Shown: positions 1-59,698 of the stretch, piece after piece | Layout: the number at the start of each line of letters is the position of its first letter | How positions within the stretch are numbered: position 1 is the first letter of the stretch | From: an uncultured Clostridia bacterium | GTDB lineage: Bacteria; Bacillota; Clostridia; Oscillospirales; Acutalibacteraceae | Assembly: GCA_947627725.1 (NCBI GenBank) | Contig: CANQXE010000016.1 | Coordinates: forward strand, 1-59,698 | Reading direction: 5' to 3' | Length of the DNA: 59,698 nucleotides | Notes under the pieces: model-generated | The model's database searches: none | The model's input: the letters and a program-made list of their open reading frames with translations, nothing else | What the model was told of the DNA's origin: nothing | Program-made: the position numbers and the translations under genes

Positions 1-100
1 TATGTCTCTTTTTTTCCCTTTTATCAAAAAAATAAATGTTGAGGATATTCCGTTACCCCAACATTTATTATAGAACCTTTTATTATATAGCACTATTCAT

Positions 101-787
101 TTACTCATTATTTTCCATTACATATGTGCCGTCAGCCATAACCGCGATGGCATAATCACCGTATTTGTAATAGCGTTTAACAGTATTGTTAAAGTTAAGA
201 TAATCGGAAACTGTATAATTTCCGCCGTCAATCATCCTTACCTTGTTATTGTCACAGCAGACGAAAAGGTTACCCTCATCATAGCAGATGTGACTTGGCT
301 TTATAAAGGTATGCGCATCCTTGCCGCCGATACGCAAATCAAGCTTCATATTTTGGCACGAATAGCGGACAACACAGTTTTCCTCAGGGCATACGCTCCA
401 GAAATATTTGCCCTCAAGCGCAAGGCACTTAATCGGATTTTCGTGGTAGTCAAACGTACCGCTCCAGTCAAGCTCACCTTCTCGGTCAAAAATTCCCGCC
501 TCGCCGTTAGGATAAATTACAAGCACACGCCTGTCATAAAGAACAGCCGCATCACACTGAACAAAATTAGGTATAATCTCGCTTATCCTTTTAAAATTAG
601 CGCCGAATTTTTTTAACAGATAGGCGCTTTTTGTTGAAACGTCAATGCTTTTGTTTTTAAAATCAACTACCGAATATTGTACTTTGTACTGACTCGGATT
701 TGAGAGAGGTATTTTTTCAACAAGAATAACAGAGTCGCTGCTGTATCTGATTATGTCAACAATTTCCTTTGTACTGATTAGCTGCAC
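101..787 (-). CDS. Hypothetical protein, probable beta-propeller fold
   Basis: A 228-residue protein of unknown function. It is rich in short beta-strand/turn patterns such as YPNGEAGIFDREGELDWSG and in repeated aromatic-Gly-Asp turns, which resembles an NHL/WD-type propeller, but no repeat is clean enough to count. No signal peptide or membrane segment is visible. The start is a GTG three bases beyond the rex stop codon, and its ribosome site (GGAGG) lies inside the last rex codons, so it is almost certainly translated with rex. It is last in the acn-icd-rex operon, which suggests a sensor or housekeeping accessory role; that is inference from position only. Confidence 0.7.
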   Translation of the reverse strand: MQLISTKEIVDIIRYSSDSVILVEKIPLSNPSQYKVQYSVVDFKNKSIDVSTKSAYLLKKFGANFKRISEIIPNFVQCDAAVLYDRRVLVIYPNGEAGIFDREGELDWSGTFDYHENPIKCLALEGKYFWSVCPEENCVVRYSCQNMKLDLRIGGKDAHTFIKPSHICYDEGNLFVCCDNNKVRMIDGGNYTVSDYLNFNNTVKRYYKYGDYAIAVMADGTYVMENNE

Positions 788-789
788 TG

Positions 790-1440
790 CTATTCCTCCG
801 TTTTCTCAAGGTTAGTGTTTGTAAGATATCCGAGAGTTAATAGACTGTCGGTGAGATGTACGTTTTCAACAAGAACACCCGGATGAGCCATTGCGATATC
901 AAAGTTGGAAAAATTCCAAAAGCTCTTTATGCCAACCTTGATAAGCAAATCGGTAATTTCGCTCATATCGTTTGACGGTATACAGGTGACCGCGCAGAGC
1001 GGCTCGTTGTCAATGCAGAAATTTTCAATATAATTGATATGTCTTACGGGGATACCTTTAATCATATTACCGCAAAGCGCCTCGTTCTTATCAAAAATTC
1101 CGATTAGCTTAAAACCGCTGTTTTTGCCGAAAATCTTGTTTGTAACAGCCTTTCCTAAATTGCCTGCGCCGATAAGTATTGTTTTTATTTCTTTATTAAC
1201 ACAAAGAATTTCTCCGATTTTAGCGTACAGTTCCGGCACATTGTATCCGTATCCCTGCTGCCCAAAGCCTCCGAAGCAGTTAAAATCGTGTCTTATCTGC
1301 GACGCGGTTAAACCCATTCTTGCGGCAAGCTCTTTTGAGCTGATTCGCACAATACCGTTTTCCTTAAGCGACTGAAGAAAACGGTAATATCGGGGAAGGC
1401 GTTTTATAACAGATATCGAAATATCCTCTCTCGCTGTCAT
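790..1440 (-). CDS. rex: Redox-sensing transcriptional repressor Rex
   Basis: Rex senses the NADH/NAD+ ratio and releases its DNA operators when NADH is high. The 216-residue protein has an N-terminal winged helix (residues about 10-80, including the ASQIRHDF recognition region and FGGFGQQGYGY) followed by a Rossmann NAD-binding domain with IGAGNLGKAV near residue 95. Length is normal for the family. It follows acn and icd on the same strand, 25 bases after icd, so Rex is made together with two citrate-branch enzymes. A Rex-like palindrome lies in front of acn, which would give autoregulation. The stop is TAG, overlapping the ribosome site of the downstream gene. Confidence 0.95.
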   Translation of the reverse strand: MTAREDISISVIKRLPRYYRFLQSLKENGIVRISSKELAARMGLTASQIRHDFNCFGGFGQQGYGYNVPELYAKIGEILCVNKEIKTILIGAGNLGKAVTNKIFGKNSGFKLIGIFDKNEALCGNMIKGIPVRHINYIENFCIDNEPLCAVTCIPSNDMSEITDLLIKVGIKSFWNFSNFDIAMAHPGVLVENVHLTDSLLTLGYLTNTNLEKTEE

Positions 1441-1465
1441 TTTAAAATTCCCTCTCTTTTGATAG

Positions 1466-2641
1466 TTATTTTGTCATTTCAGTGATTGTTTCCATTACAT
1501 AATCACCGAACTCGCTGCAGGTGCAGCCTGTATCTCTTCCCGTAATTGTGAGCTTTTTCTCCTCAAACATACATTTATCAAGCGCGGCTTCAAGAGCGTC
1601 AGCCTCTTTTTGATATCCGATATGTGAAAGGAGCATTACAGAAGCGCGCAGCATTGAGCAAGGGTCTGCATACTGTCCTCTGCCTTCTTTAATCATACGC
1701 GGAGCAGAGCCGTGAATCGCCTCAAACATTGCGTATTTTTTACCTATATTCGCAGAGCCTGCCGTACCTACGCCGCCCTGAAATTCTGCCGCCTCGTCAG
1801 TGATGATATCACCGTAAAGATTAGGAAGCACAAATACCTTGAAATCCTTTCTTCTCATAGGGTCAATGAGCTTTGCGGTTGTGATGTCCACATACCAGTC
1901 GTCAGTTACGATATCGGGATATTCCTCACCGATTTTCTGAGCGGTTTTAAGGAATTTTCCGTCTGTTGTTTTTATGATATTAGCCTTTGTGATAATTGAA
2001 ACCTTGCCCTTTTTATTTTTTCTTGCATATTCGTAGGCAAGACGGGCGATTCTCTCGCAGCCCTCCTGTGTCGCAACGGTAAAATCAACAGCAAGGTCAT
2101 CCGTGATGTTTACACCATGTGAGCCGACTGCATATCCGCCCTCGGTATTCTCTCTGAAGAATGTCCAGTCAATGCCCTCTTCGGGTACTTTAACAGGGCG
2201 CATATTCGCAAAAAGGTCAAGCGCCTTTCTCATAGCGACATTTGCCGATTCAACATTCGGCCACGGGTCGCCGGCTCTCGGTGTAGTTGTCGGACCCTTG
2301 AGAATAACGTGGCATGATTTAAGCTCTTCAAGCACGTCGTCGGGAATCGCCTTGTTGCAGGCGGCTCTGTTTTCAATTGTAAGCCCGTCAATCTCCTTGA
2401 ATTTAACTTTGCCTCTTGCAACCTCGTCTTTAAGGAGAAACGCAAGCACTCTTTCACTTTCCTTTGTTATTACAGGACCGATGCCGTCACCGCCGCAGAT
2501 GCCTATAACAATTGTATCAAGCGCGTCATAGTCGGTAAAATCCTTGTCTTCCTTGATTTTTTTAGCGCGGGCAAGCTGTGCTTCCATAAGTGAACGGAAT
2601 TTTTCAACTGCCTCATCAATAATCTGTTTTTCGTCTGCCAT
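1466..2641 (-). CDS. icd: Isocitrate dehydrogenase (isocitrate/isopropylmalate family)
   Basis: Oxidative decarboxylation of isocitrate to 2-oxoglutarate; supplies glutamate carbon in anaerobes with a partial TCA branch. At 391 residues it has the family signatures FRENTEGGYAVGSHG near residue 163, NLYGDIITDEAAEFQGGVG near residue 274 and EAIHGSAPRMI near residue 307. The adjacent aconitase makes isocitrate dehydrogenase more likely than isopropylmalate dehydrogenase. Coenzyme preference (NAD or NADP) cannot be read safely by eye. It lies 13 bases after acn and 25 before rex, so it is the middle gene of the operon. The N-terminal 40 residues are a charged helical extension. Confidence 0.9.
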   Translation of the reverse strand: MADEKQIIDEAVEKFRSLMEAQLARAKKIKEDKDFTDYDALDTIVIGICGGDGIGPVITKESERVLAFLLKDEVARGKVKFKEIDGLTIENRAACNKAIPDDVLEELKSCHVILKGPTTTPRAGDPWPNVESANVAMRKALDLFANMRPVKVPEEGIDWTFFRENTEGGYAVGSHGVNITDDLAVDFTVATQEGCERIARLAYEYARKNKKGKVSIITKANIIKTTDGKFLKTAQKIGEEYPDIVTDDWYVDITTAKLIDPMRRKDFKVFVLPNLYGDIITDEAAEFQGGVGTAGSANIGKKYAMFEAIHGSAPRMIKEGRGQYADPCSMLRASVMLLSHIGYQKEADALEAALDKCMFEEKKLTITGRDTGCTCSEFGDYVMETITEMTK

Positions 2642-2654
2642 AGTTTGACACTCC

Positions 2655-4592
2655 TTATTTATTCATTTCTCTTGTGTAGTCTAAAAGACCGCCGCAGATA
2701 AGCATTGCCCTCTGTCTGTCTGAAAGGTGAGATGAGTCAAGCTCGTATTCCTCACCCTTTGTTATGTTTTTAAGAACAACCTGCTTTTTATTTTCAATGC
2801 AGTCTCTGATATTCGGGAGCATAAGCTCATCCATCTGGTCTATTTTATCGTAGTCAGCTTCGTTCTTAAAGGTAAACGGAAGTATTCCTGCGTTTACAAG
2901 ATTTGCGACGTGAATTCTCGCAAATGATTTTGTGATAACAGCTTTAACGCCCAAATAGAGCGGAACAAGGGCAGCGTGTTCTCTTGATGAACCCTGACCG
3001 TAGTTTGAGCCGCCGATAATGATACCTTTTCCCTCAGCCTTTATTCTCTCAGGGAAGGTCTCGTCACATACACCAAAGCAGTATTGTGAAAGGTGCGGAA
3101 TATTTGAACGATAGGGGAGTATTTTTGCGCCGGCAGGCATAATGTGGTCAGTTGTGATATTGTCGCCGACCTTGAGAATTGCCTTAGCGGAAATTTCCTC
3201 GGGGAGAGGTGCGGTCTCCGGGAAAGGCTTGATATTAGGACCTCTTACGACTTCAACATTCTTTGCTTCCTCCTCTGAAGCGGGAGGCTCAATCATATTA
3301 TCGTTTATGACGAATTTTTCGGGCATTTTAACCGACGGAGCCTCTCCGAGCTCACGTGGGTCGGTAAGATAGCCTGTGAGTGCGGACGCCGCCGCAACCT
3401 CAGGTGAAACAAGATAAATACCTGCGTCCTTAGTGCCGGAGCGTCCCTCAAAGTTCCTGTTAAATGTTCTGAGAGAAACACCTGCCGAATTAGGCGACTG
3501 ACCCATTCCGATACAAGGTCCGCACGCAGATTCAAGAATTCTTGCGCCTGCGTTAATCATATCCGAAAGCGCGCCGTTCAAAGCAAGCATATTAAGAACC
3601 TGCTTTGAGCCCGGTGCAATGCACAGTGAAACGGAGGGCGCAACAGTCTTGCCCTTTAAAATTGCCGCAACCTTCATCATATCAACGTATGATGAATTTG
3701 TACACGAGCCGATTGCAACCTGGTCAACCTTAATTTTACCGATTTCATCAGTGGTTTTAACCTTGTCGGGCATATGAGGACACGCCGCCATAGGTGTAAG
3801 TGAACAGAGGTCAATATCAATAACCTCATCGTAAACAGCGTCTGCGTCGGGCTGAATTTCAGTCCAGTCTTCCTCACGTCCCTGCGCCTTAAGAAAAGCA
3901 AGGGTAATTTCATCTGACGGAAAAATTGAGGTTGTTGCGCCGAGTTCAGCGCCCATATTTGTGATTGTGGCTCTTTCCGGAACAGAGAGAGTTTTAACAC
4001 CGTCACCGCCGTATTCAATAATTTTGCCGACGCCGCCTTTAACGCTCATAATTCTGAGAACCTCAAGGATAACGTCCTTTGCCGATACCCACGGCTTGAG
4101 ATAACCCGTCAGATTTATTCTTGTCATTTTCGGCATAGGAATATAATAAGTTCCTCCGCCCATTGCAACCGCAACGTCAAGTCCGCCTGAGCCCATTGCG
4201 AGCATACATATACCGCCGCCGGTAGGTGTATGACTGTCAGAGCCGATTAACGTCTTTCCGGGGATACCGAATCTTTCAAGATGAACCTGGTGGCAGATAC
4301 CGTTGCCCGGGCGGCTGAAATAAATTCCGTGTTTTTTTGTTACGCTTTGAATATAGCGGTGGTCGTCCGCGTTTTCAAAGCCTGTTTGTAATGTGTTGTG
4401 GTCGATATAAGCTACTGATTTTTCGGTTTTAACTCTCTCAACGCCCATAGCCTCAAATTCAAGATAAGCCATAGTGCCTGTCGCATCCTGAGTAAGCGTC
4501 TGGTCAATCTTCAATCCTATCTCTGTACCGACCTTCATTTCTCCTTCAACAAGGTGGGATTTAATAAGTTTTTGCGCTAAAGTAAGTCCCAT
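2655..4592 (-). CDS. acn: Aconitate hydratase
   Basis: Interconverts citrate and isocitrate with a [4Fe-4S] cluster. The 645-residue protein shows GSDSHTPTGGG near residue 117, the cluster cysteines in IGSCTNSS (about residue 298) and ACGPCIGMG (about residues 360-363), and the C-terminal swivel domain with GGSNYGQGSSREHAALVP near residue 530. Its length fits the shorter, mitochondrial-like aconitases of Clostridia and not the roughly 890-residue AcnA/IRP class. It is first gene of the leftward operon with icd and rex. The start is an ATG preceded by TAGGAGG. A sigma-A-like promoter and a Rex-like palindrome lie immediately upstream. Confidence 0.95.
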   Translation of the reverse strand: MGLTLAQKLIKSHLVEGEMKVGTEIGLKIDQTLTQDATGTMAYLEFEAMGVERVKTEKSVAYIDHNTLQTGFENADDHRYIQSVTKKHGIYFSRPGNGICHQVHLERFGIPGKTLIGSDSHTPTGGGICMLAMGSGGLDVAVAMGGGTYYIPMPKMTRINLTGYLKPWVSAKDVILEVLRIMSVKGGVGKIIEYGGDGVKTLSVPERATITNMGAELGATTSIFPSDEITLAFLKAQGREEDWTEIQPDADAVYDEVIDIDLCSLTPMAACPHMPDKVKTTDEIGKIKVDQVAIGSCTNSSYVDMMKVAAILKGKTVAPSVSLCIAPGSKQVLNMLALNGALSDMINAGARILESACGPCIGMGQSPNSAGVSLRTFNRNFEGRSGTKDAGIYLVSPEVAAASALTGYLTDPRELGEAPSVKMPEKFVINDNMIEPPASEEEAKNVEVVRGPNIKPFPETAPLPEEISAKAILKVGDNITTDHIMPAGAKILPYRSNIPHLSQYCFGVCDETFPERIKAEGKGIIIGGSNYGQGSSREHAALVPLYLGVKAVITKSFARIHVANLVNAGILPFTFKNEADYDKIDQMDELMLPNIRDCIENKKQVVLKNITKGEEYELDSSHLSDRQRAMLICGGLLDYTREMNK

Positions 4593-4611
4593 TGATAAAA
4601 AATCCTCCTAA

Positions 4612-4630
4612 TTGTTTATAAATTTAACAA
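4612..4630. promoter_or_regulatory. Candidate Rex operator
   Basis: The 19-base near-palindrome TTGTTTATAAATTTAACAA closely resembles the Clostridia Rex box (TTGTTAA-N4-TTAACAA), with one mismatch in the left arm and one extra central base. It lies just downstream of the -10 of the acn promoter, where a bound repressor would block transcription of acn-icd-rex. Confidence 0.5.
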
Positions 4631-4634
4631 AGTT

Positions 4635-4663
4635 ATTTTATTATAAATTTTACTTGCTGTCAA
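4635..4663 (-). promoter_or_regulatory. Sigma-A-like promoter of acn-icd-rex
   Basis: On the minus strand a perfect -35 TTGACA (4658-4663) and a -10 TAAAAT (4635-4640) are separated by exactly 17 bases. The predicted start of transcription would fall in the Rex-like palindrome. Confidence 0.6.
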
Positions 4664-4801
4664 TGACAGTTACAGAAATGTAATTTAATTTATTATTAAT
4701 CTATTTTATTTTATAAGGATTATTGAAATAAATACGTGTTTGTGATAAAATAATACATTAAGTTATGTGTTTTTGGACATAAATAACTAAGAGGTGTTTT
4801 T

Positions 4802-5536
4802 ATGTTCAATAACAGTAATGACGAAACTAAAGTTGGTAATAATCAGGAGCAGGAAAATGATGACAGCCAGAATCAGGACGACCAGGTAAGAAATACGTCT
4901 GATTTTGAAACAGGGTCGATTACCGTTTCAAAGGACGGTCATTTTATCCATTGCCTGACTATCATAGGTCAGATTGAGGGGCATTATATTCTGCCGAGTC
5001 AGAACAAAACAACTAAGTACGAGCACGTAATTCCTCAGCTTGTCGCGATTGAGGAAAGCAAGGAAATAGAGGGACTTCTTATAATTCTCAACACCGTCGG
5101 CGGTGATGTTGAGGCAGGTCTTGCAATAGCCGAGCTATTATCGACAATGAAAACTCCTACCGCCTCATTAGTCCTCGGCGGGGGTCATTCAATAGGCGTG
5201 CCGCTTGCGGTAAGCTGTCGGAAAAGCTTTATAGTTCCCAGCGCAACCATGACAGTACATCCCGTCAGAATGAACGGACTTGTTTTAGGCGTTCCTCAAA
5301 CGCTTTCTTACTTTGAAAAAATGCAGGACAGGATTGTTAATTTCGTTGCAAATAATTCAAAAATAAGCGCCGAGGATTTCCGTACGCTTATGATGAAAAC
5401 AGGTGAGCTTATTATGGATGTCGGCACCGTTCTTGACGGTGAAAGCGCAGTTAAATCAGGGCTTATTGATGAAATGGGCGGTCTTAGCGATGCTCTTGAT
5501 TTTCTTAACAAATGTATTGAGGAGGGTGAGAATTGA
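4802..5536 (+). CDS. tepA: ClpP-like translocation-enhancing protein (TepA family)
   Basis: A ClpP-class (S14) serine peptidase homologue of 244 residues. After an acidic, Asn/Gln-rich N-terminus (residues 1-35) comes the crotonase-like fold, with the Ser in [14 protein letters not shown] (S130) and the His in [10 protein letters not shown] (H153). In Bacilli tepA sits directly upstream of ylzJ and spoIIIE, and this order is preserved here, which supports the assignment over SppA or true ClpP. It has no signal peptide and is probably cytoplasmic, acting near the membrane. The stop codon overlaps the TTG start of the next gene. Confidence 0.85.
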
Positions 5537-5742
5537 TTTATTCAATCATATCTGAAAATGATATTTTTTATACACCTGCCTCTGCTGTAAACAGTATTCG
5601 TTCAAGTAATCCGTATGATTATATCAGACGCGGTTACTATCTTGATAACGCTTCTCTTTTCGGAGGTAAGGATTATGTCGATTTTAACTGCAATTTTCCA
5701 GGCAATCGGACAAGCGCTAACATGGATATTCCCCGTATCTGA
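5533..5742 (+). CDS. YlzJ-like small protein
   Basis: A 69-residue reading frame whose TTG start overlaps the tepA stop by two bases, preceded by GGAGGGTGAG. The beginning, [12 protein letters not shown], resembles the start of YlzJ-like proteins, and YlzJ lies between TepA and SpoIIIE in Bacilli. The rest of the family pattern is not obvious, and the frame runs 68 bases into the downstream UppP-like gene, so the C-terminus may be unreal. The assignment rests mostly on position. Confidence 0.45.
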
Positions 5743-6532
5743 AAGCGGTCACAGCGCAATTTTTCACGACTTTTCGGGCAGATATACAAACGCCTGTTCT
5801 CAACTGACCGGCGTTATACATATAGGCATTGCGATAGGAATAATCGCCGCATTTTATAAGCTTTTTCTCTACCTTTTTAAAAATTTCATAGGGGGCTGGA
5901 ATGATTTGTTTCATAAACGGCTTGATTTGAAGAATTCTTCACCGCAAAGGAAATTTATGTATATGACGATTCTTTCCTTTGCTCCTATGCTCTTCTATTT
6001 CATTCCCGCAGGAAAATACATAAATGTCTATATGCTTTTTCACAGAACGTCATTTAACGGGAATCTTCTTGGAGAAGGTATATGCACAGCTCTTACGGGT
6101 GTGCTTTTAATTGTTGCCGTAAGTATGATTAATAAGAAAAGCAAGCCACTTCCACAGATTTTACAGGCTTTGTTAATCGGTGTTACCGCCTTTTTGGCTC
6201 TGCCTGCCGCCGGCTCTTCACTTGTAGCCGGTGTGTTCTGCGTAGGAATACTTGTCGGTTTGAGCGATAAGTACGCACTGAGATATTCAATGGTAATGTC
6301 AACAATGGTGCTGTTGGTGACAGGTATAATTGAAATTTGTCTGGGCGTTACAAAAGTCAGCATCGTTTGTGCGATAATAGGGCTTGTAGTTTCAGCGCTT
6401 ATTGCTTTCCTTGCGGTAAAGATTTTTATTTTTGTAATTAAAAACAGGGCGCTGAAGTATTTTGCGTGGTATGATATTACAATCGGATTGATATGCTTTG
6501 TTATAGGTGTGTTTGAAATTGTTATAAAGTGA
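5675..6532 (+). CDS. UppP/BacA-like membrane protein with degenerate active site
   Basis: A 285-residue, multi-spanning membrane protein of the undecaprenyl-diphosphatase (UppP/BacA) family. The start is the ATG preceded by GGAGGTAAGGATT; an earlier in-frame ATG at 5615 lacks a ribosome site. The N-terminal signature is present as [14 protein letters not shown] (residues 13-26), but the second acidic residue of the family's ExxxE motif is Trp here, and the second signature around residue 176 reads LPAAGSSLVAG where the family has PGxSRSG, so the conserved Arg is missing. It is therefore unlikely to be a normal phosphatase. It lies 7 bases before ftsK and probably shares its operon. Confidence 0.75.
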   Translation: MSILTAIFQAIGQALTWIFPVSESGHSAIFHDFSGRYTNACSQLTGVIHIGIAIGIIAAFYKLFLYLFKNFIGGWNDLFHKRLDLKNSSPQRKFMYMTILSFAPMLFYFIPAGKYINVYMLFHRTSFNGNLLGEGICTALTGVLLIVAVSMINKKSKPLPQILQALLIGVTAFLALPAAGSSLVAGVFCVGILVGLSDKYALRYSMVMSTMVLLVTGIIEICLGVTKVSIVCAIIGLVVSALIAFLAVKIFIFVIKNRALKYFAWYDITIGLICFVIGVFEIVIK

Positions 6533-6539
6533 GGATAAT

Positions 6540-9056
6540 ATGGCGAATAAAAAATCAAACAGTAAATCGAAACAGAAAAGCTCCGCAAAAAAGGCAGGCT
6601 CACAGCCGAAAAAGCAGATTCAGCCTGAAACAAGACAGGATGACGCAATGAGAATTGCGGGAATTGTTGTCTTTGCTTTTTCCGTTATTTTTTTCTGCCT
6701 TGCGGTTATTAACGGCGACGGTGTATGGAATGTTTTACATAATGTTTATGTAGGCATTTTCGGCGTTTTTGCCGCCTGCGTTTTTCCGCTCATTTCAATA
6801 GTGGTAATGCTTTTTTATTCATTTAATAACGCGAAACCGTCAAGGCTTATAGCCAAATCCATTGAAACAATAATTATGGTTTTGCTTATTGCCTCGTTTG
6901 TTCATATCGTCAGCCACAGTACGGGTGAGATGTTTAAAGATGTTATTGTTGAAAGCTATAAATCCGCTCCGATAACATTTAACGGCGGCTTTATCGGCGC
7001 CGTATTCGGGTGGCTTTTGCTTTCAATGGGAAAGGCTCCTGCTGTTGTTGTCGCTATTGTGCTTTTCCTTGTTGATTTTATGCTGCTTACCGGTATTACG
7101 GTTATACAGTTTTTTTCAGGCGCCGCAAAGCCCGCGACCGAAACATATAAGAAGGTTGCGCCTGTTATTTCAGAACAGATTGAGCGCCGCAGAATGAATA
7201 AGCAAAATATTGACGTTCCGCTTGATGTTGACCCTCCGAGTGATGATGACAAAAAATCAAAACGCAGAAATTCTAAAAAAGAGGTATTTGATCCCGATGA
7301 GGAATCAACCTCCGTACCAAAGGATATTATTGACGAAATCAATGCGGCTACCGAGAGAAACAGGCGTGAGCGTGAACAGAAGAGTTCATCTGAAAAGGAA
7401 AAATCAATTGACGAAATCGTTAAGGATGCTTCCGAAGAGAAAAGGACTTCTGACAGTAATGCGGAAGAATTTAAGGTTCCTAAGGAGTCAATGGAGGCGT
7501 CAGTCAACGATTACAAACTACCTTCAGTTGATTTGCTTAAAGAATCCGTTAAGAAATCATCAAAGGACATCAGCGGCGAGCTTAAAGAAAACGCGAAGAT
7601 GCTTATTGACACTCTCCACTCCTTTAACGTAGACGCAACTATTACCGATATTTCACGCGGACCTACCGTTACACGCTATGAGTTAAAGCCCGCGGCGGGT
7701 ATCCGTATTTCCAAGATAACCAATCTTGCCGACGATATTGCCCTCAATCTTGCCGCTACTCACGTTCGTATTGAGGCGCCTATTCCCGGTAAGGCTGCCG
7801 TTGGTATTGAGGTACCGAATACTATTAAAAATACCGTTACAATGCGTGAGCTTATTGATACGCCGGAATTTTATGAGCAAAATTCAAAGCTTTCGGCAGG
7901 ACTCGGAAAGGATATTGCGGGTAAATGCGTTTATTGTGATATTTCAAAAATGCCGCATCTACTTGTGGCAGGCACTACCGGCTCAGGTAAATCCGTATGT
8001 ATGAATTCAATCATCACTTCAATTCTTTACAGAGCAAAGCCCGACGAGGTTAAATTTCTTATGATTGACCCAAAGCAGGTAGAGTTTTCCAAGTATGCAG
8101 GCATTCCGCATCTGCTTGTCCCTGTTGTAACAGACCCGCGGAAAGCGGCAGGCGCGCTCGGCTGGGCGGTCTCCGAAATGCTTCAGCGTTATCAACGGCT
8201 TTCTGAGGTCGGCGTTCGTGACATTGAGGGTTATAACAAGTATGTTAAAAAGCACAATGATATGGAAACTATGCCGAAAATCTGTATCTTCATTGATGAG
8301 TTTGCCGATTTGATGATGGCTGCGCCCAAAGAGGTTGAGGATTCAGTATGCCGTCTTGCGCAGATGGCGCGTGCCGTCGGTATGCACCTTGTAATCGCAA
8401 CGCAGCGTCCGTCTGTTGATGTTATTACGGGACTTATAAAGGCTAATATATCGTCACGTATTGCGCTTACCGTTTCCTCACAGATAGATTCAAGAACTAT
8501 TCTTGATGCATCGGGAGCTGAAAAGCTTTTGGGTCACGGTGATATGCTTTATTCACCGATAGGAGCGTCAAAGCCTGTCCGTGTTCAGGGCTGCTTCATT
8601 TCTGATGAAGAAGTTGAAGACCTTTGCGATTTTGTTAAGAATCAGGGCGAAAGTCAATATAGTGAGGAAATTGCCAAGGAAATTGAGGCAAAAACCGTTC
8701 AGGATAAAAAGTCATCGCCATTCGAGGATGATGGTGACGGTGAACAGCTTGATGTTCTGTTTGACAAGGCAGTGGATATCGTGCTTGAAACAGGTACAGC
8801 CTCCACCTCATTTTTACAGAGAAAGCTCTCAGTCGGCTATGCCAGAGGCGCTAAAATTGTTGACCAGCTTCAGGAAAAGGGTATTATCGGTCCTGCAAAC
8901 GGCGCAAAGCCAAGAGAAATTCTGATTACACGTCAGCAGTGGTTAGAGATGCAGGCGTATTCATCTAATGGTGATTTTACCGCTGAAAATACAGTTCAGC
9001 TCTCCTTCGACAATACCGAACCTGATAACTTAAACAGTAACAACGATGACGAGTAA
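6540..9056 (+). CDS. ftsK: DNA translocase FtsK/SpoIIIE
   Basis: Pumps chromosomal DNA through the division or sporulation septum. The 838-residue protein has a Lys/Ser-rich start, four membrane helices (about residues 38-205), a charged linker (210-330), the translocase motor with Walker A VAGTTGSGKSV (about residue 475) and the Walker B region IFIDEFADLMM (about 583), and a C-terminal winged-helix gamma domain (about 740-805, STSFLQRKLSVGYARGAKIVD) that reads orienting sequences. Position after tepA/ylzJ-like genes matches spoIIIE in Bacilli, so a role in forespore DNA transfer is likely. SpoIIIE and the vegetative paralogue cannot be told apart by sequence alone here. Confidence 0.95.
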   Translation: MANKKSNSKSKQKSSAKKAGSQPKKQIQPETRQDDAMRIAGIVVFAFSVIFFCLAVINGDGVWNVLHNVYVGIFGVFAACVFPLISIVVMLFYSFNNAKPSRLIAKSIETIIMVLLIASFVHIVSHSTGEMFKDVIVESYKSAPITFNGGFIGAVFGWLLLSMGKAPAVVVAIVLFLVDFMLLTGITVIQFFSGAAKPATETYKKVAPVISEQIERRRMNKQNIDVPLDVDPPSDDDKKSKRRNSKKEVFDPDEESTSVPKDIIDEINAATERNRREREQKSSSEKEKSIDEIVKDASEEKRTSDSNAEEFKVPKESMEASVNDYKLPSVDLLKESVKKSSKDISGELKENAKMLIDTLHSFNVDATITDISRGPTVTRYELKPAAGIRISKITNLADDIALNLAATHVRIEAPIPGKAAVGIEVPNTIKNTVTMRELIDTPEFYEQNSKLSAGLGKDIAGKCVYCDISKMPHLLVAGTTGSGKSVCMNSIITSILYRAKPDEVKFLMIDPKQVEFSKYAGIPHLLVPVVTDPRKAAGALGWAVSEMLQRYQRLSEVGVRDIEGYNKYVKKHNDMETMPKICIFIDEFADLMMAAPKEVEDSVCRLAQMARAVGMHLVIATQRPSVDVITGLIKANISSRIALTVSSQIDSRTILDASGAEKLLGHGDMLYSPIGASKPVRVQGCFISDEEVEDLCDFVKNQGESQYSEEIAKEIEAKTVQDKKSSPFEDDGDGEQLDVLFDKAVDIVLETGTASTSFLQRKLSVGYARGAKIVDQLQEKGIIGPANGAKPREILITRQQWLEMQAYSSNGDFTAENTVQLSFDNTEPDNLNSNNDDE

Positions 9057-9060
9057 TAAA

Positions 9061-10923
9061 ATGAGCGGATTTCTTCCTATTACCAGAAAAGAGATGCTCG
9101 ACAGGGGATGGGACAGTGTCGATTTTGTTTATGTTACAGGCGACAGTTATGTCGACCACCCCTCCTTTGGCGCATCAATTATAACGAGAGTTCTTGAAAA
9201 TAAAGGATACAAGGTAGCCGTACTTAGCCAGCCTGACTGGAAAAGCACGGCTGACTTTGTTCAGTTCGGCAAGCCGCGCTTGGGTTTTTTTGTGACAAGC
9301 GGAAATATTGATTCAATGGTTGCCCATTATACTGCCGCGAAGAGGCGTCGTCACGATGACGCGTATACGGCAGGGGGTATTGCAGGAAAAAGACCTGACA
9401 GAGCCGTTATTGTCTATTCAAATATAATTAAAGAAATTTATCCCGACACTCCTGTAATTATCGGAGGGCTTGAAGCATCGCTGAGGCGCTTTGCTCATTA
9501 TGATTACTGGGATGATAAAGTAAGACCGAGTATCCTTATTGATTCCAAGGCGGATTTGCTTTCTTTCGGCATGGGTGAAAATCAGACGATTGAAATTGCA
9601 AAAAGACTTGAAACGGGAGAAAATATCAGGGATATGCGTGATATTCGCGGTACCTGTTACATATGCTGCGCAACAGAAACGCCGTATACAGGCGTTGAAT
9701 GTCCGTCATATGAAAATGTTTTAAACAGTAAAAGAGAATACGCAAAATCCTGCAGAATACAGCAGGATGAGCAGGATCATATCCGAGGAAGGCTTATAAA
9801 GCAAAAACACGGAAAGGCTATGATAGTACAAAATCCTCCTATGCCGCCTTTAACACAAAAGGAGCTTGACTGGGTTTATTCCTTACCGTATATGAGAGCG
9901 TATCATCCGTCTTATGAAAAGCAGGGAGGAGTACCGGGAATACGTGAGGTTGAATTTTCCATTACTCATAACAGGGGCTGCTTCGGTGCGTGCAATTTCT
10001 GCTCAATTGCTTTTCATCAGGGCAGGTATGTCACATCACGTTCAAAGAAAAGCATTATGATTGAGGCTGAAAAGCTTACTCATATGCCTAATTTTAAGGG
10101 CTATATTCACGATGTAGGAGGACCTACGGCAAATTTCAGAAAGCCGTCCTGTGATTATCAGAAAGAGTACGGACTTTGTAAGGGCAAAAAGTGCCTTGCC
10201 CCAAAGCCTTGTGCTAATCTTTTTGTTGACCACAGCGAGTATCTTGACATTCTTAGAAGCCTCAGAAAAATAAACGGCGTTAAAAAAGTGTTTATCCGCA
10301 GCGGTATAAGATATGATTATCTTCTTAAAGACAGTGACGATACCTTTTTCAGAGAACTTGTTGAACATCACGTTTCAGGACAGCTTAAGGTGGCGCCTGA
10401 GCATTGCTCGGCATCAGTTCTTGATAAAATGGGAAAGCCTCATATCGAGGCGTACATAGAATTTTCACGCAGATATTTTCAGTACACAGACGAGGCGGAT
10501 AAGGAGCAGTATCTTGTTCCTTATCTAATGTCGTCACATCCCGGTTCAACACTTGATGACGCTGTCGAGCTTGCGCTTTTCCTCAAGAAAAATCATATAC
10601 GCCCTGAGCAGGTTCAGGATTTTTATCCCACTCCGGGCACTATTTCTACCTGTATGTTTTACACAGGGCTTGACCCATATACAATGGAGGAGGTTTATGT
10701 TGCGAGATCTGAACATGATAAAGCTATGCAGCGCGCTCTTCTTCAGTATTTTAATCCCAAGAATCAACGCTTGGTTGAGGAGGCTCTTAAACGGGCAAAA
10801 AGATATGACCTTATCGGCTATGACAGCAGATGCCTTGTTAAGCCGACAAAGCCTAAGCATGGTTACGGGGATAATAGAAAACTAAAAGAATCATATGGTA
10901 AAGGAAAATCAAAGCGAAGATGA
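9061..10923 (+). CDS. YgiQ family radical SAM protein
   Basis: Radical SAM enzyme of the UPF0313/YgiQ family, biochemical role unknown. The N-terminal domain carries DFVYVTGDSYVDHPSFG, typical of the family, and the cluster motif CFGACNFC lies around residues 306-314. A Cys-rich segment (KGKKCLAPKPCANL) and a Lys/Arg-rich tail follow. I place the start at 9061 (MSGFLPITRKEM), which matches family N-termini; an ATG at 9046 inside ftsK is possible. It lies four bases after the ftsK stop and overlaps the next gene by four bases, so it belongs to the ftsK-comEA-comFC transcription unit. Confidence 0.9.
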   Translation: MSGFLPITRKEMLDRGWDSVDFVYVTGDSYVDHPSFGASIITRVLENKGYKVAVLSQPDWKSTADFVQFGKPRLGFFVTSGNIDSMVAHYTAAKRRRHDDAYTAGGIAGKRPDRAVIVYSNIIKEIYPDTPVIIGGLEASLRRFAHYDYWDDKVRPSILIDSKADLLSFGMGENQTIEIAKRLETGENIRDMRDIRGTCYICCATETPYTGVECPSYENVLNSKREYAKSCRIQQDEQDHIRGRLIKQKHGKAMIVQNPPMPPLTQKELDWVYSLPYMRAYHPSYEKQGGVPGIREVEFSITHNRGCFGACNFCSIAFHQGRYVTSRSKKSIMIEAEKLTHMPNFKGYIHDVGGPTANFRKPSCDYQKEYGLCKGKKCLAPKPCANLFVDHSEYLDILRSLRKINGVKKVFIRSGIRYDYLLKDSDDTFFRELVEHHVSGQLKVAPEHCSASVLDKMGKPHIEAYIEFSRRYFQYTDEADKEQYLVPYLMSSHPGSTLDDAVELALFLKKNHIRPEQVQDFYPTPGTISTCMFYTGLDPYTMEEVYVARSEHDKAMQRALLQYFNPKNQRLVEEALKRAKRYDLIGYDSRCLVKPTKPKHGYGDNRKLKESYGKGKSKRR

Positions 10924-11348
10924 ATAACGCAAAAAAGCAAGCATTAATAATTATCGGATTTGGTTTGATTATTCTTTCGGGAATTATTCTCTATTTTTCC
11001 TTATCAATGCCAAAGGTTTCTACCGTTACTTCTGATGATGTTAATATATCCGACCAGACAAAAGATTATGAAAATGTCACTGACGTTACTGAAAAAGTAT
11101 CAGATAATATTACTGAAATTCAAAGCTCCGACAGTTTCTCGGAATTAACAGTATCATATCCCTTAAATCTCAATACATGTACTGCGCAGGAACTTATATC
11201 GTTAGACGGTATAGGTGAGAAAAAGGCAAATGATATTATCGAATACCGTGAATATCTCGGAGGATATACAAGTGTGGAACAAATAAAAAATATTAAAGGA
11301 ATAGGGGATAGCGTTTATGAAAAAGTATCTCCTTATCTTACGGTATGA
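10920..11348 (+). CDS. ComEA-like helix-hairpin-helix protein
   Basis: A 142-residue protein with one N-terminal membrane helix (residues 8-30), an acidic extracellular linker and a C-terminal double helix-hairpin-helix domain (LNLNTCTAQELISLDGIGEK onward, residues 82-142). This is the layout of ComEA, the membrane DNA receptor for transformation. It overlaps the YgiQ gene by four bases and the comFC-like gene by four, so the three are translationally coupled. A neighbouring ComFC supports a DNA-uptake role, although no comEB/comEC is in the window. Confidence 0.85.
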   Translation: MNNAKKQALIIIGFGLIILSGIILYFSLSMPKVSTVTSDDVNISDQTKDYENVTDVTEKVSDNITEIQSSDSFSELTVSYPLNLNTCTAQELISLDGIGEKKANDIIEYREYLGGYTSVEQIKNIKGIGDSVYEKVSPYLTV

Positions 11349-12064
11349 GTGAGTTAAAATCAGCCCTTTCCGCTCTGTCCAAAGCTATATTTCCAAATCG
11401 CTGTGAGCTTTGCGGTGAAGTAATTGAGCTTGATGAAAAGGTGTGCTTCAAATGTAAAAATCCTCCTATAATAAAAGCGCCGTTTTGTGAATTTTGCGGT
11501 GCGTCAAAGGAGGACTGTAATTGCAAAAAGAATAAAAATGAGTATAAAAGAATAATATCGCCTTATTATTATACCGATAGTCTTGTCCCCGCAATACATA
11601 GATTTAAAAACGGCGGAATGCCGTTTCTTGCGGAGAGATTTACCGCCAATCTTGCAAAATGTATTTCAGAGCATTATTCGCACGTTTCCTTTGATGTAAT
11701 CACCTTTGTTCCTATTCGTGATTTTCAAAAGAGAAAACGCGGTTTTAACCAGTCACAGTTATTAGCTGAAAAGGTTGCGGAGAAAATAAATGTCCCCGTT
11801 GCTTCAATTCTTAAAAAGATACGTTACACAGGTGTTCAGCATTATAAGTCGGCTATGGAGAGAAAAGCTGATATTTTCGGAGCTTATGACGTAGTTGATG
11901 ATTATAAAGACAGCCTTGAATGTAAAACAATTCTTTTAATTGACGATGTAAAAACAACGGGAGCAACATTGAATGAGTGTTCAAAAATGCTGAAAATATA
12001 TGGCGCAAAGGAGGTTTATTGCGCCGTTGTTGCCATAACAAATAATTTAAAAAGCGAATATTAA
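11345..12064 (+). CDS. comFC: ComF family phosphoribosyltransferase-like protein
   Basis: A 239-residue ComFC homologue, needed for transformation in naturally competent Firmicutes. An N-terminal zinc-ribbon has Cys pairs CELC, CFKC and CEFC within the first 60 residues, and the C-terminal PRTase-type domain has the motif ILLIDDVKTTGATLNEC near residue 200. The family also contains VPIRDFQKRKRGFNQSQLLA, visible at about residue 120. It overlaps the upstream ComEA-like gene by four bases and is followed by a hairpin terminator, so it ends the operon. Confidence 0.92.
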   Translation: MSELKSALSALSKAIFPNRCELCGEVIELDEKVCFKCKNPPIIKAPFCEFCGASKEDCNCKKNKNEYKRIISPYYYTDSLVPAIHRFKNGGMPFLAERFTANLAKCISEHYSHVSFDVITFVPIRDFQKRKRGFNQSQLLAEKVAEKINVPVASILKKIRYTGVQHYKSAMERKADIFGAYDVVDDYKDSLECKTILLIDDVKTTGATLNECSKMLKIYGAKEVYCAVVAITNNLKSEY

Positions 12065-12083
12065 AAATTATGTAATAAGTATA

Positions 12084-12109
12084 GGCGTGGCTAAGCCACA
12101 CCGTTTTTT
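12084..12109 (+). terminator. Terminator between comFC and the spore-surface gene
   Basis: GGCGTGGC-TAA-GCCACACC stem followed by GTTTTTT. It stops the rightward comFC operon; the convergent gene from the right ends just beyond it. Confidence 0.75.
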
Positions 12110-12830
12110 AGTAAATTCTTACAATTGAAATGTTAGTACCGGTTGTCGGAGTGCCTGTTGCTACAGTACCGCTTACAACATTAACTGCAATTGTTGAGAT
12201 TGTATTTGCAGGGACTGTTACAATATAGCTTCCCGATACTGTATCGGCATCGGCGCCGGTTGCTGAAGTTATAGAATTTGTGTCAACTGTTCCGTTAACC
12301 GCAATACCGAGCTGTGCAGTTGTAAATATTCCTGTTACCTGATAATTTACAAGATAAGCGCGACCTCTCGGTCCGCCTTCAAGCGTTATAACACCATTAT
12401 TATTTGTTATACCGTTGTTATTTGCCATGTTATTGTTATTTGGTATGCCGAAATTATTTGGTATACCGTTATTATTTCCAAAGCCGGTTACTGATGAAGT
12501 ATCATAAAGTGTACTTGGAAATGGGATATTTGTACCTGCTGCATACGTTGCGCCTGTTGCCGAGGCATTATAGAATAATGCGTAAGTGCTTGTCGGATTT
12601 GTTACCGGCGGAATAGGCGGCATAGGGGGCATTGGCGGCTGTGGGGGAAATTGCGGCGGGAAATTCATAGGCGGTCTGAAACTCGGCTGTGAATTATTGC
12701 CATGACAGTAAGGCATAGCTCCGTCAACAAACTGAATGGTTACTGTTGAATTATCACCGCATGATGAGCCTGAACCCGTTCTGTATATTGTTGTATCAAG
12801 ATTATTAAGGCTTCTGTTAGAACAGCTCAT
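12108..12830 (-). CDS. Probable spore-surface protein, Pro- and Asn-rich
   Basis: A 240-residue low-complexity protein. After an N-terminal head (residues 1-55) come Pro-rich runs (FPPQFPPQPPMPPMPPIPP, about 60-80), then a domain starting ALFYNASATGATYAAGTNIPF and Asn-rich tracts (GIPNNFGIPNNNNMANNN) before a beta-rich C-terminus ending GTPTTGTNISIVRIY. The C-terminal part resembles the BclA-type trimerising domain of exosporium/spore-surface fibres, with the Pro/Asn stretches in the place of the collagen-like stalk. No signal peptide is seen, as expected for proteins assembled on spores from the mother cell. The assignment is by analogy. Confidence 0.55.
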   Translation of the reverse strand: MSCSNRSLNNLDTTIYRTGSGSSCGDNSTVTIQFVDGAMPYCHGNNSQPSFRPPMNFPPQFPPQPPMPPMPPIPPVTNPTSTYALFYNASATGATYAAGTNIPFPSTLYDTSSVTGFGNNNGIPNNFGIPNNNNMANNNGITNNNGVITLEGGPRGRAYLVNYQVTGIFTTAQLGIAVNGTVDTNSITSATGADADTVSGSYIVTVPANTISTIAVNVVSGTVATGTPTTGTNISIVRIY

Positions 12831-12949
12831 AATAGTTCTCCTTTCATTTTTTTGGTTATAACAACCTAATCCATACTATGAAAATGAATAAAAAAAGGAT
12901 AAAACTATTGAAAAAATTTTTGATTAATGATAAAATAACTCAGCAATAT

Positions 12950-13032
12950 GCGGGTATGGTGGAATTGGCAGACACGCAAGATTTAGGATCTTGTGGGAGA
13001 CCGTGCAGGTTCAAGTCCTGTTACCCGCACCA
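12950..13032 (+). tRNA. tRNA-Leu (anticodon UAG)
   Basis: Complete class II tRNA: acceptor GCGGGTA/TACCCGC, anticodon stem CAAGA/TCTTG with loop TTTAGGA (anticodon TAG in DNA), long variable arm, T-arm GCAGG-TTCAAGT-CCTGT, and an encoded CCA end. Confidence 0.95.
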
Positions 13033-13034
13033 TA

Positions 13035-13087
13035 AATGCACACCTATTTTGATACAATGCGGTATCAAATGGGTGTGCATTCTTTTA
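13035..13087 (+). terminator. Terminator after tRNA-Leu(UAG)
   Basis: A long hairpin pairs AATGCACACC and the inner TTTTGATAC with GTATCAAA and GGTGTGCATT, followed by a T-rich run (TCTTTT). Confidence 0.75.
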
Positions 13088-13139
13088 TGGTTTTGGTATC
13101 AACCGCTACTCTATATTTAATTTGAATTTATCGGTTTTA

Positions 13140-13466
13140 CTATTTGAGTGTTGATTTATAATAATTTCCAAAATCAGCGAGTGCATCAATAATCGGAAGC
13201 ATTTCTTTTCCGAGATCTGTCAATCCGTATTCCACTTTCGGAGGTATTTCGCGATAATCTTGACGATAGGCAAGACCGTCGTCAATCATCTGGCGCAGAC
13301 TGTCGGTCAAAACTTTTTGTGATATTCCATCCAAGCTTCTCATTAATTCGTTAAATCTCCATGGGCGTTCTTTAAGATTGCGGAGAATTAACAGTTTCCA
13401 CTTTCCGCCGATTAATGATACTGCCGTCGCTACAGGGCAAGCCGGTAATTCGTCTTTAGTTTTCAT
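13140..13466 (-). CDS. HxlR family transcriptional regulator
   Basis: A 108-residue winged-helix regulator of the HxlR/DUF24 family, which often responds to electrophiles or oxidants through a conserved N-terminal cysteine. Here that cysteine is in CPVATAVSLIGGKWKLLIL, directly before the winged helix (RFNELMRSLDGISQKVLTDSLRQM). I use the ATG at 13464-13466 (MKTKDELPACPV), nine bases from a GAGGTG ribosome site; a GTG at 13478 would overlap that site. It is divergent from a cupin gene, and an inverted repeat lies between them, so it probably controls the cupin gene and itself. The stop is TAG. Confidence 0.88.
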   Translation of the reverse strand: MKTKDELPACPVATAVSLIGGKWKLLILRNLKERPWRFNELMRSLDGISQKVLTDSLRQMIDDGLAYRQDYREIPPKVEYGLTDLGKEMLPIIDALADFGNYYKSTLK

Positions 13467-13542
13467 ATCTTCAATCACCTCACAATCATATTATAGCATA
13501 CATTCAGAAATAAATATACAGTTACAAAAAAGTGCGTACTTG

Positions 13543-13572
13543 TTTTAGTATTTGTCAGGCTATATACTAAAG
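13543..13572. promoter_or_regulatory. Inverted repeat, candidate HxlR operator
   Basis: TTTTAGTAT (13543-13551) and ATACTAAAG (13564-13572) form an 8-of-9 inverted repeat with a 12-base spacer in the divergent region between the HxlR and cupin genes. Position and symmetry fit a dimer-binding site; no footprint is known. Confidence 0.4.
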
Positions 13573-13615
13573 CCAGGCAAGAAGAAATTGCTGAATATTT
13601 TTGGAGGTGCATACA

Positions 13616-13972
13616 ATGAAAAAATACGCTAAAACAAACATTGAAAACGCAGGCAGAGCAGAGCTTCATGAAAAGCTTTCTTTGACAGGGGCGGAGGTCA
13701 GTATCAATCAGCTTCCGGCAGGTGCAAGTGTTCCATTTGTTCATTCGCACAAAAACAACGAAGAAATTTACGGAATTCTCTCCGGCAAAGGGAAAGCGGT
13801 ATTAGACGGAGAAGAAATCGAACTTGCCGCAGGCGATTGGTTAAAGATTGCTCCTTCAGCAAAACGGCAGTTTTTTGCGGCGAATGATTCCGGAATTGTT
13901 TATGTTTGCATTCAAGTAAAGGAAAATTCACTTGACGGTTTCACCGCTGATGATGCTGTAATATTATCTTGA
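13616..13972 (+). CDS. Cupin domain protein
   Basis: A single-domain cupin of 118 residues. The metal-binding motif is visible as PFVHSHKNNEEIYGILSGKG (motif 1, His residues near 43-45 and Glu near 49) with the second motif around AAGDWLKIAPSAKRQFF. Such small cupins bind metals and act as isomerases, dioxygenases or ligand sensors; the substrate cannot be predicted. The ATG at 13616 follows GGAGGTG, while an upstream TTG at 13601 overlaps that site. It faces the HxlR gene across a short divergent promoter region, a common arrangement for a regulator and its single target. Confidence 0.85.
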   Translation: MKKYAKTNIENAGRAELHEKLSLTGAEVSINQLPAGASVPFVHSHKNNEEIYGILSGKGKAVLDGEEIELAAGDWLKIAPSAKRQFFAANDSGIVYVCIQVKENSLDGFTADDAVILS

Positions 13973-14090
13973 GTTTTGAAAGAAAATCAAGAAGTACCGT
14001 TACGGTTCCTTTTAAAAACTATAGTTATTGCTTTGGTAATATCATCAGTCAGTCATAATTATGTTAGTGGTGAGCATTTTGTATTAAAGC

Positions 14091-14182
14091 AGATTACTGC
14101 TTTAATGATTTTGGAGCAGGCATTTTTGCTCCGATGTTTTTCGCTACAAAAAGCAGCAGAGTTTTTTAACTCTGCTGCTTTT
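14091..14182. terminator. Tandem terminator hairpins between cupin and E2-like gene
   Basis: Three stems lie in the 220 bases between convergent genes: TTAAAGCAG/CTGCTTTAA near 14091-14113, GGAGCA/TGCTCC near 14113-14132, and a strong AAAAAGCAGCAGAGTT/AACTCTGCTGCTTTT at 14148-14182 flanked by A and T runs, so it can act in both directions. I see no credible gene between 13973 and 14194. Confidence 0.7.
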
Positions 14183-14194
14183 GTTATAATATGA

Positions 14195-15115
14195 TTATTT
14201 CCAGCTTTGAATAACCGACGGGTTATCAAAAATTTCATCAAGTCTTCTCATAAACGGAACAACGTCGCCGTAGTCAAGAGCTCTGTGGTCAATAGCAATT
14301 GTTATAGGCATTATAAGTCGTGTCTGAATAGCATCTTTTCCGTTCTCGTCAGTGACTACAACAGGTCTTTTCTGAGCTGCATTGACAGCGAAGGCGGTTG
14401 TTTGAGGAGGAATAATCTCAAGAAGTGCGCATTCGCCCTTTTGTTCACGGTATATTGAGCCGAGGTTTGAAATTGTTGTTGTACCCTGTTCGATATCGTG
14501 TTTTGTTAAACGCTCTGTTACAGGGATAGAATAGTACTTCTTTTTGGCTTCTCCTTTCAGGTTCTTAACTTTATGTTTGCCTGTTTTTGATCCATAGAGC
14601 CTGCGGATAGTCTGAAGTATCTTTCCGTTTTTAAGTCCCGTAAGAGTGTTATCAAGTGATACCTCATACATAACCTCGTTCATATCAGAATTTTTTGCAC
14701 GTTTTACTGTGTCATTAATTGCGGCAGTCATTTCACTGAGCGTTTTATCTCCCATATTGTGCATATTGACTGTCATCATTTCACCTGAAGGCAAAATCAT
14801 AGGCATTGAAATATCTATATTGTCAAAATATTTTAAACAGCCTCTGACGAGCTTTCGGTTGAAATCAAGATGAGTATTCATCTTCGGCGCAACTTTAAGT
14901 CCCTCACAGATTATCTTGAGCATCACAGTATTGATTGTGATTTTCTTTTCCTTGTCAGTGCAATCGGCGTTGAGCTTTTTACATTCAGTAAAAAGTTCAG
15001 TAACATCCGCCTCATATGTTAAGGTGCAGTGGGGGATAGACTCCCAGCTTTCCGACGTCATATTTGATACAATTTTTCTCGCGATTCCAAAATGTTCTTC
15101 TTTAATAAGTGCCAT
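14195..15115 (-). CDS. Stand-alone 2-oxoacid dehydrogenase acyltransferase (E2) domain
   Basis: A 306-residue chloramphenicol-acetyltransferase-fold protein corresponding to only the catalytic core of dihydrolipoamide acyltransferase. The active-site block reads ITIAIDHRALDYGDVVPFM near residue 270, matching DHRxxDG except that the Gly is Tyr. There is no lipoyl domain and no E1-binding domain, and no E1 or E3 gene nearby, so it is probably not part of a standard complex. It lies downstream of a CoA-transferase on the same strand, 57 bases away, suggesting a shared role in acyl-CoA metabolism. The acyl substrate is unknown. Confidence 0.8.
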   Translation of the reverse strand: MALIKEEHFGIARKIVSNMTSESWESIPHCTLTYEADVTELFTECKKLNADCTDKEKKITINTVMLKIICEGLKVAPKMNTHLDFNRKLVRGCLKYFDNIDISMPMILPSGEMMTVNMHNMGDKTLSEMTAAINDTVKRAKNSDMNEVMYEVSLDNTLTGLKNGKILQTIRRLYGSKTGKHKVKNLKGEAKKKYYSIPVTERLTKHDIEQGTTTISNLGSIYREQKGECALLEIIPPQTTAFAVNAAQKRPVVVTDENGKDAIQTRLIMPITIAIDHRALDYGDVVPFMRRLDEIFDNPSVIQSWK

Positions 15116-15172
15116 TGTATTCTCCTTAAAAATAATAAATGAATTATAACAAAAATATGACGTAATGTCAAT

Positions 15173-16603
15173 TTATTCAGCAAGATAATTTTTATGCATT
15201 AAAAGCCTTCTGAAATCCTCGTGAAGACGCTCTCTTAACTCACCGACTGTATTGTCAATGTGCTCCCGTATAACCTCGATTTGTTCCTTGAACTCATCTT
15301 TTGTAAAGACCTCCTCATTGAATCGTTTTCTGTATTCAAGAATTAAATGAGGTCTGAATCTCGGGTGAGCGATAAGTATCAGCGCTTTTGCTCGTTCCTT
15401 AAGCGTTTTGCCCTTTAACTGAGCAATACCGTATTCGGTTACAACAAAGTTGACATCGTTTCTCGGAGTGGTTACGGCGCTGCCCTCAGTAATAAGCGGT
15501 ACGATTCTTGATATCATACCCCTTTTTGCGGTTGACGGCATAGCGATTATTGAACGCCCGCCGCGGCTCATCGTCGCACCTCTTACAAAGTCAACCTGAC
15601 CGCCAACTGCCGAAAATTGGTTAAGTCCAACGGTATCGGATACAACCTGACCTAAAAGGTCAACCTGAAGACAGGAATTTATGGATACCATATTGTCATT
15701 CTTTGCAATCTCGCTCGGATTGTTTACATAGTCAATGGGGTGCAGCTCAACTGACGGATTGTTGTTGATATAATGATTCAGCTTTTCAGAGCCAAATGCT
15801 GCTCCCAGAATAGTTCTTCCGTTATTGGTCTGCTTCTTTTTATTGTTGATAATGCCGGCTTCAAGTAAATCAACGACGCCGTCACCGACAAGCTCACTGT
15901 GTAAGCCTAAGTCCCTTTTGTTCCAAAGCTGTGCGCATACAGCGTTTGGTATACCGCCTATACCTAATTGCAGGCAGTCTCCGTCATTAATAAGTGACGC
16001 GCAGTTTTTACCTATTTTCATTTCAGTATCACTTATTTCAACATCCTTGACAGCCGGCAGCGGCTCGTCAATTTCAACAAAGTATGTAAAATCTCTTACA
16101 TGCTTAATGCTGTTGCCAAAGGTTCGCGGCATATATTTATTGACCTGTGCAATAACAACCTCACAGTAGTCTGTTGTCCCTCTCGTATAGTCAACCGTAG
16201 TACCGAAGGAAACATAGCCGTGTTCATCAGGAGGGGATACCATAACGATTGCAACTCTCGGACAAAGATAATTTTTTATTACATCAGGTATTTCATAAAA
16301 GTGCGACGTAGTAAATTCGCAAACACCTGTTGAAATTGCCTTTCTGTTGCTCTGTGACGCAAAGAGACAGTTTAGCGTAAAATGTCCTTTCATTCTCGGC
16401 TCGCACCAGGGTGAGTCGCCGAGAGTCAGCATATTAATGATCTGTACGTCTTTATAGTTTTTATAATTTTCAACAAGCGCCCTTTCTATTCCGAAAGGCT
16501 CACCGCAGGCAAAGCCTGTCACAACTCTGTCACCGTCTTTGATTGCTTTTATTGCCTCATTGGCAGTAACAAGCTTACTGTCATATATCTCTTTCCAATT
16601 CAT
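15173..16603 (-). CDS. Acetyl-CoA hydrolase/CoA-transferase family protein
   Basis: A 476-residue class I-type CoA-transferase similar to 4-hydroxybutyrate or butyryl-CoA:acetate CoA-transferases. Family marks include VVTGFACGEP near residue 27, the CoA-binding GIGGIPNAVCAQLW near residue 217, the glutamate region GLHSELVGDGVVDLLEAG near residue 236, and GGQVDFVRGATMSRGGRSII near residue 333. The last 35 residues are a charged helical extension. It transfers CoA between short-chain acyl groups in fermentation; which acid pair cannot be told without alignment to characterised enzymes. It precedes the stand-alone E2 domain and probably shares its transcript. Confidence 0.88.
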   Translation of the reverse strand: MNWKEIYDSKLVTANEAIKAIKDGDRVVTGFACGEPFGIERALVENYKNYKDVQIINMLTLGDSPWCEPRMKGHFTLNCLFASQSNRKAISTGVCEFTTSHFYEIPDVIKNYLCPRVAIVMVSPPDEHGYVSFGTTVDYTRGTTDYCEVVIAQVNKYMPRTFGNSIKHVRDFTYFVEIDEPLPAVKDVEISDTEMKIGKNCASLINDGDCLQLGIGGIPNAVCAQLWNKRDLGLHSELVGDGVVDLLEAGIINNKKKQTNNGRTILGAAFGSEKLNHYINNNPSVELHPIDYVNNPSEIAKNDNMVSINSCLQVDLLGQVVSDTVGLNQFSAVGGQVDFVRGATMSRGGRSIIAMPSTAKRGMISRIVPLITEGSAVTTPRNDVNFVVTEYGIAQLKGKTLKERAKALILIAHPRFRPHLILEYRKRFNEEVFTKDEFKEQIEVIREHIDNTVGELRERLHEDFRRLLMHKNYLAE

Positions 16604-16693
16604 AAATTATACCCCTTATGTATTTAAACCATGCCCATAATATTACCTTGTAATATAATAATATCTTACTTATAACTTATATGTCAATAATTA

Positions 16694-16722
16694 TTGCATT
16701 AGTAAGTTAATAATAGTATAAT
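16694..16722 (+). promoter_or_regulatory. Sigma-A-like promoter for the beta-helix gene
   Basis: TTGCAT (16694-16699) and a perfect TATAAT (16717-16722) are separated by 17 bases, 21 bases before the TTG start of the downstream gene. Confidence 0.6.
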
Positions 16723-16743
16723 GTCTATTTGAGGTGAATAAAA

Positions 16744-18234
16744 TTGATAATTGATATGTCATTATACTGCGCACCTGAAAATGCGTCAGTAGGTTTTAAA
16801 GAGGCGGTCAAGGCTTCAAAGAGCGGAGACACAATTCGTTTTGAAAAAAACGAATATCATTTTTATAAGGATTACAGCGCGCATAGGGTTTATTATATGA
16901 CGAATACAGACTCCTTTGTTAAGCCCGAGAAATATTTTGCTATACTTATTGAAGATAAGGAAAATATTACTATAGACGGAGGGGGTTCGACATTCGTTAT
17001 TCACGGTGATATGTGCGCTCTTTCATTGGTAAGATGCGAAAATATTACTTTAAAAAACTTTACAATCCGCTATAACTCACCTACAAATTTTGAAATGACG
17101 GTTAAAGAAAAGAAAGGCTTTAAAATAACATATTCAATACCGGAAAGCAGTTCTTTTAAAGTGGAAAAAAATAATATTATCTTCTTTGAGAAAAGTCCGT
17201 TTAATAATAAAAATTATTATGAATTTAAAAATAATAAAAATTCGTGTTGCAATGTTATTCACAATGCGGATGATGTGTACCGTACTCAGCTCTCACCGAT
17301 TAAAACCGCTGTCAAAATTAAACGGATAAGCAAAACAAATGTTGAGTGTACTTATATTATTCCGCCTACATTTAAAATAGGCGATACTGTTGCAATGTCA
17401 CAGAACATGTGCAGGGATAACAGCGGTCTATTTTTCTGGGAGTGCAGTAATATTGTCAGCGAGAATATTACCGTAAATTATATGCACGGTTTCAGCTGGT
17501 TGTCACAAATGTGTGAAAATCTAACATTTCGTAATATCAGTTTTACGCCTGCAAAGGGTTACCACGTATCCTCATTTGCCGACTGTATTCATATATGCGG
17601 CTGTAAGGGCTATGTCAAAATTGACGGCTGTCTGTTCACACACCCTCACGATGACGGAATAAATATTCACGGAGCGTTTTTAAGGCTTAAGAAAATCATT
17701 AATAACAAAACTGCTGTTTTTGAGTTTGTTCACAGACAGCAGGGGGGTTACCGCGCCTTTTTCTGTGGTGATAAAATTAAATTTTACAGCAGAAAGGATT
17801 TGTCGGAGCTAAAAGGAACATATACTGTTAAAGAGGCAGTTGATGCTATTGATAATAAAACTGTTACCATTACTTTTGAAGAAGAACTGCCAGATATGCA
17901 GGAGTCGCTTTATGTATGTGAAAATGTTACTTATAATCCCGAGGTAACTATTTCAAACTGTACATTCAAAGCAATTCCGACAAGGGGAATACTCTGTACA
18001 ACGAATAAAAAATCCGAAATTTTTAACAATAAATTTTCAAATCTCAAAATGCCTGACATTTACATATCCTGTGACTGTATGGACTGGTACGAATCAGGAC
18101 CGTGTAAAAATATGAAAATACATAATAATACTTTTTCACAGGAAAAGGCGGTTGTTCTTGAACCGCTTTCAATAAATAAGCCCGTGCCAAATGTACATGA
18201 AAACATTGAAATTTATGATAATAAAATAGATTAA
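16744..18234 (+). CDS. Right-handed beta-helix protein, GH110-like
   Basis: A 496-residue parallel beta-helix protein. Features seen are the Gly-rich first rung DGGGSTFVIHG, many NIT/NISF-type rungs, and the acidic segment THPHDDGINIHGAF near residue 300, which resembles the DD-containing active-site region of GH110 alpha-1,3-galactosidases. Unlike many such enzymes it has no signal peptide, so it would work in the cytoplasm on imported glycans. The TTG at 16744 has the better-spaced ribosome site (GAGGTG, 7 bases); an ATG four codons later is 19 bases away. No transporter or sugar gene adjoins it, so the substrate is open. Confidence 0.65.
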   Translation: MIIDMSLYCAPENASVGFKEAVKASKSGDTIRFEKNEYHFYKDYSAHRVYYMTNTDSFVKPEKYFAILIEDKENITIDGGGSTFVIHGDMCALSLVRCENITLKNFTIRYNSPTNFEMTVKEKKGFKITYSIPESSSFKVEKNNIIFFEKSPFNNKNYYEFKNNKNSCCNVIHNADDVYRTQLSPIKTAVKIKRISKTNVECTYIIPPTFKIGDTVAMSQNMCRDNSGLFFWECSNIVSENITVNYMHGFSWLSQMCENLTFRNISFTPAKGYHVSSFADCIHICGCKGYVKIDGCLFTHPHDDGINIHGAFLRLKKIINNKTAVFEFVHRQQGGYRAFFCGDKIKFYSRKDLSELKGTYTVKEAVDAIDNKTVTITFEEELPDMQESLYVCENVTYNPEVTISNCTFKAIPTRGILCTTNKKSEIFNNKFSNLKMPDIYISCDCMDWYESGPCKNMKIHNNTFSQEKAVVLEPLSINKPVPNVHENIEIYDNKID

Positions 18235-18236
18235 AG

Positions 18237-18547
18237 GCAATGGAATCTCCATTGCTTCAGCGTGTAGAAAAAGTCCGGAAATTAAATTTCTACACGCTGG
18301 CAGACTTCGAGAAATGGAACTGAATTTACCTTTTGGCAATTCGTAGGCGTACAAAGGTACGGTAGAGTTGCCAAAAGGTAAAAACGCTGAAAGCCGCTTG
18401 AATTCGATGTTCAAGCGGCTTTCACAATATAAAAATAAATTTAAGAATAAAATGGTATACGGCTTTTATATATGCCTGCTTTTATTTCGGCGTGATTCAG
18501 ACCACTTTATCGACAGTCTGAGGCAATGGAATCTCCATTGCCTTTTA
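18237..18547. repeat. Cluster of hairpins flanked by a direct repeat
   Basis: No gene is visible in these 310 bases. They hold at least five stems: GCAATGGA-ATC-TCCATTGC (18237-18255), CAGCGTGTAGAAA/TTTCTACACGCTG (18258-18299), TTTACCTTTTGGCAA/TTGCCAAAAGGTAAA (18325-18382), TGAAAGCCGCTTGAA/TTCAAGCGGCTTTCA (18388-18424), and a second copy of the first stem with flanks AGGCAATGG to CCTTTT (18521-18546). The first and last are the same 19-base palindrome in direct orientation. Some stems may act as terminators for the two convergent genes, but the set looks like a repeat element. Confidence 0.6.
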
Positions 18548-18549
18548 TA

Positions 18550-19941
18550 TTAGTATTCTACTTTTAAATTTTCCTCTGCCTCTGCTACCTTAAGCATAAT
18601 TGCGCATTCAATTCTTTTTCTGTGCAGCTCACAACCGAACTTATAAATTCCGTTGACAGAGCCGGTCGTGTGGTATGCGTTGGCGGCACAGCCTCCTGAG
18701 CAGTAAAGCTTTGCAAAGCAGTCTTTACATTCACTGTGTGAATAAACATTGCATTTTTCAAACTGTTCAAGAACTTGTTTGTTTTTTATACCGTTCCATA
18801 TGTCGCCGAGCAAAAAGCTCTCGTCACCGACAAACTGGTGGCACGGATAAAGCTCGCCGGTCGGTGTAACGGCAAGGTACTCCGTACCGACACCGCAGCC
18901 TGAAACTCTCTTGACGATACAGGGACCCGCGTCCAAATCAATCATATAGTGATAGAAAGTAAATCCGGCGCCCTTTCGATATCTCTTAAGCATTTCATCT
19001 GCGAGGATTTGGTACTGCTCCTTTAGTACAGGCAAATCCTCTTCTTTTAGTGCGTACGGCTCGTTGGGGTCGGATACCACCGGCTCAATGGAAAGCTCCC
19101 TGAATCCTAAATCTGCCATATGTATAATATCGCTTGCAAAGTCAAGATTGTTATGAGTGTATGTACCTCTCATATAGTAGTCCTTTTGCTTTCTTGAATC
19201 AGCAAATTTTTTAAACTTATTAACAATTAAATCATATGAGCCGCTGCCGTTAGGGGAGACTCTCATCATGTCATTGGTTTTTTTTCTTCCGTCAAGTGAA
19301 AGAACAACATTGCTCATTTCCCTGTTGCAGAAATCAATAACATCATCGTTTATGAGAAGTCCGTTTGTCGTTAAGGTAAATCTGAAATTTTTATTATATT
19401 TCTTTTCCTGTTCTCTGCCGTATTCAACGAGCTTTTTGCAAACCTCCCAGTTAAGCAGAGGCTCGCCGCCGAAAAAGTCTACCTCAAGATTTTTTCTTGT
19501 ACCGCTCTGTTCAATGAGAAAGTCAAGCGCTCTTTTTCCTGTCTCAAGGCTCATCAAGCCCTTAGGACCGTCATATTCTCCCTTGCCCGCAAAGCAGTAT
19601 TTGCAGGCGAGATTGCAGTCATGAGCGACATGAAGACAGATTGCCTTGATAACTCCCTGACGTTTTTTAAACTGCTGCGCAAGCTCCTCAAAGGTATCGT
19701 CGGCGAACAGTCTTCCGTCACGTATAAGATTTTCAATATCATCAAAGCAAATGTCTATTTCTTCTGATGTAACCTCGTCATTATCCCTGTATTTTTCAAG
19801 AATAAATGATTTAATTTCTTCCCGGCTTTTTTCCTTATACATAGTAATAATATCATATGTCGCTTCGTCAACCGAATGTACGCATCCGCTGTTTTGGTCA
19901 AGTATGATATTATAGCCGTTCATTTTATATGCGTGAATCAT
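18550..19941 (-). CDS. scfB: SCIFF peptide maturase (radical SAM/SPASM thioether synthase)
   Basis: Forms Cys-to-carbon thioether links in the SCIFF peptide. The 463-residue enzyme has an N-terminal RiPP-recognition-like domain (residues 1-95), the radical SAM cluster CNLACKYC (C109, C113, C116), DFFGGEPLLNW near 165, and C-terminal SPASM/Twitch cysteines (GCGVGTEYLAVTPTGELYPC, then CKDCFAKLYCSGGC). The precursor gene lies 56 bases upstream on the same strand, which settles the family. The ATG follows GGAG with normal spacing. A terminator-like hairpin between precursor and enzyme probably lowers enzyme synthesis relative to peptide. Confidence 0.95.
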   Translation of the reverse strand: MIHAYKMNGYNIILDQNSGCVHSVDEATYDIITMYKEKSREEIKSFILEKYRDNDEVTSEEIDICFDDIENLIRDGRLFADDTFEELAQQFKKRQGVIKAICLHVAHDCNLACKYCFAGKGEYDGPKGLMSLETGKRALDFLIEQSGTRKNLEVDFFGGEPLLNWEVCKKLVEYGREQEKKYNKNFRFTLTTNGLLINDDVIDFCNREMSNVVLSLDGRKKTNDMMRVSPNGSGSYDLIVNKFKKFADSRKQKDYYMRGTYTHNNLDFASDIIHMADLGFRELSIEPVVSDPNEPYALKEEDLPVLKEQYQILADEMLKRYRKGAGFTFYHYMIDLDAGPCIVKRVSGCGVGTEYLAVTPTGELYPCHQFVGDESFLLGDIWNGIKNKQVLEQFEKCNVYSHSECKDCFAKLYCSGGCAANAYHTTGSVNGIYKFGCELHRKRIECAIMLKVAEAEENLKVEY

Positions 19942-19950
19942 AATTTACTC

Positions 19951-19976
19951 CAAAGAAAAAGGCGGGCATGCCCACC
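19951..19976 (-). terminator. Attenuator-like terminator between SCIFF precursor and maturase
   Basis: On the minus strand GGTGGGCATGCCCGCC folds into a G+C-rich stem followed by TTTTTCTTTG, directly between the precursor stop and the maturase start. Partial readthrough would give more peptide than enzyme. Confidence 0.6.
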
Positions 19977-19997
19977 TAAATCTCAATAATAATTTTC

Positions 19998-20144
19998 TTA
20001 TTTTTTAAGCTGCTCACATTTCTGGTTAGCTACCGAACAAGAAGTTTTGCTCGCGGACTGGCAGGATGTCTGGCATTCACCGCAGCCGCCCTTTTTAGCT
20101 GATTCGCAAAGATTGCGTGAGCTTAAAGTATTAATTCTTTTCAC
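19998..20144 (-). CDS. scfA: SCIFF precursor peptide (six Cys in forty-five)
   Basis: A 48-residue ribosomal peptide with a GTG start six bases after GAGGTG. It begins MKRINTLSSRNLC and has the conserved core CGECQTSCQSASKTSC; the six cysteines are at residues 13, 21, 24, 28, 36 and 43. This length and cysteine pattern, next to a SPASM radical SAM maturase, is diagnostic of SCIFF, which is nearly universal in Clostridia. The product's function is not known. The gene is missed by simple ORF callers because of its size and start codon. Confidence 0.93.
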   Translation of the reverse strand: MKRINTLSSRNLCESAKKGGCGECQTSCQSASKTSCSVANQKCEQLKK

Positions 20145-20188
20145 AGAGGACACCTCTTTCTTATTTTTTCTTTCATTATTTTACATTA

Positions 20189-21496
20189 TTACTCTGCCTT
20201 TGTCAATATGCTGTCGGGCAGCAAATTATCATCAGATATCATATTTACGCCATTTTCAAGGCACAGCCTGATATAGCTTATAATCTCCTCGCTTATTATT
20301 TCTCCGGGAATAATTATAGGTACGTCGGGCGGATAGGCGAAAATATAAGCCGCACAGATTTTTCCGACACTTTTTTCAAGCGGAGTAGCGACCGCTTTTT
20401 CTGATTCGCTTGACTTATACCTTTTTTGCGGGATAGTAATTTTTTTTGTAAACCTTTTTATATCACTTCTTTTCTCTATACTGCTTAATGCATTATAGAG
20501 CAGTTCAAAGCCTTTTTGAGTGTCGGCAACAGTGGAAATAAGTATAACAAAATTAAGCGTTGCTCCCTCAGGTTCAATCTTGTTATTTCTCAGATGCTCT
20601 GCAAGCTCAGCGCCTGTATATCCCTTTGCAGAAATTATCAGCCTTGTTAAATCATCATTAGGATAAACAGATATGTTTTCAATTTTCTTTACTCTTTTAT
20701 AAAAGCCGTCGATTAGTGATTTGTATTTTTCAAAAGCCTCTCTGCAAGCTTTCAAAAAGTCAACGCATATGTCAACAGAGCTGAGAAGAACGTAGCTTGG
20801 CGAGCTGGTTTCAAATATATCCATATACATTTTTACTTTCCTAAAGTAACCTTCATTATTAATATGAACAACGGCGGTTTGCGTAAGACAAGGAAGAGTT
20901 TTATGCAGAGATTGGATAATGATGTCACCGTCCGCTTTTTTGGGAAGCCACTCTGCGAAGCCGAAATGAGCCCCGTGAGCAGCGTCAACAATAAGCGGTA
21001 TTTCACACTTTATTTCACTGACAATTCCCTCGTAGGTAGGGGAGGTGATAACAATTGCCTTAGCGTCAGAATTTTCTTTCAGCGCGTTGTCAACAGTTTT
21101 TTGATTTATTCTTCCGTATACTCCGAGTTCGTCAATAAATTCAGGCTCTAAATAAATAACATCAAGCTCCTGCAAAAAGCAGGCGTCGTACACGGATTTG
21201 TGACAGTTTCTTGCTATAATTATTTTTTCGCCTTTTTCGCATACAGCGCATATTGCTGATAAAATCCCGCAGGTTGAGCCGTTGACCGATATAATACTTT
21301 TTTTATATCCGAACAAATTTGAAATATCTTTTTCAAGCTCTGACAAAATCCCTTTCGGACAATGCAGATTGTCAAAACCATTCATTTCGGTAATATCAGA
21401 CCAAGCGCCTGTTATATTAAATTTTTCGTTTCTCTTGTGACCGGGCATATGAAACGGATATGTGTTCAGCTTTGATAATTTGTCATTTAATTTCAA
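20189..21496 (-). CDS. Orn/Lys/Arg decarboxylase-family PLP enzyme
   Basis: A 435-residue fold-type I PLP enzyme of the short Orn/Lys/Arg decarboxylase group (YaaO-like). It has FHMPGHKRN at residue 15, the cofactor phosphate region SVNGSTCGILSA near 70, IVDAAHGAHFG near 170 and the PLP lysine in QSLHKTLPCLTQ near 195, with the small C-terminal decarboxylase domain (YPPDVPIIIPGE). The likely reaction is decarboxylation of a basic amino acid to a polyamine; the substrate is not resolved. The TTG start lies inside the end of the upstream membrane-protein gene (14-base overlap), so the two are coupled. Confidence 0.85.
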   Translation of the reverse strand: MKLNDKLSKLNTYPFHMPGHKRNEKFNITGAWSDITEMNGFDNLHCPKGILSELEKDISNLFGYKKSIISVNGSTCGILSAICAVCEKGEKIIIARNCHKSVYDACFLQELDVIYLEPEFIDELGVYGRINQKTVDNALKENSDAKAIVITSPTYEGIVSEIKCEIPLIVDAAHGAHFGFAEWLPKKADGDIIIQSLHKTLPCLTQTAVVHINNEGYFRKVKMYMDIFETSSPSYVLLSSVDICVDFLKACREAFEKYKSLIDGFYKRVKKIENISVYPNDDLTRLIISAKGYTGAELAEHLRNNKIEPEGATLNFVILISTVADTQKGFELLYNALSSIEKRSDIKRFTKKITIPQKRYKSSESEKAVATPLEKSVGKICAAYIFAYPPDVPIIIPGEIISEEIISYIRLCLENGVNMISDDNLLPDSILTKAE

Positions 21497-22022
21497 CTAA
21501 GCTTTTCTCCTTATTCAGATTAAGTATACAAAGCATTATGTATCCTGCAAATATCGGCATAAGCTCAATAAAGGCAGTTTCTTTAAAAATAATCAGAAGT
21601 ATTAAGTCAGTTAATAATATTGCGCCGCTTGCCGCACACAGCACATAAGCTTTTCTCAGTAAAAAAAGGAGAAATACGCATACTCCCGTAATCGCCGAAA
21701 AAGTGAGCGAGCCCACACAATGCAAAATATATTCATTATATTTGTCGTAGTCAAAATCAAAGCATATCGTCAGAAGCATACCGATAAGTGATACGGCAAG
21801 CAGGGGAATGTAAAATCTGTACTTTGTTTTTTTGTAACCTATTGTTATGTTTACGGCCAGAGCAAAATATGTAATTATACCCCAAATTGCAAAAAGGACA
21901 GGGTGTAAAAGACCTATTTTTGAGAGAGCACCGCTGTTTCCCGATAGAGTGCCGAGACTTGCATATATAACGGAATATATAATTGCAATTATGCACGATA
22001 AAACACAAATAATATTTTTCAT
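21483..22022 (-). CDS. Hypothetical multi-pass membrane protein
   Basis: A 179-residue protein with about six membrane helices (for example IICVLSCIIAIIYSVIYASL, VLFAIWGIITYFALAV, FYIPLLAVSLIGMLLTI, ITGVCVFLLFLL). No family motif is recognised. It overlaps the start of the decarboxylase gene by 14 bases on the same strand, which suggests a shared function such as transport or a regulator, but that is only position. Confidence 0.7.
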   Translation of the reverse strand: MKNIICVLSCIIAIIYSVIYASLGTLSGNSGALSKIGLLHPVLFAIWGIITYFALAVNITIGYKKTKYRFYIPLLAVSLIGMLLTICFDFDYDKYNEYILHCVGSLTFSAITGVCVFLLFLLRKAYVLCAASGAILLTDLILLIIFKETAFIELMPIFAGYIMLCILNLNKEKSLVEIK

Positions 22023-22053
22023 AATTTCACCTACTCTATTGTATCATATTTAA

Positions 22054-22082
22054 TTGACATTTCAAGCAAGTTGTGTTATTAT
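22054..22082 (+). promoter_or_regulatory. Strong promoter ahead of the tRNA-Leu(CAG) array
   Basis: A perfect TTGACA (22054-22059), 17-base spacer and TATTAT (22077-22082). It lies 30 bases before the first tRNA 5' half and is probably the original tRNA promoter. Confidence 0.65.
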
Positions 22083-22111
22083 TCATTTGCTGATTTTAAA
22101 ATTTAATATAT

Positions 22112-22435
22112 GCAGAAGTGGCGGAATAGGCAGACGCGCTAGATTCAGGTAACGCTACCTCTGTGAAAAGTAATAATTTCAGCATTTGCTGTTATTATAA
22201 AATGTGGATTAAGCAAAACGCTCCACCTTGGAACTCCTCGCCGTGTAAAATTTAGAGGACAAAGATGGAATATGCAGGAGTGGCGGAATAGGCAGACGCG
22301 TATGATTCAGGTAACGCTACCTCTGTGAAAAGTAATAATTTCAGCATTTGCTGTTATTATAAAATGTGGATTAAGCAAAACGCTCCACCTTGGAACTCCT
22401 CGCCGTGTAAAATTTAGAGGACAAAGATGGAATAT
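22112..22435 (+). repeat. Two tandem 162-bp units, each starting with a tRNA-Leu 5' half
   Basis: Units start at 22112 and 22274, exactly 162 bases apart, and the true tRNA starts a further 162 bases on at 22436. Each unit begins with the acceptor, D-arm and anticodon loop of tRNA-Leu(CAG) up to TTCAGGT, then departs into an identical 122-base non-tRNA segment with hairpins (AATAATTTCAGCA/TGCTGTTATT and GTGGA/TCCAC). The first unit differs in the acceptor (GCAGAAG) and anticodon stem (CTAGA for TATGA). This looks like repeated site-specific insertion or tandem duplication at the anticodon loop. Confidence 0.85.
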
Positions 22436-22522
22436 GCAGGAGTGGCGGAATAGGCAGACGCGTATGATTCAGGTTCATATCGGCGTGAGTCGGTGAGGGT
22501 TCAAGTCCCTTCTCCTGCACCA
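22436..22522 (+). tRNA. tRNA-Leu (anticodon CAG)
   Basis: Complete class II tRNA: acceptor GCAGGAG/CTCCTGC, anticodon stem TATGA/TCATA with loop TTCAGGT (anticodon CAG), variable arm CGGCGTGAGTCG, T-arm with TTCAAGT, encoded CCA. It is the last of three copies of its own 5' half and marks the left edge of the AT-rich accessory region. Confidence 0.93.
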
Positions 22523-22528
22523 GGAAGA

Positions 22529-22562
22529 CAAACCTATTTTAGTTTTATAGGTTTGTTTTTTG
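22529..22562 (+). terminator. Terminator after tRNA-Leu(CAG)
   Basis: ACAAACCTAT/ATAGGTTTGT stem followed by a long T run. Confidence 0.75.
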
Positions 22563-22587
22563 TTTTTTGTAGAGACGGGAGGTTAAT

Positions 22588-23514
22588 ATGACAACAAAGA
22601 AAAAACTTGTTGTTACTACTTGTATATTGAGCGTATTTTCTATAATTATGGCAATATTCTTTAATTATGTATTCCATTTTGAATTTTGGACAAACTTTTC
22701 ATTTGCTATTTTTGGAAGTGCTCTATTAGGATTTATTATGTCACTAGTTGAATATAGGGTAGAACGAAAAAGAGCTTTAGAAGAATATTATTTAAATTCA
22801 TCAAAATTAATTAATTTTTTTTCAAAAGCTAAATACTTTATTTCGATTGCCCCTAGTGAATTATTGATTAATTATTATAATGAGTTAGCAAATAGTAATC
22901 CAATGTTTAATGCTAATGATAATTCATCTGCTAAAGAAGATTTGTTTGAATTTATGCATAATATTTGGATTAATACAATAGATATACCTGAACCTGATTT
23001 TTCAGATTTTGAAAAGCAAGAATTTGATAAGTTTACTGAGAATATTAAAAAAGAATTAGTTGAAACAGTTTTATCATACATTACGATCTCAGAAACAGAT
23101 CTTTCTCAACTAGAAATGGCATATGGCAATTTAGATTTTTTATTTGGGAATCGAAAATTAAGAGCAAAAGTATTTAGTGATATACATAAACCACTTCAAG
23201 AATATAAAAAGTATATAGATGAAAAGGTATATCATTTTAGAGGTTTCATGAATTCACAATACAATAATTTTGGAGTTATAATTAAGCTAATTGATGATAT
23301 TCAATTAAAGTATTTTAAAATTATTAATACTTCAGATGAGTATATGTTTAGGATTACTGTATATAAGGATTTTCTTGATAAAATTACAGATAATACTAAT
23401 TGGCTAAAATGCAAAATATATCATCAAAATCATACAGAAGACAAGCATACACCTTTAATAGGTTATCAAGAAATGTTAAAATTGAAATCGATTATTGTAA
23501 AAAATGTGAGATAA
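22588..23514 (+). CDS. Membrane-anchored helical protein of unknown function
   Basis: A 308-residue protein with two N-terminal membrane helices (LVVTTCILSVFSIIMAIFF and WTNFSFAIFGSALLGFIMSL) followed by a 250-residue cytoplasmic, Lys/Glu-rich helical region. No enzymatic motif is recognised. It has its own ribosome site (GGGAGG) and is closed by a strong symmetric terminator, so it is a single-gene unit. It is the first gene after the tRNA, on the opposite strand to the mobilization genes, and is AT-rich. Such positions often carry cargo; a defence role is possible but unsupported. Confidence 0.75.
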   Translation: MTTKKKLVVTTCILSVFSIIMAIFFNYVFHFEFWTNFSFAIFGSALLGFIMSLVEYRVERKRALEEYYLNSSKLINFFSKAKYFISIAPSELLINYYNELANSNPMFNANDNSSAKEDLFEFMHNIWINTIDIPEPDFSDFEKQEFDKFTENIKKELVETVLSYITISETDLSQLEMAYGNLDFLFGNRKLRAKVFSDIHKPLQEYKKYIDEKVYHFRGFMNSQYNNFGVIIKLIDDIQLKYFKIINTSDEYMFRITVYKDFLDKITDNTNWLKCKIYHQNHTEDKHTPLIGYQEMLKLKSIIVKNVR

Positions 23515-23516
23515 TT

Positions 23517-23559
23517 GAAGAGTAAACCAGCAAGTGATTCACTTGCTGGTTTACTCTTC
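23517..23559. terminator. Perfect bidirectional terminator
   Basis: GAAGAGTAAACCAGCAAGTG, loop ATT, then its exact complement, followed by T-rich sequence. It separates the convergent membrane-protein and recombinase genes. Confidence 0.85.
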
Positions 23560-23575
23560 TGTCTTTATTTTAGAA

Positions 23576-25177
23576 TCAAGATACCAAATTTAATATTTGA
23601 ACTTCATCAAAATTTAATGTGTGTTCTTTAAATTTTCCGTTTAAGATAATGTTAATGTCCAACTTTCCACTCTGTTCAGATATGTTTATCTTATCAATCA
23701 AAATTCTCAAATCAGAATCGGATATGGCACCCTCGTCAATGATTTTATTAAATATTTCAATACTGCTCGATATTTCTACTTTTCGCTTTTTGATTGTTGC
23801 ATCCATTTCCTCAAGTTCTGAAATTTGTTTAGATAAAGTTTCAATATCATTTTCGCACTTATCAAGCATTTGGGTATAAACATCTGCTCGCTCTTTATCC
23901 CTCAATCGTTCAAGCAGGATTTCCTGTTGGTCAGATTTTCTTTGAGATAACTGTTCGTTAAGAAAATTAATATTATTTTGAGTTAGACTTTTATTTCTCT
24001 GCCAAGTGTTTAGTTTTGCATCAATTCGCTTAAAATTCTCAATTGCATTATCTCTTATTACAAGTAACTCATCATAGATAATTTTATCAAGTGCGGATTC
24101 TTTAATTCTATGCGGTGAACAATGTTCTTTTCCGTAGCGATGATAACTGTTACAGACATATTCATAGTATGGTTTTCTATCTCTGAATTTTCTTGTCTTG
24201 CAGGAAAAACTTGAACCGCAATCACCGCATTTAATTAATCCTGTGTATCTATGATAAGGCTTATTTGAGCTTGCTCTTACATTATTGTGTTTTTTATTTT
24301 CCAAAAGATATTGTACCTTGTCAAACACATCTTTATCAATGATTGCCGGAACAAAGTTCTCATGCCTGAAATGTTCATCGGCAGGCAAATTCTTTCTGAT
24401 ATGATTTATCTTATTTGTATAAGACTGATGACATACAACTGTTCCAATGTAGAATTCATTTTGCAGAATTCTTTTTACAGCAGTTCCTTCCCATAGGTAT
24501 CTGCTTGTAATTTCAGGCTTGGTATAAGGAATTCCTTTGCCGATATATTTTTGCTGATAAAATCTCGGAGTTTTTATTCCTTCGCTATTAAGCGTTTGAG
24601 CTATAGTTTTCAATCCATATCCGTTAAGATACATTTGAAATATCCTTCTGACAATGTTTGCAGGTTCTTCCATTATGAGAATCTCTTTTGTATTTTTGTC
24701 TTTGAAATATCCCATAGGAGGTATCATAACCAAGCCTTCTTTTTGCTTTTGAAGAAATCCTGCACGGACTTTTCTGCTGATGTCACGAGCATACATATCG
24801 TTGAATAATCCTTTAAAGCCGATAATTAAATCATCATTTTCATTGCTTGTATCAAGATTTTCTGTAACAGATAGCACCTTGACATCATTCTCACGCAAAT
24901 AATCAATAAACAATGCAGTCTGCGTTTTATGTCTGCCAAGTCTTGACATATCTTTAACGATTACTGCATCAATTGATTTGTTTTCAATGGCTTCATAGAT
25001 TTTGTTGATACCATCACGGTTGAAATGCATACCGCTTACATTGTCATCAAAGGATTCACCTACGATATTAAAATTGTTATTCTCAGCATATTCTCTGATG
25101 ATATTCTGCTGATTTGTCAATGAATTTAATTCATCATCTTCATCTCTTGAGAGTCGTGCATATAACCATACTCGCAT
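23576..25177 (-). CDS. Large serine recombinase (integrase)
   Basis: A 533-residue site-specific recombinase of the type carried by Clostridia mobilizable transposons. The catalytic serine is S10 in LYARLSRDED, followed by the resolvase domain with IVKDMSRLGRHKTQT, then the recombinase domain (GYFKDKNTKEILIMEE, AQTLNSEGIKTP) and a zinc ribbon (LIKCGDCGSSFSC with CNSYHRYGKEHC), ending in a coiled coil. I place the start at 25177 (MRVWLY), which has AGGAGTG in front; an upstream ATG lacks one. It probably integrates and excises the element in this window. The attachment sites are not identifiable by eye. Confidence 0.93.
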   Translation of the reverse strand: MRVWLYARLSRDEDDELNSLTNQQNIIREYAENNNFNIVGESFDDNVSGMHFNRDGINKIYEAIENKSIDAVIVKDMSRLGRHKTQTALFIDYLRENDVKVLSVTENLDTSNENDDLIIGFKGLFNDMYARDISRKVRAGFLQKQKEGLVMIPPMGYFKDKNTKEILIMEEPANIVRRIFQMYLNGYGLKTIAQTLNSEGIKTPRFYQQKYIGKGIPYTKPEITSRYLWEGTAVKRILQNEFYIGTVVCHQSYTNKINHIRKNLPADEHFRHENFVPAIIDKDVFDKVQYLLENKKHNNVRASSNKPYHRYTGLIKCGDCGSSFSCKTRKFRDRKPYYEYVCNSYHRYGKEHCSPHRIKESALDKIIYDELLVIRDNAIENFKRIDAKLNTWQRNKSLTQNNINFLNEQLSQRKSDQQEILLERLRDKERADVYTQMLDKCENDIETLSKQISELEEMDATIKKRKVEISSSIEIFNKIIDEGAISDSDLRILIDKINISEQSGKLDINIILNGKFKEHTLNFDEVQILNLVS

Positions 25178-25206
25178 TTTATCACTCCTTTCGCAAGCAC
25201 ACATTA

Positions 25207-25478
25207 TCACAACTCCTCTTCCAAGTCCAGACGATTAGAATTATTTTCATTGCAGATTGAAATATCGTTGTTGAATAGATAGTTTTTAATGATTGATTCT
25301 AAAAATTTATCAAATTCGTTTTGCTTTCCGTTGTAGGAAATCGTAACACTGTTAATGTTATTCTGAATTTTATTCATTGCCATACGGCAACACAGATTCT
25401 AAAAGTTTTCCGTCATTCCTCCAATCAAATTGTATTTGCGATAATAATGATCGACTTGTTTTTTAGTTTTTGTTTCAT
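25207..25478 (-). pseudogene. Broken small mobile-element gene upstream of the recombinase
   Basis: The minus strand holds a decayed small gene. An ATG (25476-25478) after AAAGGAAA opens MKQKLKN, then the frame shifts in an A-rich run into KKQVDHYYRKYNLIGGMTENF, which ends at an in-frame amber codon (25399-25401), and the same frame continues as NLCCRMAMNKIQNNINSV and on to EEEL. A 58-residue piece from an internal ATG (25381-25383) to the stop at 25207 is still open and could be translated. Small genes at this spot are common in such elements. A stem CCTGCCGA/TCGGCAGG lies at 25493-25512 between it and the relaxase gene. Confidence 0.6.
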
Positions 25479-25522
25479 AGATTTCCTTTCTGCCTGCCGA
25501 TTACTCGGCAGGATTTTTTAAT

Positions 25523-26881
25523 TTACATAAATATTTTTGGACCTTGTTCTTCTTCATAGTCATTATTGTAACTTCCGTCAGAAGATAAATCTTTCAGTCC
25601 GTGTGCAAGGCGTTTTTCCTGTTCCTTTGATAATAGTTTTCTGTCAAACTGTTTGTTAAGATTATCAAATCTTTTTCTCGCACTTGCATTGAACATATCT
25701 GCAAGTAAACTCACAACAGAAGATAAAATCATTCCGTTGTCGGTGTAATTCCATTTTTGATATGGAATATGGCAATCCATTTTGAGTACAGCTTGTATGA
25801 TTTTGTTCTTGATTGATCTGAATTCTTTGTTCTCCTCAATCGGAATGATTTTGTTTTTGTTATCATAATACAACGATAGCTTTTCATTATTAATCTCATT
25901 CCATTTGTCATAAAGAGCAGAGAGGTTGTCATTTTTCATTAACTCTTTTAGAATTTCATTGACAATTTCTTTTGTCTTTTTGGGAAGATAACCATAGGCT
26001 TTCTTACCCTTGCAGTTATCAAGTTGCTTTCTCAATTCCAAAATCAGATTAAATAACTGTGGTGACGGCTCTAAGATGTAATTATAATCATCAAGAACTT
26101 CTTCAAGCAATTCATTAAAACTGTCTTTCAATTCATCACGATATCTGGTTTGCATTTTAAAATGCTTGTACTGTTCGTTGCGGAAAATATCGTTGCCGAA
26201 TGCACTTCGCATAGATTCAATGCCTTTGTTGGTAAGAAAACCTTGTCCGCTTTTTGAATATACAACTAAATGAATATGCGGATGATGCGTTGTGTTGTGA
26301 AACGCTGCATACCATTTCAGATCTGACGGCGGAATGTTATGCGCCTTTGCAATCTCAATCATATTTTTTCTGACTTCCTTTTTCCATTTGTCAGCATTGT
26401 TGTAACCGAGTCTTTCAGCATCTTCTCGTTTCAAACTTATCACGTGTGTCCATACAATTCCGTTGTGATTTGATACTTCTTCCGCAACAAAATCAATGTT
26501 AATCTTATCATCTGTTTGAGAAAACAATCCGTGCTTGCCGAGCTTTTCCACACCCGGTCGTTCTGCAATATATGATACTAACGCTTTGAGTTCGTCAGTT
26601 CTGTCTGCATTTCTTTCAATGAATGTATCAATAAACTCTGTTGCATTTGACTTTGTAGGTTTGCTTGCGTAATCAACAAATTCAATATACTTCTTTGTTT
26701 TAGGATAATTCTTTATGATTGAATTGATTAATGTTTGTTGCTTTTTTGTTTCAGGAGAGTTGTCAATTCCATTCGGTAATTTCTCAACACCCTCACGAGT
26801 TCCCATATATTTAACTAACTTACCTACATTAGAACGCTTTGGATTTTTAAAATATCTGCTTGTAAAAATTATCTTAGCCAT
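25523..26881 (-). CDS. MobP-type relaxase
   Basis: Conjugative relaxase of 452 residues that would nick oriT and pilot the strand into a recipient. The HUH signature is HNTTHHPHIHLVVYS (about residues 195-209), with an N-terminal block IIFTSRYFKNPKRSNVGKLV and KYMGTREGVEKLP typical of MobP3-like proteins from Firmicutes elements. The start is the ATG at 26881 (MAKIIF) after AAGGAATTCT. It overlaps the upstream relaxosome gene by eight bases. No coupling protein or type IV secretion genes are in the window, so the element is mobilizable rather than self-transmissible as far as can be seen. Confidence 0.9.
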   Translation of the reverse strand: MAKIIFTSRYFKNPKRSNVGKLVKYMGTREGVEKLPNGIDNSPETKKQQTLINSIIKNYPKTKKYIEFVDYASKPTKSNATEFIDTFIERNADRTDELKALVSYIAERPGVEKLGKHGLFSQTDDKINIDFVAEEVSNHNGIVWTHVISLKREDAERLGYNNADKWKKEVRKNMIEIAKAHNIPPSDLKWYAAFHNTTHHPHIHLVVYSKSGQGFLTNKGIESMRSAFGNDIFRNEQYKHFKMQTRYRDELKDSFNELLEEVLDDYNYILEPSPQLFNLILELRKQLDNCKGKKAYGYLPKKTKEIVNEILKELMKNDNLSALYDKWNEINNEKLSLYYDNKNKIIPIEENKEFRSIKNKIIQAVLKMDCHIPYQKWNYTDNGMILSSVVSLLADMFNASARKRFDNLNKQFDRKLLSKEQEKRLAHGLKDLSSDGSYNNDYEEEQGPKIFM

Positions 26882-27290
26882 AGAATTCCTTTGCCAATGC
26901 AGAATCATATTTTATTGAATTGAAATCAATTATGCCGTTTGTTGTTGCAACTTTTTCTGCACATACATTATCAAGATATTGTGACAATTCATCATCAATT
27001 TTGTAAGCATAACTTAAAATACAATTCTGCTTTGCTGATTCAACAGCTAATTTAAATATCAATTCTGATAAGCAATCCTGCAAAGACTCAACTTGATTTT
27101 TGATTTCGTTACTGACAAGTGGTGCAAGATAATCTGCACTTTTCTTGTGCATAAGGTAGCCGATGTAGAAATTCACGGCTGATCTGACGAATGAACTTTT
27201 GTTATCATCATACGAAAAAGGCAATGTTTTTTCAATTTCGTCTATCATTTCCGGACGCATCCAGATTGAATACTTCTTCATATTTTCCAT
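26874..27290 (-). CDS. Relaxosome accessory protein, ribbon-helix-helix type
   Basis: A 138-residue protein whose N-terminus (KYSIWMRPEMIDEIEKTLPF, then SSFVRSAVNFYIGYL) has the shape of a ribbon-helix-helix DNA-binding domain, followed by a helical C-terminal region. It is directly upstream of and overlaps the relaxase, as MobC-type accessory proteins do; they bind oriT and help the relaxase. The ATG at 27290 follows GGAGATATTT. Confidence 0.75.
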   Translation of the reverse strand: MENMKKYSIWMRPEMIDEIEKTLPFSYDDNKSSFVRSAVNFYIGYLMHKKSADYLAPLVSNEIKNQVESLQDCLSELIFKLAVESAKQNCILSYAYKIDDELSQYLDNVCAEKVATTNGIIDFNSIKYDSALAKEFYG

Positions 27291-27621
27291 AAATATCTCC
27301 GTTTCTTACATACGCCTATCATGGCGCATACTAAATAATTCAAAATTTCTTTAAAATTTGGTTGGTTCTGCCGTCCGATGTGTGTTGTTGGGCGCAACAA
27401 CATGCGCCTGACTTTAACCTGCTTTTTATATTCAACTGCAATATTGTTGATTATTTAGCTGTTTCATTACCAAAACATAGTTCGTTTTATTTGTTAGTGT
27501 GATCTCGACAAATGCCCACAAATTGAGTTTTGTACATTCTTCGATTCTTTTGCTGTCTTTCATTTTTTCATTGTGAAAGGCTTTTGTATTGTTTGTCACT
27601 ATCTGTTAGAGCAGGGCTGCT
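27291..27621. other. Non-coding region, candidate oriT
   Basis: No gene is visible. Upstream of the mobilization genes lies a perfect inverted repeat GTTGTTG-GGCG-CAACAAC (27384-27401) followed by ATGCGCCTGAC, a layout typical of a transfer origin with a nic site beside a hairpin. The rest is AT-rich leader sequence with a mildly paired GAAAGGC-type segment near 27570. Confidence 0.45.
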
Positions 27622-27894
27622 CTAAATTTTATTGACCGTGTAGAGATTAGTCTGCTGTGCATTATCCAAAAACCTTTTTGAAATATTCACATAGCCTTTA
27701 TTCTGTAATGCATACAATGTTTTTCTGCAAGTCGCATTGCAAATACCGCAATAATGAGCAATGTTAGGTACAGACCAGTAGCTTTGATTTTTCTTATCCT
27801 TGGATTTGACTAAGAAACTGTATACAACAAATTCAATCGGTTTCAGTCCTTCGTCAAAAATCTTGTTAGGCAATAGAAAATAATTTCCGTTAAT
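27622..27894 (-). CDS. Replication-type winged-helix protein with apparent ATT start
   Basis: A 90-residue winged-helix/HTH protein of the kind found in Clostridia mobile elements: LPNKIFDEGLKPIEFVVYSF, then SVPNIAHYCGICNATCRKTL as the recognition helix and LQNKGYVNISKRF as the wing. A strong AGGAGG (27903-27908) stands eight bases before an ATT codon (27892-27894) that opens INGNYFLLPNKIF; the only standard start, a TTG at 27871-27873, is 29 bases away. An ATT start or a mutated ATG is therefore indicated. It probably regulates element genes or replication. Confidence 0.65.
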   Translation of the reverse strand: MNGNYFLLPNKIFDEGLKPIEFVVYSFLVKSKDKKNQSYWSVPNIAHYCGICNATCRKTLYALQNKGYVNISKRFLDNAQQTNLYTVNKI

Positions 27895-28155
27895 GCTTAA
27901 AACCTCCTTCCGTATTTATTTTGTCGGAGTCATGGCAACAAGGTTTATCGCTCGTGCAAATGCAGTCGTGGCGCCCTAGTCGCTCGTCCTTTTTTAATGG
28001 CTGCGTTATTCAATTTTCAAGGTTCAGTAAATTCTTGTTGTGAAAAAGAATTTATGTTATGATTTTAGCAGATTGATATTATTTTAAAAGCTTTCAGCGT
28101 GGCAGATTGTAAATTCAAAATTTTCAAAAGATTGATTATTCACAGGAGGGATAGT

Positions 28156-28371
28156 ATGAGATGGAGTGACTTTGATGATAGTTATTTTGCGATCAGCATA
28201 AATTTCAGTGATGATAAGAAAACTTTTCACGCATATACTAATCCTATTTCAAGTTCTGATACAGATATACTAAATATATTTGATAGCATATTTAATGAAT
28301 TAAATCGGTTTATTGAATTTGATTTCAGGTTTGTCTTTCAATACAGAAAAGAATTAAAAAGAATTGACTGA
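28156..28371 (+). CDS. Small hypothetical protein, possibly cut short
   Basis: A 71-residue protein (MRWSDFDDSYFAISINFSDD...) whose ATG is seven bases after AGGAGG. No family recognised. The frame ends at TGA (28369-28371), but the same frame continues without a break for 20 more codons (DSQDKIVNLLMAWIEKEMIE) to TAA at 28432-28434, which looks like the rest of the protein, so the TGA may be a recent nonsense mutation. The 260 bases upstream of the gene hold the divergent promoters for it and the HTH gene but no other feature I can defend. Confidence 0.5.
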   Translation: MRWSDFDDSYFAISINFSDDKKTFHAYTNPISSSDTDILNIFDSIFNELNRFIEFDFRFVFQYRKELKRID

Positions 28372-28436
28372 GATTCACAAGATAAAATTGTCAATCTTCT
28401 TATGGCTTGGATAGAAAAAGAAATGATTGAATAAAA

Positions 28437-28572
28437 AAGAAAGAGGTTCATCTATTAATCTAACTGAATCTCTTTTCATATAATTTATGCTTGAAATCAG
28501 ATCGAAACAGAGTTAACATACTGAAAAAGTAATTGCCGTTGGTATGACTAAACCAACGGCAATTACTTTTTC
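28437..28572. terminator. Two terminator hairpins
   Basis: A weaker stem AAAGAGGTTCA/TGAATCTCTTT at about 28441-28476 and a very strong one GAAAAAGTAATTGCCGTTGGT with its complement at 28523-28572, flanked by A and T runs. They separate the small gene from the convergent histidine kinase gene. Confidence 0.75.
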
Positions 28573-28678
28573 ATAGAATTATTCACATATATGAAACAAT
28601 ATTTTATTATTACATTTTTCTTCAGACTAAAGTATTTCTATGTTTAATAGTGCTCAGTTCAATTTTAGAACAAGATAA

Positions 28679-30067
28679 TTAGTTTAAAATGTTGTAGTTA
28701 GTCCAAAATTCGGGATTGCTATTTACCGGCTTTTTGTTATCAAGGAATGTTTCGGTATACCACACATCGCTTGTATGCCTTGAACGGTATTCTCCGCCAT
28801 ATTTTTTGGCGATTTCTTTTATGATGCCTATACCGTTTCCATGCTCATCGGATTTTTTCTTTTTTTCGGCTTGTTTCATATCAGAAAATCCGTTTTCACT
28901 TTCAATCATTATTTTGTCTTGGCTAATCACAATACCAATTTTACATTTCTTATCGTTTCTTAGTTGATATACTGCATTAAGTGAATTGTCAATAATATTG
29001 TTAAGCAAACGGCATAAATCATAATCATCAATATACACAGGCGCAGTGTCTGTTATTTCAGCAATAAACTGTATGCGGTCTTTTTCAGCTTTGTTTTTCT
29101 TCATGTAAATAATTGTGTTGATTGTTTCATTTGAACAAATAGAGAATCCTGCCAGACCGAGCAAATCCTCGTTGGTGGTTGACAAAATGGAAAGCGCTTT
29201 TTCAGGCTTTCCGATTTCAATAAAGCCTTTTGCGGTAGTTACTATATTTGCAAAATCGTGCTTTATTTTTCTAAACTCCTGCTTTTCCTGTTTTAGCATA
29301 AGTATCTGATGATAGTCCATTTTGTTTTTTAAAAGCTCTTTCTCATATTCATTGTTCTTTTCAATGATTTTTTCAAAATAATTTATCATAAAAGGGAAAG
29401 AGCAGTCGAGCAGCAATACTATTGCATAAAGAATAATTATGGCAAAATAAGCAGCAATGCCAAGGTAATTATGGTCAAGTTTTATCGGAACAAACATTAA
29501 AGGGACGATTATAAATGATATATGTGAAATGGGAAATACAGATAAATAGATTAAAAGTTTAGAGGTTTTATTTTTACTTCTTCTGTTTTTTATAAATTTA
29601 AATACAGCTCCAAACAGAATTCCGAATATTACATACAAAATGCAGGATGATAAGTAAAGTGTTAAAAAATCAAGATTGGGATTTTCCGAACCAAATACTT
29701 CAGAATACTCTTTTCCCTTTGTTGCTGTCATATTTATTACTGCGTTAATAGCTCCACATGCAAATTGCGATATAAGAGCAATAATCACTGTAAGAATTTT
29801 ATCATATATTTTACCTTCCGTAAGAAGCAGCAGAATTATAAAACATAAAACAGCAAACGACGGATATCCCAGAACATCAAGCTGCGGTTGGTTATATAAT
29901 AGAATTGATGTAATAATTCTTGCAGCAAATATTGCCAAGAATGTAATAAGCGGATGGAATTTGTCTTTCAAAATTCCTCTGTAAATACAAAAAAATGATA
30001 CTGAATATGCAAACAGTGAAAGTATTCTCCAAGGAAAAAGTGTTGTTAAATCAATTATTGGTCCCAT
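28679..30067 (-). CDS. AgrC-like sensor histidine kinase
   Basis: A 462-residue membrane sensor kinase of the GHKL/HPK10 group that pairs with LytTR regulators. About seven N-terminal membrane helices (residues 10-230) precede a coiled-coil region, the phosphoacceptor in FRKIKHDFANIV (His about residue 270), and a GHKL ATPase domain with LLNNIIDNSLNAVY and HGNGIGIIKEIAKKYGG. Relatives sense secreted cyclic peptides. It is nine bases from the response regulator gene, which precedes it on the same strand. No agrB- or agrD-like gene is visible nearby, so the signal is unknown. Confidence 0.88.
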   Translation of the reverse strand: MGPIIDLTTLFPWRILSLFAYSVSFFCIYRGILKDKFHPLITFLAIFAARIITSILLYNQPQLDVLGYPSFAVLCFIILLLLTEGKIYDKILTVIIALISQFACGAINAVINMTATKGKEYSEVFGSENPNLDFLTLYLSSCILYVIFGILFGAVFKFIKNRRSKNKTSKLLIYLSVFPISHISFIIVPLMFVPIKLDHNYLGIAAYFAIIILYAIVLLLDCSFPFMINYFEKIIEKNNEYEKELLKNKMDYHQILMLKQEKQEFRKIKHDFANIVTTAKGFIEIGKPEKALSILSTTNEDLLGLAGFSICSNETINTIIYMKKNKAEKDRIQFIAEITDTAPVYIDDYDLCRLLNNIIDNSLNAVYQLRNDKKCKIGIVISQDKIMIESENGFSDMKQAEKKKKSDEHGNGIGIIKEIAKKYGGEYRSRHTSDVWYTETFLDNKKPVNSNPEFWTNYNILN

Positions 30068-30076
30068 ATTGTTCTC

Positions 30077-30793
30077 CTATAAATTTCTAAGATAATTTTT
30101 GTATGTCTCTATTATTTTATTATATTTTTTTGGTGGAATCGGTATTATTGCTTGTCCTGAATTTATAATAAACTTGTGTGGTTCATAGCCTGTTATGTGA
30201 TTCATATTTATTAAATAACATTTGTGGCACCTCAAAAAATTTGGAGGAAGTGTATCAGCATATTCCTTTAGGCTTGAATATATTGTAATGCTGTCATTAT
30301 TCTGTAAATGTAGCGTAATGTTATTATTAAATGTTTCTATGTACTGTAAATTCTGCAGATTAACTATATAATTTTTTGATCTTGATTTAACGATTGTTAG
30401 ATTGGGATCTTTTTTTGTTGTATTCTGTAATGCCCTTTGCAGTGCTTTATATAAATTTTCTTCAGTTATTTTTGATTTCACAAGATAATAACAGCAATTG
30501 GATTCTGAAATATTATAAGCACATTGAGGAAATGACGTCATAAAAATAATTTGTGTATAATTGCTTTTTATATTTTCTATAGACCAATCCATTGCATTTT
30601 CATCATTAACCATAATATCCAGAAATAAAATATCGACTTTATTATTATCAATATATTGCTTTAAATTGGATAGAGAATGAAAACAGCTTACCTCACAATC
30701 CATTTTAAATGTAGTATGCATACACTGTTTTATTTTATAAACTATGACTTCCTGATAAGATAGGTCATCTTCACAAATTACAATATTAATCAT
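30077..30793 (-). CDS. LytTR-family response regulator (AgrA-like)
   Basis: A 238-residue regulator: receiver domain (residues 1-120) with phosphoacceptor D59 in VDILFLDIMVND and acidic pocket ICEDD, then a LytTR DNA-binding domain (about 135-238; NYIVNLQNLQYIETFNNN, FLRCHKCYLINMNHITG). It is first in the operon with the AgrC-like kinase. The gene is divergent from the DUF2997/AAA+ cargo operon across a 225-base AT-rich gap, so that operon is the natural candidate target; I could not pick out a convincing LytTR direct repeat by eye. Confidence 0.9.
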   Translation of the reverse strand: MINIVICEDDLSYQEVIVYKIKQCMHTTFKMDCEVSCFHSLSNLKQYIDNNKVDILFLDIMVNDENAMDWSIENIKSNYTQIIFMTSFPQCAYNISESNCCYYLVKSKITEENLYKALQRALQNTTKKDPNLTIVKSRSKNYIVNLQNLQYIETFNNNITLHLQNNDSITIYSSLKEYADTLPPNFLRCHKCYLINMNHITGYEPHKFIINSGQAIIPIPPKKYNKIIETYKNYLRNL

Positions 30794-31018
30794 ATTACTC
30801 CTCTTAAACGCAAAATAAACATGACTATATTATAACATAAATATTGCTATTGTAAAAGTTATTCACCATGCTAATTAAGTTCTATACCCTATAAATATTG
30901 TAAATGAAAATAGTATTTAGTAAGATTTTAAGGAGAAAATCAGAAAGAGTAAATTTTTGTTTATAATTTAATTAATATCTTATCAAGAATGAATTGATTT
31001 ATGAAAGAGGTTTTTTTT

Positions 31019-31222
31019 ATGAAACAAATACAAATTAGAATTTTACCAAATGGTGAAATAAAAGCAGAAACTTATGGAATAAAAGGTAAAACATGTTTAA
31101 AGTACATTGCCGAAATTGAAAGAATGGCAAATGCCGTTACACAAGATTCCGATTTTACAAAAGAATATTTGGCAACAGAAGAAAATGTGACACTAATTAC
31201 CGAACAGGAGGTAAATTCATAA
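31019..31222 (+). CDS. DUF2997-like small protein
   Basis: A 67-residue protein (MKQIQIRILPNGEIKAETYG, then GKTCLKYIAEIERM). The pattern of an I-x-I-x-PDGEV-like strand followed by a G-x-KGKxC-L motif and an acidic tail matches the DUF2997 family, small proteins of unknown role that often sit with Ycf46-like ATPases and DUF1257. The ATG at 31019 is nine bases after AGAGG; an ATG at 31001 overlaps that site. It is first in a tightly packed operon and its stop overlaps the next start (TAATG). Confidence 0.75.
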   Translation: MKQIQIRILPNGEIKAETYGIKGKTCLKYIAEIERMANAVTQDSDFTKEYLATEENVTLITEQEVNS

Positions 31223-32121
31223 TGGCATTAACAAATAAAGGTACTAAGTGGGAAAATAAAAATTCTTTATTTTTAGTATGGGGATTTTTTCCGATATTGA
31301 ACTGCGTACCCTTTTTTCATATGAATGCACGTATTGAAAATAAAAAGTATAAAAAACTTGCTTGGGCAAGTGTCGTAATAAATATAATTTGTATTGTTTC
31401 TATAATTATTACTATGGTTTGTACTGTCCAAATTACTTATTATGACAGAATGGGATTATACGATTATAGAGATACTGCTCCGCAGATAGAGAATTATTTA
31501 GGTTACAATTACTATGATAAATATGGAAGCGATTACAATAAACAGCCTGAGTATTATGAGTATGAAAAGGATTATAGAAATTGGAGTAACTCTGAAGAGA
31601 TTAAAGTTGCATCAAGGCATGCTGAGGATGTTGAAATAAAATGGGTATATATTGATGTAATGACAATAGTTATTTATTTTGTTTTCAATATCATTATCCT
31701 TATTTTGGCTTTTTTTGAACGTCCTAAATATTTGAGAGAATTGGCAAAGGTTTATAGTGCATCAGATGTTTTCAAACGAATGTCAAATGTAAAGTTAGGT
31801 ATTACTGATAAATCTAATGAAAAAAGAAAAGAAACTGATTTAGAAAAAGATAGCAATGAAAAGAGAATAATAATTGATATTAATTCTGCAAGTGAAGAAG
31901 AATTGTCGGCATTACAGGGCTTGACTATTGTTGATGTAAAAAAAGCCATCTCCTATAGAAATGAAAATAATGGATTCAATAGTATTGACGAGTTCTTTAC
32001 TTGTATCAACGCAAAACCCCACATTATTGTTACTCTTGAAAAGCAATTGATTGTTGGTGAATATAAATTTTCTAAAACAGAAAAGGCAGATAATTCCGGC
32101 AAGAGAATGCTTGATTTATAA
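31222..32121 (+). CDS. Membrane protein with cytoplasmic ComEA-type HhH domain
   Basis: A 299-residue protein. A short N-terminal hydrophobic stretch (SLFLVWGFFPILNCVPFF), a second helix (VVINIICIVSIIITMVCTV), a Tyr-rich loop, and a third helix (VMTIVIYFVFNIIILILAFF) are followed by a charged linker and a helix-hairpin-helix domain (IDINSASEEELSALQGLTIV to about residue 285). HhH domains bind DNA or mediate protein contacts. Start and stop both overlap neighbouring genes by one base, so it is translationally coupled to the DUF2997-like and radical SAM genes. The combination of this HhH with membrane helices and these partners is not one I recognise from characterised systems. Confidence 0.75.
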   Translation: MALTNKGTKWENKNSLFLVWGFFPILNCVPFFHMNARIENKKYKKLAWASVVINIICIVSIIITMVCTVQITYYDRMGLYDYRDTAPQIENYLGYNYYDKYGSDYNKQPEYYEYEKDYRNWSNSEEIKVASRHAEDVEIKWVYIDVMTIVIYFVFNIIILILAFFERPKYLRELAKVYSASDVFKRMSNVKLGITDKSNEKRKETDLEKDSNEKRIIIDINSASEEELSALQGLTIVDVKKAISYRNENNGFNSIDEFFTCINAKPHIIVTLEKQLIVGEYKFSKTEKADNSGKRMLDL

Positions 32122-32711
32122 TGAGAGTACATAGAATTGTTGAAAAGACTTATGCAGAAGGTCCCGGATGCAGATTTTGTGTTTGGGTACAGGGCTGTAA
32201 TCATAAGTGTGACGGATGTTTTGCTACAAATCTTTGGAGTTTTGAAGGCGGATATGAAATTTCTGTAGATGAAGTAATATCGGCAATCAAGTTAGTTGAA
32301 AAAGATATTTGCGGAATAACATTTTTGGGCGGAGAGCCCTTTGAATATGTTGAAGAACTATCAATAATTGCAAATTATGTTCATTCAATAAATCAAAATG
32401 TAATTACTTTTACCGGTTATAGTTATGAGCAATTATTAAATAAATCCAAAGCTGATCTATTACTCAACCAAACAGATTTATTAATTGACGGAAGATTTGA
32501 AAAGTCTTTAGTTGATTATTCAAGACCACTTGTTGGTTCATTAAATCAGAGATTTATTTATTTAACGGATAAAATTTCTAAAGAAGAAATAAGTCAATAT
32601 AGAAATAGATTTGAAGTTAGAATTTCAAATGACGGCAAAATGGAATTCAACGGTATGGGAAATATTGAAAAACTACAAGAATATATAAAAAAGAAAAAGG
32701 AGTCAATATGA
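32121..32711 (+). CDS. NrdG-like radical SAM protein (4Fe-4S single-cluster)
   Basis: A 196-residue minimal radical SAM enzyme. It carries the activase-type cluster motif CNHKCDGC (C26, C30, C33) with extra cysteines C17 and C20, TFLGGEPFEYVEEL near residue 75, and FTGYSYEQLL near 110, the layout of NrdG and other glycyl-radical activases. No anaerobic ribonucleotide reductase or glycyl-radical enzyme is near, so a different target, possibly a partner in this operon, is likely. It overlaps the AAA+ gene by four bases (ATGA). Confidence 0.85.
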   Translation: MRVHRIVEKTYAEGPGCRFCVWVQGCNHKCDGCFATNLWSFEGGYEISVDEVISAIKLVEKDICGITFLGGEPFEYVEELSIIANYVHSINQNVITFTGYSYEQLLNKSKADLLLNQTDLLIDGRFEKSLVDYSRPLVGSLNQRFIYLTDKISKEEISQYRNRFEVRISNDGKMEFNGMGNIEKLQEYIKKKKESI

Positions 32712-34333
32712 ATACAACAAAATTTATGCAAGATTTTGCGAACCTTGTTAATGCAGGTTTTCCTTATATTTATATACCTTCATATGAGGAAGAACGAATT
32801 ACGAACACAATTAAAAATACAATCAGCAACAAAGAATTAATAAAGAATGACAGAAAATTATATGTTTGGACGCAAACGGATGGATTAGTTAATGATGAAA
32901 CAAAAATCAGGGATACTTCTAATCCTATTAATGCAGTTGAAAGCGTAGCGAAATCAAATGAGGATGCAATTTATATATTTAAGGATTTTCATATATATTT
33001 TGGCGGCGACAGAAATTCAAGACCTGATTATGCCGTTATAAGAAAACTCAGAGATATAATACCGAATCTTAAGTCGAGCAGAAAGACAATTGTTTTTATC
33101 TCTTCAAAGTTGGTAATTCCATGTGATATGGAGAAGGAAATATCTATTCTTGATTTTAGTCTGCCTACCGAGGAAGAAATTAAGTCCCTTCTTAATGAAC
33201 TGATAAGCGGTCTGAATCCCGAAAATGTAAAGCTTACTGAAGATGAAAAAACATTGCTTTCTCGTTCTGCTCTTGGCTTAACAATGCAGGAAGCAGAAAA
33301 TGCCTTTTGCCGTGCGATAGTTAACCTTAAAGGCTTATCTGTTGATGCATTGTCAATCATTCACGAAGAGAAAAATCAAGTTGTTAAAAAAACAGGCGTC
33401 CTTGAATTTGTAAAGTCAGATTTGGATATTAACGATATCGGCGGACTTGAAAATCTGAAAAAATGGCTTATACGCAGAAATAATTCTTGGTCTGAAAAAG
33501 CAAAGCAGTATAATCTGCCTGCCCCCAAAGGCGTTTTAATTACAGGTATTCCCGGATGTGGAAAATCATTAACGGCAAAAGCAATGAGTGCAATTTGGGG
33601 CTTGCCATTACTCAAACTTGATATGGGTAAAATTTTTGGCGGAATAGTAGGCAGCTCGGAAGAAAACATGAGAAAAGCCATTGCAACAGCCGAGGCTATA
33701 GCGCCATCCATTCTTTGGGTGGATGAGATTGAAAAAGGGTTTTCAGGATTGAAATCCGGCGGTGACTCAGGTACATCGGCAAGAGTATTCGGAACATTTC
33801 TAACTTGGATGCAAGAGAAGACTGCACCCGTATTTGTTATTGCAACAGCAAACGATATCAGTTCCCTACCTCCCGAACTTCTTAGGAAAGGCAGATTTGA
33901 CGAGATTTTCTTTGTTGATCTGCCAACGCTTAAGGAAAGAGAAAAAATATTCAGCGTTCATTTAAATAAAAGAATAAAGAATTCTAATATTAATCACGAA
34001 ATTGAAGTATCTGAATCTCTTTGCAATGAATTAGCAAATGCATCGGTAGGTTATGTAGGCGCTGAAATTGAGCAGATTGTAATTGCTGCAATGTATGAAG
34101 CATTCTATGCAGACAGAGGTTTGAGGAAAGAGGATATTTTAAAATCTATAAAAGAAACCGTACCGCTTTCAAGTACGCAGCGTGAACAGATTTTATCATT
34201 AAGAGAATGGGCAAAGGAAAGAGCAGTCCTTGCAACTGCTGTTGAGGATAGAGAAAATTCTGCACCGGATGATAGTAATGACGGAGATTTTGTTAATCAT
34301 CAGGGCGGTAGAATAGTTGATTTTGATATATAA
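32708..34333 (+). CDS. Ycf46-like AAA+ ATPase
   Basis: A 541-residue AAA+ ATPase. The N-terminal region starts FANLVNAGFPYIYIPSYEEE and has LYVWTQTDGL, both typical of the Ycf46 group; the AAA+ core follows with Walker A GIPGCGKSLTAKA (about residue 280), Walker B SILWVDEIEKGFSG (about 335), sensor and Arg-finger regions (IATANDISSLPPELLRKGRF), and a lid domain. The C-terminus is an acidic tail. AAA+ proteins remodel other proteins; the substrate here is unknown but the co-encoded DUF1257, DUF2997 and radical SAM proteins are the obvious candidates. Translation is coupled to the upstream gene. Confidence 0.88.
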   Translation: MNTTKFMQDFANLVNAGFPYIYIPSYEEERITNTIKNTISNKELIKNDRKLYVWTQTDGLVNDETKIRDTSNPINAVESVAKSNEDAIYIFKDFHIYFGGDRNSRPDYAVIRKLRDIIPNLKSSRKTIVFISSKLVIPCDMEKEISILDFSLPTEEEIKSLLNELISGLNPENVKLTEDEKTLLSRSALGLTMQEAENAFCRAIVNLKGLSVDALSIIHEEKNQVVKKTGVLEFVKSDLDINDIGGLENLKKWLIRRNNSWSEKAKQYNLPAPKGVLITGIPGCGKSLTAKAMSAIWGLPLLKLDMGKIFGGIVGSSEENMRKAIATAEAIAPSILWVDEIEKGFSGLKSGGDSGTSARVFGTFLTWMQEKTAPVFVIATANDISSLPPELLRKGRFDEIFFVDLPTLKEREKIFSVHLNKRIKNSNINHEIEVSESLCNELANASVGYVGAEIEQIVIAAMYEAFYADRGLRKEDILKSIKETVPLSSTQREQILSLREWAKERAVLATAVEDRENSAPDDSNDGDFVNHQGGRIVDFDI

Positions 34334-34346
34334 GGAGAAATGAATA

Positions 34347-34811
34347 ATGTCTATTACACTTACTTTAACTTCTGCAGCAATTATTGCTGGAATTTCATTG
34401 GCAACTGCTACATCAATGGCAGTGATAGATCAGGTTTCAGATGGTGTATTTGATGCGAGTGAAGGAATAGATACAACATTTGTAGACAGTGAAATTTTAT
34501 TGAAAACTTTAAATGGATTTGATTGCCATTTTAATGTTGTATCAAAAAACGAATATATTGTTGAAACTACCTGTGGCAACATAAGATATGCAAGGGAAGA
34601 CTCCTCTCAGGCTTTTAAAATGTATCTTGACGAAATTGAAGATGTTGACGGGCTTCTTGAAAATCTTAAATCATTTGAAGTTGATTACGGCAGAAATGTA
34701 CAAGCCTATACATATAATCACATTAAAGACAATTTGTCAAATGGAATGTCGATAGCTGAAGAAGAAGTACTCGATGATGATTCATTGGTTTTAACAATTA
34801 ATATTCAATAA
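34347..34811 (+). CDS. DUF1257/Ycf35-like protein with hydrophobic N-terminus
   Basis: A 154-residue protein. The C-terminal half (GRNVQAYTYNHIKDNL, then SIAEEEVLDDDSLVLTI) matches the end of Ycf35/DUF1257 proteins (YAYHKVLEE, then G-x-SVVEEEV). The usual N-terminal MSHFTTIKT-type strand is replaced by a 25-residue hydrophobic segment (LTLTSAAIIAGISLATATSM), which could anchor it in the membrane beside the HhH protein. It has a GGAG ribosome site and lies 13 bases after the AAA+ gene, so it is the fifth gene of the operon. Assignment is by short motifs and gene company. Confidence 0.6.
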   Translation: MSITLTLTSAAIIAGISLATATSMAVIDQVSDGVFDASEGIDTTFVDSEILLKTLNGFDCHFNVVSKNEYIVETTCGNIRYAREDSSQAFKMYLDEIEDVDGLLENLKSFEVDYGRNVQAYTYNHIKDNLSNGMSIAEEEVLDDDSLVLTINIQ

Positions 34812-34860
34812 GAAGAATGTGTCATGAAGAGTATTCTATCTTTGTTTTATAGTATGATGA

Positions 34861-35208
34861 ATTATAAAAAATCTTATTTTTATAGCTTTAATTTTCACGT
34901 TACTTTGCGGATGTAATAATAAAAGCAATCAAAAAGATTTTTCGGCTGTACATATACTTTTCCTGCAATTAAATCTATACTATCTCTTATTATACTTCCG
35001 TTATCATTGGAATATGGTTCTTCGTAATCAATTTCCTTATAATCATTATCATAATAAGTAGGAAAAACTATATTATATTGAATTTAATAGTTATGAAGAT
35101 AATTATGTTAATATCCATGTAAGTTTAAAAGAATAACAAAATATTAATACTGAAAAAATATCAAAAGTTAATGTTTGTAAATTAGTTAAACAAATCATTG
35201 AGAGGTAA
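34861..35208 (+). pseudogene. Lipoprotein pseudogene carrying an internal inversion
   Basis: Remnant of a secreted lipoprotein gene. The reading frame from 34861 gives NLIFIALIFTLLCGCNN, a signal peptide with lipobox, but has no start codon (TGA TGA ATT ATA precedes it). The middle (34952-35073) is meaningless as it stands; reversing it restores an unbroken frame through to VNIHVSLKE. A TAA follows (35133-35135), after which the same frame continues to a second TAA at 35206-35208, six bases before the next gene. At least three lesions are visible: loss of the start, the inversion and the internal stop. Confidence 0.75.
34952..35073. repeat. 122-bp inverted segment bounded by imperfect inverted repeats
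   Basis: The ends are ATATACTTTTCCT (34952-34964) and AGGAAAAACTATAT (35060-35073), which are inverted repeats with one mismatch and one extra base. Reversing exactly this stretch in place joins both flanks in frame and reads HIVFPTYYDNDYKEIDYEEP, continuing to LIAGKVYYIEFNSYEDN. This is either a fixed inversion or a small invertible switch. Confidence 0.75.
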
Positions 35209-35214
35209 ATAATT

Positions 35215-36426
35215 ATGAAAAATAAGAAAATAGGAGTTATTATAGGAGTAATTGCTTTAATTATAATTGTCATTGTAGTTGCAAAAATGGGATCATCAGG
35301 TTCACTTGATAACAATAATTATAATGAGTATAGTAGCAATAGTTCAAATCCGGTACAAGAAGTTAAAAATAATTTAGATCATATTTCAAAAGTCCCAGAA
35401 GGATATATAGGTGTTTATACGGCAGAAGATTTGCAAAATGTTCAAAACAATCTTAATGCTTGCTATATTATGATGAATGATATTAACCTTAATGGTATAG
35501 AGTTTCATCCTATAGATGGTTTTGAGGGTTCTTTTGATGGTAACAACTATATAATAAAAAATTATTACTCTAATAATGGTATTTTTAGTTCAATAAAAGA
35601 TGCAAGTATTGAAAATCTACATTTTCAGAATGCGACAATTGAAAGGGAAGGTGTACAGACAAGCAAGTATGTTGGAGGTATTGTTGGATGGGTTTCATTT
35701 ATAGGTGAAGCAACCAGTTACATTGGCAATTGTTCTTTTCAAGGTAAAATTATTTCTACTGAAGATGCTTATGTTATTGGTTATGATGAAGATAAAGATT
35801 CACTTGATTATGTTGGAGGAATACTTGGTAATGCGGAAGAAGATGTTATAGTCTCAAACTGTTGTTTTTCAGGTTCAATTAATGTAAATGAAACAAAGTA
35901 TTTAGGCGGAATAATTGGTAGAGTTGAATCTGTAGAGTGTAACATTGATAATTCTTATTCGGTTGGAAAGATAAACATAAATAATGTATATGATTTAGGT
36001 GGAATTGCTGGTTCATGTGATTATATTTATAACTGCTATAGTGGAATAAATATAACTGTTAATAATGATTTTGATCGAGTTGGAGGAATAACAGCTTACA
36101 GTCGAATAAATCGTTTGAACAATGTTTATTATTTAGGGGAAATAGCTGTAAATGATAATGAGCATGTTGGTGCTATAGCAGGTGATGTTCAAGATAGGAG
36201 TTCACTTGATGAACCAAATTCAGAAAAGATGTATTGCTATTATTCAAGTAATCTAAATGCATTTGGAAATGATAAGATGTATGATAATGTTATTGGGCTT
36301 ACCAGCGAGCAAATGAAAACTAAAAAATCATTCAATGGGTTTGATTTTGATGAAGTGTGGAAAATGGGAAATAATGATTATCCATATCCATTATTAAAAT
36401 CAAGTGCATTTAATTATTCAAAATAA
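35215..36426 (+). CDS. Membrane-anchored GLUG-repeat surface protein
   Basis: A 403-residue protein. An N-terminal membrane helix (IGVIIGVIALIIIVIVVA) with Lys residues before it anchors it, a Ser/Asn linker follows, and then a beta-helical region of GLUG-type repeats: YVGGIVGWVSFIG, YVGGILGNAEED, YLGGIIGRVESV, DLGGIAGSCDY, RVGGITAYSR, HVGAIAGDVQ. GLUG repeats occur in bacterial adhesins and IgA-protease-like proteins, so binding to a host, diet or cell surface is plausible. It has a clear ribosome site (GAGAGG) and follows the broken lipoprotein gene. Confidence 0.8.
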   Translation: MKNKKIGVIIGVIALIIIVIVVAKMGSSGSLDNNNYNEYSSNSSNPVQEVKNNLDHISKVPEGYIGVYTAEDLQNVQNNLNACYIMMNDINLNGIEFHPIDGFEGSFDGNNYIIKNYYSNNGIFSSIKDASIENLHFQNATIEREGVQTSKYVGGIVGWVSFIGEATSYIGNCSFQGKIISTEDAYVIGYDEDKDSLDYVGGILGNAEEDVIVSNCCFSGSINVNETKYLGGIIGRVESVECNIDNSYSVGKININNVYDLGGIAGSCDYIYNCYSGINITVNNDFDRVGGITAYSRINRLNNVYYLGEIAVNDNEHVGAIAGDVQDRSSLDEPNSEKMYCYYSSNLNAFGNDKMYDNVIGLTSEQMKTKKSFNGFDFDEVWKMGNNDYPYPLLKSSAFNYSK

Positions 36427-36487
36427 AAAATCTATGCAAAATTATTTATATACAAAAATTCTTAGTGGATAAGAAAGGTCTAATATT

Positions 36488-37105
36488 ATGAAAAAAACAC
36501 TTTTATTTTTATTATGTGTAACATTTATTTTTACAGCATTTGTTGGCTGTGCGAAATCGGAAAAAAATAGTTTCGCGAGCAAAGAATCTTTTCCAATAAC
36601 AGAAAAATCTACAATGTTATCAACCGAACAAACTTTGGAAGGTTATACTAAAGATGAGATAGTAAACACTTTTATTCAAGCTTTAAAAATAACATCGTTC
36701 AAAGAAATGGAAAAATATGTATTAAAATATGCAAATGAAATCATTGAATATGCTAATACAAAAGGTGAAGATATTTCTGCATTAGCTGATTTAGAAGTTG
36801 GATTACAAAACAAACTGGATGAATATTGCGCTGAATATCAAATGTATCCAAATGACGATACCATAATTGCAATGACTGATGATTTCTCTTTGTCCGCCAA
36901 AGCAGTAAATGATGAGGAGATGGATGAGATTTATAAATCTATTTGCGAAGATATAGAAGAATATTACAGTTCTGTTAACGAGAAGATAATTATTAATGAT
37001 ATTTACCATGTCGATTTTGATATCAGAAATGATACCTGCGATGCAAGTATAGATATTTTTATTGTTGAAACAGAAAGTGGATGCTATTTCTTAGGCATTG
37101 ATTAA
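36488..37105 (+). CDS. Lipoprotein of unknown function
   Basis: A 205-residue lipoprotein: signal peptide MKKTLLFLLCVTFIFTAFVG with lipobox FVGC, then a Ser/Thr-rich linker and a mostly helical, acidic domain. No family recognised. It has a GGTC/AAGAAAGG-type ribosome region and sits between the GLUG protein and the TPR-NPCBM protein, 22 bases before the latter, so it is probably part of one surface-protein operon. Confidence 0.75.
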   Translation: MKKTLLFLLCVTFIFTAFVGCAKSEKNSFASKESFPITEKSTMLSTEQTLEGYTKDEIVNTFIQALKITSFKEMEKYVLKYANEIIEYANTKGEDISALADLEVGLQNKLDEYCAEYQMYPNDDTIIAMTDDFSLSAKAVNDEEMDEIYKSICEDIEEYYSSVNEKIIINDIYHVDFDIRNDTCDASIDIFIVETESGCYFLGID

Positions 37106-37127
37106 TGAATAAGGAGGAAAATAAATT

Positions 37128-38456
37128 ATGAAAATAAAAAAAGCCTTAGGTCTTGTACTTATTGCATTAGCCATAGTTGTTGGAATTGTTTATGTTGCCA
37201 GTATCAATTCTCCGTCTCATAAAATGGAGAAAGCGTTAAATTCAAAAAGTGCGCAGTCCGTTAATGTTTTATACAATGATGCACTTGGAAATGATAGTAA
37301 AATTCAAAAGTATGATAAGGTTATATCTAATTACTTAGATGAAATTTTTGATTCTATAAACGAAAAAGAATATTCATATGATGAAATTAAAAATTCTGCT
37401 GACGATATTGTTTACAAAGAATTACAAAATGATTGGGGTAATTTAATTTATAGTAATTCTGAAAACGAATACGATAATACAATTCATTCCAGTGTATCCT
37501 CTGTCAATCAAAGCAGATGGGATGAAATAATCAATTTGATTAGCTCAAAATCTTCATATTGCAAAGGTGTATATTACCGAGAAAATGAAAAGAATCCTGA
37601 AACCTCAATACAATATTTTAATCGAGTTGCCAATATAGATAACTATTATAATACGCTTGACGACGAATATTCAAAATGTATTGATTTGTATGTTCAGCAA
37701 ACTCTATCGGAAGCACAGGAATTAATAGATAATGATGATATTAGTGGTGCTATATCGAAAATTAACAGCATAAATACATATCTTGAAAACAATGGCTTAA
37801 CTTCAGACGAGATTCAAGAAAAGCTTATTGAGGTCAAAAATAAATATGCTGAAAAATATGTTAAAAAAGCAGAAAACTGTTTTAAAGAAAAAGATGTTAA
37901 TGGAGCTATTGGGAATATAGAGATTGCAATTGAACTTGCTCCTAATAATTCTGATTATAAATCAAAAAAAGATACTTATGAAATGTATCTACCATATTAT
38001 CTCTATATAAATGAAAACTGTTTAAGTGTTGAAGACGAAGGAGATTTTTGGGGAACATTATCATTTGATAAGACATATACATCTAATAATAACAAAGAAA
38101 TGACTCATTGTATAAAATGGTATAACAATAGCAGTGATGCCACTGTATCCATAGTAGCAAATTATAATTTGTCAGGAAATTATGATGTTGTTAGCGGAAA
38201 AATCTTTCTGCCAATTCAAGATAAAGACACATCGTTTTTTGGATATTTCAAGGTTTATGGCGATGGTAAATTACTATATACTTCACCTCAAGTAACAAAA
38301 AATGTTTTACCTCAAGATATAAAATTCACAGTAACAGGAGTACAAAGACTAAAAATAAATTTTTATGGACAAGGAACGGGTGGCTTTTTATCAACAAGTC
38401 CGGATTTTTGCGTGAGTAACTTAACTGCTCAAAAGAATTTTCCAAATGAAAAATAA
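37128..38456 (+). CDS. Membrane-anchored TPR protein with NPCBM carbohydrate-binding domain
   Basis: A 442-residue protein with an N-terminal membrane helix (ALGLVLIALAIVVGIVYVA), a helical middle part with TPR-like units (CKGVYYRENEKNPETSIQYF near 150 and KKAENCFKEKDVNGAIGNIE near 245), and a C-terminal beta domain with VVSGKIFLPIQDKD, GYFKVYGDGKLLYTSPQVT and FTVTGVQRLKINF, which match the NPCBM/NEW2 family. That suggests a cell-attached protein that binds glycans outside. Follows AGGAGG with good spacing. It precedes the collagen-like gene by 175 bases of AT-rich DNA. Confidence 0.8.
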   Translation: MKIKKALGLVLIALAIVVGIVYVASINSPSHKMEKALNSKSAQSVNVLYNDALGNDSKIQKYDKVISNYLDEIFDSINEKEYSYDEIKNSADDIVYKELQNDWGNLIYSNSENEYDNTIHSSVSSVNQSRWDEIINLISSKSSYCKGVYYRENEKNPETSIQYFNRVANIDNYYNTLDDEYSKCIDLYVQQTLSEAQELIDNDDISGAISKINSINTYLENNGLTSDEIQEKLIEVKNKYAEKYVKKAENCFKEKDVNGAIGNIEIAIELAPNNSDYKSKKDTYEMYLPYYLYINENCLSVEDEGDFWGTLSFDKTYTSNNNKEMTHCIKWYNNSSDATVSIVANYNLSGNYDVVSGKIFLPIQDKDTSFFGYFKVYGDGKLLYTSPQVTKNVLPQDIKFTVTGVQRLKINFYGQGTGGFLSTSPDFCVSNLTAQKNFPNEK

Positions 38457-38631
38457 AGATAATATTATATTTGTAAATGTGGTTTTGGAATCTATAGGTA
38501 TCAGGCTGGACAAGCTTTCGTTGTTATATTTTTCTGCCTTATTTCATTTATGTGAATGATATATAAAATTATTCATTGTGTTTTTACTAATATTATATGT
38601 ATTTAATTAATAAATAATGGAGGTATATTAT

Positions 38632-41600
38632 ATGGAAAAGAAAAAAGTAAGCAGGGTAATATGGTCTGTTATTATAATAACGCTTTTAATTGCTGTTATT
38701 GCCTTAATAATAGCTCTTGTTGCCAACCAAAAAGCAGAGCCGGCGTCAAAGCAGATTGAAGACGGTCTGTCCGCATATGAATTAGCGGTGAAGCACGGCT
38801 ACGATGGCACAGTTCAGGAGTGGATTTTATCACTGGAAGGAAAATCTGCCTATGAAATTGCGGTAGACAACGGTTATTCCGGAACGGAAGACGAATGGTT
38901 GGCATCATTGAAGGCATCTTCTCAGGAAACAGTGGGCATTAATACTGCCAAATTTAACACTTCCGGAGAATTGATTTTAACCCTTTCGGATGGAACTGAT
39001 TTGAATTTAGGGGTTGCGGTTGGTAAAAACGGTGCAAATGGTAAAGATGGCGTCAATGGAAAAGACGGCACACCGGGGACACAGGGCAAAGCAGGTGTAG
39101 GTCTAACCGCAGCTAATATTAACGAAAAAGGCGAACTGATTTTATCATTCACAGACGGCAAGACAATAAATTTGGATAAGATTGTCGGAAGTCAAGGTGT
39201 GGACGGTATAGGCATAACGGCATCTGAAATCAATGAAAAAGGTGAGCTGGTTCTTTCTTATTCCAATGGGCAGTCGGCTAATTTAGGTCTGGTAGTTGGT
39301 GCTGACGGCAATAACGGCAAGGATGGTATTGACACCATTACCGACACACAAATTAATGATGCAGGAGAGTTAGTTATAACCTTTTCTGACGGTAGTGAAA
39401 AGAATGTAGGAGCCGTCGTTGGTGCAGATGGCAGAAACGGTGAGAACGGTATTGGCATCAGCAATGTGGAAATCACATCAGAAGGCGAACTCGTTTTAAC
39501 CTATTCAAACAATCAAAGATCCAATCTTGGAAAAGTAGTAGGCGCTAACGGTACGAACGGCACAAACGGAAAAGACGGCATCAGCGTTACAAAATCCGAA
39601 ATCAATTCCAAAGGAGAATTGGTGCTCACCTATTCCGATCATAAGGTTGAAAATCTCGGTCCTGTAGTCGGCGCCGACGGAAAAGACGGATTAAATGGTA
39701 TAAACGGAACTGATGGCGAGGATGGCGTCGGAATCAAAGAAATTGTTATCCGTGACGGCAAAAATCTTGTAATAACATTGACAAACGATTCGGTAATTGA
39801 CTTGGGCTGTGTGAAAGGCGCCGACGGGGCAAATGGCAAGGACGGTAAAGATGGTAAAGACGGTATCAGTATGACCGGTGCTTCCATCAACAGTTCAAAA
39901 GAACTTGTATTGAAATTTTCGGACAATACTGAGAAAAACCTCGGTGTAGTCGTTGGTGCAGATGGAAAAGACGGCGAGAAAGGACAGGACGGAGAAAACG
40001 GTACAGACGGAAAAGACGGTATAGGTATTGAGAAAACTGAAATTAACGGTTTGGGTGAGTTGGTTATTACCTACTCAAACGGCGAATCTGATAATTTGGG
40101 TGTAATCATTCGCGATAACGGCTCAACCGGCGTTCCTAATGATGCTCCGCGTGTGCGGATCAACAGCGATACAAACGAATGGGAAATATCCACCGACGGC
40201 GGTCATGAATGGATCTCTACGGAGGTAAAAGCTACCGGAGCAGACGGAGTCAGTATGACGAACGCTTCTATTAATGATCAAAATAAGCTTGTTATTTCCC
40301 TCTCTGACGGTACACAAAAAGAGTTGGGTGTAGTTGTCGGTGAAAACGGCAAAGATGGAAAAGACGGTAAAAACGGCGAAGACGGCATAGGCGTCAGCGG
40401 CGCAGAGATTAACGACCAAAATCATCTGGTGCTGACACTTTCCGACCATCAGCAGATTGATGTCGGTGTAGTTGTGGGAACAAACGGTACTGACGGAAAA
40501 GACGGTAAAAACGGCGTCGGCATTCAAAATGTAACTGTATCTGAAGAGGGAATCCTGACCGTCACGCTGGACAGCGGAGCAGAACTGATACTTGGCAATA
40601 TCAAGGGCAAAGACGGCATAGGCATTGCCAAGATTGAAATCAACTCGGAAGGCAAACTGGTTATAACCTATACCGATAATAAGGTTGTCACTTTAGATAA
40701 AGTAGTCGGCAATGACGGCGTGGGTATAAAAAAAGCAGAAATCACTGATGATTTTATGCTCAAATTAACTTTTACAAATGACGAAACTCAAACAGTTGGT
40801 CCTATCAGAGGAGAAAAAGGTGCTGACGGCGTTGGTATTAAAAATATTACTATTGGTGACGATGGTTATCTCTATGTAACCTATGACAACGACAGCGAAC
40901 CGAAGAAGATTGCTTACATAAAAGGCGACCCTGGCGCAGACGGCAAAACGCCGTATATCAAGAATGGCAACTGGTGGATCGGAGATACAGATACAGGCAT
41001 TAAGGCAGAGGGTACTGATGGAAAAGACGGTAAAAACGGCGTATCAGTAAAATCTGTCCGTGTAAGTGATGATAAGCATCTGATTGTAACTCTCAGCGAC
41101 GGAACAGAGGTTGATGCGGGCTATGTTGGCGTAACAGATGATAATCCGTCAACAAAAACTTACACTGTAACATTTAAAGATTATAACGGTAATGTTTTGA
41201 AAACCGAATATGTTGCTCAGGGAAAATCGGCAACTCCTCCGCCCAATCCGTCAAGAGATGGATATGTGTTTACAAAATGGGATAATGACTTTAATAATGT
41301 TACGAGAGACATTATTGTTACTGCCCAATATGAAAAAATTACCGGACCGACATTTGTAGTAGATAATGTTACTGCAAAGGCGGGAGATACTGTTGAAGTA
41401 GCAATTAACATTTATAATAATCCGGGCATATTGGGAATGGCTTTAAATGTGTATTTTGATGAAAATGTTTTATCCCTAACAAATGTTACAAATGGTGAGG
41501 CTGTATCTGATGTACTTACACTTTCAAAGCCGGCAAAAAGACCATATAAAAGCGGCAGTTTATTTAATTTTGACGGGCAGGAAGTTTTACCGGAGCAAAC

Positions 41601-41760
41601 AAAAGACGGCGCCGTATTAGTTTTAACATTCACCATAGAATCTGATGCGCAGAAAGGTACATATCCAATAACTATTACCGATAAGAATGGCGATACAATA
41701 AATAATGATTTGGAAAGTGTTTCTGTTAATTCAATTAATGGCAGCATAACCATATCTTAA
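38632..41760 (+). CDS. Membrane-anchored collagen-like stalk protein ending in a cohesin
   Basis: A 1042-residue surface protein. An N-terminal membrane helix (about residues 8-30) is followed by two LSAYELAVKHGYDGT/KSAYEIAVDNGYSGT repeats, then about 700 residues of tandem units, each a GxDGKDGKNG collagen-like stretch plus a beta unit of the type ITxxEINxxGELVLTYSD-xxxNLGxVVG. An InlB-type B repeat (YTVTFKDYNGNVLKTEYVAQ, about 842-900) and a C-terminal cohesin-like domain (VVDNVTAKAGDTVEVAINIY, about 903-1042) close it. This would hold a dockerin-binding module far from the membrane. The repeat DNA is clearly richer in G+C than its neighbours. The start is the ATG after GGAGG. Confidence 0.85.
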   Translation: MEKKKVSRVIWSVIIITLLIAVIALIIALVANQKAEPASKQIEDGLSAYELAVKHGYDGTVQEWILSLEGKSAYEIAVDNGYSGTEDEWLASLKASSQETVGINTAKFNTSGELILTLSDGTDLNLGVAVGKNGANGKDGVNGKDGTPGTQGKAGVGLTAANINEKGELILSFTDGKTINLDKIVGSQGVDGIGITASEINEKGELVLSYSNGQSANLGLVVGADGNNGKDGIDTITDTQINDAGELVITFSDGSEKNVGAVVGADGRNGENGIGISNVEITSEGELVLTYSNNQRSNLGKVVGANGTNGTNGKDGISVTKSEINSKGELVLTYSDHKVENLGPVVGADGKDGLNGINGTDGEDGVGIKEIVIRDGKNLVITLTNDSVIDLGCVKGADGANGKDGKDGKDGISMTGASINSSKELVLKFSDNTEKNLGVVVGADGKDGEKGQDGENGTDGKDGIGIEKTEINGLGELVITYSNGESDNLGVIIRDNGSTGVPNDAPRVRINSDTNEWEISTDGGHEWISTEVKATGADGVSMTNASINDQNKLVISLSDGTQKELGVVVGENGKDGKDGKNGEDGIGVSGAEINDQNHLVLTLSDHQQIDVGVVVGTNGTDGKDGKNGVGIQNVTVSEEGILTVTLDSGAELILGNIKGKDGIGIAKIEINSEGKLVITYTDNKVVTLDKVVGNDGVGIKKAEITDDFMLKLTFTNDETQTVGPIRGEKGADGVGIKNITIGDDGYLYVTYDNDSEPKKIAYIKGDPGADGKTPYIKNGNWWIGDTDTGIKAEGTDGKDGKNGVSVKSVRVSDDKHLIVTLSDGTEVDAGYVGVTDDNPSTKTYTVTFKDYNGNVLKTEYVAQGKSATPPPNPSRDGYVFTKWDNDFNNVTRDIIVTAQYEKITGPTFVVDNVTAKAGDTVEVAINIYNNPGILGMALNVYFDENVLSLTNVTNGEAVSDVLTLSKPAKRPYKSGSLFNFDGQEVLPEQTKDGAVLVLTFTIESDAQKGTYPITITDKNGDTINNDLESVSVNSINGSITIS

Positions 41761-41786
41761 TAATTATAATGAAAGGATGTTATAAG

Positions 41787-44700
41787 ATGAAAATTAGACA
41801 ACGATTAATTGCATTTTTAGCGGCAATTATTCTTGTTGTTACATCGTTCCCTGCCGGAGTGTTGACATCATTAGCCGCTGAAAATAGCAAAGCTGCAATT
41901 ACTGTTGACAACAATAGTGCAAAACCCGGTTCAACTCTTGATGTAAATATCATAATTAATGATAATCCGGGTGTTCTCGGTGCAACTATAACAGTCAGCA
42001 ATGATGAACAACTGACTTTGGTTAACGCAAAATCGGGTTCAGCATTTGAAAAACTTTCATTTGGAAAACCCGGAATATATGGTTCAACCAATAAATTCAC
42101 ATGGGATGGAGAAAAAATATCACCCGAAGACATAAAAGACGGCGTTATTTTAACATTAACATATCAAATAGCAGAAGATGCAGAGGTTGATACTTCTTAT
42201 CCTATAACTGTTAGTTATGAATTTGGTGATGTAATTGATGCCGATATGGGTCCTGTTGAATTGCAGATATCAAACGGTTATGTTACTGTTATTGATTACA
42301 CACCCGGTGATGTAAATGAAGATGGTCAAATAAATGCAACAGACTGCGTATATATCAGAAGACATATTACTGGCGGTTATAATCTAAATGTTTTTACGGA
42401 AGCGGCTGCCGATGTAAATGCAGATGGTAGGATTAATTCAACAGATATTGTTCTTATCCGCAGATATATAGTTGATGAGTGTAAATATGATCCTGAGGGC
42501 TATGGTGTAATTTTAAGGCCTTCAACCAACAGGCATATTCATAATATGCAGGCATTTGAAAAGAAAGAGGCAACATGTACAGAAAACGGTAATATTGCTT
42601 ATTGGTATTGTGAAGATTGCGGAAATTATTATGAAGATGCCACAGGTGTTAAAGCGATTACCTTTGAAAATACAATTGTCAAAGCAAAAGGGCATACGAT
42701 TGTTGTTGACTCGGCAGTTCCGCCTACTTATTCTAAACCGGGCTTAACAGAGGGTTCACATTGTTCTGTTTGTGGAACTGTTATTAAGCCTCAAAAAGAA
42801 ATTCCCAAGCTTCAAAAAACCGAATACTCTATTACTTACCATATTAGCAACGGCGATGAGTATTTAGCAAAGCAGGATATTGAAAATACGAATCCGAATA
42901 CTTATACATCAGAAGAAGGAATTCCAAAGTTTTCTAATCCATCGGTACCGGGATATCAATTTCTTGGATGGTATGATTTACCATCCGGTGATGCAGCTGA
43001 AAATATTAAATCAATTCCTGTAGGAACATCTGGAAATATTGATTTGTATGCAAAATGGGAAAAGATTTCATATAAAGTTAACTTTTCATCAGATCTTATT
43101 CCCGTTGCTTCAGAAACTTATACTGTAGATGAAGATCATGTTCTTCCATCGCCGAAACTTGATGGATATATTTTTGCCGGATGGTCTGATGATAACGGCA
43201 CAGTTATAAAGACCATTCCTTCAGGAACTATTGGTTCAAAAACTTATACTGCAAACTGGATAAGTGAAAGAAACCAGGCTTGGACCTATAATAATGTTGG
43301 AACACCTTTAATCTACGAAGACAACGAGTCTAATACAATATTGTTTATTTACAATATTGGTGAGATAAGAAATGTACCATTATCTGTAGTTCACGATTTT
43401 GGGAAAATCAACTCTAACGGTGTAACTAAAACACATACCGAAACCTTTACCAAAACAATCAGTGAAGAATGTATGGATACATACACAAATACTGTTCAGA
43501 AAGCAACAACGGATTCTTATTCTTGGACTCTTGCAAAAGAATGGAGCAATTCTACAACCGTTAATGAAACATGGGCAAAGGAAAACTCTGTTACCGAAGA
43601 ACAGATTAATTCATATTACAAAGATCAAAGCAACAATTGGTATGTCAGCAGTGGGCAAAGCGGTTCTGATTCTATCACAAGCACCGATACCTCATCGGAT
43701 TCATTAATGCTTTCTTCCGTAAGAAACAAAAAAACTGATGACAAGCATTCTACCAGCACCGAAACAAATATATCCGCAAATTTGGACATCAAAAACACTA
43801 CAACGATAGGTGCTGAATTGCCGATTAAAGGTATAAATGTTTCTGCAGAAAACAAAACTGAAATAGGCTTTGGCTTGTCAGGTTCTATAAATAATAAGGA
43901 ATCCCATTCCAGTAGAGTTCAGACTGACAACACAGACAGCGCTCAGTATAATAAGTCCAACTATGCGTCAACTACAGCTAACTCAACATCAAGCTGGAAC
44001 ACTGAATCCGGTTACGGCGGAAGTTCATCTGTTGGGCAGAGCCAAACTTCTTCCAAGGCAATATCCGAAAAAATAAGTGAGGAATATAACATCGGTAAGA
44101 GTTATATTAATACCGATTCGGAAAGCAGTACACAAGGAACACAAACCTCACAGTCTACATCAGATGAATATTCTTCAGCCGTAACATATTCAACTATAGA
44201 AGGTCAAGAGGTAACAGAAACCTACACAACACAGAATACAATGTCAGGCTATCATCGTTGGATAATGGCGGGTACTGCTCATGTGTTTGCAATTGTAGGA
44301 TATGATATTGCCTCAAAATCATATTTTACTACAACCTATAGCGTTATGGATGACAAAATGTACGAATATGAAGACTATTCATATCAAACAGCATCATATG
44401 ACGATAATGAAAGTTCATTAATTAAATTTGAAGTCCCCATGGATATAACCGCCTATGTCGGAAATCGCGTTTGTGAAAGTGATGGTCTTGAAGTTTCAAA
44501 ATCGGGTGTTATAACAAATTATACCGGCACAGATGAATATGTTGTTATTCCTGAGTATAAAGTCATTAATAATCAAGATGGAACAAATTCTGTTATAAAA
44601 GTTACGGGAATCAGTTCAACTGCTTTTGCAGGAAAAGATATCACAGGAATTGAGCTTTCTGATTTTATAAAAGAAATACCTGATAATGCTTTTAAAAATT

Positions 44701-46217
44701 GCACATTACTTGAATCAATTAATGCGGCCGGAATTACAAAGATTGGCAACAATGCTTTTGAAGGATGCACAAAGCTTGGCGAATTGACAATCGGAAACAA
44801 TATTACCGAAGTCGGCACCAATATTGTTAGCAATGAAACGGTGCTTACGGTTTCAGCTGCAAATAAATCAATTGTTGAGGCAGCGGTTCAATCCGGCGCA
44901 AAAGAAATCTATCTGAGAATTACTGACAAATGTATCGATCTTAGTGATACCACCTTAAATATTCCAAGTACAACAGAAACATTTATATTTAATGGATTTG
45001 GCAAAACATATAATAATTTAAGAATTGTGTCGGATGCAAAAGAAACAATAATTAACAGAGCCAATCTCATCTGTAATGGGCAGACACCGTTAGTTATTTC
45101 TTCCACTAAAGTTGAATTGCATGAGGTTAATGTTACATCACCCGGTATATGCTTGGCTCTGACAGCAAATAACACAAATCTTGCTTTAAGGGGCGAATCA
45201 ACATTAACTGCATCTTCCGGAAATTCTATGCTTTGCAAGGAAATTTCACTCAGCCAGATTGATGCTTCTCTTTCAACATCTCTAACAGTTGACGGCAATC
45301 TCTTAATTTGTACTTCAAAGGATTCTATTATTGCAGGGGAAAAATTCCTGATTGTAACAGGCAAAATAATCGGAATAACAGAGGATGAGTTTAACAATTA
45401 TCTTAAAGGTGTATTTACAGTACACTTTGACGCCAATAACGGTAGTGTTTCCGAAACGGAAAGAACTGTGGTTTACGGTTCAACACTTGAAACACTTCCA
45501 AAGCCTACCAGAGATTATTATACATTTGATGGCTGGTTTACTGATGTTGAAGGCGGAGAAAGAATAACAGATAAAACTGTATTCACTTCAACAGAAGATG
45601 TAACTTACTATGCTCACTGGACAATAAAACCGCTTTCAGATTGGGTTAAAGCATCCGAATCGCCGAAAGATGCTAAAGTTGAAAATACAAAGTACACATA
45701 TACTCAGCGTTTATATACAACATCTGCATCTTCAAGTATGAATGGATGGACAAAGTATGATACCAAGAGAACTTCTTGGGGAGCAAAACAAGGACCTGTC
45801 TATTCAGACCCATCAAACGGTTCGCGAAATGTTACATCGGAACAATATGTTGCTTCTCAAACTACACATTATGTTTATTACCATAGATATAAGAGTGGTG
45901 CATGGTCAGACGATGCTCATGCAGGTTCATGGGCCAGACATTCAGGACCTGATGTAACATCACCATTACCCAATGGTTACTATAGTTCTACAACAGGTCA
46001 GAGATATTCCGGTGCTGCCTGTGCATCTTGTGGTGCAACAAATCAATGGCACCTTGATTATACATATCAAACGAACAACTATGCTACTCGTTGGTACTAT
46101 CAAGAACCTATTTATACCTATTATTTCTATAAGGATGAAGATAAAGAATCTGCCACCACTCCAAGTGGCAATGATATTTCAAATGTTCAGGAATGGGTAC
46201 AATACAGAGAAAAATAA
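41787..46217 (+). CDS. Secreted cohesin-dockerin-LRR protein
   Basis: A 1476-residue secreted protein with signal peptide (RLIAFLAAIILVVTSFPAG). Domains in order: cohesin-like (about 35-170, related to that of the preceding protein), a type I dockerin with two calcium loops (GDVNEDGQINATDCVYIRR and ADVNADGRINSTDIVLIRR, about 173-232), InlB B-type repeats (about 350-490), a long Ser/Thr-rich segment with many TST tracts (about 500-850), a BspA-type leucine-rich repeat block (AFKNCTLLESINAAG, about 940-1010), another B repeat (about 1210), and an aromatic C-terminal domain. Carrying both a cohesin and a dockerin, it could bridge two partners. It lies 26 bases after the stalk gene. Confidence 0.85.
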   Translation: MKIRQRLIAFLAAIILVVTSFPAGVLTSLAAENSKAAITVDNNSAKPGSTLDVNIIINDNPGVLGATITVSNDEQLTLVNAKSGSAFEKLSFGKPGIYGSTNKFTWDGEKISPEDIKDGVILTLTYQIAEDAEVDTSYPITVSYEFGDVIDADMGPVELQISNGYVTVIDYTPGDVNEDGQINATDCVYIRRHITGGYNLNVFTEAAADVNADGRINSTDIVLIRRYIVDECKYDPEGYGVILRPSTNRHIHNMQAFEKKEATCTENGNIAYWYCEDCGNYYEDATGVKAITFENTIVKAKGHTIVVDSAVPPTYSKPGLTEGSHCSVCGTVIKPQKEIPKLQKTEYSITYHISNGDEYLAKQDIENTNPNTYTSEEGIPKFSNPSVPGYQFLGWYDLPSGDAAENIKSIPVGTSGNIDLYAKWEKISYKVNFSSDLIPVASETYTVDEDHVLPSPKLDGYIFAGWSDDNGTVIKTIPSGTIGSKTYTANWISERNQAWTYNNVGTPLIYEDNESNTILFIYNIGEIRNVPLSVVHDFGKINSNGVTKTHTETFTKTISEECMDTYTNTVQKATTDSYSWTLAKEWSNSTTVNETWAKENSVTEEQINSYYKDQSNNWYVSSGQSGSDSITSTDTSSDSLMLSSVRNKKTDDKHSTSTETNISANLDIKNTTTIGAELPIKGINVSAENKTEIGFGLSGSINNKESHSSRVQTDNTDSAQYNKSNYASTTANSTSSWNTESGYGGSSSVGQSQTSSKAISEKISEEYNIGKSYINTDSESSTQGTQTSQSTSDEYSSAVTYSTIEGQEVTETYTTQNTMSGYHRWIMAGTAHVFAIVGYDIASKSYFTTTYSVMDDKMYEYEDYSYQTASYDDNESSLIKFEVPMDITAYVGNRVCESDGLEVSKSGVITNYTGTDEYVVIPEYKVINNQDGTNSVIKVTGISSTAFAGKDITGIELSDFIKEIPDNAFKNCTLLESINAAGITKIGNNAFEGCTKLGELTIGNNITEVGTNIVSNETVLTVSAANKSIVEAAVQSGAKEIYLRITDKCIDLSDTTLNIPSTTETFIFNGFGKTYNNLRIVSDAKETIINRANLICNGQTPLVISSTKVELHEVNVTSPGICLALTANNTNLALRGESTLTASSGNSMLCKEISLSQIDASLSTSLTVDGNLLICTSKDSIIAGEKFLIVTGKIIGITEDEFNNYLKGVFTVHFDANNGSVSETERTVVYGSTLETLPKPTRDYYTFDGWFTDVEGGERITDKTVFTSTEDVTYYAHWTIKPLSDWVKASESPKDAKVENTKYTYTQRLYTTSASSSMNGWTKYDTKRTSWGAKQGPVYSDPSNGSRNVTSEQYVASQTTHYVYYHRYKSGAWSDDAHAGSWARHSGPDVTSPLPNGYYSSTTGQRYSGAACASCGATNQWHLDYTYQTNNYATRWYYQEPIYTYYFYKDEDKESATTPSGNDISNVQEWVQYREK

Positions 46218-46228
46218 AGTTTTAATTC

Positions 46229-46598
46229 AGCGAAAAGTCTGCCGTTAGGCAGGCTTTTCGCTTACTGTATTTTGTTTAATATGATTGTAAAAGGATTCGG
46301 AATCCTTTAGCCGAGCAAGGACAAAGCCTTGTGAACGCCAAGGTTCTGCATACGCAGTATACAGGTTCTTTTACCTCTGCCAAAGTTGGACAGTTCATAA
46401 TGAACTGTCCATTTTCTTTTGTCTTTTGGCAAATTTTTGCATCTTTTAAGGTGCTTTTTTAGTTCTGTGTGTATCTGCAATTATGTGTCTCAGACCTTTG
46501 TGAGATTTTTAGAGACCACAAATTCGTTAATCAATGCCAACTTGTTCAAAGACTTTTGAGAGATAAAGGCAAGGAATTGTTATCCCTTGCCTTTATCT
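46229..46598. terminator. Terminators downstream of the LRR gene
   Basis: Three strong stems: AGCGAAAAGTCTGCC/GGCAGGCTTTTCGCT (46229-46263), GGACAGTTC/GAACTGTCC followed by ATTTTCTTTT (46388-46410), and AGATAAAGGCAAGG/CCTTGCCTTTATCT (46561-46598). The 680-base gap 46218-46901 holds no gene I can support, only these stems and the structured repeat at 46270. Confidence 0.75.
46270..46385. repeat. Structured repeat, copy 1
   Basis: A 116-base sequence starting TTTTGTTTAATATGATT and containing AAGGATTC/GAATCCTTT, GCAAGG/CCTTGT and TGCATACGCAGTATACA stems, ending TACCTCTGCCAA. A second copy lies at 53818-53986, beyond the giant gene and its small neighbours. Confidence 0.75.
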
Positions 46599-46901
46599 GT
46601 GTTTAATTCGTTTCGCAACAAATGGAGCCATGCGTTTCCGCAACACAACACATACCACAATCGTTTGCGAATATCCAGACCAATTTTGAAATCTTAGGCT
46701 TTATATATTGTTTGTCTAGAAAATTTGAGGTAAGGGTACTGCAAAATATGCAATGCTCTCTACCACGTTTTTTATTTAAAACTGCTTTCTAATTTTTTGA
46801 AGACATTAAGAGATATACATGAGAATGATGTGATTCATTATGAAAAGCACCATACTATTTTAAATAAAAGTAGGGTATACCCAATGCCTTAGATTGACGT
46901 C

Positions 46902-49900
46902 TTAATTTATATGATTGTATATATTTGCATAAATATCACTTTTTGATTTGCCTTTAAATCTATTGAACAGAGCAAAGTCTTTAGCATTAATATATCCATC
47001 ACCATTCAAATCAGCAAATATATTGAAATCCAAATCGTTTTTATTTTTGTTTATCCATTGCTGCCATGCAGTTTTATCTTTGTCATCAATAACACCGTCT
47101 TTGACATAATCAAAGCATGCAATGGTTATGTCGCCGACATCAGTAACTACACCATTAACATTTACTAATACAGTGCGGTCAATGGTTGATTCTCCACTTA
47201 TACGCATTATATATACACCCGACACAACATTTTCAAACTGGAACGAGCCGTCTGATGCAGTAGTTGTAGTATATTGGTTATCTAAAGTTACAGTCAATCC
47301 GGCAGCAACATTTCCCTTATCACCATTAATAGATATTAACTGATATACCGAGCCTGTAACTGTTGCTGGATATTCAGGATCAACAACAAACAACGCCTTT
47401 AGATTTCTGTTACTGTTTACCTTGATTTCATAGGTTTCAGGTGTGTTGTAAAGAATATTTCCGTTTTCATACCAAGCAAAGAACTTGTAACCTTCATCAG
47501 GTACAGCAGTAATTGTTGTGGTAGACTCATAAGGGAAAGCACCTGAACCACTTACCGAACCACCTTTGTCCGCAGTAACTGTAACATTATAATCAGGATA
47601 TACATTTACAATTTGGCTGTTGTTACCGTAATCACTTTCCAATGCGGATGTCTGTGCTGATATATAAAAAGACCTTGCATTAAGTGATTCAGTTGTATCA
47701 AGATAACTGTTATCTATTTCAAAAGTAATAGCAGTTGATTCATTAGGTGACAATGTTACAGTAGTGCTGTCGATTATCTCACCAGAATCTGTATCCTTTA
47801 AGAAATCAATAGTTATATTATCAGCGGTATCAAAGCCTTGATTTGTAACAGTAACTTCAAATTGTCTGCCATTATTATCTGTTCTGATTTCCTTTACATC
47901 ACTTATTGCTACATCAGCAAAACCGAAAGAGAATTCTCCTTTATTATCATCAAGTGAAATATCTGTTTCACCCTTTGGAAGAATTTCAACGGTATAATCT
48001 GTTCGGGATATATTAGTCGGAAGTGTATATGGAATTTCAAGTTGTGCATTTTGTCCTGCTTCCAAACTCTCATTAACGACTAATGATTTTATTACATTGT
48101 TGCTGCTGTCATAAATATTTACATCAAACCGATTAACAGAGATAGAGCCTGTGTTATATACATCTGCTACGATTTTTATATCATTGCCGTTTGAGATATT
48201 GCCGTTGTATGTAATAACAGGATTTACAGCAATGTTGCAGAACTGATTCATTTTCCTTTGCATAAGGTTGATTGTGTTATCATCCTGAACAACACCGTAA
48301 GCCATTTCTATCTGACCGTCTGAAAGCATACAGGAATCCCATCCTCTAACACTTCCTATGGAATCAGAAAGAGGTTCAACAGTATTGAATGAATCTGTGT
48401 CGCTGTTGTAGTTTGTTACAAAGAACATACTTGAATTATCAACATTCTGTTCCCACATTACTGCTTTATTACCATTCGCATTCTTTAATGCTTTGATATT
48501 AGTTGCAGTAATATCCATATTTTCTGTAACGAATATTTTAGTGTTTATATCCCCATCAGTGATTTGAACAAGTGAATTACCGTTTATCCAATATAACTCA
48601 TTATCCAATAAACTTATTGAATAATCGGGGATATTATCATCGGTTAGTTGTTTAACACGATTTCCGTTGTAATAAAATATTTCAAGGTCATCAACAGTAA
48701 ATTTATCATCTCCTGTTTTGCTTGTATATGCGATAATGTTCTTTGAGCCATCGTATGAAGTGTCTATACTTGATATAACCTGAAGATCAGAGTCAACAGT
48801 TTCAATATCACTCCATTTGCCGTTAGTACATTCTTTTCTGAATACAGAGTTTGTACCTGTTAAACCGAAAGTATCGTTTTCAGAGTTCTGTACCCATATA
48901 ACAGAAACATCATCACCGTTTGATACAACTTTATGCATCATTTCCATATCGTTGTTATCTGTGGTTATGGCAGCAGAATTGTCAAAAGATGTTCCGTTGA
49001 AATGTGTGTACTGTAAATCAATGTTGGTTGACATTTCTTCTAAAGTAACTGTATTATCAAATAATTTAGTTGCATTTTGCCAAATGATATGGGCTCCGCC
49101 ATTGCCGTCAGGGTAAATAGACGGCTGAAAATCAGCAGTTTTGTCATCTGTTACAGGTTTTGGAATACTCCACTCGTCATTTTCAAAAATGCTGTACATA
49201 AGAATCGTTCTGTTTTCAGCAGACCTATTTGAAGAATCATCAATATACACCATCATCATTTTATCATTGCCGAGATTAATAATCTGTGGCAGACAATAAA
49301 TCTGCATATTGTTTTTGTAAACATTTGGTTCATTTGGTAATGCATAAGCCGAAGTTTGAGGTAAAGGCTCTATGAATTTCAAATCATTGCGTGATATTGA
49401 ATATGTGTTAGAAGGAACTTGAGGATATAGTTGTTTTTCAAAGAACCTCCACTCCCATCTATTTGCCCATATAAAAGCATCATATTCAAAGAAAACAGCC
49501 GCATTAAAGGTTACTTCAAACATATCCTTTAAATATTCGACCGGAAATTTTAATTTGCAATCAAGAGTTCCATTGATACCACCATATGCACGTGCAACAA
49601 ACACATTCGCTTCAACGCCTAAATTTGGTTGAACTTTAAATTCCACTTCTCCTTTAACATTTATAACCTCATAATTTTTTAATTCTAATTCTAATCTTCC
49701 CTCAAGAGAACCAACTATCTCAAATTTAAAACAGAGGGCAGGTACAGGTGTGATAGGATGTGATATACTGTGTGATATTTCACAATAAAATATCATGCCA
49801 CCTTCGATTAATTCACCTGAAGAATTGAATTTCATATAACCTAAGAGTCTGTTAGTAGAATCAAATCCAACCTTTCCGCCACAATCGTATAGACTGCCTT

Positions 49901-52142
49901 TCATAACATTAAATCTTTTAGTGAATTCTTTGTTGTTTTTACCAAATGCATAATATGTGCTTTTTACTTCCTCATATGCTTCTTTGAATTTTTTGCCTTT
50001 TTCTTTTTCTCTACCGCCAGAAATTTCGGTGGAACTTCCATTAACATTTAATCCAACAATAATTTCTGTGGTATTCTCTTTTTCGTCAAAACAACTCTCC
50101 ATATAGATCCCACTTGCAGGAATTTCAAATCCTATGTTTAGTTCAAAAAGATTTATTTCTGTTCCTAAAATATTTATAGTAGGACCTGTGAGAGTATCGT
50201 TTGCACTTTCGCCAAGATTTAACGATTTAGATGTTATCTGATTAGAAGTTTTAATATCCAGTTTGTCAACACCTTGATTTTTGCCAGATACAGCGTCCTT
50301 ATCAATTTCAATTCTGCCTTCACCGCTGCCAAGTGCGTTGTTACCCTCTAAATTTGCAAATTGAGAAAATGCCCAGTTGTCAGGAATTGGATAACCTAAA
50401 TTACCGCTGAATCCAGTTGACATGTCGCCAACAAAGCTGCTGCACGAATATCCTGCATTTGCGACTAATGTACAGACATATCTCGGAGCGTAAATTCCGA
50501 CTCTGTATATACTCTGTGACAGTTCGTTATATACGGCTCTGAAATACGGAATAACATTGCTGTTCACCTGATATTCAAGTGCATCAAAATCTACTGCAAA
50601 ATATATGATAGTGTCTTTTGGTATGCCGAGTTTTACAGCGGCATCTATTGCAGTTTGACCATCTTTTGTACCTTGACTTGCTGTGAAATAGTCAAGTCTT
50701 GTACCGCCATCCTGATATATGGGGAAGAATCTTAGCCCTGCGTTTAAAATGATTTGTTCTTCTTCAACAGTAAGTGCTTTACTGATTCTGTTACTTCCGT
50801 ATGTTCCAGTTAAATATCTGCCGACATAACGATAGCCGTTATCATACAAGGTTTTTGCTCTTGCTTCATTAAGAATCATTGCACAGTCTGCACCCAAAGC
50901 AGGACGGTTAGGATCACCACTGCTCAAGAACAGTGACATCCAAGTGCCTATGTCAACTTTTCCTGTTTTCGTTAATTTGTAAAAGTCTTGAAAATCTCTA
51001 ACAGCCTGTTGCGTTGCACTATCAAAATTACCATTAAAATTACCGCTTCCAAAGCCGTTTACAAATAATGCAAACTGAAGCAGTTTGGTAAAGGTTGATA
51101 TTTGTAAATCAGTGTAATAACTGCCATTGTATGTTAATGCAGCACCACTGCTGCGAGAATAAGGGATGTTCGGAGCACATTTTCTTGTTGTAGGTCCGAA
51201 GTTACCATTAGCAACACTTACAGGCAATCCTTCTTCTGCCTGATAAGCATAAATCAATGCACTGTTTGTACTTCTTCCATAAACACCATCACAAGGAATT
51301 AAACCTATGTAGGACTCATAATTTCTGTTGAATTCCTGTTGCATTGCTCTGACTTCTGCTTTCGCACCATATGATGAGCCTAAAAGTTTAAAACTATCCA
51401 TTGACATTAAGGCTTTCATTACATTGAGAGTAACTGTGCCGTTAGGATTAGTGAATCCCGCATCTTTCTTTAATTCAATAACAGCTTGTTCAACTTCTGC
51501 ATCAAAAACAGCATTAATTGTTACTTTTCCTGTGCTTTGATTATAGGAAATGTTATAACCGGGACAGTATCCTTTACACCAAAGAGCAAACTGCAATATG
51601 GCATATTTTTTATCAGTCACTCCATCTTTTCTTGACAATTGGTTTTGAGAATAAAGACTACTTGTGGAAGGTCCAAAGTTATTTGATAAACTGGTAATTC
51701 CTAATTCATGCTGCAATGCTCTTAATAAGCCGTATACTGTGTCCCAGCCAGTTTTTCCGTTTTCAGGTACAGAACCAAAACCTGAAACACTTCCGTATTC
51801 CTGATTGAGCCATCTTTGAGTATAGAATACCATTGGATCACCAACAACCTCCAATGCAGAAGCCGTTGATATTGAATTCTCTGCAACATTGTTGTCGAGG
51901 TTATTATAGTACGCATCTTCTTCTGTTCTATCTGCTGTTTCAGGATAATAGTCCAAATCGTCTGATTGAATATCTGCATTGGCAAGATATGCATCACTTG
52001 CTCCGATATATTCGTCAATATGTAACAGTTCGTCAATTTTTGGTGCAATAACTGCCGCAAGCACATTGATAGGTGAAATCAGTATAATTACTGCTATCAA
52101 ACTTGCTATAAGTTTAACACTTACTTTTTTGAATTTTCTCAT
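46902..52142 (-). CDS. Giant secreted peptidoglycan-binding/DUF1906 protein with C-terminal dockerin
   Basis: A 1746-residue secreted protein. Signal peptide (LIASLIAVIILISPINVLA), three peptidoglycan-binding-1-type units (about residues 100-420; LQHELGITSLSNNFGPST, MQQEFNRNYESYIG, FAVGNFGPTT-like), a DUF1906 glycoside-hydrolase-like domain (GADCAMILNEARAKTLYDNG to about 640; IYFAVDFDA, VGIYAPRYVC), a large beta-rich region with propeller-like and CARDB-type repeats, an InlB-like unit (VTADKGGSVSGSG), a carboxypeptidase-regulatory-like domain, and a dockerin (VIDDKDKTAWQQW, then ADLNGDGYINAKDFALFN). It could bind the wall at one end and a cohesin at the other. Convergent with the two cohesin genes. 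Confidence 0.85.
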   Translation of the reverse strand: MRKFKKVSVKLIASLIAVIILISPINVLAAVIAPKIDELLHIDEYIGASDAYLANADIQSDDLDYYPETADRTEEDAYYNNLDNNVAENSISTASALEVVGDPMVFYTQRWLNQEYGSVSGFGSVPENGKTGWDTVYGLLRALQHELGITSLSNNFGPSTSSLYSQNQLSRKDGVTDKKYAILQFALWCKGYCPGYNISYNQSTGKVTINAVFDAEVEQAVIELKKDAGFTNPNGTVTLNVMKALMSMDSFKLLGSSYGAKAEVRAMQQEFNRNYESYIGLIPCDGVYGRSTNSALIYAYQAEEGLPVSVANGNFGPTTRKCAPNIPYSRSSGAALTYNGSYYTDLQISTFTKLLQFALFVNGFGSGNFNGNFDSATQQAVRDFQDFYKLTKTGKVDIGTWMSLFLSSGDPNRPALGADCAMILNEARAKTLYDNGYRYVGRYLTGTYGSNRISKALTVEEEQIILNAGLRFFPIYQDGGTRLDYFTASQGTKDGQTAIDAAVKLGIPKDTIIYFAVDFDALEYQVNSNVIPYFRAVYNELSQSIYRVGIYAPRYVCTLVANAGYSCSSFVGDMSTGFSGNLGYPIPDNWAFSQFANLEGNNALGSGEGRIEIDKDAVSGKNQGVDKLDIKTSNQITSKSLNLGESANDTLTGPTINILGTEINLFELNIGFEIPASGIYMESCFDEKENTTEIIVGLNVNGSSTEISGGREKEKGKKFKEAYEEVKSTYYAFGKNNKEFTKRFNVMKGSLYDCGGKVGFDSTNRLLGYMKFNSSGELIEGGMIFYCEISHSISHPITPVPALCFKFEIVGSLEGRLELELKNYEVINVKGEVEFKVQPNLGVEANVFVARAYGGINGTLDCKLKFPVEYLKDMFEVTFNAAVFFEYDAFIWANRWEWRFFEKQLYPQVPSNTYSISRNDLKFIEPLPQTSAYALPNEPNVYKNNMQIYCLPQIINLGNDKMMMVYIDDSSNRSAENRTILMYSIFENDEWSIPKPVTDDKTADFQPSIYPDGNGGAHIIWQNATKLFDNTVTLEEMSTNIDLQYTHFNGTSFDNSAAITTDNNDMEMMHKVVSNGDDVSVIWVQNSENDTFGLTGTNSVFRKECTNGKWSDIETVDSDLQVISSIDTSYDGSKNIIAYTSKTGDDKFTVDDLEIFYYNGNRVKQLTDDNIPDYSISLLDNELYWINGNSLVQITDGDINTKIFVTENMDITATNIKALKNANGNKAVMWEQNVDNSSMFFVTNYNSDTDSFNTVEPLSDSIGSVRGWDSCMLSDGQIEMAYGVVQDDNTINLMQRKMNQFCNIAVNPVITYNGNISNGNDIKIVADVYNTGSISVNRFDVNIYDSSNNVIKSLVVNESLEAGQNAQLEIPYTLPTNISRTDYTVEILPKGETDISLDDNKGEFSFGFADVAISDVKEIRTDNNGRQFEVTVTNQGFDTADNITIDFLKDTDSGEIIDSTTVTLSPNESTAITFEIDNSYLDTTESLNARSFYISAQTSALESDYGNNSQIVNVYPDYNVTVTADKGGSVSGSGAFPYESTTTITAVPDEGYKFFAWYENGNILYNTPETYEIKVNSNRNLKALFVVDPEYPATVTGSVYQLISINGDKGNVAAGLTVTLDNQYTTTTASDGSFQFENVVSGVYIMRISGESTIDRTVLVNVNGVVTDVGDITIACFDYVKDGVIDDKDKTAWQQWINKNKNDLDFNIFADLNGDGYINAKDFALFNRFKGKSKSDIYANIYNHIN

Positions 52143-52253
52143 AATTTCAACTTCCTTTCTTACCTTTGTGAAAAATAGGATATTTTATTGACTTGATTAA
52201 AATATTGACATTTGCTATACTGTGTCTATATTAATTTCAGAGAGGGTATATTT

Positions 52254-52775
52254 ATGTGGCTTAATAAAAAGAAAAAAACAGGTTTAACTATATTGTTCGT
52301 TGGCGGTATAATTCTTTTAGCCGTTATACTTATATATGCTTTTACTAATGGACAACCAAAAACTCCAGCAACTTGTCAACAAGTAACTACTGTACTTTCT
52401 AATTTAGGATATGTTCCGTCAAATACAACAGCGTTATATTTAGAAGATGATGCCCAGCTTAAAAGTAGTGTTGCAATAGAAAATGAACAAATTCGTTTCG
52501 ATTTTTTTGAATTTTACAATGAAAACGGCGCAACTAATGTATATAGTAATGCTTGTAATCAAATGCTAAATTATAGAAGTAGTGGTAATATTAGCAACTC
52601 GGAAGGATATGCAAATTATTATATGCACTCGTTAAAATCAAGTGGAGTATACTATATTACTATAAGAGTCGAGAATACAGTTCTATATGCGTATTGTGAT
52701 GAAGATTATATGAATGAGTTAGGAAAGATACTATCAGGAATAGGTTATTCCGGGGATGCAGATAAAGATAAATAA
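52254..52775 (+). CDS. Small membrane-anchored protein, copy 1 of a paralogous pair
   Basis: A 173-residue protein with an N-terminal membrane helix (TILFVGGIILLAVILIYAFT) and a mixed alpha/beta extracellular domain. The strings YYITIRVENTVLYAYCDEDY and FDFFEFYNENGA recur in the protein encoded at 52969, so the two are paralogues. It is divergent from the giant dockerin gene across about 110 bases. The ATG at 52254 follows GAGAGGG; an upstream ATG at 52212 lacks a ribosome site. No known family is recognised; pairing with the giant gene suggests it helps secretion, folding or immunity. Confidence 0.8.
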   Translation: MWLNKKKKTGLTILFVGGIILLAVILIYAFTNGQPKTPATCQQVTTVLSNLGYVPSNTTALYLEDDAQLKSSVAIENEQIRFDFFEFYNENGATNVYSNACNQMLNYRSSGNISNSEGYANYYMHSLKSSGVYYITIRVENTVLYAYCDEDYMNELGKILSGIGYSGDADKDK

Positions 52776-52784
52776 TATAATTTA

Positions 52785-52892
52785 ATTTGCATAAATATCA
52801 CTTTTGATTTACCTTTAAGTCGGTTGATCGCGCGATGTCTTTAGTTTAATACCTACTTTTTTTGAATTTTTTCATAGTTTCAAATTCCTTTC
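52785..52892 (-). pseudogene. Deletion scar of a second giant dockerin gene
   Basis: These 108 bases match the last codons of the giant gene (TTTGCATAAATATCACTTT then GATTTACCTTTAA, compare 46922 onward) joined directly to its first codons and ribosome site (ACTTTTTTTGAATTTTTTCAT then TTTCAAATTCCTTTC, compare 52123 onward). Everything between was lost. The scar lies before the second small membrane-protein gene, as the intact gene lies before the first. Confidence 0.8.
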
Positions 52893-52968
52893 ATTTTTTT
52901 ATAAAATAATCAACATGATTATTTTGGTGATAATTGGTATACTTTGTTTGTAAATATTAAGAGATGCG

Positions 52969-53487
52969 ATGAGTATGTTTGAAAAAACAGTTTTGAAGCT
53001 TGGTAATAAAGCGTTCTATATATTTGGCGGCATAATTATCTTGCTATTTACAATAATAATGGTTTTTGCTTTTTCGGGTTCGGGGAGTAAAACTCCTCTT
53101 TCCTGTGATGAAGCAAATAATATAATCAGTAAATCAGGATATGAAGTTTCCGATATCACAAACTTATATGATACTAAAAATAATCCGCAAACAAAGGTTA
53201 TAGGCGTTGAAACAGATACTATGCACCTTGAGTTTTTTGAGTTAGAGAACTCAAATACTGCGGATAATATATATGGTCAATTTACAACATTAATGTTAGA
53301 TTATAGGAAAGGTAACTATTATGATGGCACTGCTGGTTATTCCAACTATAAAATGTATTGGATGTCATCCAATAATGTTTACTACACCATAATTCGTGTT
53401 GAAAATACGGTTCTCTATGCATATTGTGATGAAGATTGTAAAGATAGCCTGTTTAAAATATTAACAGACATGGGGTATGAAAGTTGA
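52969..53487 (+). CDS. Small membrane-anchored protein, copy 2 of a paralogous pair
   Basis: A 172-residue paralogue of the gene at 52254. Shared features are one N-terminal membrane helix (FYIFGGIIILLFTIIMVFAF), TPLSCDEANNIISKSGY near residue 45, LEFFELENSNTADN near 90 and the nearly identical IIRVENTVLYAYCDEDC near 145. The strong conservation of that last block suggests a binding surface. It stands right after the scar of a deleted giant gene, so it has outlived its partner. The ribosome site is weak (GAGATGCG). Confidence 0.78.
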   Translation: MSMFEKTVLKLGNKAFYIFGGIIILLFTIIMVFAFSGSGSKTPLSCDEANNIISKSGYEVSDITNLYDTKNNPQTKVIGVETDTMHLEFFELENSNTADNIYGQFTTLMLDYRKGNYYDGTAGYSNYKMYWMSSNNVYYTIIRVENTVLYAYCDEDCKDSLFKILTDMGYES

Positions 53488-53567
53488 TTTCAATAATATA
53501 GCAAATGTTTTTCAAATAAACTATTAGAAACAAGCACTGAACTAAGAATAAATAATATTACAGAGTA

Positions 53568-53589
53568 AAGGCATATTTTTATATGCCTT
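53568..53589. terminator. Terminator hairpin
   Basis: AAGGCATAT-TTTT-ATATGCCTT stem, then CTATTTTTTG. It ends the unit containing the small membrane-protein gene. Confidence 0.65.
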
Positions 53590-53817
53590 CTATTTTTTGT
53601 AATGTAAGGATTAATTTATTCAGAATAATTTATCAAAAAAACTTTAGTATAAGCAATAAAAAATACAAAAATGCATATTTTTATGACAAAATTGTTTAAT
53701 ATAAAAAATATTCCTTATAAATATATAAGTGTGTGAACATTAAAAAAGTAACACAATTTATATAAAAGTTTTTTTATTCAAGGGTTCAAATCCATACACA
53801 AAATTGCGAAATACATC

Positions 53818-53986
53818 TTTTTTGTTTAATATGATTATAAAGGATTCAAAGAATCCTTTAGCCGAGCACGCCTAAAGCGTGCGAACGCCAAGGTTCTGCA
53901 TTGCACCGCAAAGTAGGTTCTTATTACGAGCGAAGCGAATAACAAGGTTCTGCATACGCAGTATGCAGGTTCTTATACCTCTGCCA
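53818..53986. repeat. Structured repeat, copy 2 (expanded)
   Basis: A longer copy of the repeat at 46270: same start (TTTTGTTTAATATGATT), same AAGGATTC/GAATCCTTT stem and same end (TACCTCTGCCAA), but the inner module AAGGTTCTGCA-n-AGGTTCTT is present about three times. The surrounding non-coding stretch 53488-54145 holds nothing else I can support except the terminator at 53568. Confidence 0.75.
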
Positions 53987-54145
53987 ACACGATTTAGTTA
54001 GCAAAATTATTAAACTATGTCATTAAATAAAATATTTAAAAAAAGTATTTATAAATCAAACAAATATGAAAAAATAATTACAATTTTAATGATTTGAACC
54101 AAATTAAAAAGCAAAATCGATTAAGGTAAATAAGGAGGAATAGAT

Positions 54146-54274
54146 ATGAACATATTTAATTTTATAAATTCAAAGGATATACGAAATCATCTCATTCATC
54201 TTAACTAGGAATTTACACCTGTTGAGGTAACTTGGCTTGTATGGCGGTGTTTTGATGCAACCATTTTAAAATAA
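54146..54274 (+). pseudogene. Amber-interrupted leader gene of a mobile replication module
   Basis: After a perfect AAGGAGG, an ATG opens MNIFNFINSKDIRNHLIHLN, then TAG (54206-54208), then the same frame goes on as EFTPVEVTWLVWRCFDATIL to TAA at 54272. Proteins beginning MNIF-FINSKDIR with NYEFTP-LEAAWLV are familiar from Clostridia mobile elements, where a Tyr codon would stand at the TAG position, so this is a nonsense-mutated and probably also truncated copy. It lies 12 bases before the DnaB-like gene. Confidence 0.7.
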
Positions 54275-54285
54275 AGGAGAATGAA

Positions 54286-54996
54286 ATGAAAAAAATTATA
54301 GATATTTTCAATGATGAAAAAGATGATAAAGAAACTATTTTAACAGGATTTAGACAGCTTGACAGACTTACACAAGGTTTTAGAAAATCAGATTTGGTTT
54401 ATATTGGCGCCAGACCCGGTATAGGCAAAATCACTTTTGCTATTAATCTTGCGGCAAATATAACAATGGCAGGAAAGAAATGTGCGTTTTTCAGTCTTGA
54501 ATTATCAGCTGAAGGTATTGAAAAAAGATTTTTGCGAATTAATTCTGATATGAAAATTTATATTGATGATAACCCCGCACCAACAGTATCAGAAATAAAG
54601 AAAAAAGTAAAAGATTTAAAAGATATTGATTGTGTAGTCATAGATTATTTGGGACTGATTAAACCCGAAATTAAAGAAGCCGACAGAACGCGGGAAGTTT
54701 ATGATATCTCAAAAGAACTCAAAAGAATGGCAAAAGAACTTGAAATTTCTGTTATATGTATAACACAATTGCCAAGATATGAGGGCAAGCCCAAACTGAG
54801 TGATTCACGGGAGTGTGCTTTTATTGAACGGGACGCAGATGTGGCTTTGTTCCTTCACAGAGATGATTTTACTTTAAATAACATTGCTGATGTTGATTCT
54901 AATATAACTGAATTGATTATTGCTAAAAATAATTATGGCGATACAGGGATTATTAAACTAAACTTTGATTATGAAAAAAACGTTTCAAAGAATTAG
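54286..54996 (+). CDS. DnaB-like helicase C-terminal domain protein, altered Walker A
   Basis: A 236-residue protein equal to only the RecA-like motor of DnaB helicase. ILTGFRQLDRLTQGFRKSDL opens it; the P-loop reads GARPGIGKITFAINLA near residue 46, where the Thr/Ser after the Lys is Ile; Walker B is DCVVIDYLGLI near 120; then ISVICITQLPR and RDADVALFLHRDD. The DnaB N-terminal domain is absent. With the amber-interrupted gene just upstream it looks like a remnant of a mobile replication module. Loss of the P-loop Thr would be expected to harm nucleotide binding, so it may be dead. Confidence 0.8.
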   Translation: MKKIIDIFNDEKDDKETILTGFRQLDRLTQGFRKSDLVYIGARPGIGKITFAINLAANITMAGKKCAFFSLELSAEGIEKRFLRINSDMKIYIDDNPAPTVSEIKKKVKDLKDIDCVVIDYLGLIKPEIKEADRTREVYDISKELKRMAKELEISVICITQLPRYEGKPKLSDSRECAFIERDADVALFLHRDDFTLNNIADVDSNITELIIAKNNYGDTGIIKLNFDYEKNVSKN

Positions 54997-55008
54997 ACAT
55001 TTCCGACA

Positions 55009-55269
55009 ATGATTATGGAATTTTATAGCATAAATTATAATTTACAAAAAGAATTTTGTATTAGCAAAAACAGAATGGATGGTGCATTAAAAATAGCCCA
55101 TTTTGTCTCTAAATGGAAAGGAAAGGCTGACACAATCCGAGCACATTGCGAGATAGGAGCATCCGCAGCGCAGGGATTACAATGGTTAATAGAATATCAG
55201 ATTTTTGATATAGTATTATTGGACATTGTGGCACTCAATTTCTTGGATTTGTGCCTTGGTTATTGTTGA
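55009..55269 (+). CDS. Small hypothetical protein
   Basis: An 86-residue reading frame (EFYSINYNLQKEFCISKNRM...) 12 bases after the DnaB-like gene. No family recognised and no good ribosome site. It may be a truncated member of the same mobile module. The following 200 bases to the terminator at 55429 show no other feature. Confidence 0.35.
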   Translation: MIMEFYSINYNLQKEFCISKNRMDGALKIAHFVSKWKGKADTIRAHCEIGASAAQGLQWLIEYQIFDIVLLDIVALNFLDLCLGYC

Positions 55270-55428
55270 AAGTCTGCAATATTGCCAATAAAATGAAAGT
55301 AGTATATAATTACCATTTGTAAACAGCGAGTACTTAGTTATACTGATTATTCGTCTTACAAGGTGATTATTTCAATATGCTTTGTCATTCTAAAATACTT
55401 AATGTGAATTGAAATTGAATAAAAAATC

Positions 55429-55457
55429 ATCCCTGTATCCATCGTACAGGGATTTTT
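55429..55457. terminator. Bidirectional terminator
   Basis: ATCCCTGTA-TCCATCG-TACAGGGAT flanked by an A run on the left and TTTTT on the right, between convergent genes. Confidence 0.8.
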
Positions 55458-55470
55458 AATTAACAACTAT

Positions 55471-56178
55471 TTACAATTGAAACTCTTTATAATCATCAAG
55501 TCTGAGAAGTATTGGTTCATTGCCGGCAGATACACCAATGTCTATATCAATCCATGTTTTTGTTTTGATAATTTTACCGTTGTACTCATCACCATAGCAA
55601 AAAGTTGGAGTGTGCCCAAATACCGTGATAATATTATCAAAATACTCATCATCAAGTTTAGGTCGCGCCCACAGAAAATCATCGCTAGAATACTGCGGCA
55701 GCTTCTTACCTTTATCAAAATTATCCATACCCGAATGAACGAGAAGAAAATCATTTTCTCCCGCGCTGACAGCCTCATAAAGCGGAGCCTCATGCAGATA
55801 GTCAAAAATATTACTTACCATTTCAGGTGATTTTTTTGAAAGCTCACGCAGATATGCAAGTGTAAGAGCCCCGCCATTGAACATATAATTGTTCAGAATT
55901 TCAAGCTTTTCACTTGTTATTTTGTCAATGCTTTCATTCGTGATTTCATCAAAAACAAATTTACAGGACATCAGCATCGCCTCGTGATTGCCGAGAATCA
56001 GCTGAATGTTAGGCTGCTCCATAAGCCAGCAGAGCATTTCAACCCCGCCGTCACCGTTTCGGTCAATTATATCACCTAATATGTATAAAAAATCATTGTC
56101 TGAAAACGCAGCCTTTTCAAATATTTTCTTAAATTTTTCAAGCGGATAACCGTGCAGGTCTGATATTACATAAGTCAT
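55471..56178 (-). CDS. Calcineurin-like metallophosphoesterase
   Basis: A 235-residue phosphoprotein-phosphatase-type metallophosphoesterase. The metal-binding motifs are all present: YVISDLHGYP (DxH, residue 7), LYILGDIIDRNGDGG (GDxxDR, near 34), LILGNHEAML (GNHE, near 61), and the later His in VHSGMD and FGHTPTF. Family members are serine/threonine protein phosphatases or diadenosine tetraphosphatases (PrpA/ApaH types); which one is not clear. It faces the mobile module remnant and is followed upstream by a broken DNA-glycosylase-like gene. Confidence 0.88.
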   Translation of the reverse strand: MTYVISDLHGYPLEKFKKIFEKAAFSDNDFLYILGDIIDRNGDGGVEMLCWLMEQPNIQLILGNHEAMLMSCKFVFDEITNESIDKITSEKLEILNNYMFNGGALTLAYLRELSKKSPEMVSNIFDYLHEAPLYEAVSAGENDFLLVHSGMDNFDKGKKLPQYSSDDFLWARPKLDDEYFDNIITVFGHTPTFCYGDEYNGKIIKTKTWIDIDIGVSAGNEPILLRLDDYKEFQL

Positions 56179-56199
56179 AAATATTTAACTTTAATTTTT

Positions 56200-56873
56200 T
56201 CAAAAATTTAAATCTCTTTTAATAGCTAATATATCGTTATATTTTTCTTTAAATCTATTGTGACCTCCCCACATTTGTGGATGAACAAATGAAATTACAG
56301 GAATTTCTTTATTATCAATTTCAAGTAAACCAATTATATGTTTTTATAGGTTTCTTCCATTCACTTCTATTAAATTCAGTTAAAACTTCATTATATAATA
56401 GATCAGCATTTTTACCTTCGCCTCGACCGCAACAAATTATTACGTCTGGATTATATAGTAAAATTTGCTCTTTAATAAATACTTTATCGCGAATAGTGTA
56501 TACTCTTATTTCATCATTATTGGCTCTTGCACCGCCACCAATTTTTTTAAGTTTAAAAAAGCAATCTTTTTTACCCAGTAGGTTTTATCCGCCTTTGAAA
56601 CATATTTGGGATATTCGCCACCTTCAATTAATGCTTTTGTCCACCTTGTAATATTATTCCAAGTTCTCCAATAACCAGATTTGGGTTCTGATAATATCCA
56701 CTCACATAAATTCGCGCTACCATTCCAATTTGCTTCTTTTAGAACATAGAGAATTTTTAATGGTTGCTTTATATACTCTTCTTCACAAAACACACCATCT
56801 TTAATGAAATAACTCTACTTTCTTTTTTCTTGCCATTCTGTAAACAAACGATTTTGCTCTTCAATTATATCAT
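56200..56873 (-). pseudogene. Uracil-DNA-glycosylase-like pseudogene
   Basis: Minus-strand remains of a gene of about 220 codons, spread over several frames. After AAAGGAGG and an ATG (56871-56873) the true frame reads YDIIEEQNRLFTEWQEKRK, meets an amber codon, continues FIKDGVFCEEEYIKQPLKIL and LYVLKEANWNGSANLCEWIL, then shifts at an A run into IGGGARANNDEIRVYTIRDK and NPDVIICCGRGEG, and shifts again into EIPVISFVHPQMWGGHNRF before the stop at 56200. The motifs (GEAPG-like start, DVII, HPxxWGG) fit the UDG-like superfamily. At least three lesions are visible, so it is dead. Confidence 0.75.
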
Positions 56874-56928
56874 ATACAATTCCTCCTTTATAAGAAAAAC
56901 CCTCTGGGTAATTTATATCATAATTATT

Positions 56929-58080
56929 CTACTCATCCCTACTTTCGCTAATCATATCAGCTAAGTACCTATCCATCAGTGCTTGAGCCTTTGCTGCTTC
57001 CTTTTGATTTCCTGTTCTAATAAATCCTGCTTTTGCATCTGCTGCTCTTTTATAATTTGTTTTTGCTATACTGGATTTACTGCCTGTTATCATATCTGCC
57101 ATATTCTTGTCCATTCGTGCTTGTGAACTTGCGGCCTCTTTTTGATTACCTGTCATAACAGAACCGGCTTTTAAATTTGCCTCCCGTTTATAGTTTTGGG
57201 CAGCATTTCTTTTTATATGATTATCTAAATCAGATTGAGTTTGAGAATCCCTTCTGGAACCAAATATAGCAAACACAAACATAATGAGAAACATTAAAAT
57301 TATCGCTGGTAAACTACACACCTTAAACAAAATTCGTAGCCATGAAAACTTTATAATATCCGCAAACCCCAAAACACCTAAACAAAAAGACAGAGCCAGT
57401 ATTAAAATATCTTTAAATATACCATTATTTTTAACTAAAGTTTTTCCTTTACTGCTCAAATTCTTTATTTTATAACTAAAATCCAAGTTTTCCAAATCTG
57501 AATTTTTAATATTATTATAAGTATTTGTATCTACTTTTATTTTATCTAAACCTAAACCTATTCCATTAGTTGTTATTGTTTTATCAATAACAATAACATC
57601 ATATGCATTAATATCATCATAAATAGAACTTAATTCAAATGAAACAGAACCGACATAACATATAAATTTATATTCATCTAAAAGTTTTTCAGAGGTATTT
57701 TCAATAGCAAATTGGAGTGACAGATTATCTTCGACCACTTCTTCTTTATTTATTAATTCTACATTTACAAAATCTGCATCTTTCCATACAATTGGTTCTG
57801 TAAGCCATTGCTTAATTGGATCAATTCCAATTGTAATCAATGATATTACTACTATTGTTATCATTATACCGACAGCAATTATATTTTCTTTTTTATTGCT
57901 TATTTTGGATGATTTAGAATCACAAAATGGATTTTTAGCATTTAAAGGAATTTGCCAAATGCCTTTTTCATTTTTGAAGGCTTCATCAACATATCCTTCT
58001 CGACATGCCTTGGAAATATCACTTTGAGAAATATTCCATTTCTCAGCAGCTTCTGCTGTAGTCATATACTTCTGTTTCAT
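56929..58080 (-). CDS. HTH-membrane protein with duplicated C-terminal repeat
   Basis: A 383-residue protein with an unusual layout: an N-terminal MerR/excisionase-type helix-turn-helix (MTTAEAAEKWNISQSDISKA to WQIPLNAKNPF, residues 6-50), a membrane helix (IIAVGIMITIVVISLITIGI), an extracytoplasmic beta domain, two or three more helices (ILILALSFCLGVLGFADII, VCSLPAIILMFLIMFVFAIF), and a cytoplasmic tail holding two copies of a 35-residue unit (KREANLKAGSVMTGNQKEAA / KRAADAKAGFIRTGNQKEAA, each ending MADMI or LADMI). A DNA-binding head tied to the membrane suggests a signal-responsive regulator, but no family is recognised. Confidence 0.75.
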   Translation of the reverse strand: MKQKYMTTAEAAEKWNISQSDISKACREGYVDEAFKNEKGIWQIPLNAKNPFCDSKSSKISNKKENIIAVGIMITIVVISLITIGIDPIKQWLTEPIVWKDADFVNVELINKEEVVEDNLSLQFAIENTSEKLLDEYKFICYVGSVSFELSSIYDDINAYDVIVIDKTITTNGIGLGLDKIKVDTNTYNNIKNSDLENLDFSYKIKNLSSKGKTLVKNNGIFKDILILALSFCLGVLGFADIIKFSWLRILFKVCSLPAIILMFLIMFVFAIFGSRRDSQTQSDLDNHIKRNAAQNYKREANLKAGSVMTGNQKEAASSQARMDKNMADMITGSKSSIAKTNYKRAADAKAGFIRTGNQKEAAKAQALMDRYLADMISESRDE

Positions 58081-58222
58081 ATTTTATCTCCTTTTTGCAC
58101 CATTCTGTCTTTACATTATTAATAATCGATTTACAATCTGAATTTGGTCCGAATTTTATAAATTTCATCAATTAATTAGTATATTAGATCAATTAGAATG
58201 AACCACAATTTGATTATACATA

Positions 58223-59497
58223 TCATGAGTTTGTTATAGTTTGACAGAGTTCTTTTGATTTTTTTAACAGTTGTATAAAGTATTCTAATATTTCGTCTTT
58301 TGTCCATATATAAGAAGTCGGATGATAGCTGTCAATAATAAAAAATGTTTTGCTGTTTATTTTTGCTTGATATAATCCAAGCTCATAATTTTTATTTTCT
58401 ATTAAAAAATTCTTTTTTGTATTCTCTACTTCACACCAATTTATCTGCTGCCAAAAGCTTTTATGGTTCTTGCCTTGTTTGCCTTGTATTATTACAATGT
58501 CCGGCTTTAAGATTTCAATTTCCTGCAACAAGTTTTTTGAACAATATTTTTCCATTATTTCACTATGTTTAACGCCTGAATTTTTATTATCATCAGAAAA
58601 AACACATTTGTAATAATTTGTTAAAGCAAAAGAATGTCGTAAATCTTCAAATTTACTTTGACTCATATGTTTTTTGCTGAAACCTTTTGGCAAATCTTTG
58701 CTGTCTAATAAAATTTGAGCTACTGTATAAAATGTTCTTAAATAATGAGGATTATAGCCAGCCTCTTCCATTGTACATGGCTCGCAGCAACTATATTCCT
58801 TTCCTTCGCCAACATCTTCTTGACCTACTACCATAATTTTAATTTGTTCATTATCATAGTTTGAGCCAATTCTTGTTCTGTAAAACTTCAATTTGTTTTT
58901 GCAATGCATACTTTTATTGCATTCATCATAATAAGGACATTTGTTGTCATCTTTATATAAATTCATAGTAAGTAATTGGTTATAGAATGAATGATTGATC
59001 ATAGTTTCTGCCTTTGTCCGCTTTCGCTTATCAATTTTAACGCCGTCAAAGCTGTCTTCAAGATATATTATTTTGCCGTTTGTGCCGAATTCTTTTTTCC
59101 GCCAATGGCCATCGTTGGTTTCCCAATATATTAGATTACCGTTCTCATCGTATTCATACTTTGCCCAACAGCCATCGCTGTTTTCCCAATATATTTTGTT
59201 GCCGTTGGCATCGTATTCATTCTTTTTCCAATAGCCATAGCTGGTTTCACAATATATTTCATTACCATTCGCATCATATTCATACTTTTCCCATTTGCCA
59301 TCGCTGTTTTCACAATATGTTTGAATGCCGTTCTCATCGTATTCATACTTTGCCCATTCGCCATCGCTTGTTTCACAATATGTTTCGTTACCGTTTTCAT
59401 CATATTGATTTTTTATCCAAAAACCATCACTATATTCCCTATACCTATATGTAACCTCTTCATGCATATTGTGTTCTTCTTTTACTACTTTTCTCAT
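58223..59497 (-). CDS. YD-like repeat protein fused to a uracil-DNA-glycosylase-like domain
   Basis: A 424-residue two-part protein. Residues about 16-155 are six or seven tandem 21-residue units of the form SDGxWxKYEYDENGNxIYxE, similar to YD/RHS-type strands. The C-terminal part (about 165-424) resembles the UDG-like superfamily: IKIMVVGQEDVGEG, EILKPDIVIIQGKQGKNHK and IIDSYHPTSYIW, plus cysteines (CPYYDECNKSMHC, CCEPC) that could hold an Fe-S cluster. The neighbouring pseudogene belongs to the same superfamily but lacks the repeats. The ATG follows AAAGGAAG. The repeat half may be an antigen- or partner-binding module, and its function is unknown. Confidence 0.75.
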   Translation of the reverse strand: MRKVVKEEHNMHEEVTYRYREYSDGFWIKNQYDENGNETYCETSDGEWAKYEYDENGIQTYCENSDGKWEKYEYDANGNEIYCETSYGYWKKNEYDANGNKIYWENSDGCWAKYEYDENGNLIYWETNDGHWRKKEFGTNGKIIYLEDSFDGVKIDKRKRTKAETMINHSFYNQLLTMNLYKDDNKCPYYDECNKSMHCKNKLKFYRTRIGSNYDNEQIKIMVVGQEDVGEGKEYSCCEPCTMEEAGYNPHYLRTFYTVAQILLDSKDLPKGFSKKHMSQSKFEDLRHSFALTNYYKCVFSDDNKNSGVKHSEIMEKYCSKNLLQEIEILKPDIVIIQGKQGKNHKSFWQQINWCEVENTKKNFLIENKNYELGLYQAKINSKTFFIIDSYHPTSYIWTKDEILEYFIQLLKKSKELCQTITNS

Positions 59498-59559
59498 TTT
59501 TGCTTCCTTTCGATCAGCTTCTGATTTTATATTATGTTAATTTCGTTTGAATTTCAAGT

Positions 59560-59698
59560 GGATGCATATTAAAAAAGTAGACAAGTGTGATAAAATAGAG
59601 GACAAGGAAAGGAAAGAAAAAATGAGTAATAAAAAGAGTCCGACAAAATACAGTGAGGAATTCAAGAAAACAATCGTAAATCTTCACGAGTCAGGGAA
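59560..59698 (+). mobile_element. Left end of an IS3-family insertion sequence
   Basis: The segment TGGATGCATATTAAAAAAG then TAGACAAGTG resembles an IS3-family (IS150-like) terminal inverted repeat, 50-60 bases before a transposase start. The element runs out of the window, so its boundaries and duplication cannot be checked. Confidence 0.55.
59622..59698 (+). CDS. IS3-family transposase orfA, 5' end only
   Basis: The window ends inside this gene. The visible 25 residues, MSNKKSPTKYSEEFKKTIVN and on, are typical of the helix-turn-helix orfA of IS3-family elements (KYSxEFKxxxV). The ATG follows AAAGGAAAG. The reading frame is open to the window edge. Confidence 0.75.
   Translation, partial: MSNKKSPTKYSEEFKKTIVNLHESG

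Follow-up and report, generated by a model that had tools for sequence, protein, structure and literature searches.

A tandem array of tRNA-Leu(CAG) 5' halves in a Clostridia genome as the probable insertion trail of a serine-recombinase element, with a candidate leader RNA

Introduction

In the genome of an uncultured Clostridia bacterium (Oscillospirales; Acutalibacteraceae), three starts of a tRNA-Leu(CAG) gene follow one another at an even distance, and only the last continues into a whole gene. What could have placed two halves of a tRNA gene in front of its complete copy? A preliminary description of the locus, made from the sequence alone, offered three answers: a new RNA, a trail of insertions or an intron-like element. 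Comparison with related genomes indicates that the locus is most likely an insertion trail left by a new variant of tRNA-targeting element, together with a structured RNA leader. In what follows, the window is the whole stretch of 59,698 nucleotides that was analysed; it lies on contig C16 of the genome G000 (2.46 Mb, 58 contigs).

Results

Structure of the tRNA-Leu(CAG) array

The three 5' ends start at 22112, 22274 and 22436, with spacings of 162 and 162; units 1 and 2 are broken at the anticodon loop and unit 3 is complete (Table 1). This last unit is the sole complete tRNA-Leu(CAG) of the array (ARAGORN; Rfam RF00005, 52.6 bits), and the 5' halves in the window received no ARAGORN call. 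Over the 39 nt of the 5' half, unit 2 equals unit 3 exactly and unit 1 differs at 4 positions, three of which sit in the anticodon stem (CTAGA versus TATGA). The segments between the halves (22151-22273 and 22313-22435) are identical at 123 of 123 positions. A 162-bp near-identical repeat of a partial tRNA gene is far beyond chance expectation. The preliminary description thus stands as regards the three starts, their 162-base spacing and the genuine tRNA at the end, while its identical segment of 122 bases is indeed identical in both copies but measures 123 nt.

The TTGACA-17-TATTAT promoter that it had placed before unit 1 is also present, scoring 11/12 with a TG before the second hexamer, in a scan that returned 4 sites in 701 bp compared with 1.9 in shuffled sequence and no plus-strand promoter-like site within the array units. 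By eye, a comparable pair precedes tRNA-Leu in several relatives. The same scan listed minus-strand terminator-like sites, one per leader (22220-22234 and 22382-22396).

Table 1 Features of the tRNA-Leu(CAG) array and the adjoining putative element in the window
Feature	Position	Strand	Basis or remark
Promoter-like site of native tRNA-Leu locus, TTGACA-17-TATTAT, TG-extended	22054..22082	+	Promoter scan
Unit 1: native tRNA-Leu(CAG) 5' half, putative host side of left attachment site	22112..22150	+	Flank runs into intact tRNA of L030
Putative element arm (R) of left attachment site	22151..22165	+	GGT + arm versus C5 arm: imperfect inverted repeat, 14/18
Element part on this contig (proposed)	22151..59698	.	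Proposed continuation C5 78-17196, up to orphan 3' half C5:17197-17250
Candidate structured leader RNA, copy 1: hairpin P1 and proposed H-type pseudoknot	22204..22260	+	
Unit 2: second tRNA-Leu(CAG) 5' half	22274..22312	+	Anticodon stem pairs 5/5 with C5 3' half
Putative element arm R, copy 2	22313..22327	+	
Candidate structured leader RNA, copy 2	22366..22422	+	
Complete tRNA-Leu(CAG), proposed element-borne replacement	22436..22522	+	ARAGORN, Rfam
Inverted repeat then T-rich stretch after tRNA; terminator-like by eye	22525..22559	+	Absent from terminator-scan list
Large serine recombinase (Resolvase + Recombinase + zinc ribbon), proposed integrase	23576..25210	-	PF00239, PF07508, PF13408
MobP3-family relaxase	25523..26908	-	NCBIfam 334.5 bits, cut-off 150

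An orphan 3' half and the extent of the element

A BLAST search of G000 with the array retrieved one orphan tRNA-Leu 3' half, at C5:17197-17250 (98% identical), where ARAGORN calls no tRNA. It also found two other tRNA-Leu genes, with anticodons GAG and TAG, and no second tRNA-Leu(CAG) at E 0.001 besides 22436-22522. On C5, a stretch ending in GGTGACGTTACCG runs into TCAGGT at the orphan 3' half, and TCAGGT is all that the two ends of the element have in common. The 77 bp that close the window also open C5, without a single difference, and the two further copies of this stretch are only 97% identical, so C16 and C5 probably adjoin. By eye, a transposase-like frame starts within the shared 77 bp. 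Given this join, the interval between the tRNA halves would be ~54.7 kb (37,548 + 17,119), with its left end in the window and its right end at C5:17196/17197.

Pairing between the halves is uneven. With unit 2, the C5 3' half pairs at 5/5 positions of the anticodon stem and at 6 plus one G-T of 7 in the acceptor stem; with unit 1, the figures are 2/5 and 7/7. Judged by the 2/5 anticodon stem with unit 1, a single simple insertion is insufficient to account for all the letters.

The interval is likely an integrative and mobilizable element (IME) of ~54.7 kb, combining a large serine recombinase, a relaxase and, if the contigs join as proposed, precise ends at a specific site. The best NCBIfam matches of the recombinase are cassette chromosome recombinases (CcrB 124 bits, far under the cut-off of 900). 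A Pfam scan of 30 proteins from the interval, a subset of its open reading frames, found neither conjugation or transfer-apparatus families nor a tyrosine integrase. A phage origin was rejected, as the recombinase had no match at E 1e-60 in 50,697 phage records; among viral contigs, none was confirmed. In a Subdoligranulum plasmid record with a relative of the recombinase (52% identity), the 17.6 kb inspected held no tRNA or att-like site. The cargo at 38617-52142 encodes very large proteins with dockerin, cohesin, leucine-rich repeat and peptidoglycan-binding domains, and the host flank encodes a SCIFF peptide maturase (18550-19941, minus strand; TIGR03974, 744 bits).

Uninterrupted sites and attachment arms

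Flanks were compared with 16 of 29 relative loci (L007-L035). The left flank, 21404-22150, continues unbroken into the intact tRNA-Leu of L030 (82% over 753 bp), and the right flank on C5 matches L016 downstream of its intact tRNA (86% over 103 bp, of which the first 29 are tRNA). L030 and L017 both have an intact tRNA and no half in the stretch inspected. The tRNA-Leu(CAG) gene of G000 is directly legible as a split gene, with an orphan half on each side and an uninterrupted counterpart in relatives.

A second genome, G109, repeats this arrangement. Its recombinase is 60% identical and is accompanied by a half and a complete tRNA (L072), and an orphan 3' half with a like arm in front lies on a separate contig (L087), so that both element ends were found. 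The orphan halves of G109 pair at 7/7 positions in the acceptor stem, compared with 5 plus one G-T of 7 when either is swapped with the element's own tRNA; its anticodon stem does not discriminate between the combinations. A third orphan 3' half of this kind occurs in the genome of L073. Patterns for the orphan 3' half with arm, which would miss variants, matched in 1 of 80 genus genomes (G000 itself) and in 2 of 17 genomes of recombinase relatives.

The arms flanking the core are inverted repeats, at 14/18 positions in both G000 and G109, a value reached by 0 and 1 of 20000 shuffles, respectively. An exchange at T33-C34 (T33-T34 for tRNA-Leu(TAG)) is suggested by where this repeat is centred and by how far identity extends in L019, L077, L098 and the TAG elements. 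In G012, G048 and G050 the anticodon stem of the complete tRNA differs from that of the fossil half, and the complete tRNA there is therefore not derived from the half's gene. The idea that elements alter the anticodon stem of their tRNA against self-insertion was dropped, the stems being no different in L071, L072, L092, L094 and L098.

Linkage of the arrays to a recombinase clade

Relatives of the recombinase were tallied at 31 loci (at least 43% identity, copies of one contig counted once); a search by taxonomic order, scoring at most 3 candidates per genome, found relatives in at least 10 of 394 genomes, G000 included. A half and a complete tRNA-Leu, convergent with the recombinase gene and within ~3 kb of it, were present at 14 of the 31 loci, and two further loci have the array 5.8-6 kb off. 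Three have a complete tRNA-Leu alone. The other 12 show no such array in the available stretch, which for 8 of them comprises at most ~1.6 kb of flank; those with longer flanks are L101 and L102 (2.9 kb each), L073 (6.3 kb) and L074 (10 kb). Among the short-flank loci, L080 ends within a tRNA-Leu-like start, and at L100 a complete tRNA-Leu(CAG) lies on the opposite strand. Within 1.5 kb, arrays accompany 11 of the 31 recombinases at this level of identity and 0 of 27 recombinases that are at most 35% identical (Fisher p 0.0004), control loci whose flank is at most 1.9 kb and for some far shorter; by pattern, a complete tRNA-Leu is present at 2 of the 27. The arrays are spread over several genera and families.

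Arrays with two halves occur at four loci outside the window, L070 and L098 (CAG) and L081 and L075:18935-19166 (TAG). Their successive spacers differ, with 113/124 identical columns in L070, 69/75 in L081, 72/214 in L098 and 27/36 in L075 (TAG). At L066 (11693-11892) and L012 the recombinase, 90% identical, directly follows an intact tRNA-Leu(CAG) and tRNA-Gly(CCC) with no 5' half, and perhaps belongs to an element that has lost its scar. At L101 and L102 (genomes G181 and G309), second recombinase copies with internal stop codons adjoin the uninterrupted relative.

A candidate leader RNA in the spacer

Each spacer consists of the 15-nt arm, an A+T-rich hairpin and a leader of the form GTGGATTAAGC...GCTCCACCTTGG...CTCCTCGCCGTGTAAAATTTAGAGGAC. 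A short pattern for this leader had 24 matches in 22 of 80 genus genomes, compared with 4 matches for the reversed pattern; 20 of the 24 have a tRNA-Leu(CAG) within ~0.5 kb downstream and the other 4 have no tRNA in the locus. The leader of G000 has CTTGG and escapes the pattern; its two copies are both in the array. In relatives, leader copies lie upstream of tRNA-Leu(CAG) singly or in tandem (L012, L033, L072). By eye, leaders with a long loop tend to precede native-looking genes, and those with a short loop to lie in element cassettes.

The alignment covers 26 of 31 candidates (omitting L007 1308, L007 1567, L023 1861, L071 8473 and L071 8622). In these 26 copies, both partners have changed at 5 of the 7 pairs of hairpin 1. 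For the second stem of the proposed pseudoknot, 25 distinct copies show 18 forms; it scores 346, with shuffles reaching at most 289 (0/500 as good) in a statistic that still includes the relatedness of the copies. Folded alone, the spacer has an ordinary energy (z -0.94), and the case for the leader therefore rests on conservation and pair changes. A known Rfam leader or riboswitch was rejected for want of a covariance-model match: in 22000-22600, searched up to E 5, Rfam returned the tRNA and three weak hits far under their gathering scores, and at gathering thresholds 14 relatives gave 15 tRNA hits and one Gut-1 RNA (L035), none within the leader. These comparisons make the leader a candidate new RNA family; a role in the control or protection of the tRNA precursor is a guess.

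A second, unrelated insert in tRNA-Leu copies of relatives

An unrelated structured insert of ~115-140 nt, with the motif GGCGYAGCGGTCAAAATTT..AAATTTTGGGCACCGCAAGAG, breaks tRNA-Leu in the D arm right after GGCAG in relatives and is usually followed by a complete tRNA-Leu; it is absent from G000. The motif has 21 exact matches in 16 of 80 genus genomes and none when reversed. The insert lies in tRNA-Leu at L007, L009, L011, L018, L033, L034, L035, L129 (two in tandem), L130, L131, L133, L138, L141, L145 and L147, and with one mismatch at L024 and L075:18852; it stands outside tRNA-Leu at L134, L136 and L143, and before another tRNA 3' end at L137 and L148. Changes on both sides affect 5 of 22 predicted pairs (17 copies), and at the 8 loci tested, including L141, Rfam gave only tRNA and chance hits. 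It is possibly a new small mobile or structured RNA.

Proposed mechanism

It is highly probable that the array is the insertion trail of a serine-recombinase IME that splits tRNA-Leu(CAG) and carries a whole replacement. The preliminary description's trail of insertions is borne out by the end of an element, an orphan 3' half that matches, relatives with an unbroken site and like arrays beside related recombinases. We infer that the large serine recombinase is the cutter and would join the element's attP to tRNA-Leu(CAG) inside the anticodon loop, with the exchange at the dinucleotide T33-C34. After integration, the promoter and the tRNA 5' half would border the left end of the element, and the 3' half its right end, ~54.7 kb off. 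In serine integrases attP and attB differ and have a common core of ~2 bp; with so small a core, the element could not restore the tRNA through homology in the manner of tyrosine-integrase islands. It would instead carry a complete tRNA-Leu(CAG) and the leader RNA just inside its left end, a position in which the host promoter could read through the broken half and express the replacement.

The intact anticodon loop of the replacement would again be a target, and the next related element, or a local duplication, would add another 5' half and spacer to give a layered array whose period is the element arm, leader and half tRNA, here 162 bp. With no second tRNA-Leu(CAG) retrieved by BLAST at E 0.001, the genome's sole copy of this gene would be the one brought by the element. 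A tRNA-Leu with a TAG anticodon may read the same codon as the CAG tRNA, and such a gene is present; we therefore make no claim that loss of tRNA-Leu(CAG) would be lethal.

Origin of unit 2

Two orders of events could have produced the second half. We lean slightly towards serial insertion, in which an earlier element, E1, would have entered the native tRNA (unit 1) and the present element the tRNA brought by E1, whose two halves would be unit 2 and the C5 3' half, with the spacers later homogenised by gene conversion. This is one version of the main explanation and not a competitor to it. The full anticodon-stem pairing of unit 2 with the C5 3' half (5/5, with 6 plus one G-T of 7 in the acceptor), set against 2/5 for unit 1, agrees with it. 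So does what follows the C5 3' half, a terminator-like stretch and ~50 bp that resemble the end of the recombinase gene as DNA (43/54 aligned columns; score 30 versus at most 18 in 6000 shuffles), although as protein this relic does not rise above shuffles (43 versus a maximum of 45). At L012 the tRNA is followed by an intact recombinase, and this locus matches the C5 flank (83% over 101 bp, E 3e-19), mostly through the tRNA end and intergenic DNA, with ~14 bp of recombinase gene. A protein-level search for such relics after the tRNA in 29 relatives gave clear scores at L009, L012, L023 and L034, which have real genes there, and 36 versus 35 in 60 shuffles at L018; the remaining relatives were not above their shuffles. 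Serial insertion predicts differing spacers, as seen in the four other two-half arrays; those of the window are nevertheless identical at 123/123 positions and its unit 2 half equals that of unit 3, though E1 appears decayed. Unit 1, moreover, pairs with C5 at 7/7 acceptor positions where unit 2 reaches 6 plus a G-T, and its own 3' partner is absent from the search of G000 at E 0.001.

These last points bear on tandem duplication, by slippage or unequal exchange, of the 162-bp spacer and 5' half after one insertion. Such a duplication predicts exactly what the window has, identical spacers and a unit 2 equal to unit 3, and the 7/7 acceptor stem of unit 1 with the C5 3' half fits it as well. 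The C5 3' half would then need gene conversion, and the anticodon-stem mismatch of unit 1 with C5 (2/5) and the recombinase-like relic on C5 would call for separate events; the spacers of the four other arrays, too, have diverged. We regard duplication as a serious possibility, though not the one we favour.

Alternative readings of the halves

The halves are very unlikely to be functional RNA, whether tRNA half-molecules or an intron-like precursor, that owes nothing to insertion. Should the promoter-like site at 22054 be active, the halves would precede the tRNA in its transcript, and the spacer does contain a conserved structured leader, but they adjoin a recombinase clade and have their partner 3' half at the other end of the element, no Rfam intron family matches, and the tRNA of L030 and L017 is intact with no half in the stretch inspected. 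Of the new RNA proposed in the preliminary description, the conserved structured leader without an Rfam match survives, whereas the tRNA halves themselves look like scars.

An assembly artefact that multiplied one tRNA start is barely credible: the exactly repeated block of 171 bp exceeds the 77-bp overlap of C16 and C5, so that short-read assembly could have miscounted the copies and their number is uncertain, yet unit 1 differs from units 2 and 3, other assemblies show the same architecture with diverged units, and multi-half arrays do exist, since the four two-half arrays of other genomes have diverged halves.

The suggestion of an intron-like element found no support, for a group I as for any other intron: at gathering Rfam gives only tRNA, its further hits up to E 5 are at chance level, and the 3' half is on another contig, beyond an IME-sized interval. 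A restoring attP of the tyrosine type was likewise discarded, the ends sharing only TCAGGT and the tRNA being a complete second gene behind a spacer.

Discussion

If the proposed mechanism is true, a serine integrase uses a tRNA gene as its target by bringing the whole gene along, the cell's tRNA-Leu(CAG) is a mobile, element-supplied part, and the array is a readable stratigraphy of past insertions. For one recombinase clade and one conserved target, the loci would offer several natural attachment sites, and the leader would be a compact candidate regulatory RNA of a tRNA gene. More tentatively, and in our view somewhat less likely than not, a family of serine-recombinase elements may have taken over the tRNA-Leu(CAG) gene of a Clostridia lineage, the resident gene being repeatedly replaced by mobile copies together with a new class of leader RNA that may control the tRNA or the element.

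In the accessible parts of the open-access literature, we found no description of serine-recombinase elements that enter the anticodon loop and carry a complete tRNA, or of arrays of 5' halves. The closest known systems share some of its features. The cassette chromosome recombinases CcrA/B/C are the families that score highest for the recombinase in NCBIfam (CcrB 124 bits), but these scores fall far under the cut-off of 900, and the target and element are different. The serine-recombinase IMEs of Firmicutes resemble the present element in combining a serine recombinase with a relaxase and in accretion at one site; in the accessible parts of the two sources, however, their site-specific serine recombinases disrupt genes such as rumA and ICE genes (PMC5357655, PMC5704250). 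For the AICEs of Mycobacterium, Ghinet 2011 (PMC3218068) reports that eight serine recombinases use a single tRNA-Leu gene, a kind of integration described there as rare. These elements share the type of recombinase and the tRNA-Leu target but, compared by description only, are conjugative and belong to Actinobacteria, and the available part of that account mentions neither rebuilding of the tRNA nor 5'-half arrays.

The tRNA islands of tyrosine integrases are collected in Islander (PMC4383910). According to the portion of that source at hand, 3760 islands have 3' fragments and 159 have 5' fragments, in agreement with the remark in the preliminary description that tRNA insertions usually leave 3' fragments. 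The likenesses include site-specific insertion into a tRNA gene, with the anticodon loop a known place of crossover, a split gene with a displaced fragment, and tandem arrays, with 125 cases of two or more islands (PMC4383910, as accessible). The attP of these islands, as the same text describes it, contains part of the tRNA, so that integration restores the gene. The element described here differs from them in its serine-family recombinase, in ends that share only TCAGGT, and in the complete tRNA and leader that it would carry inside.
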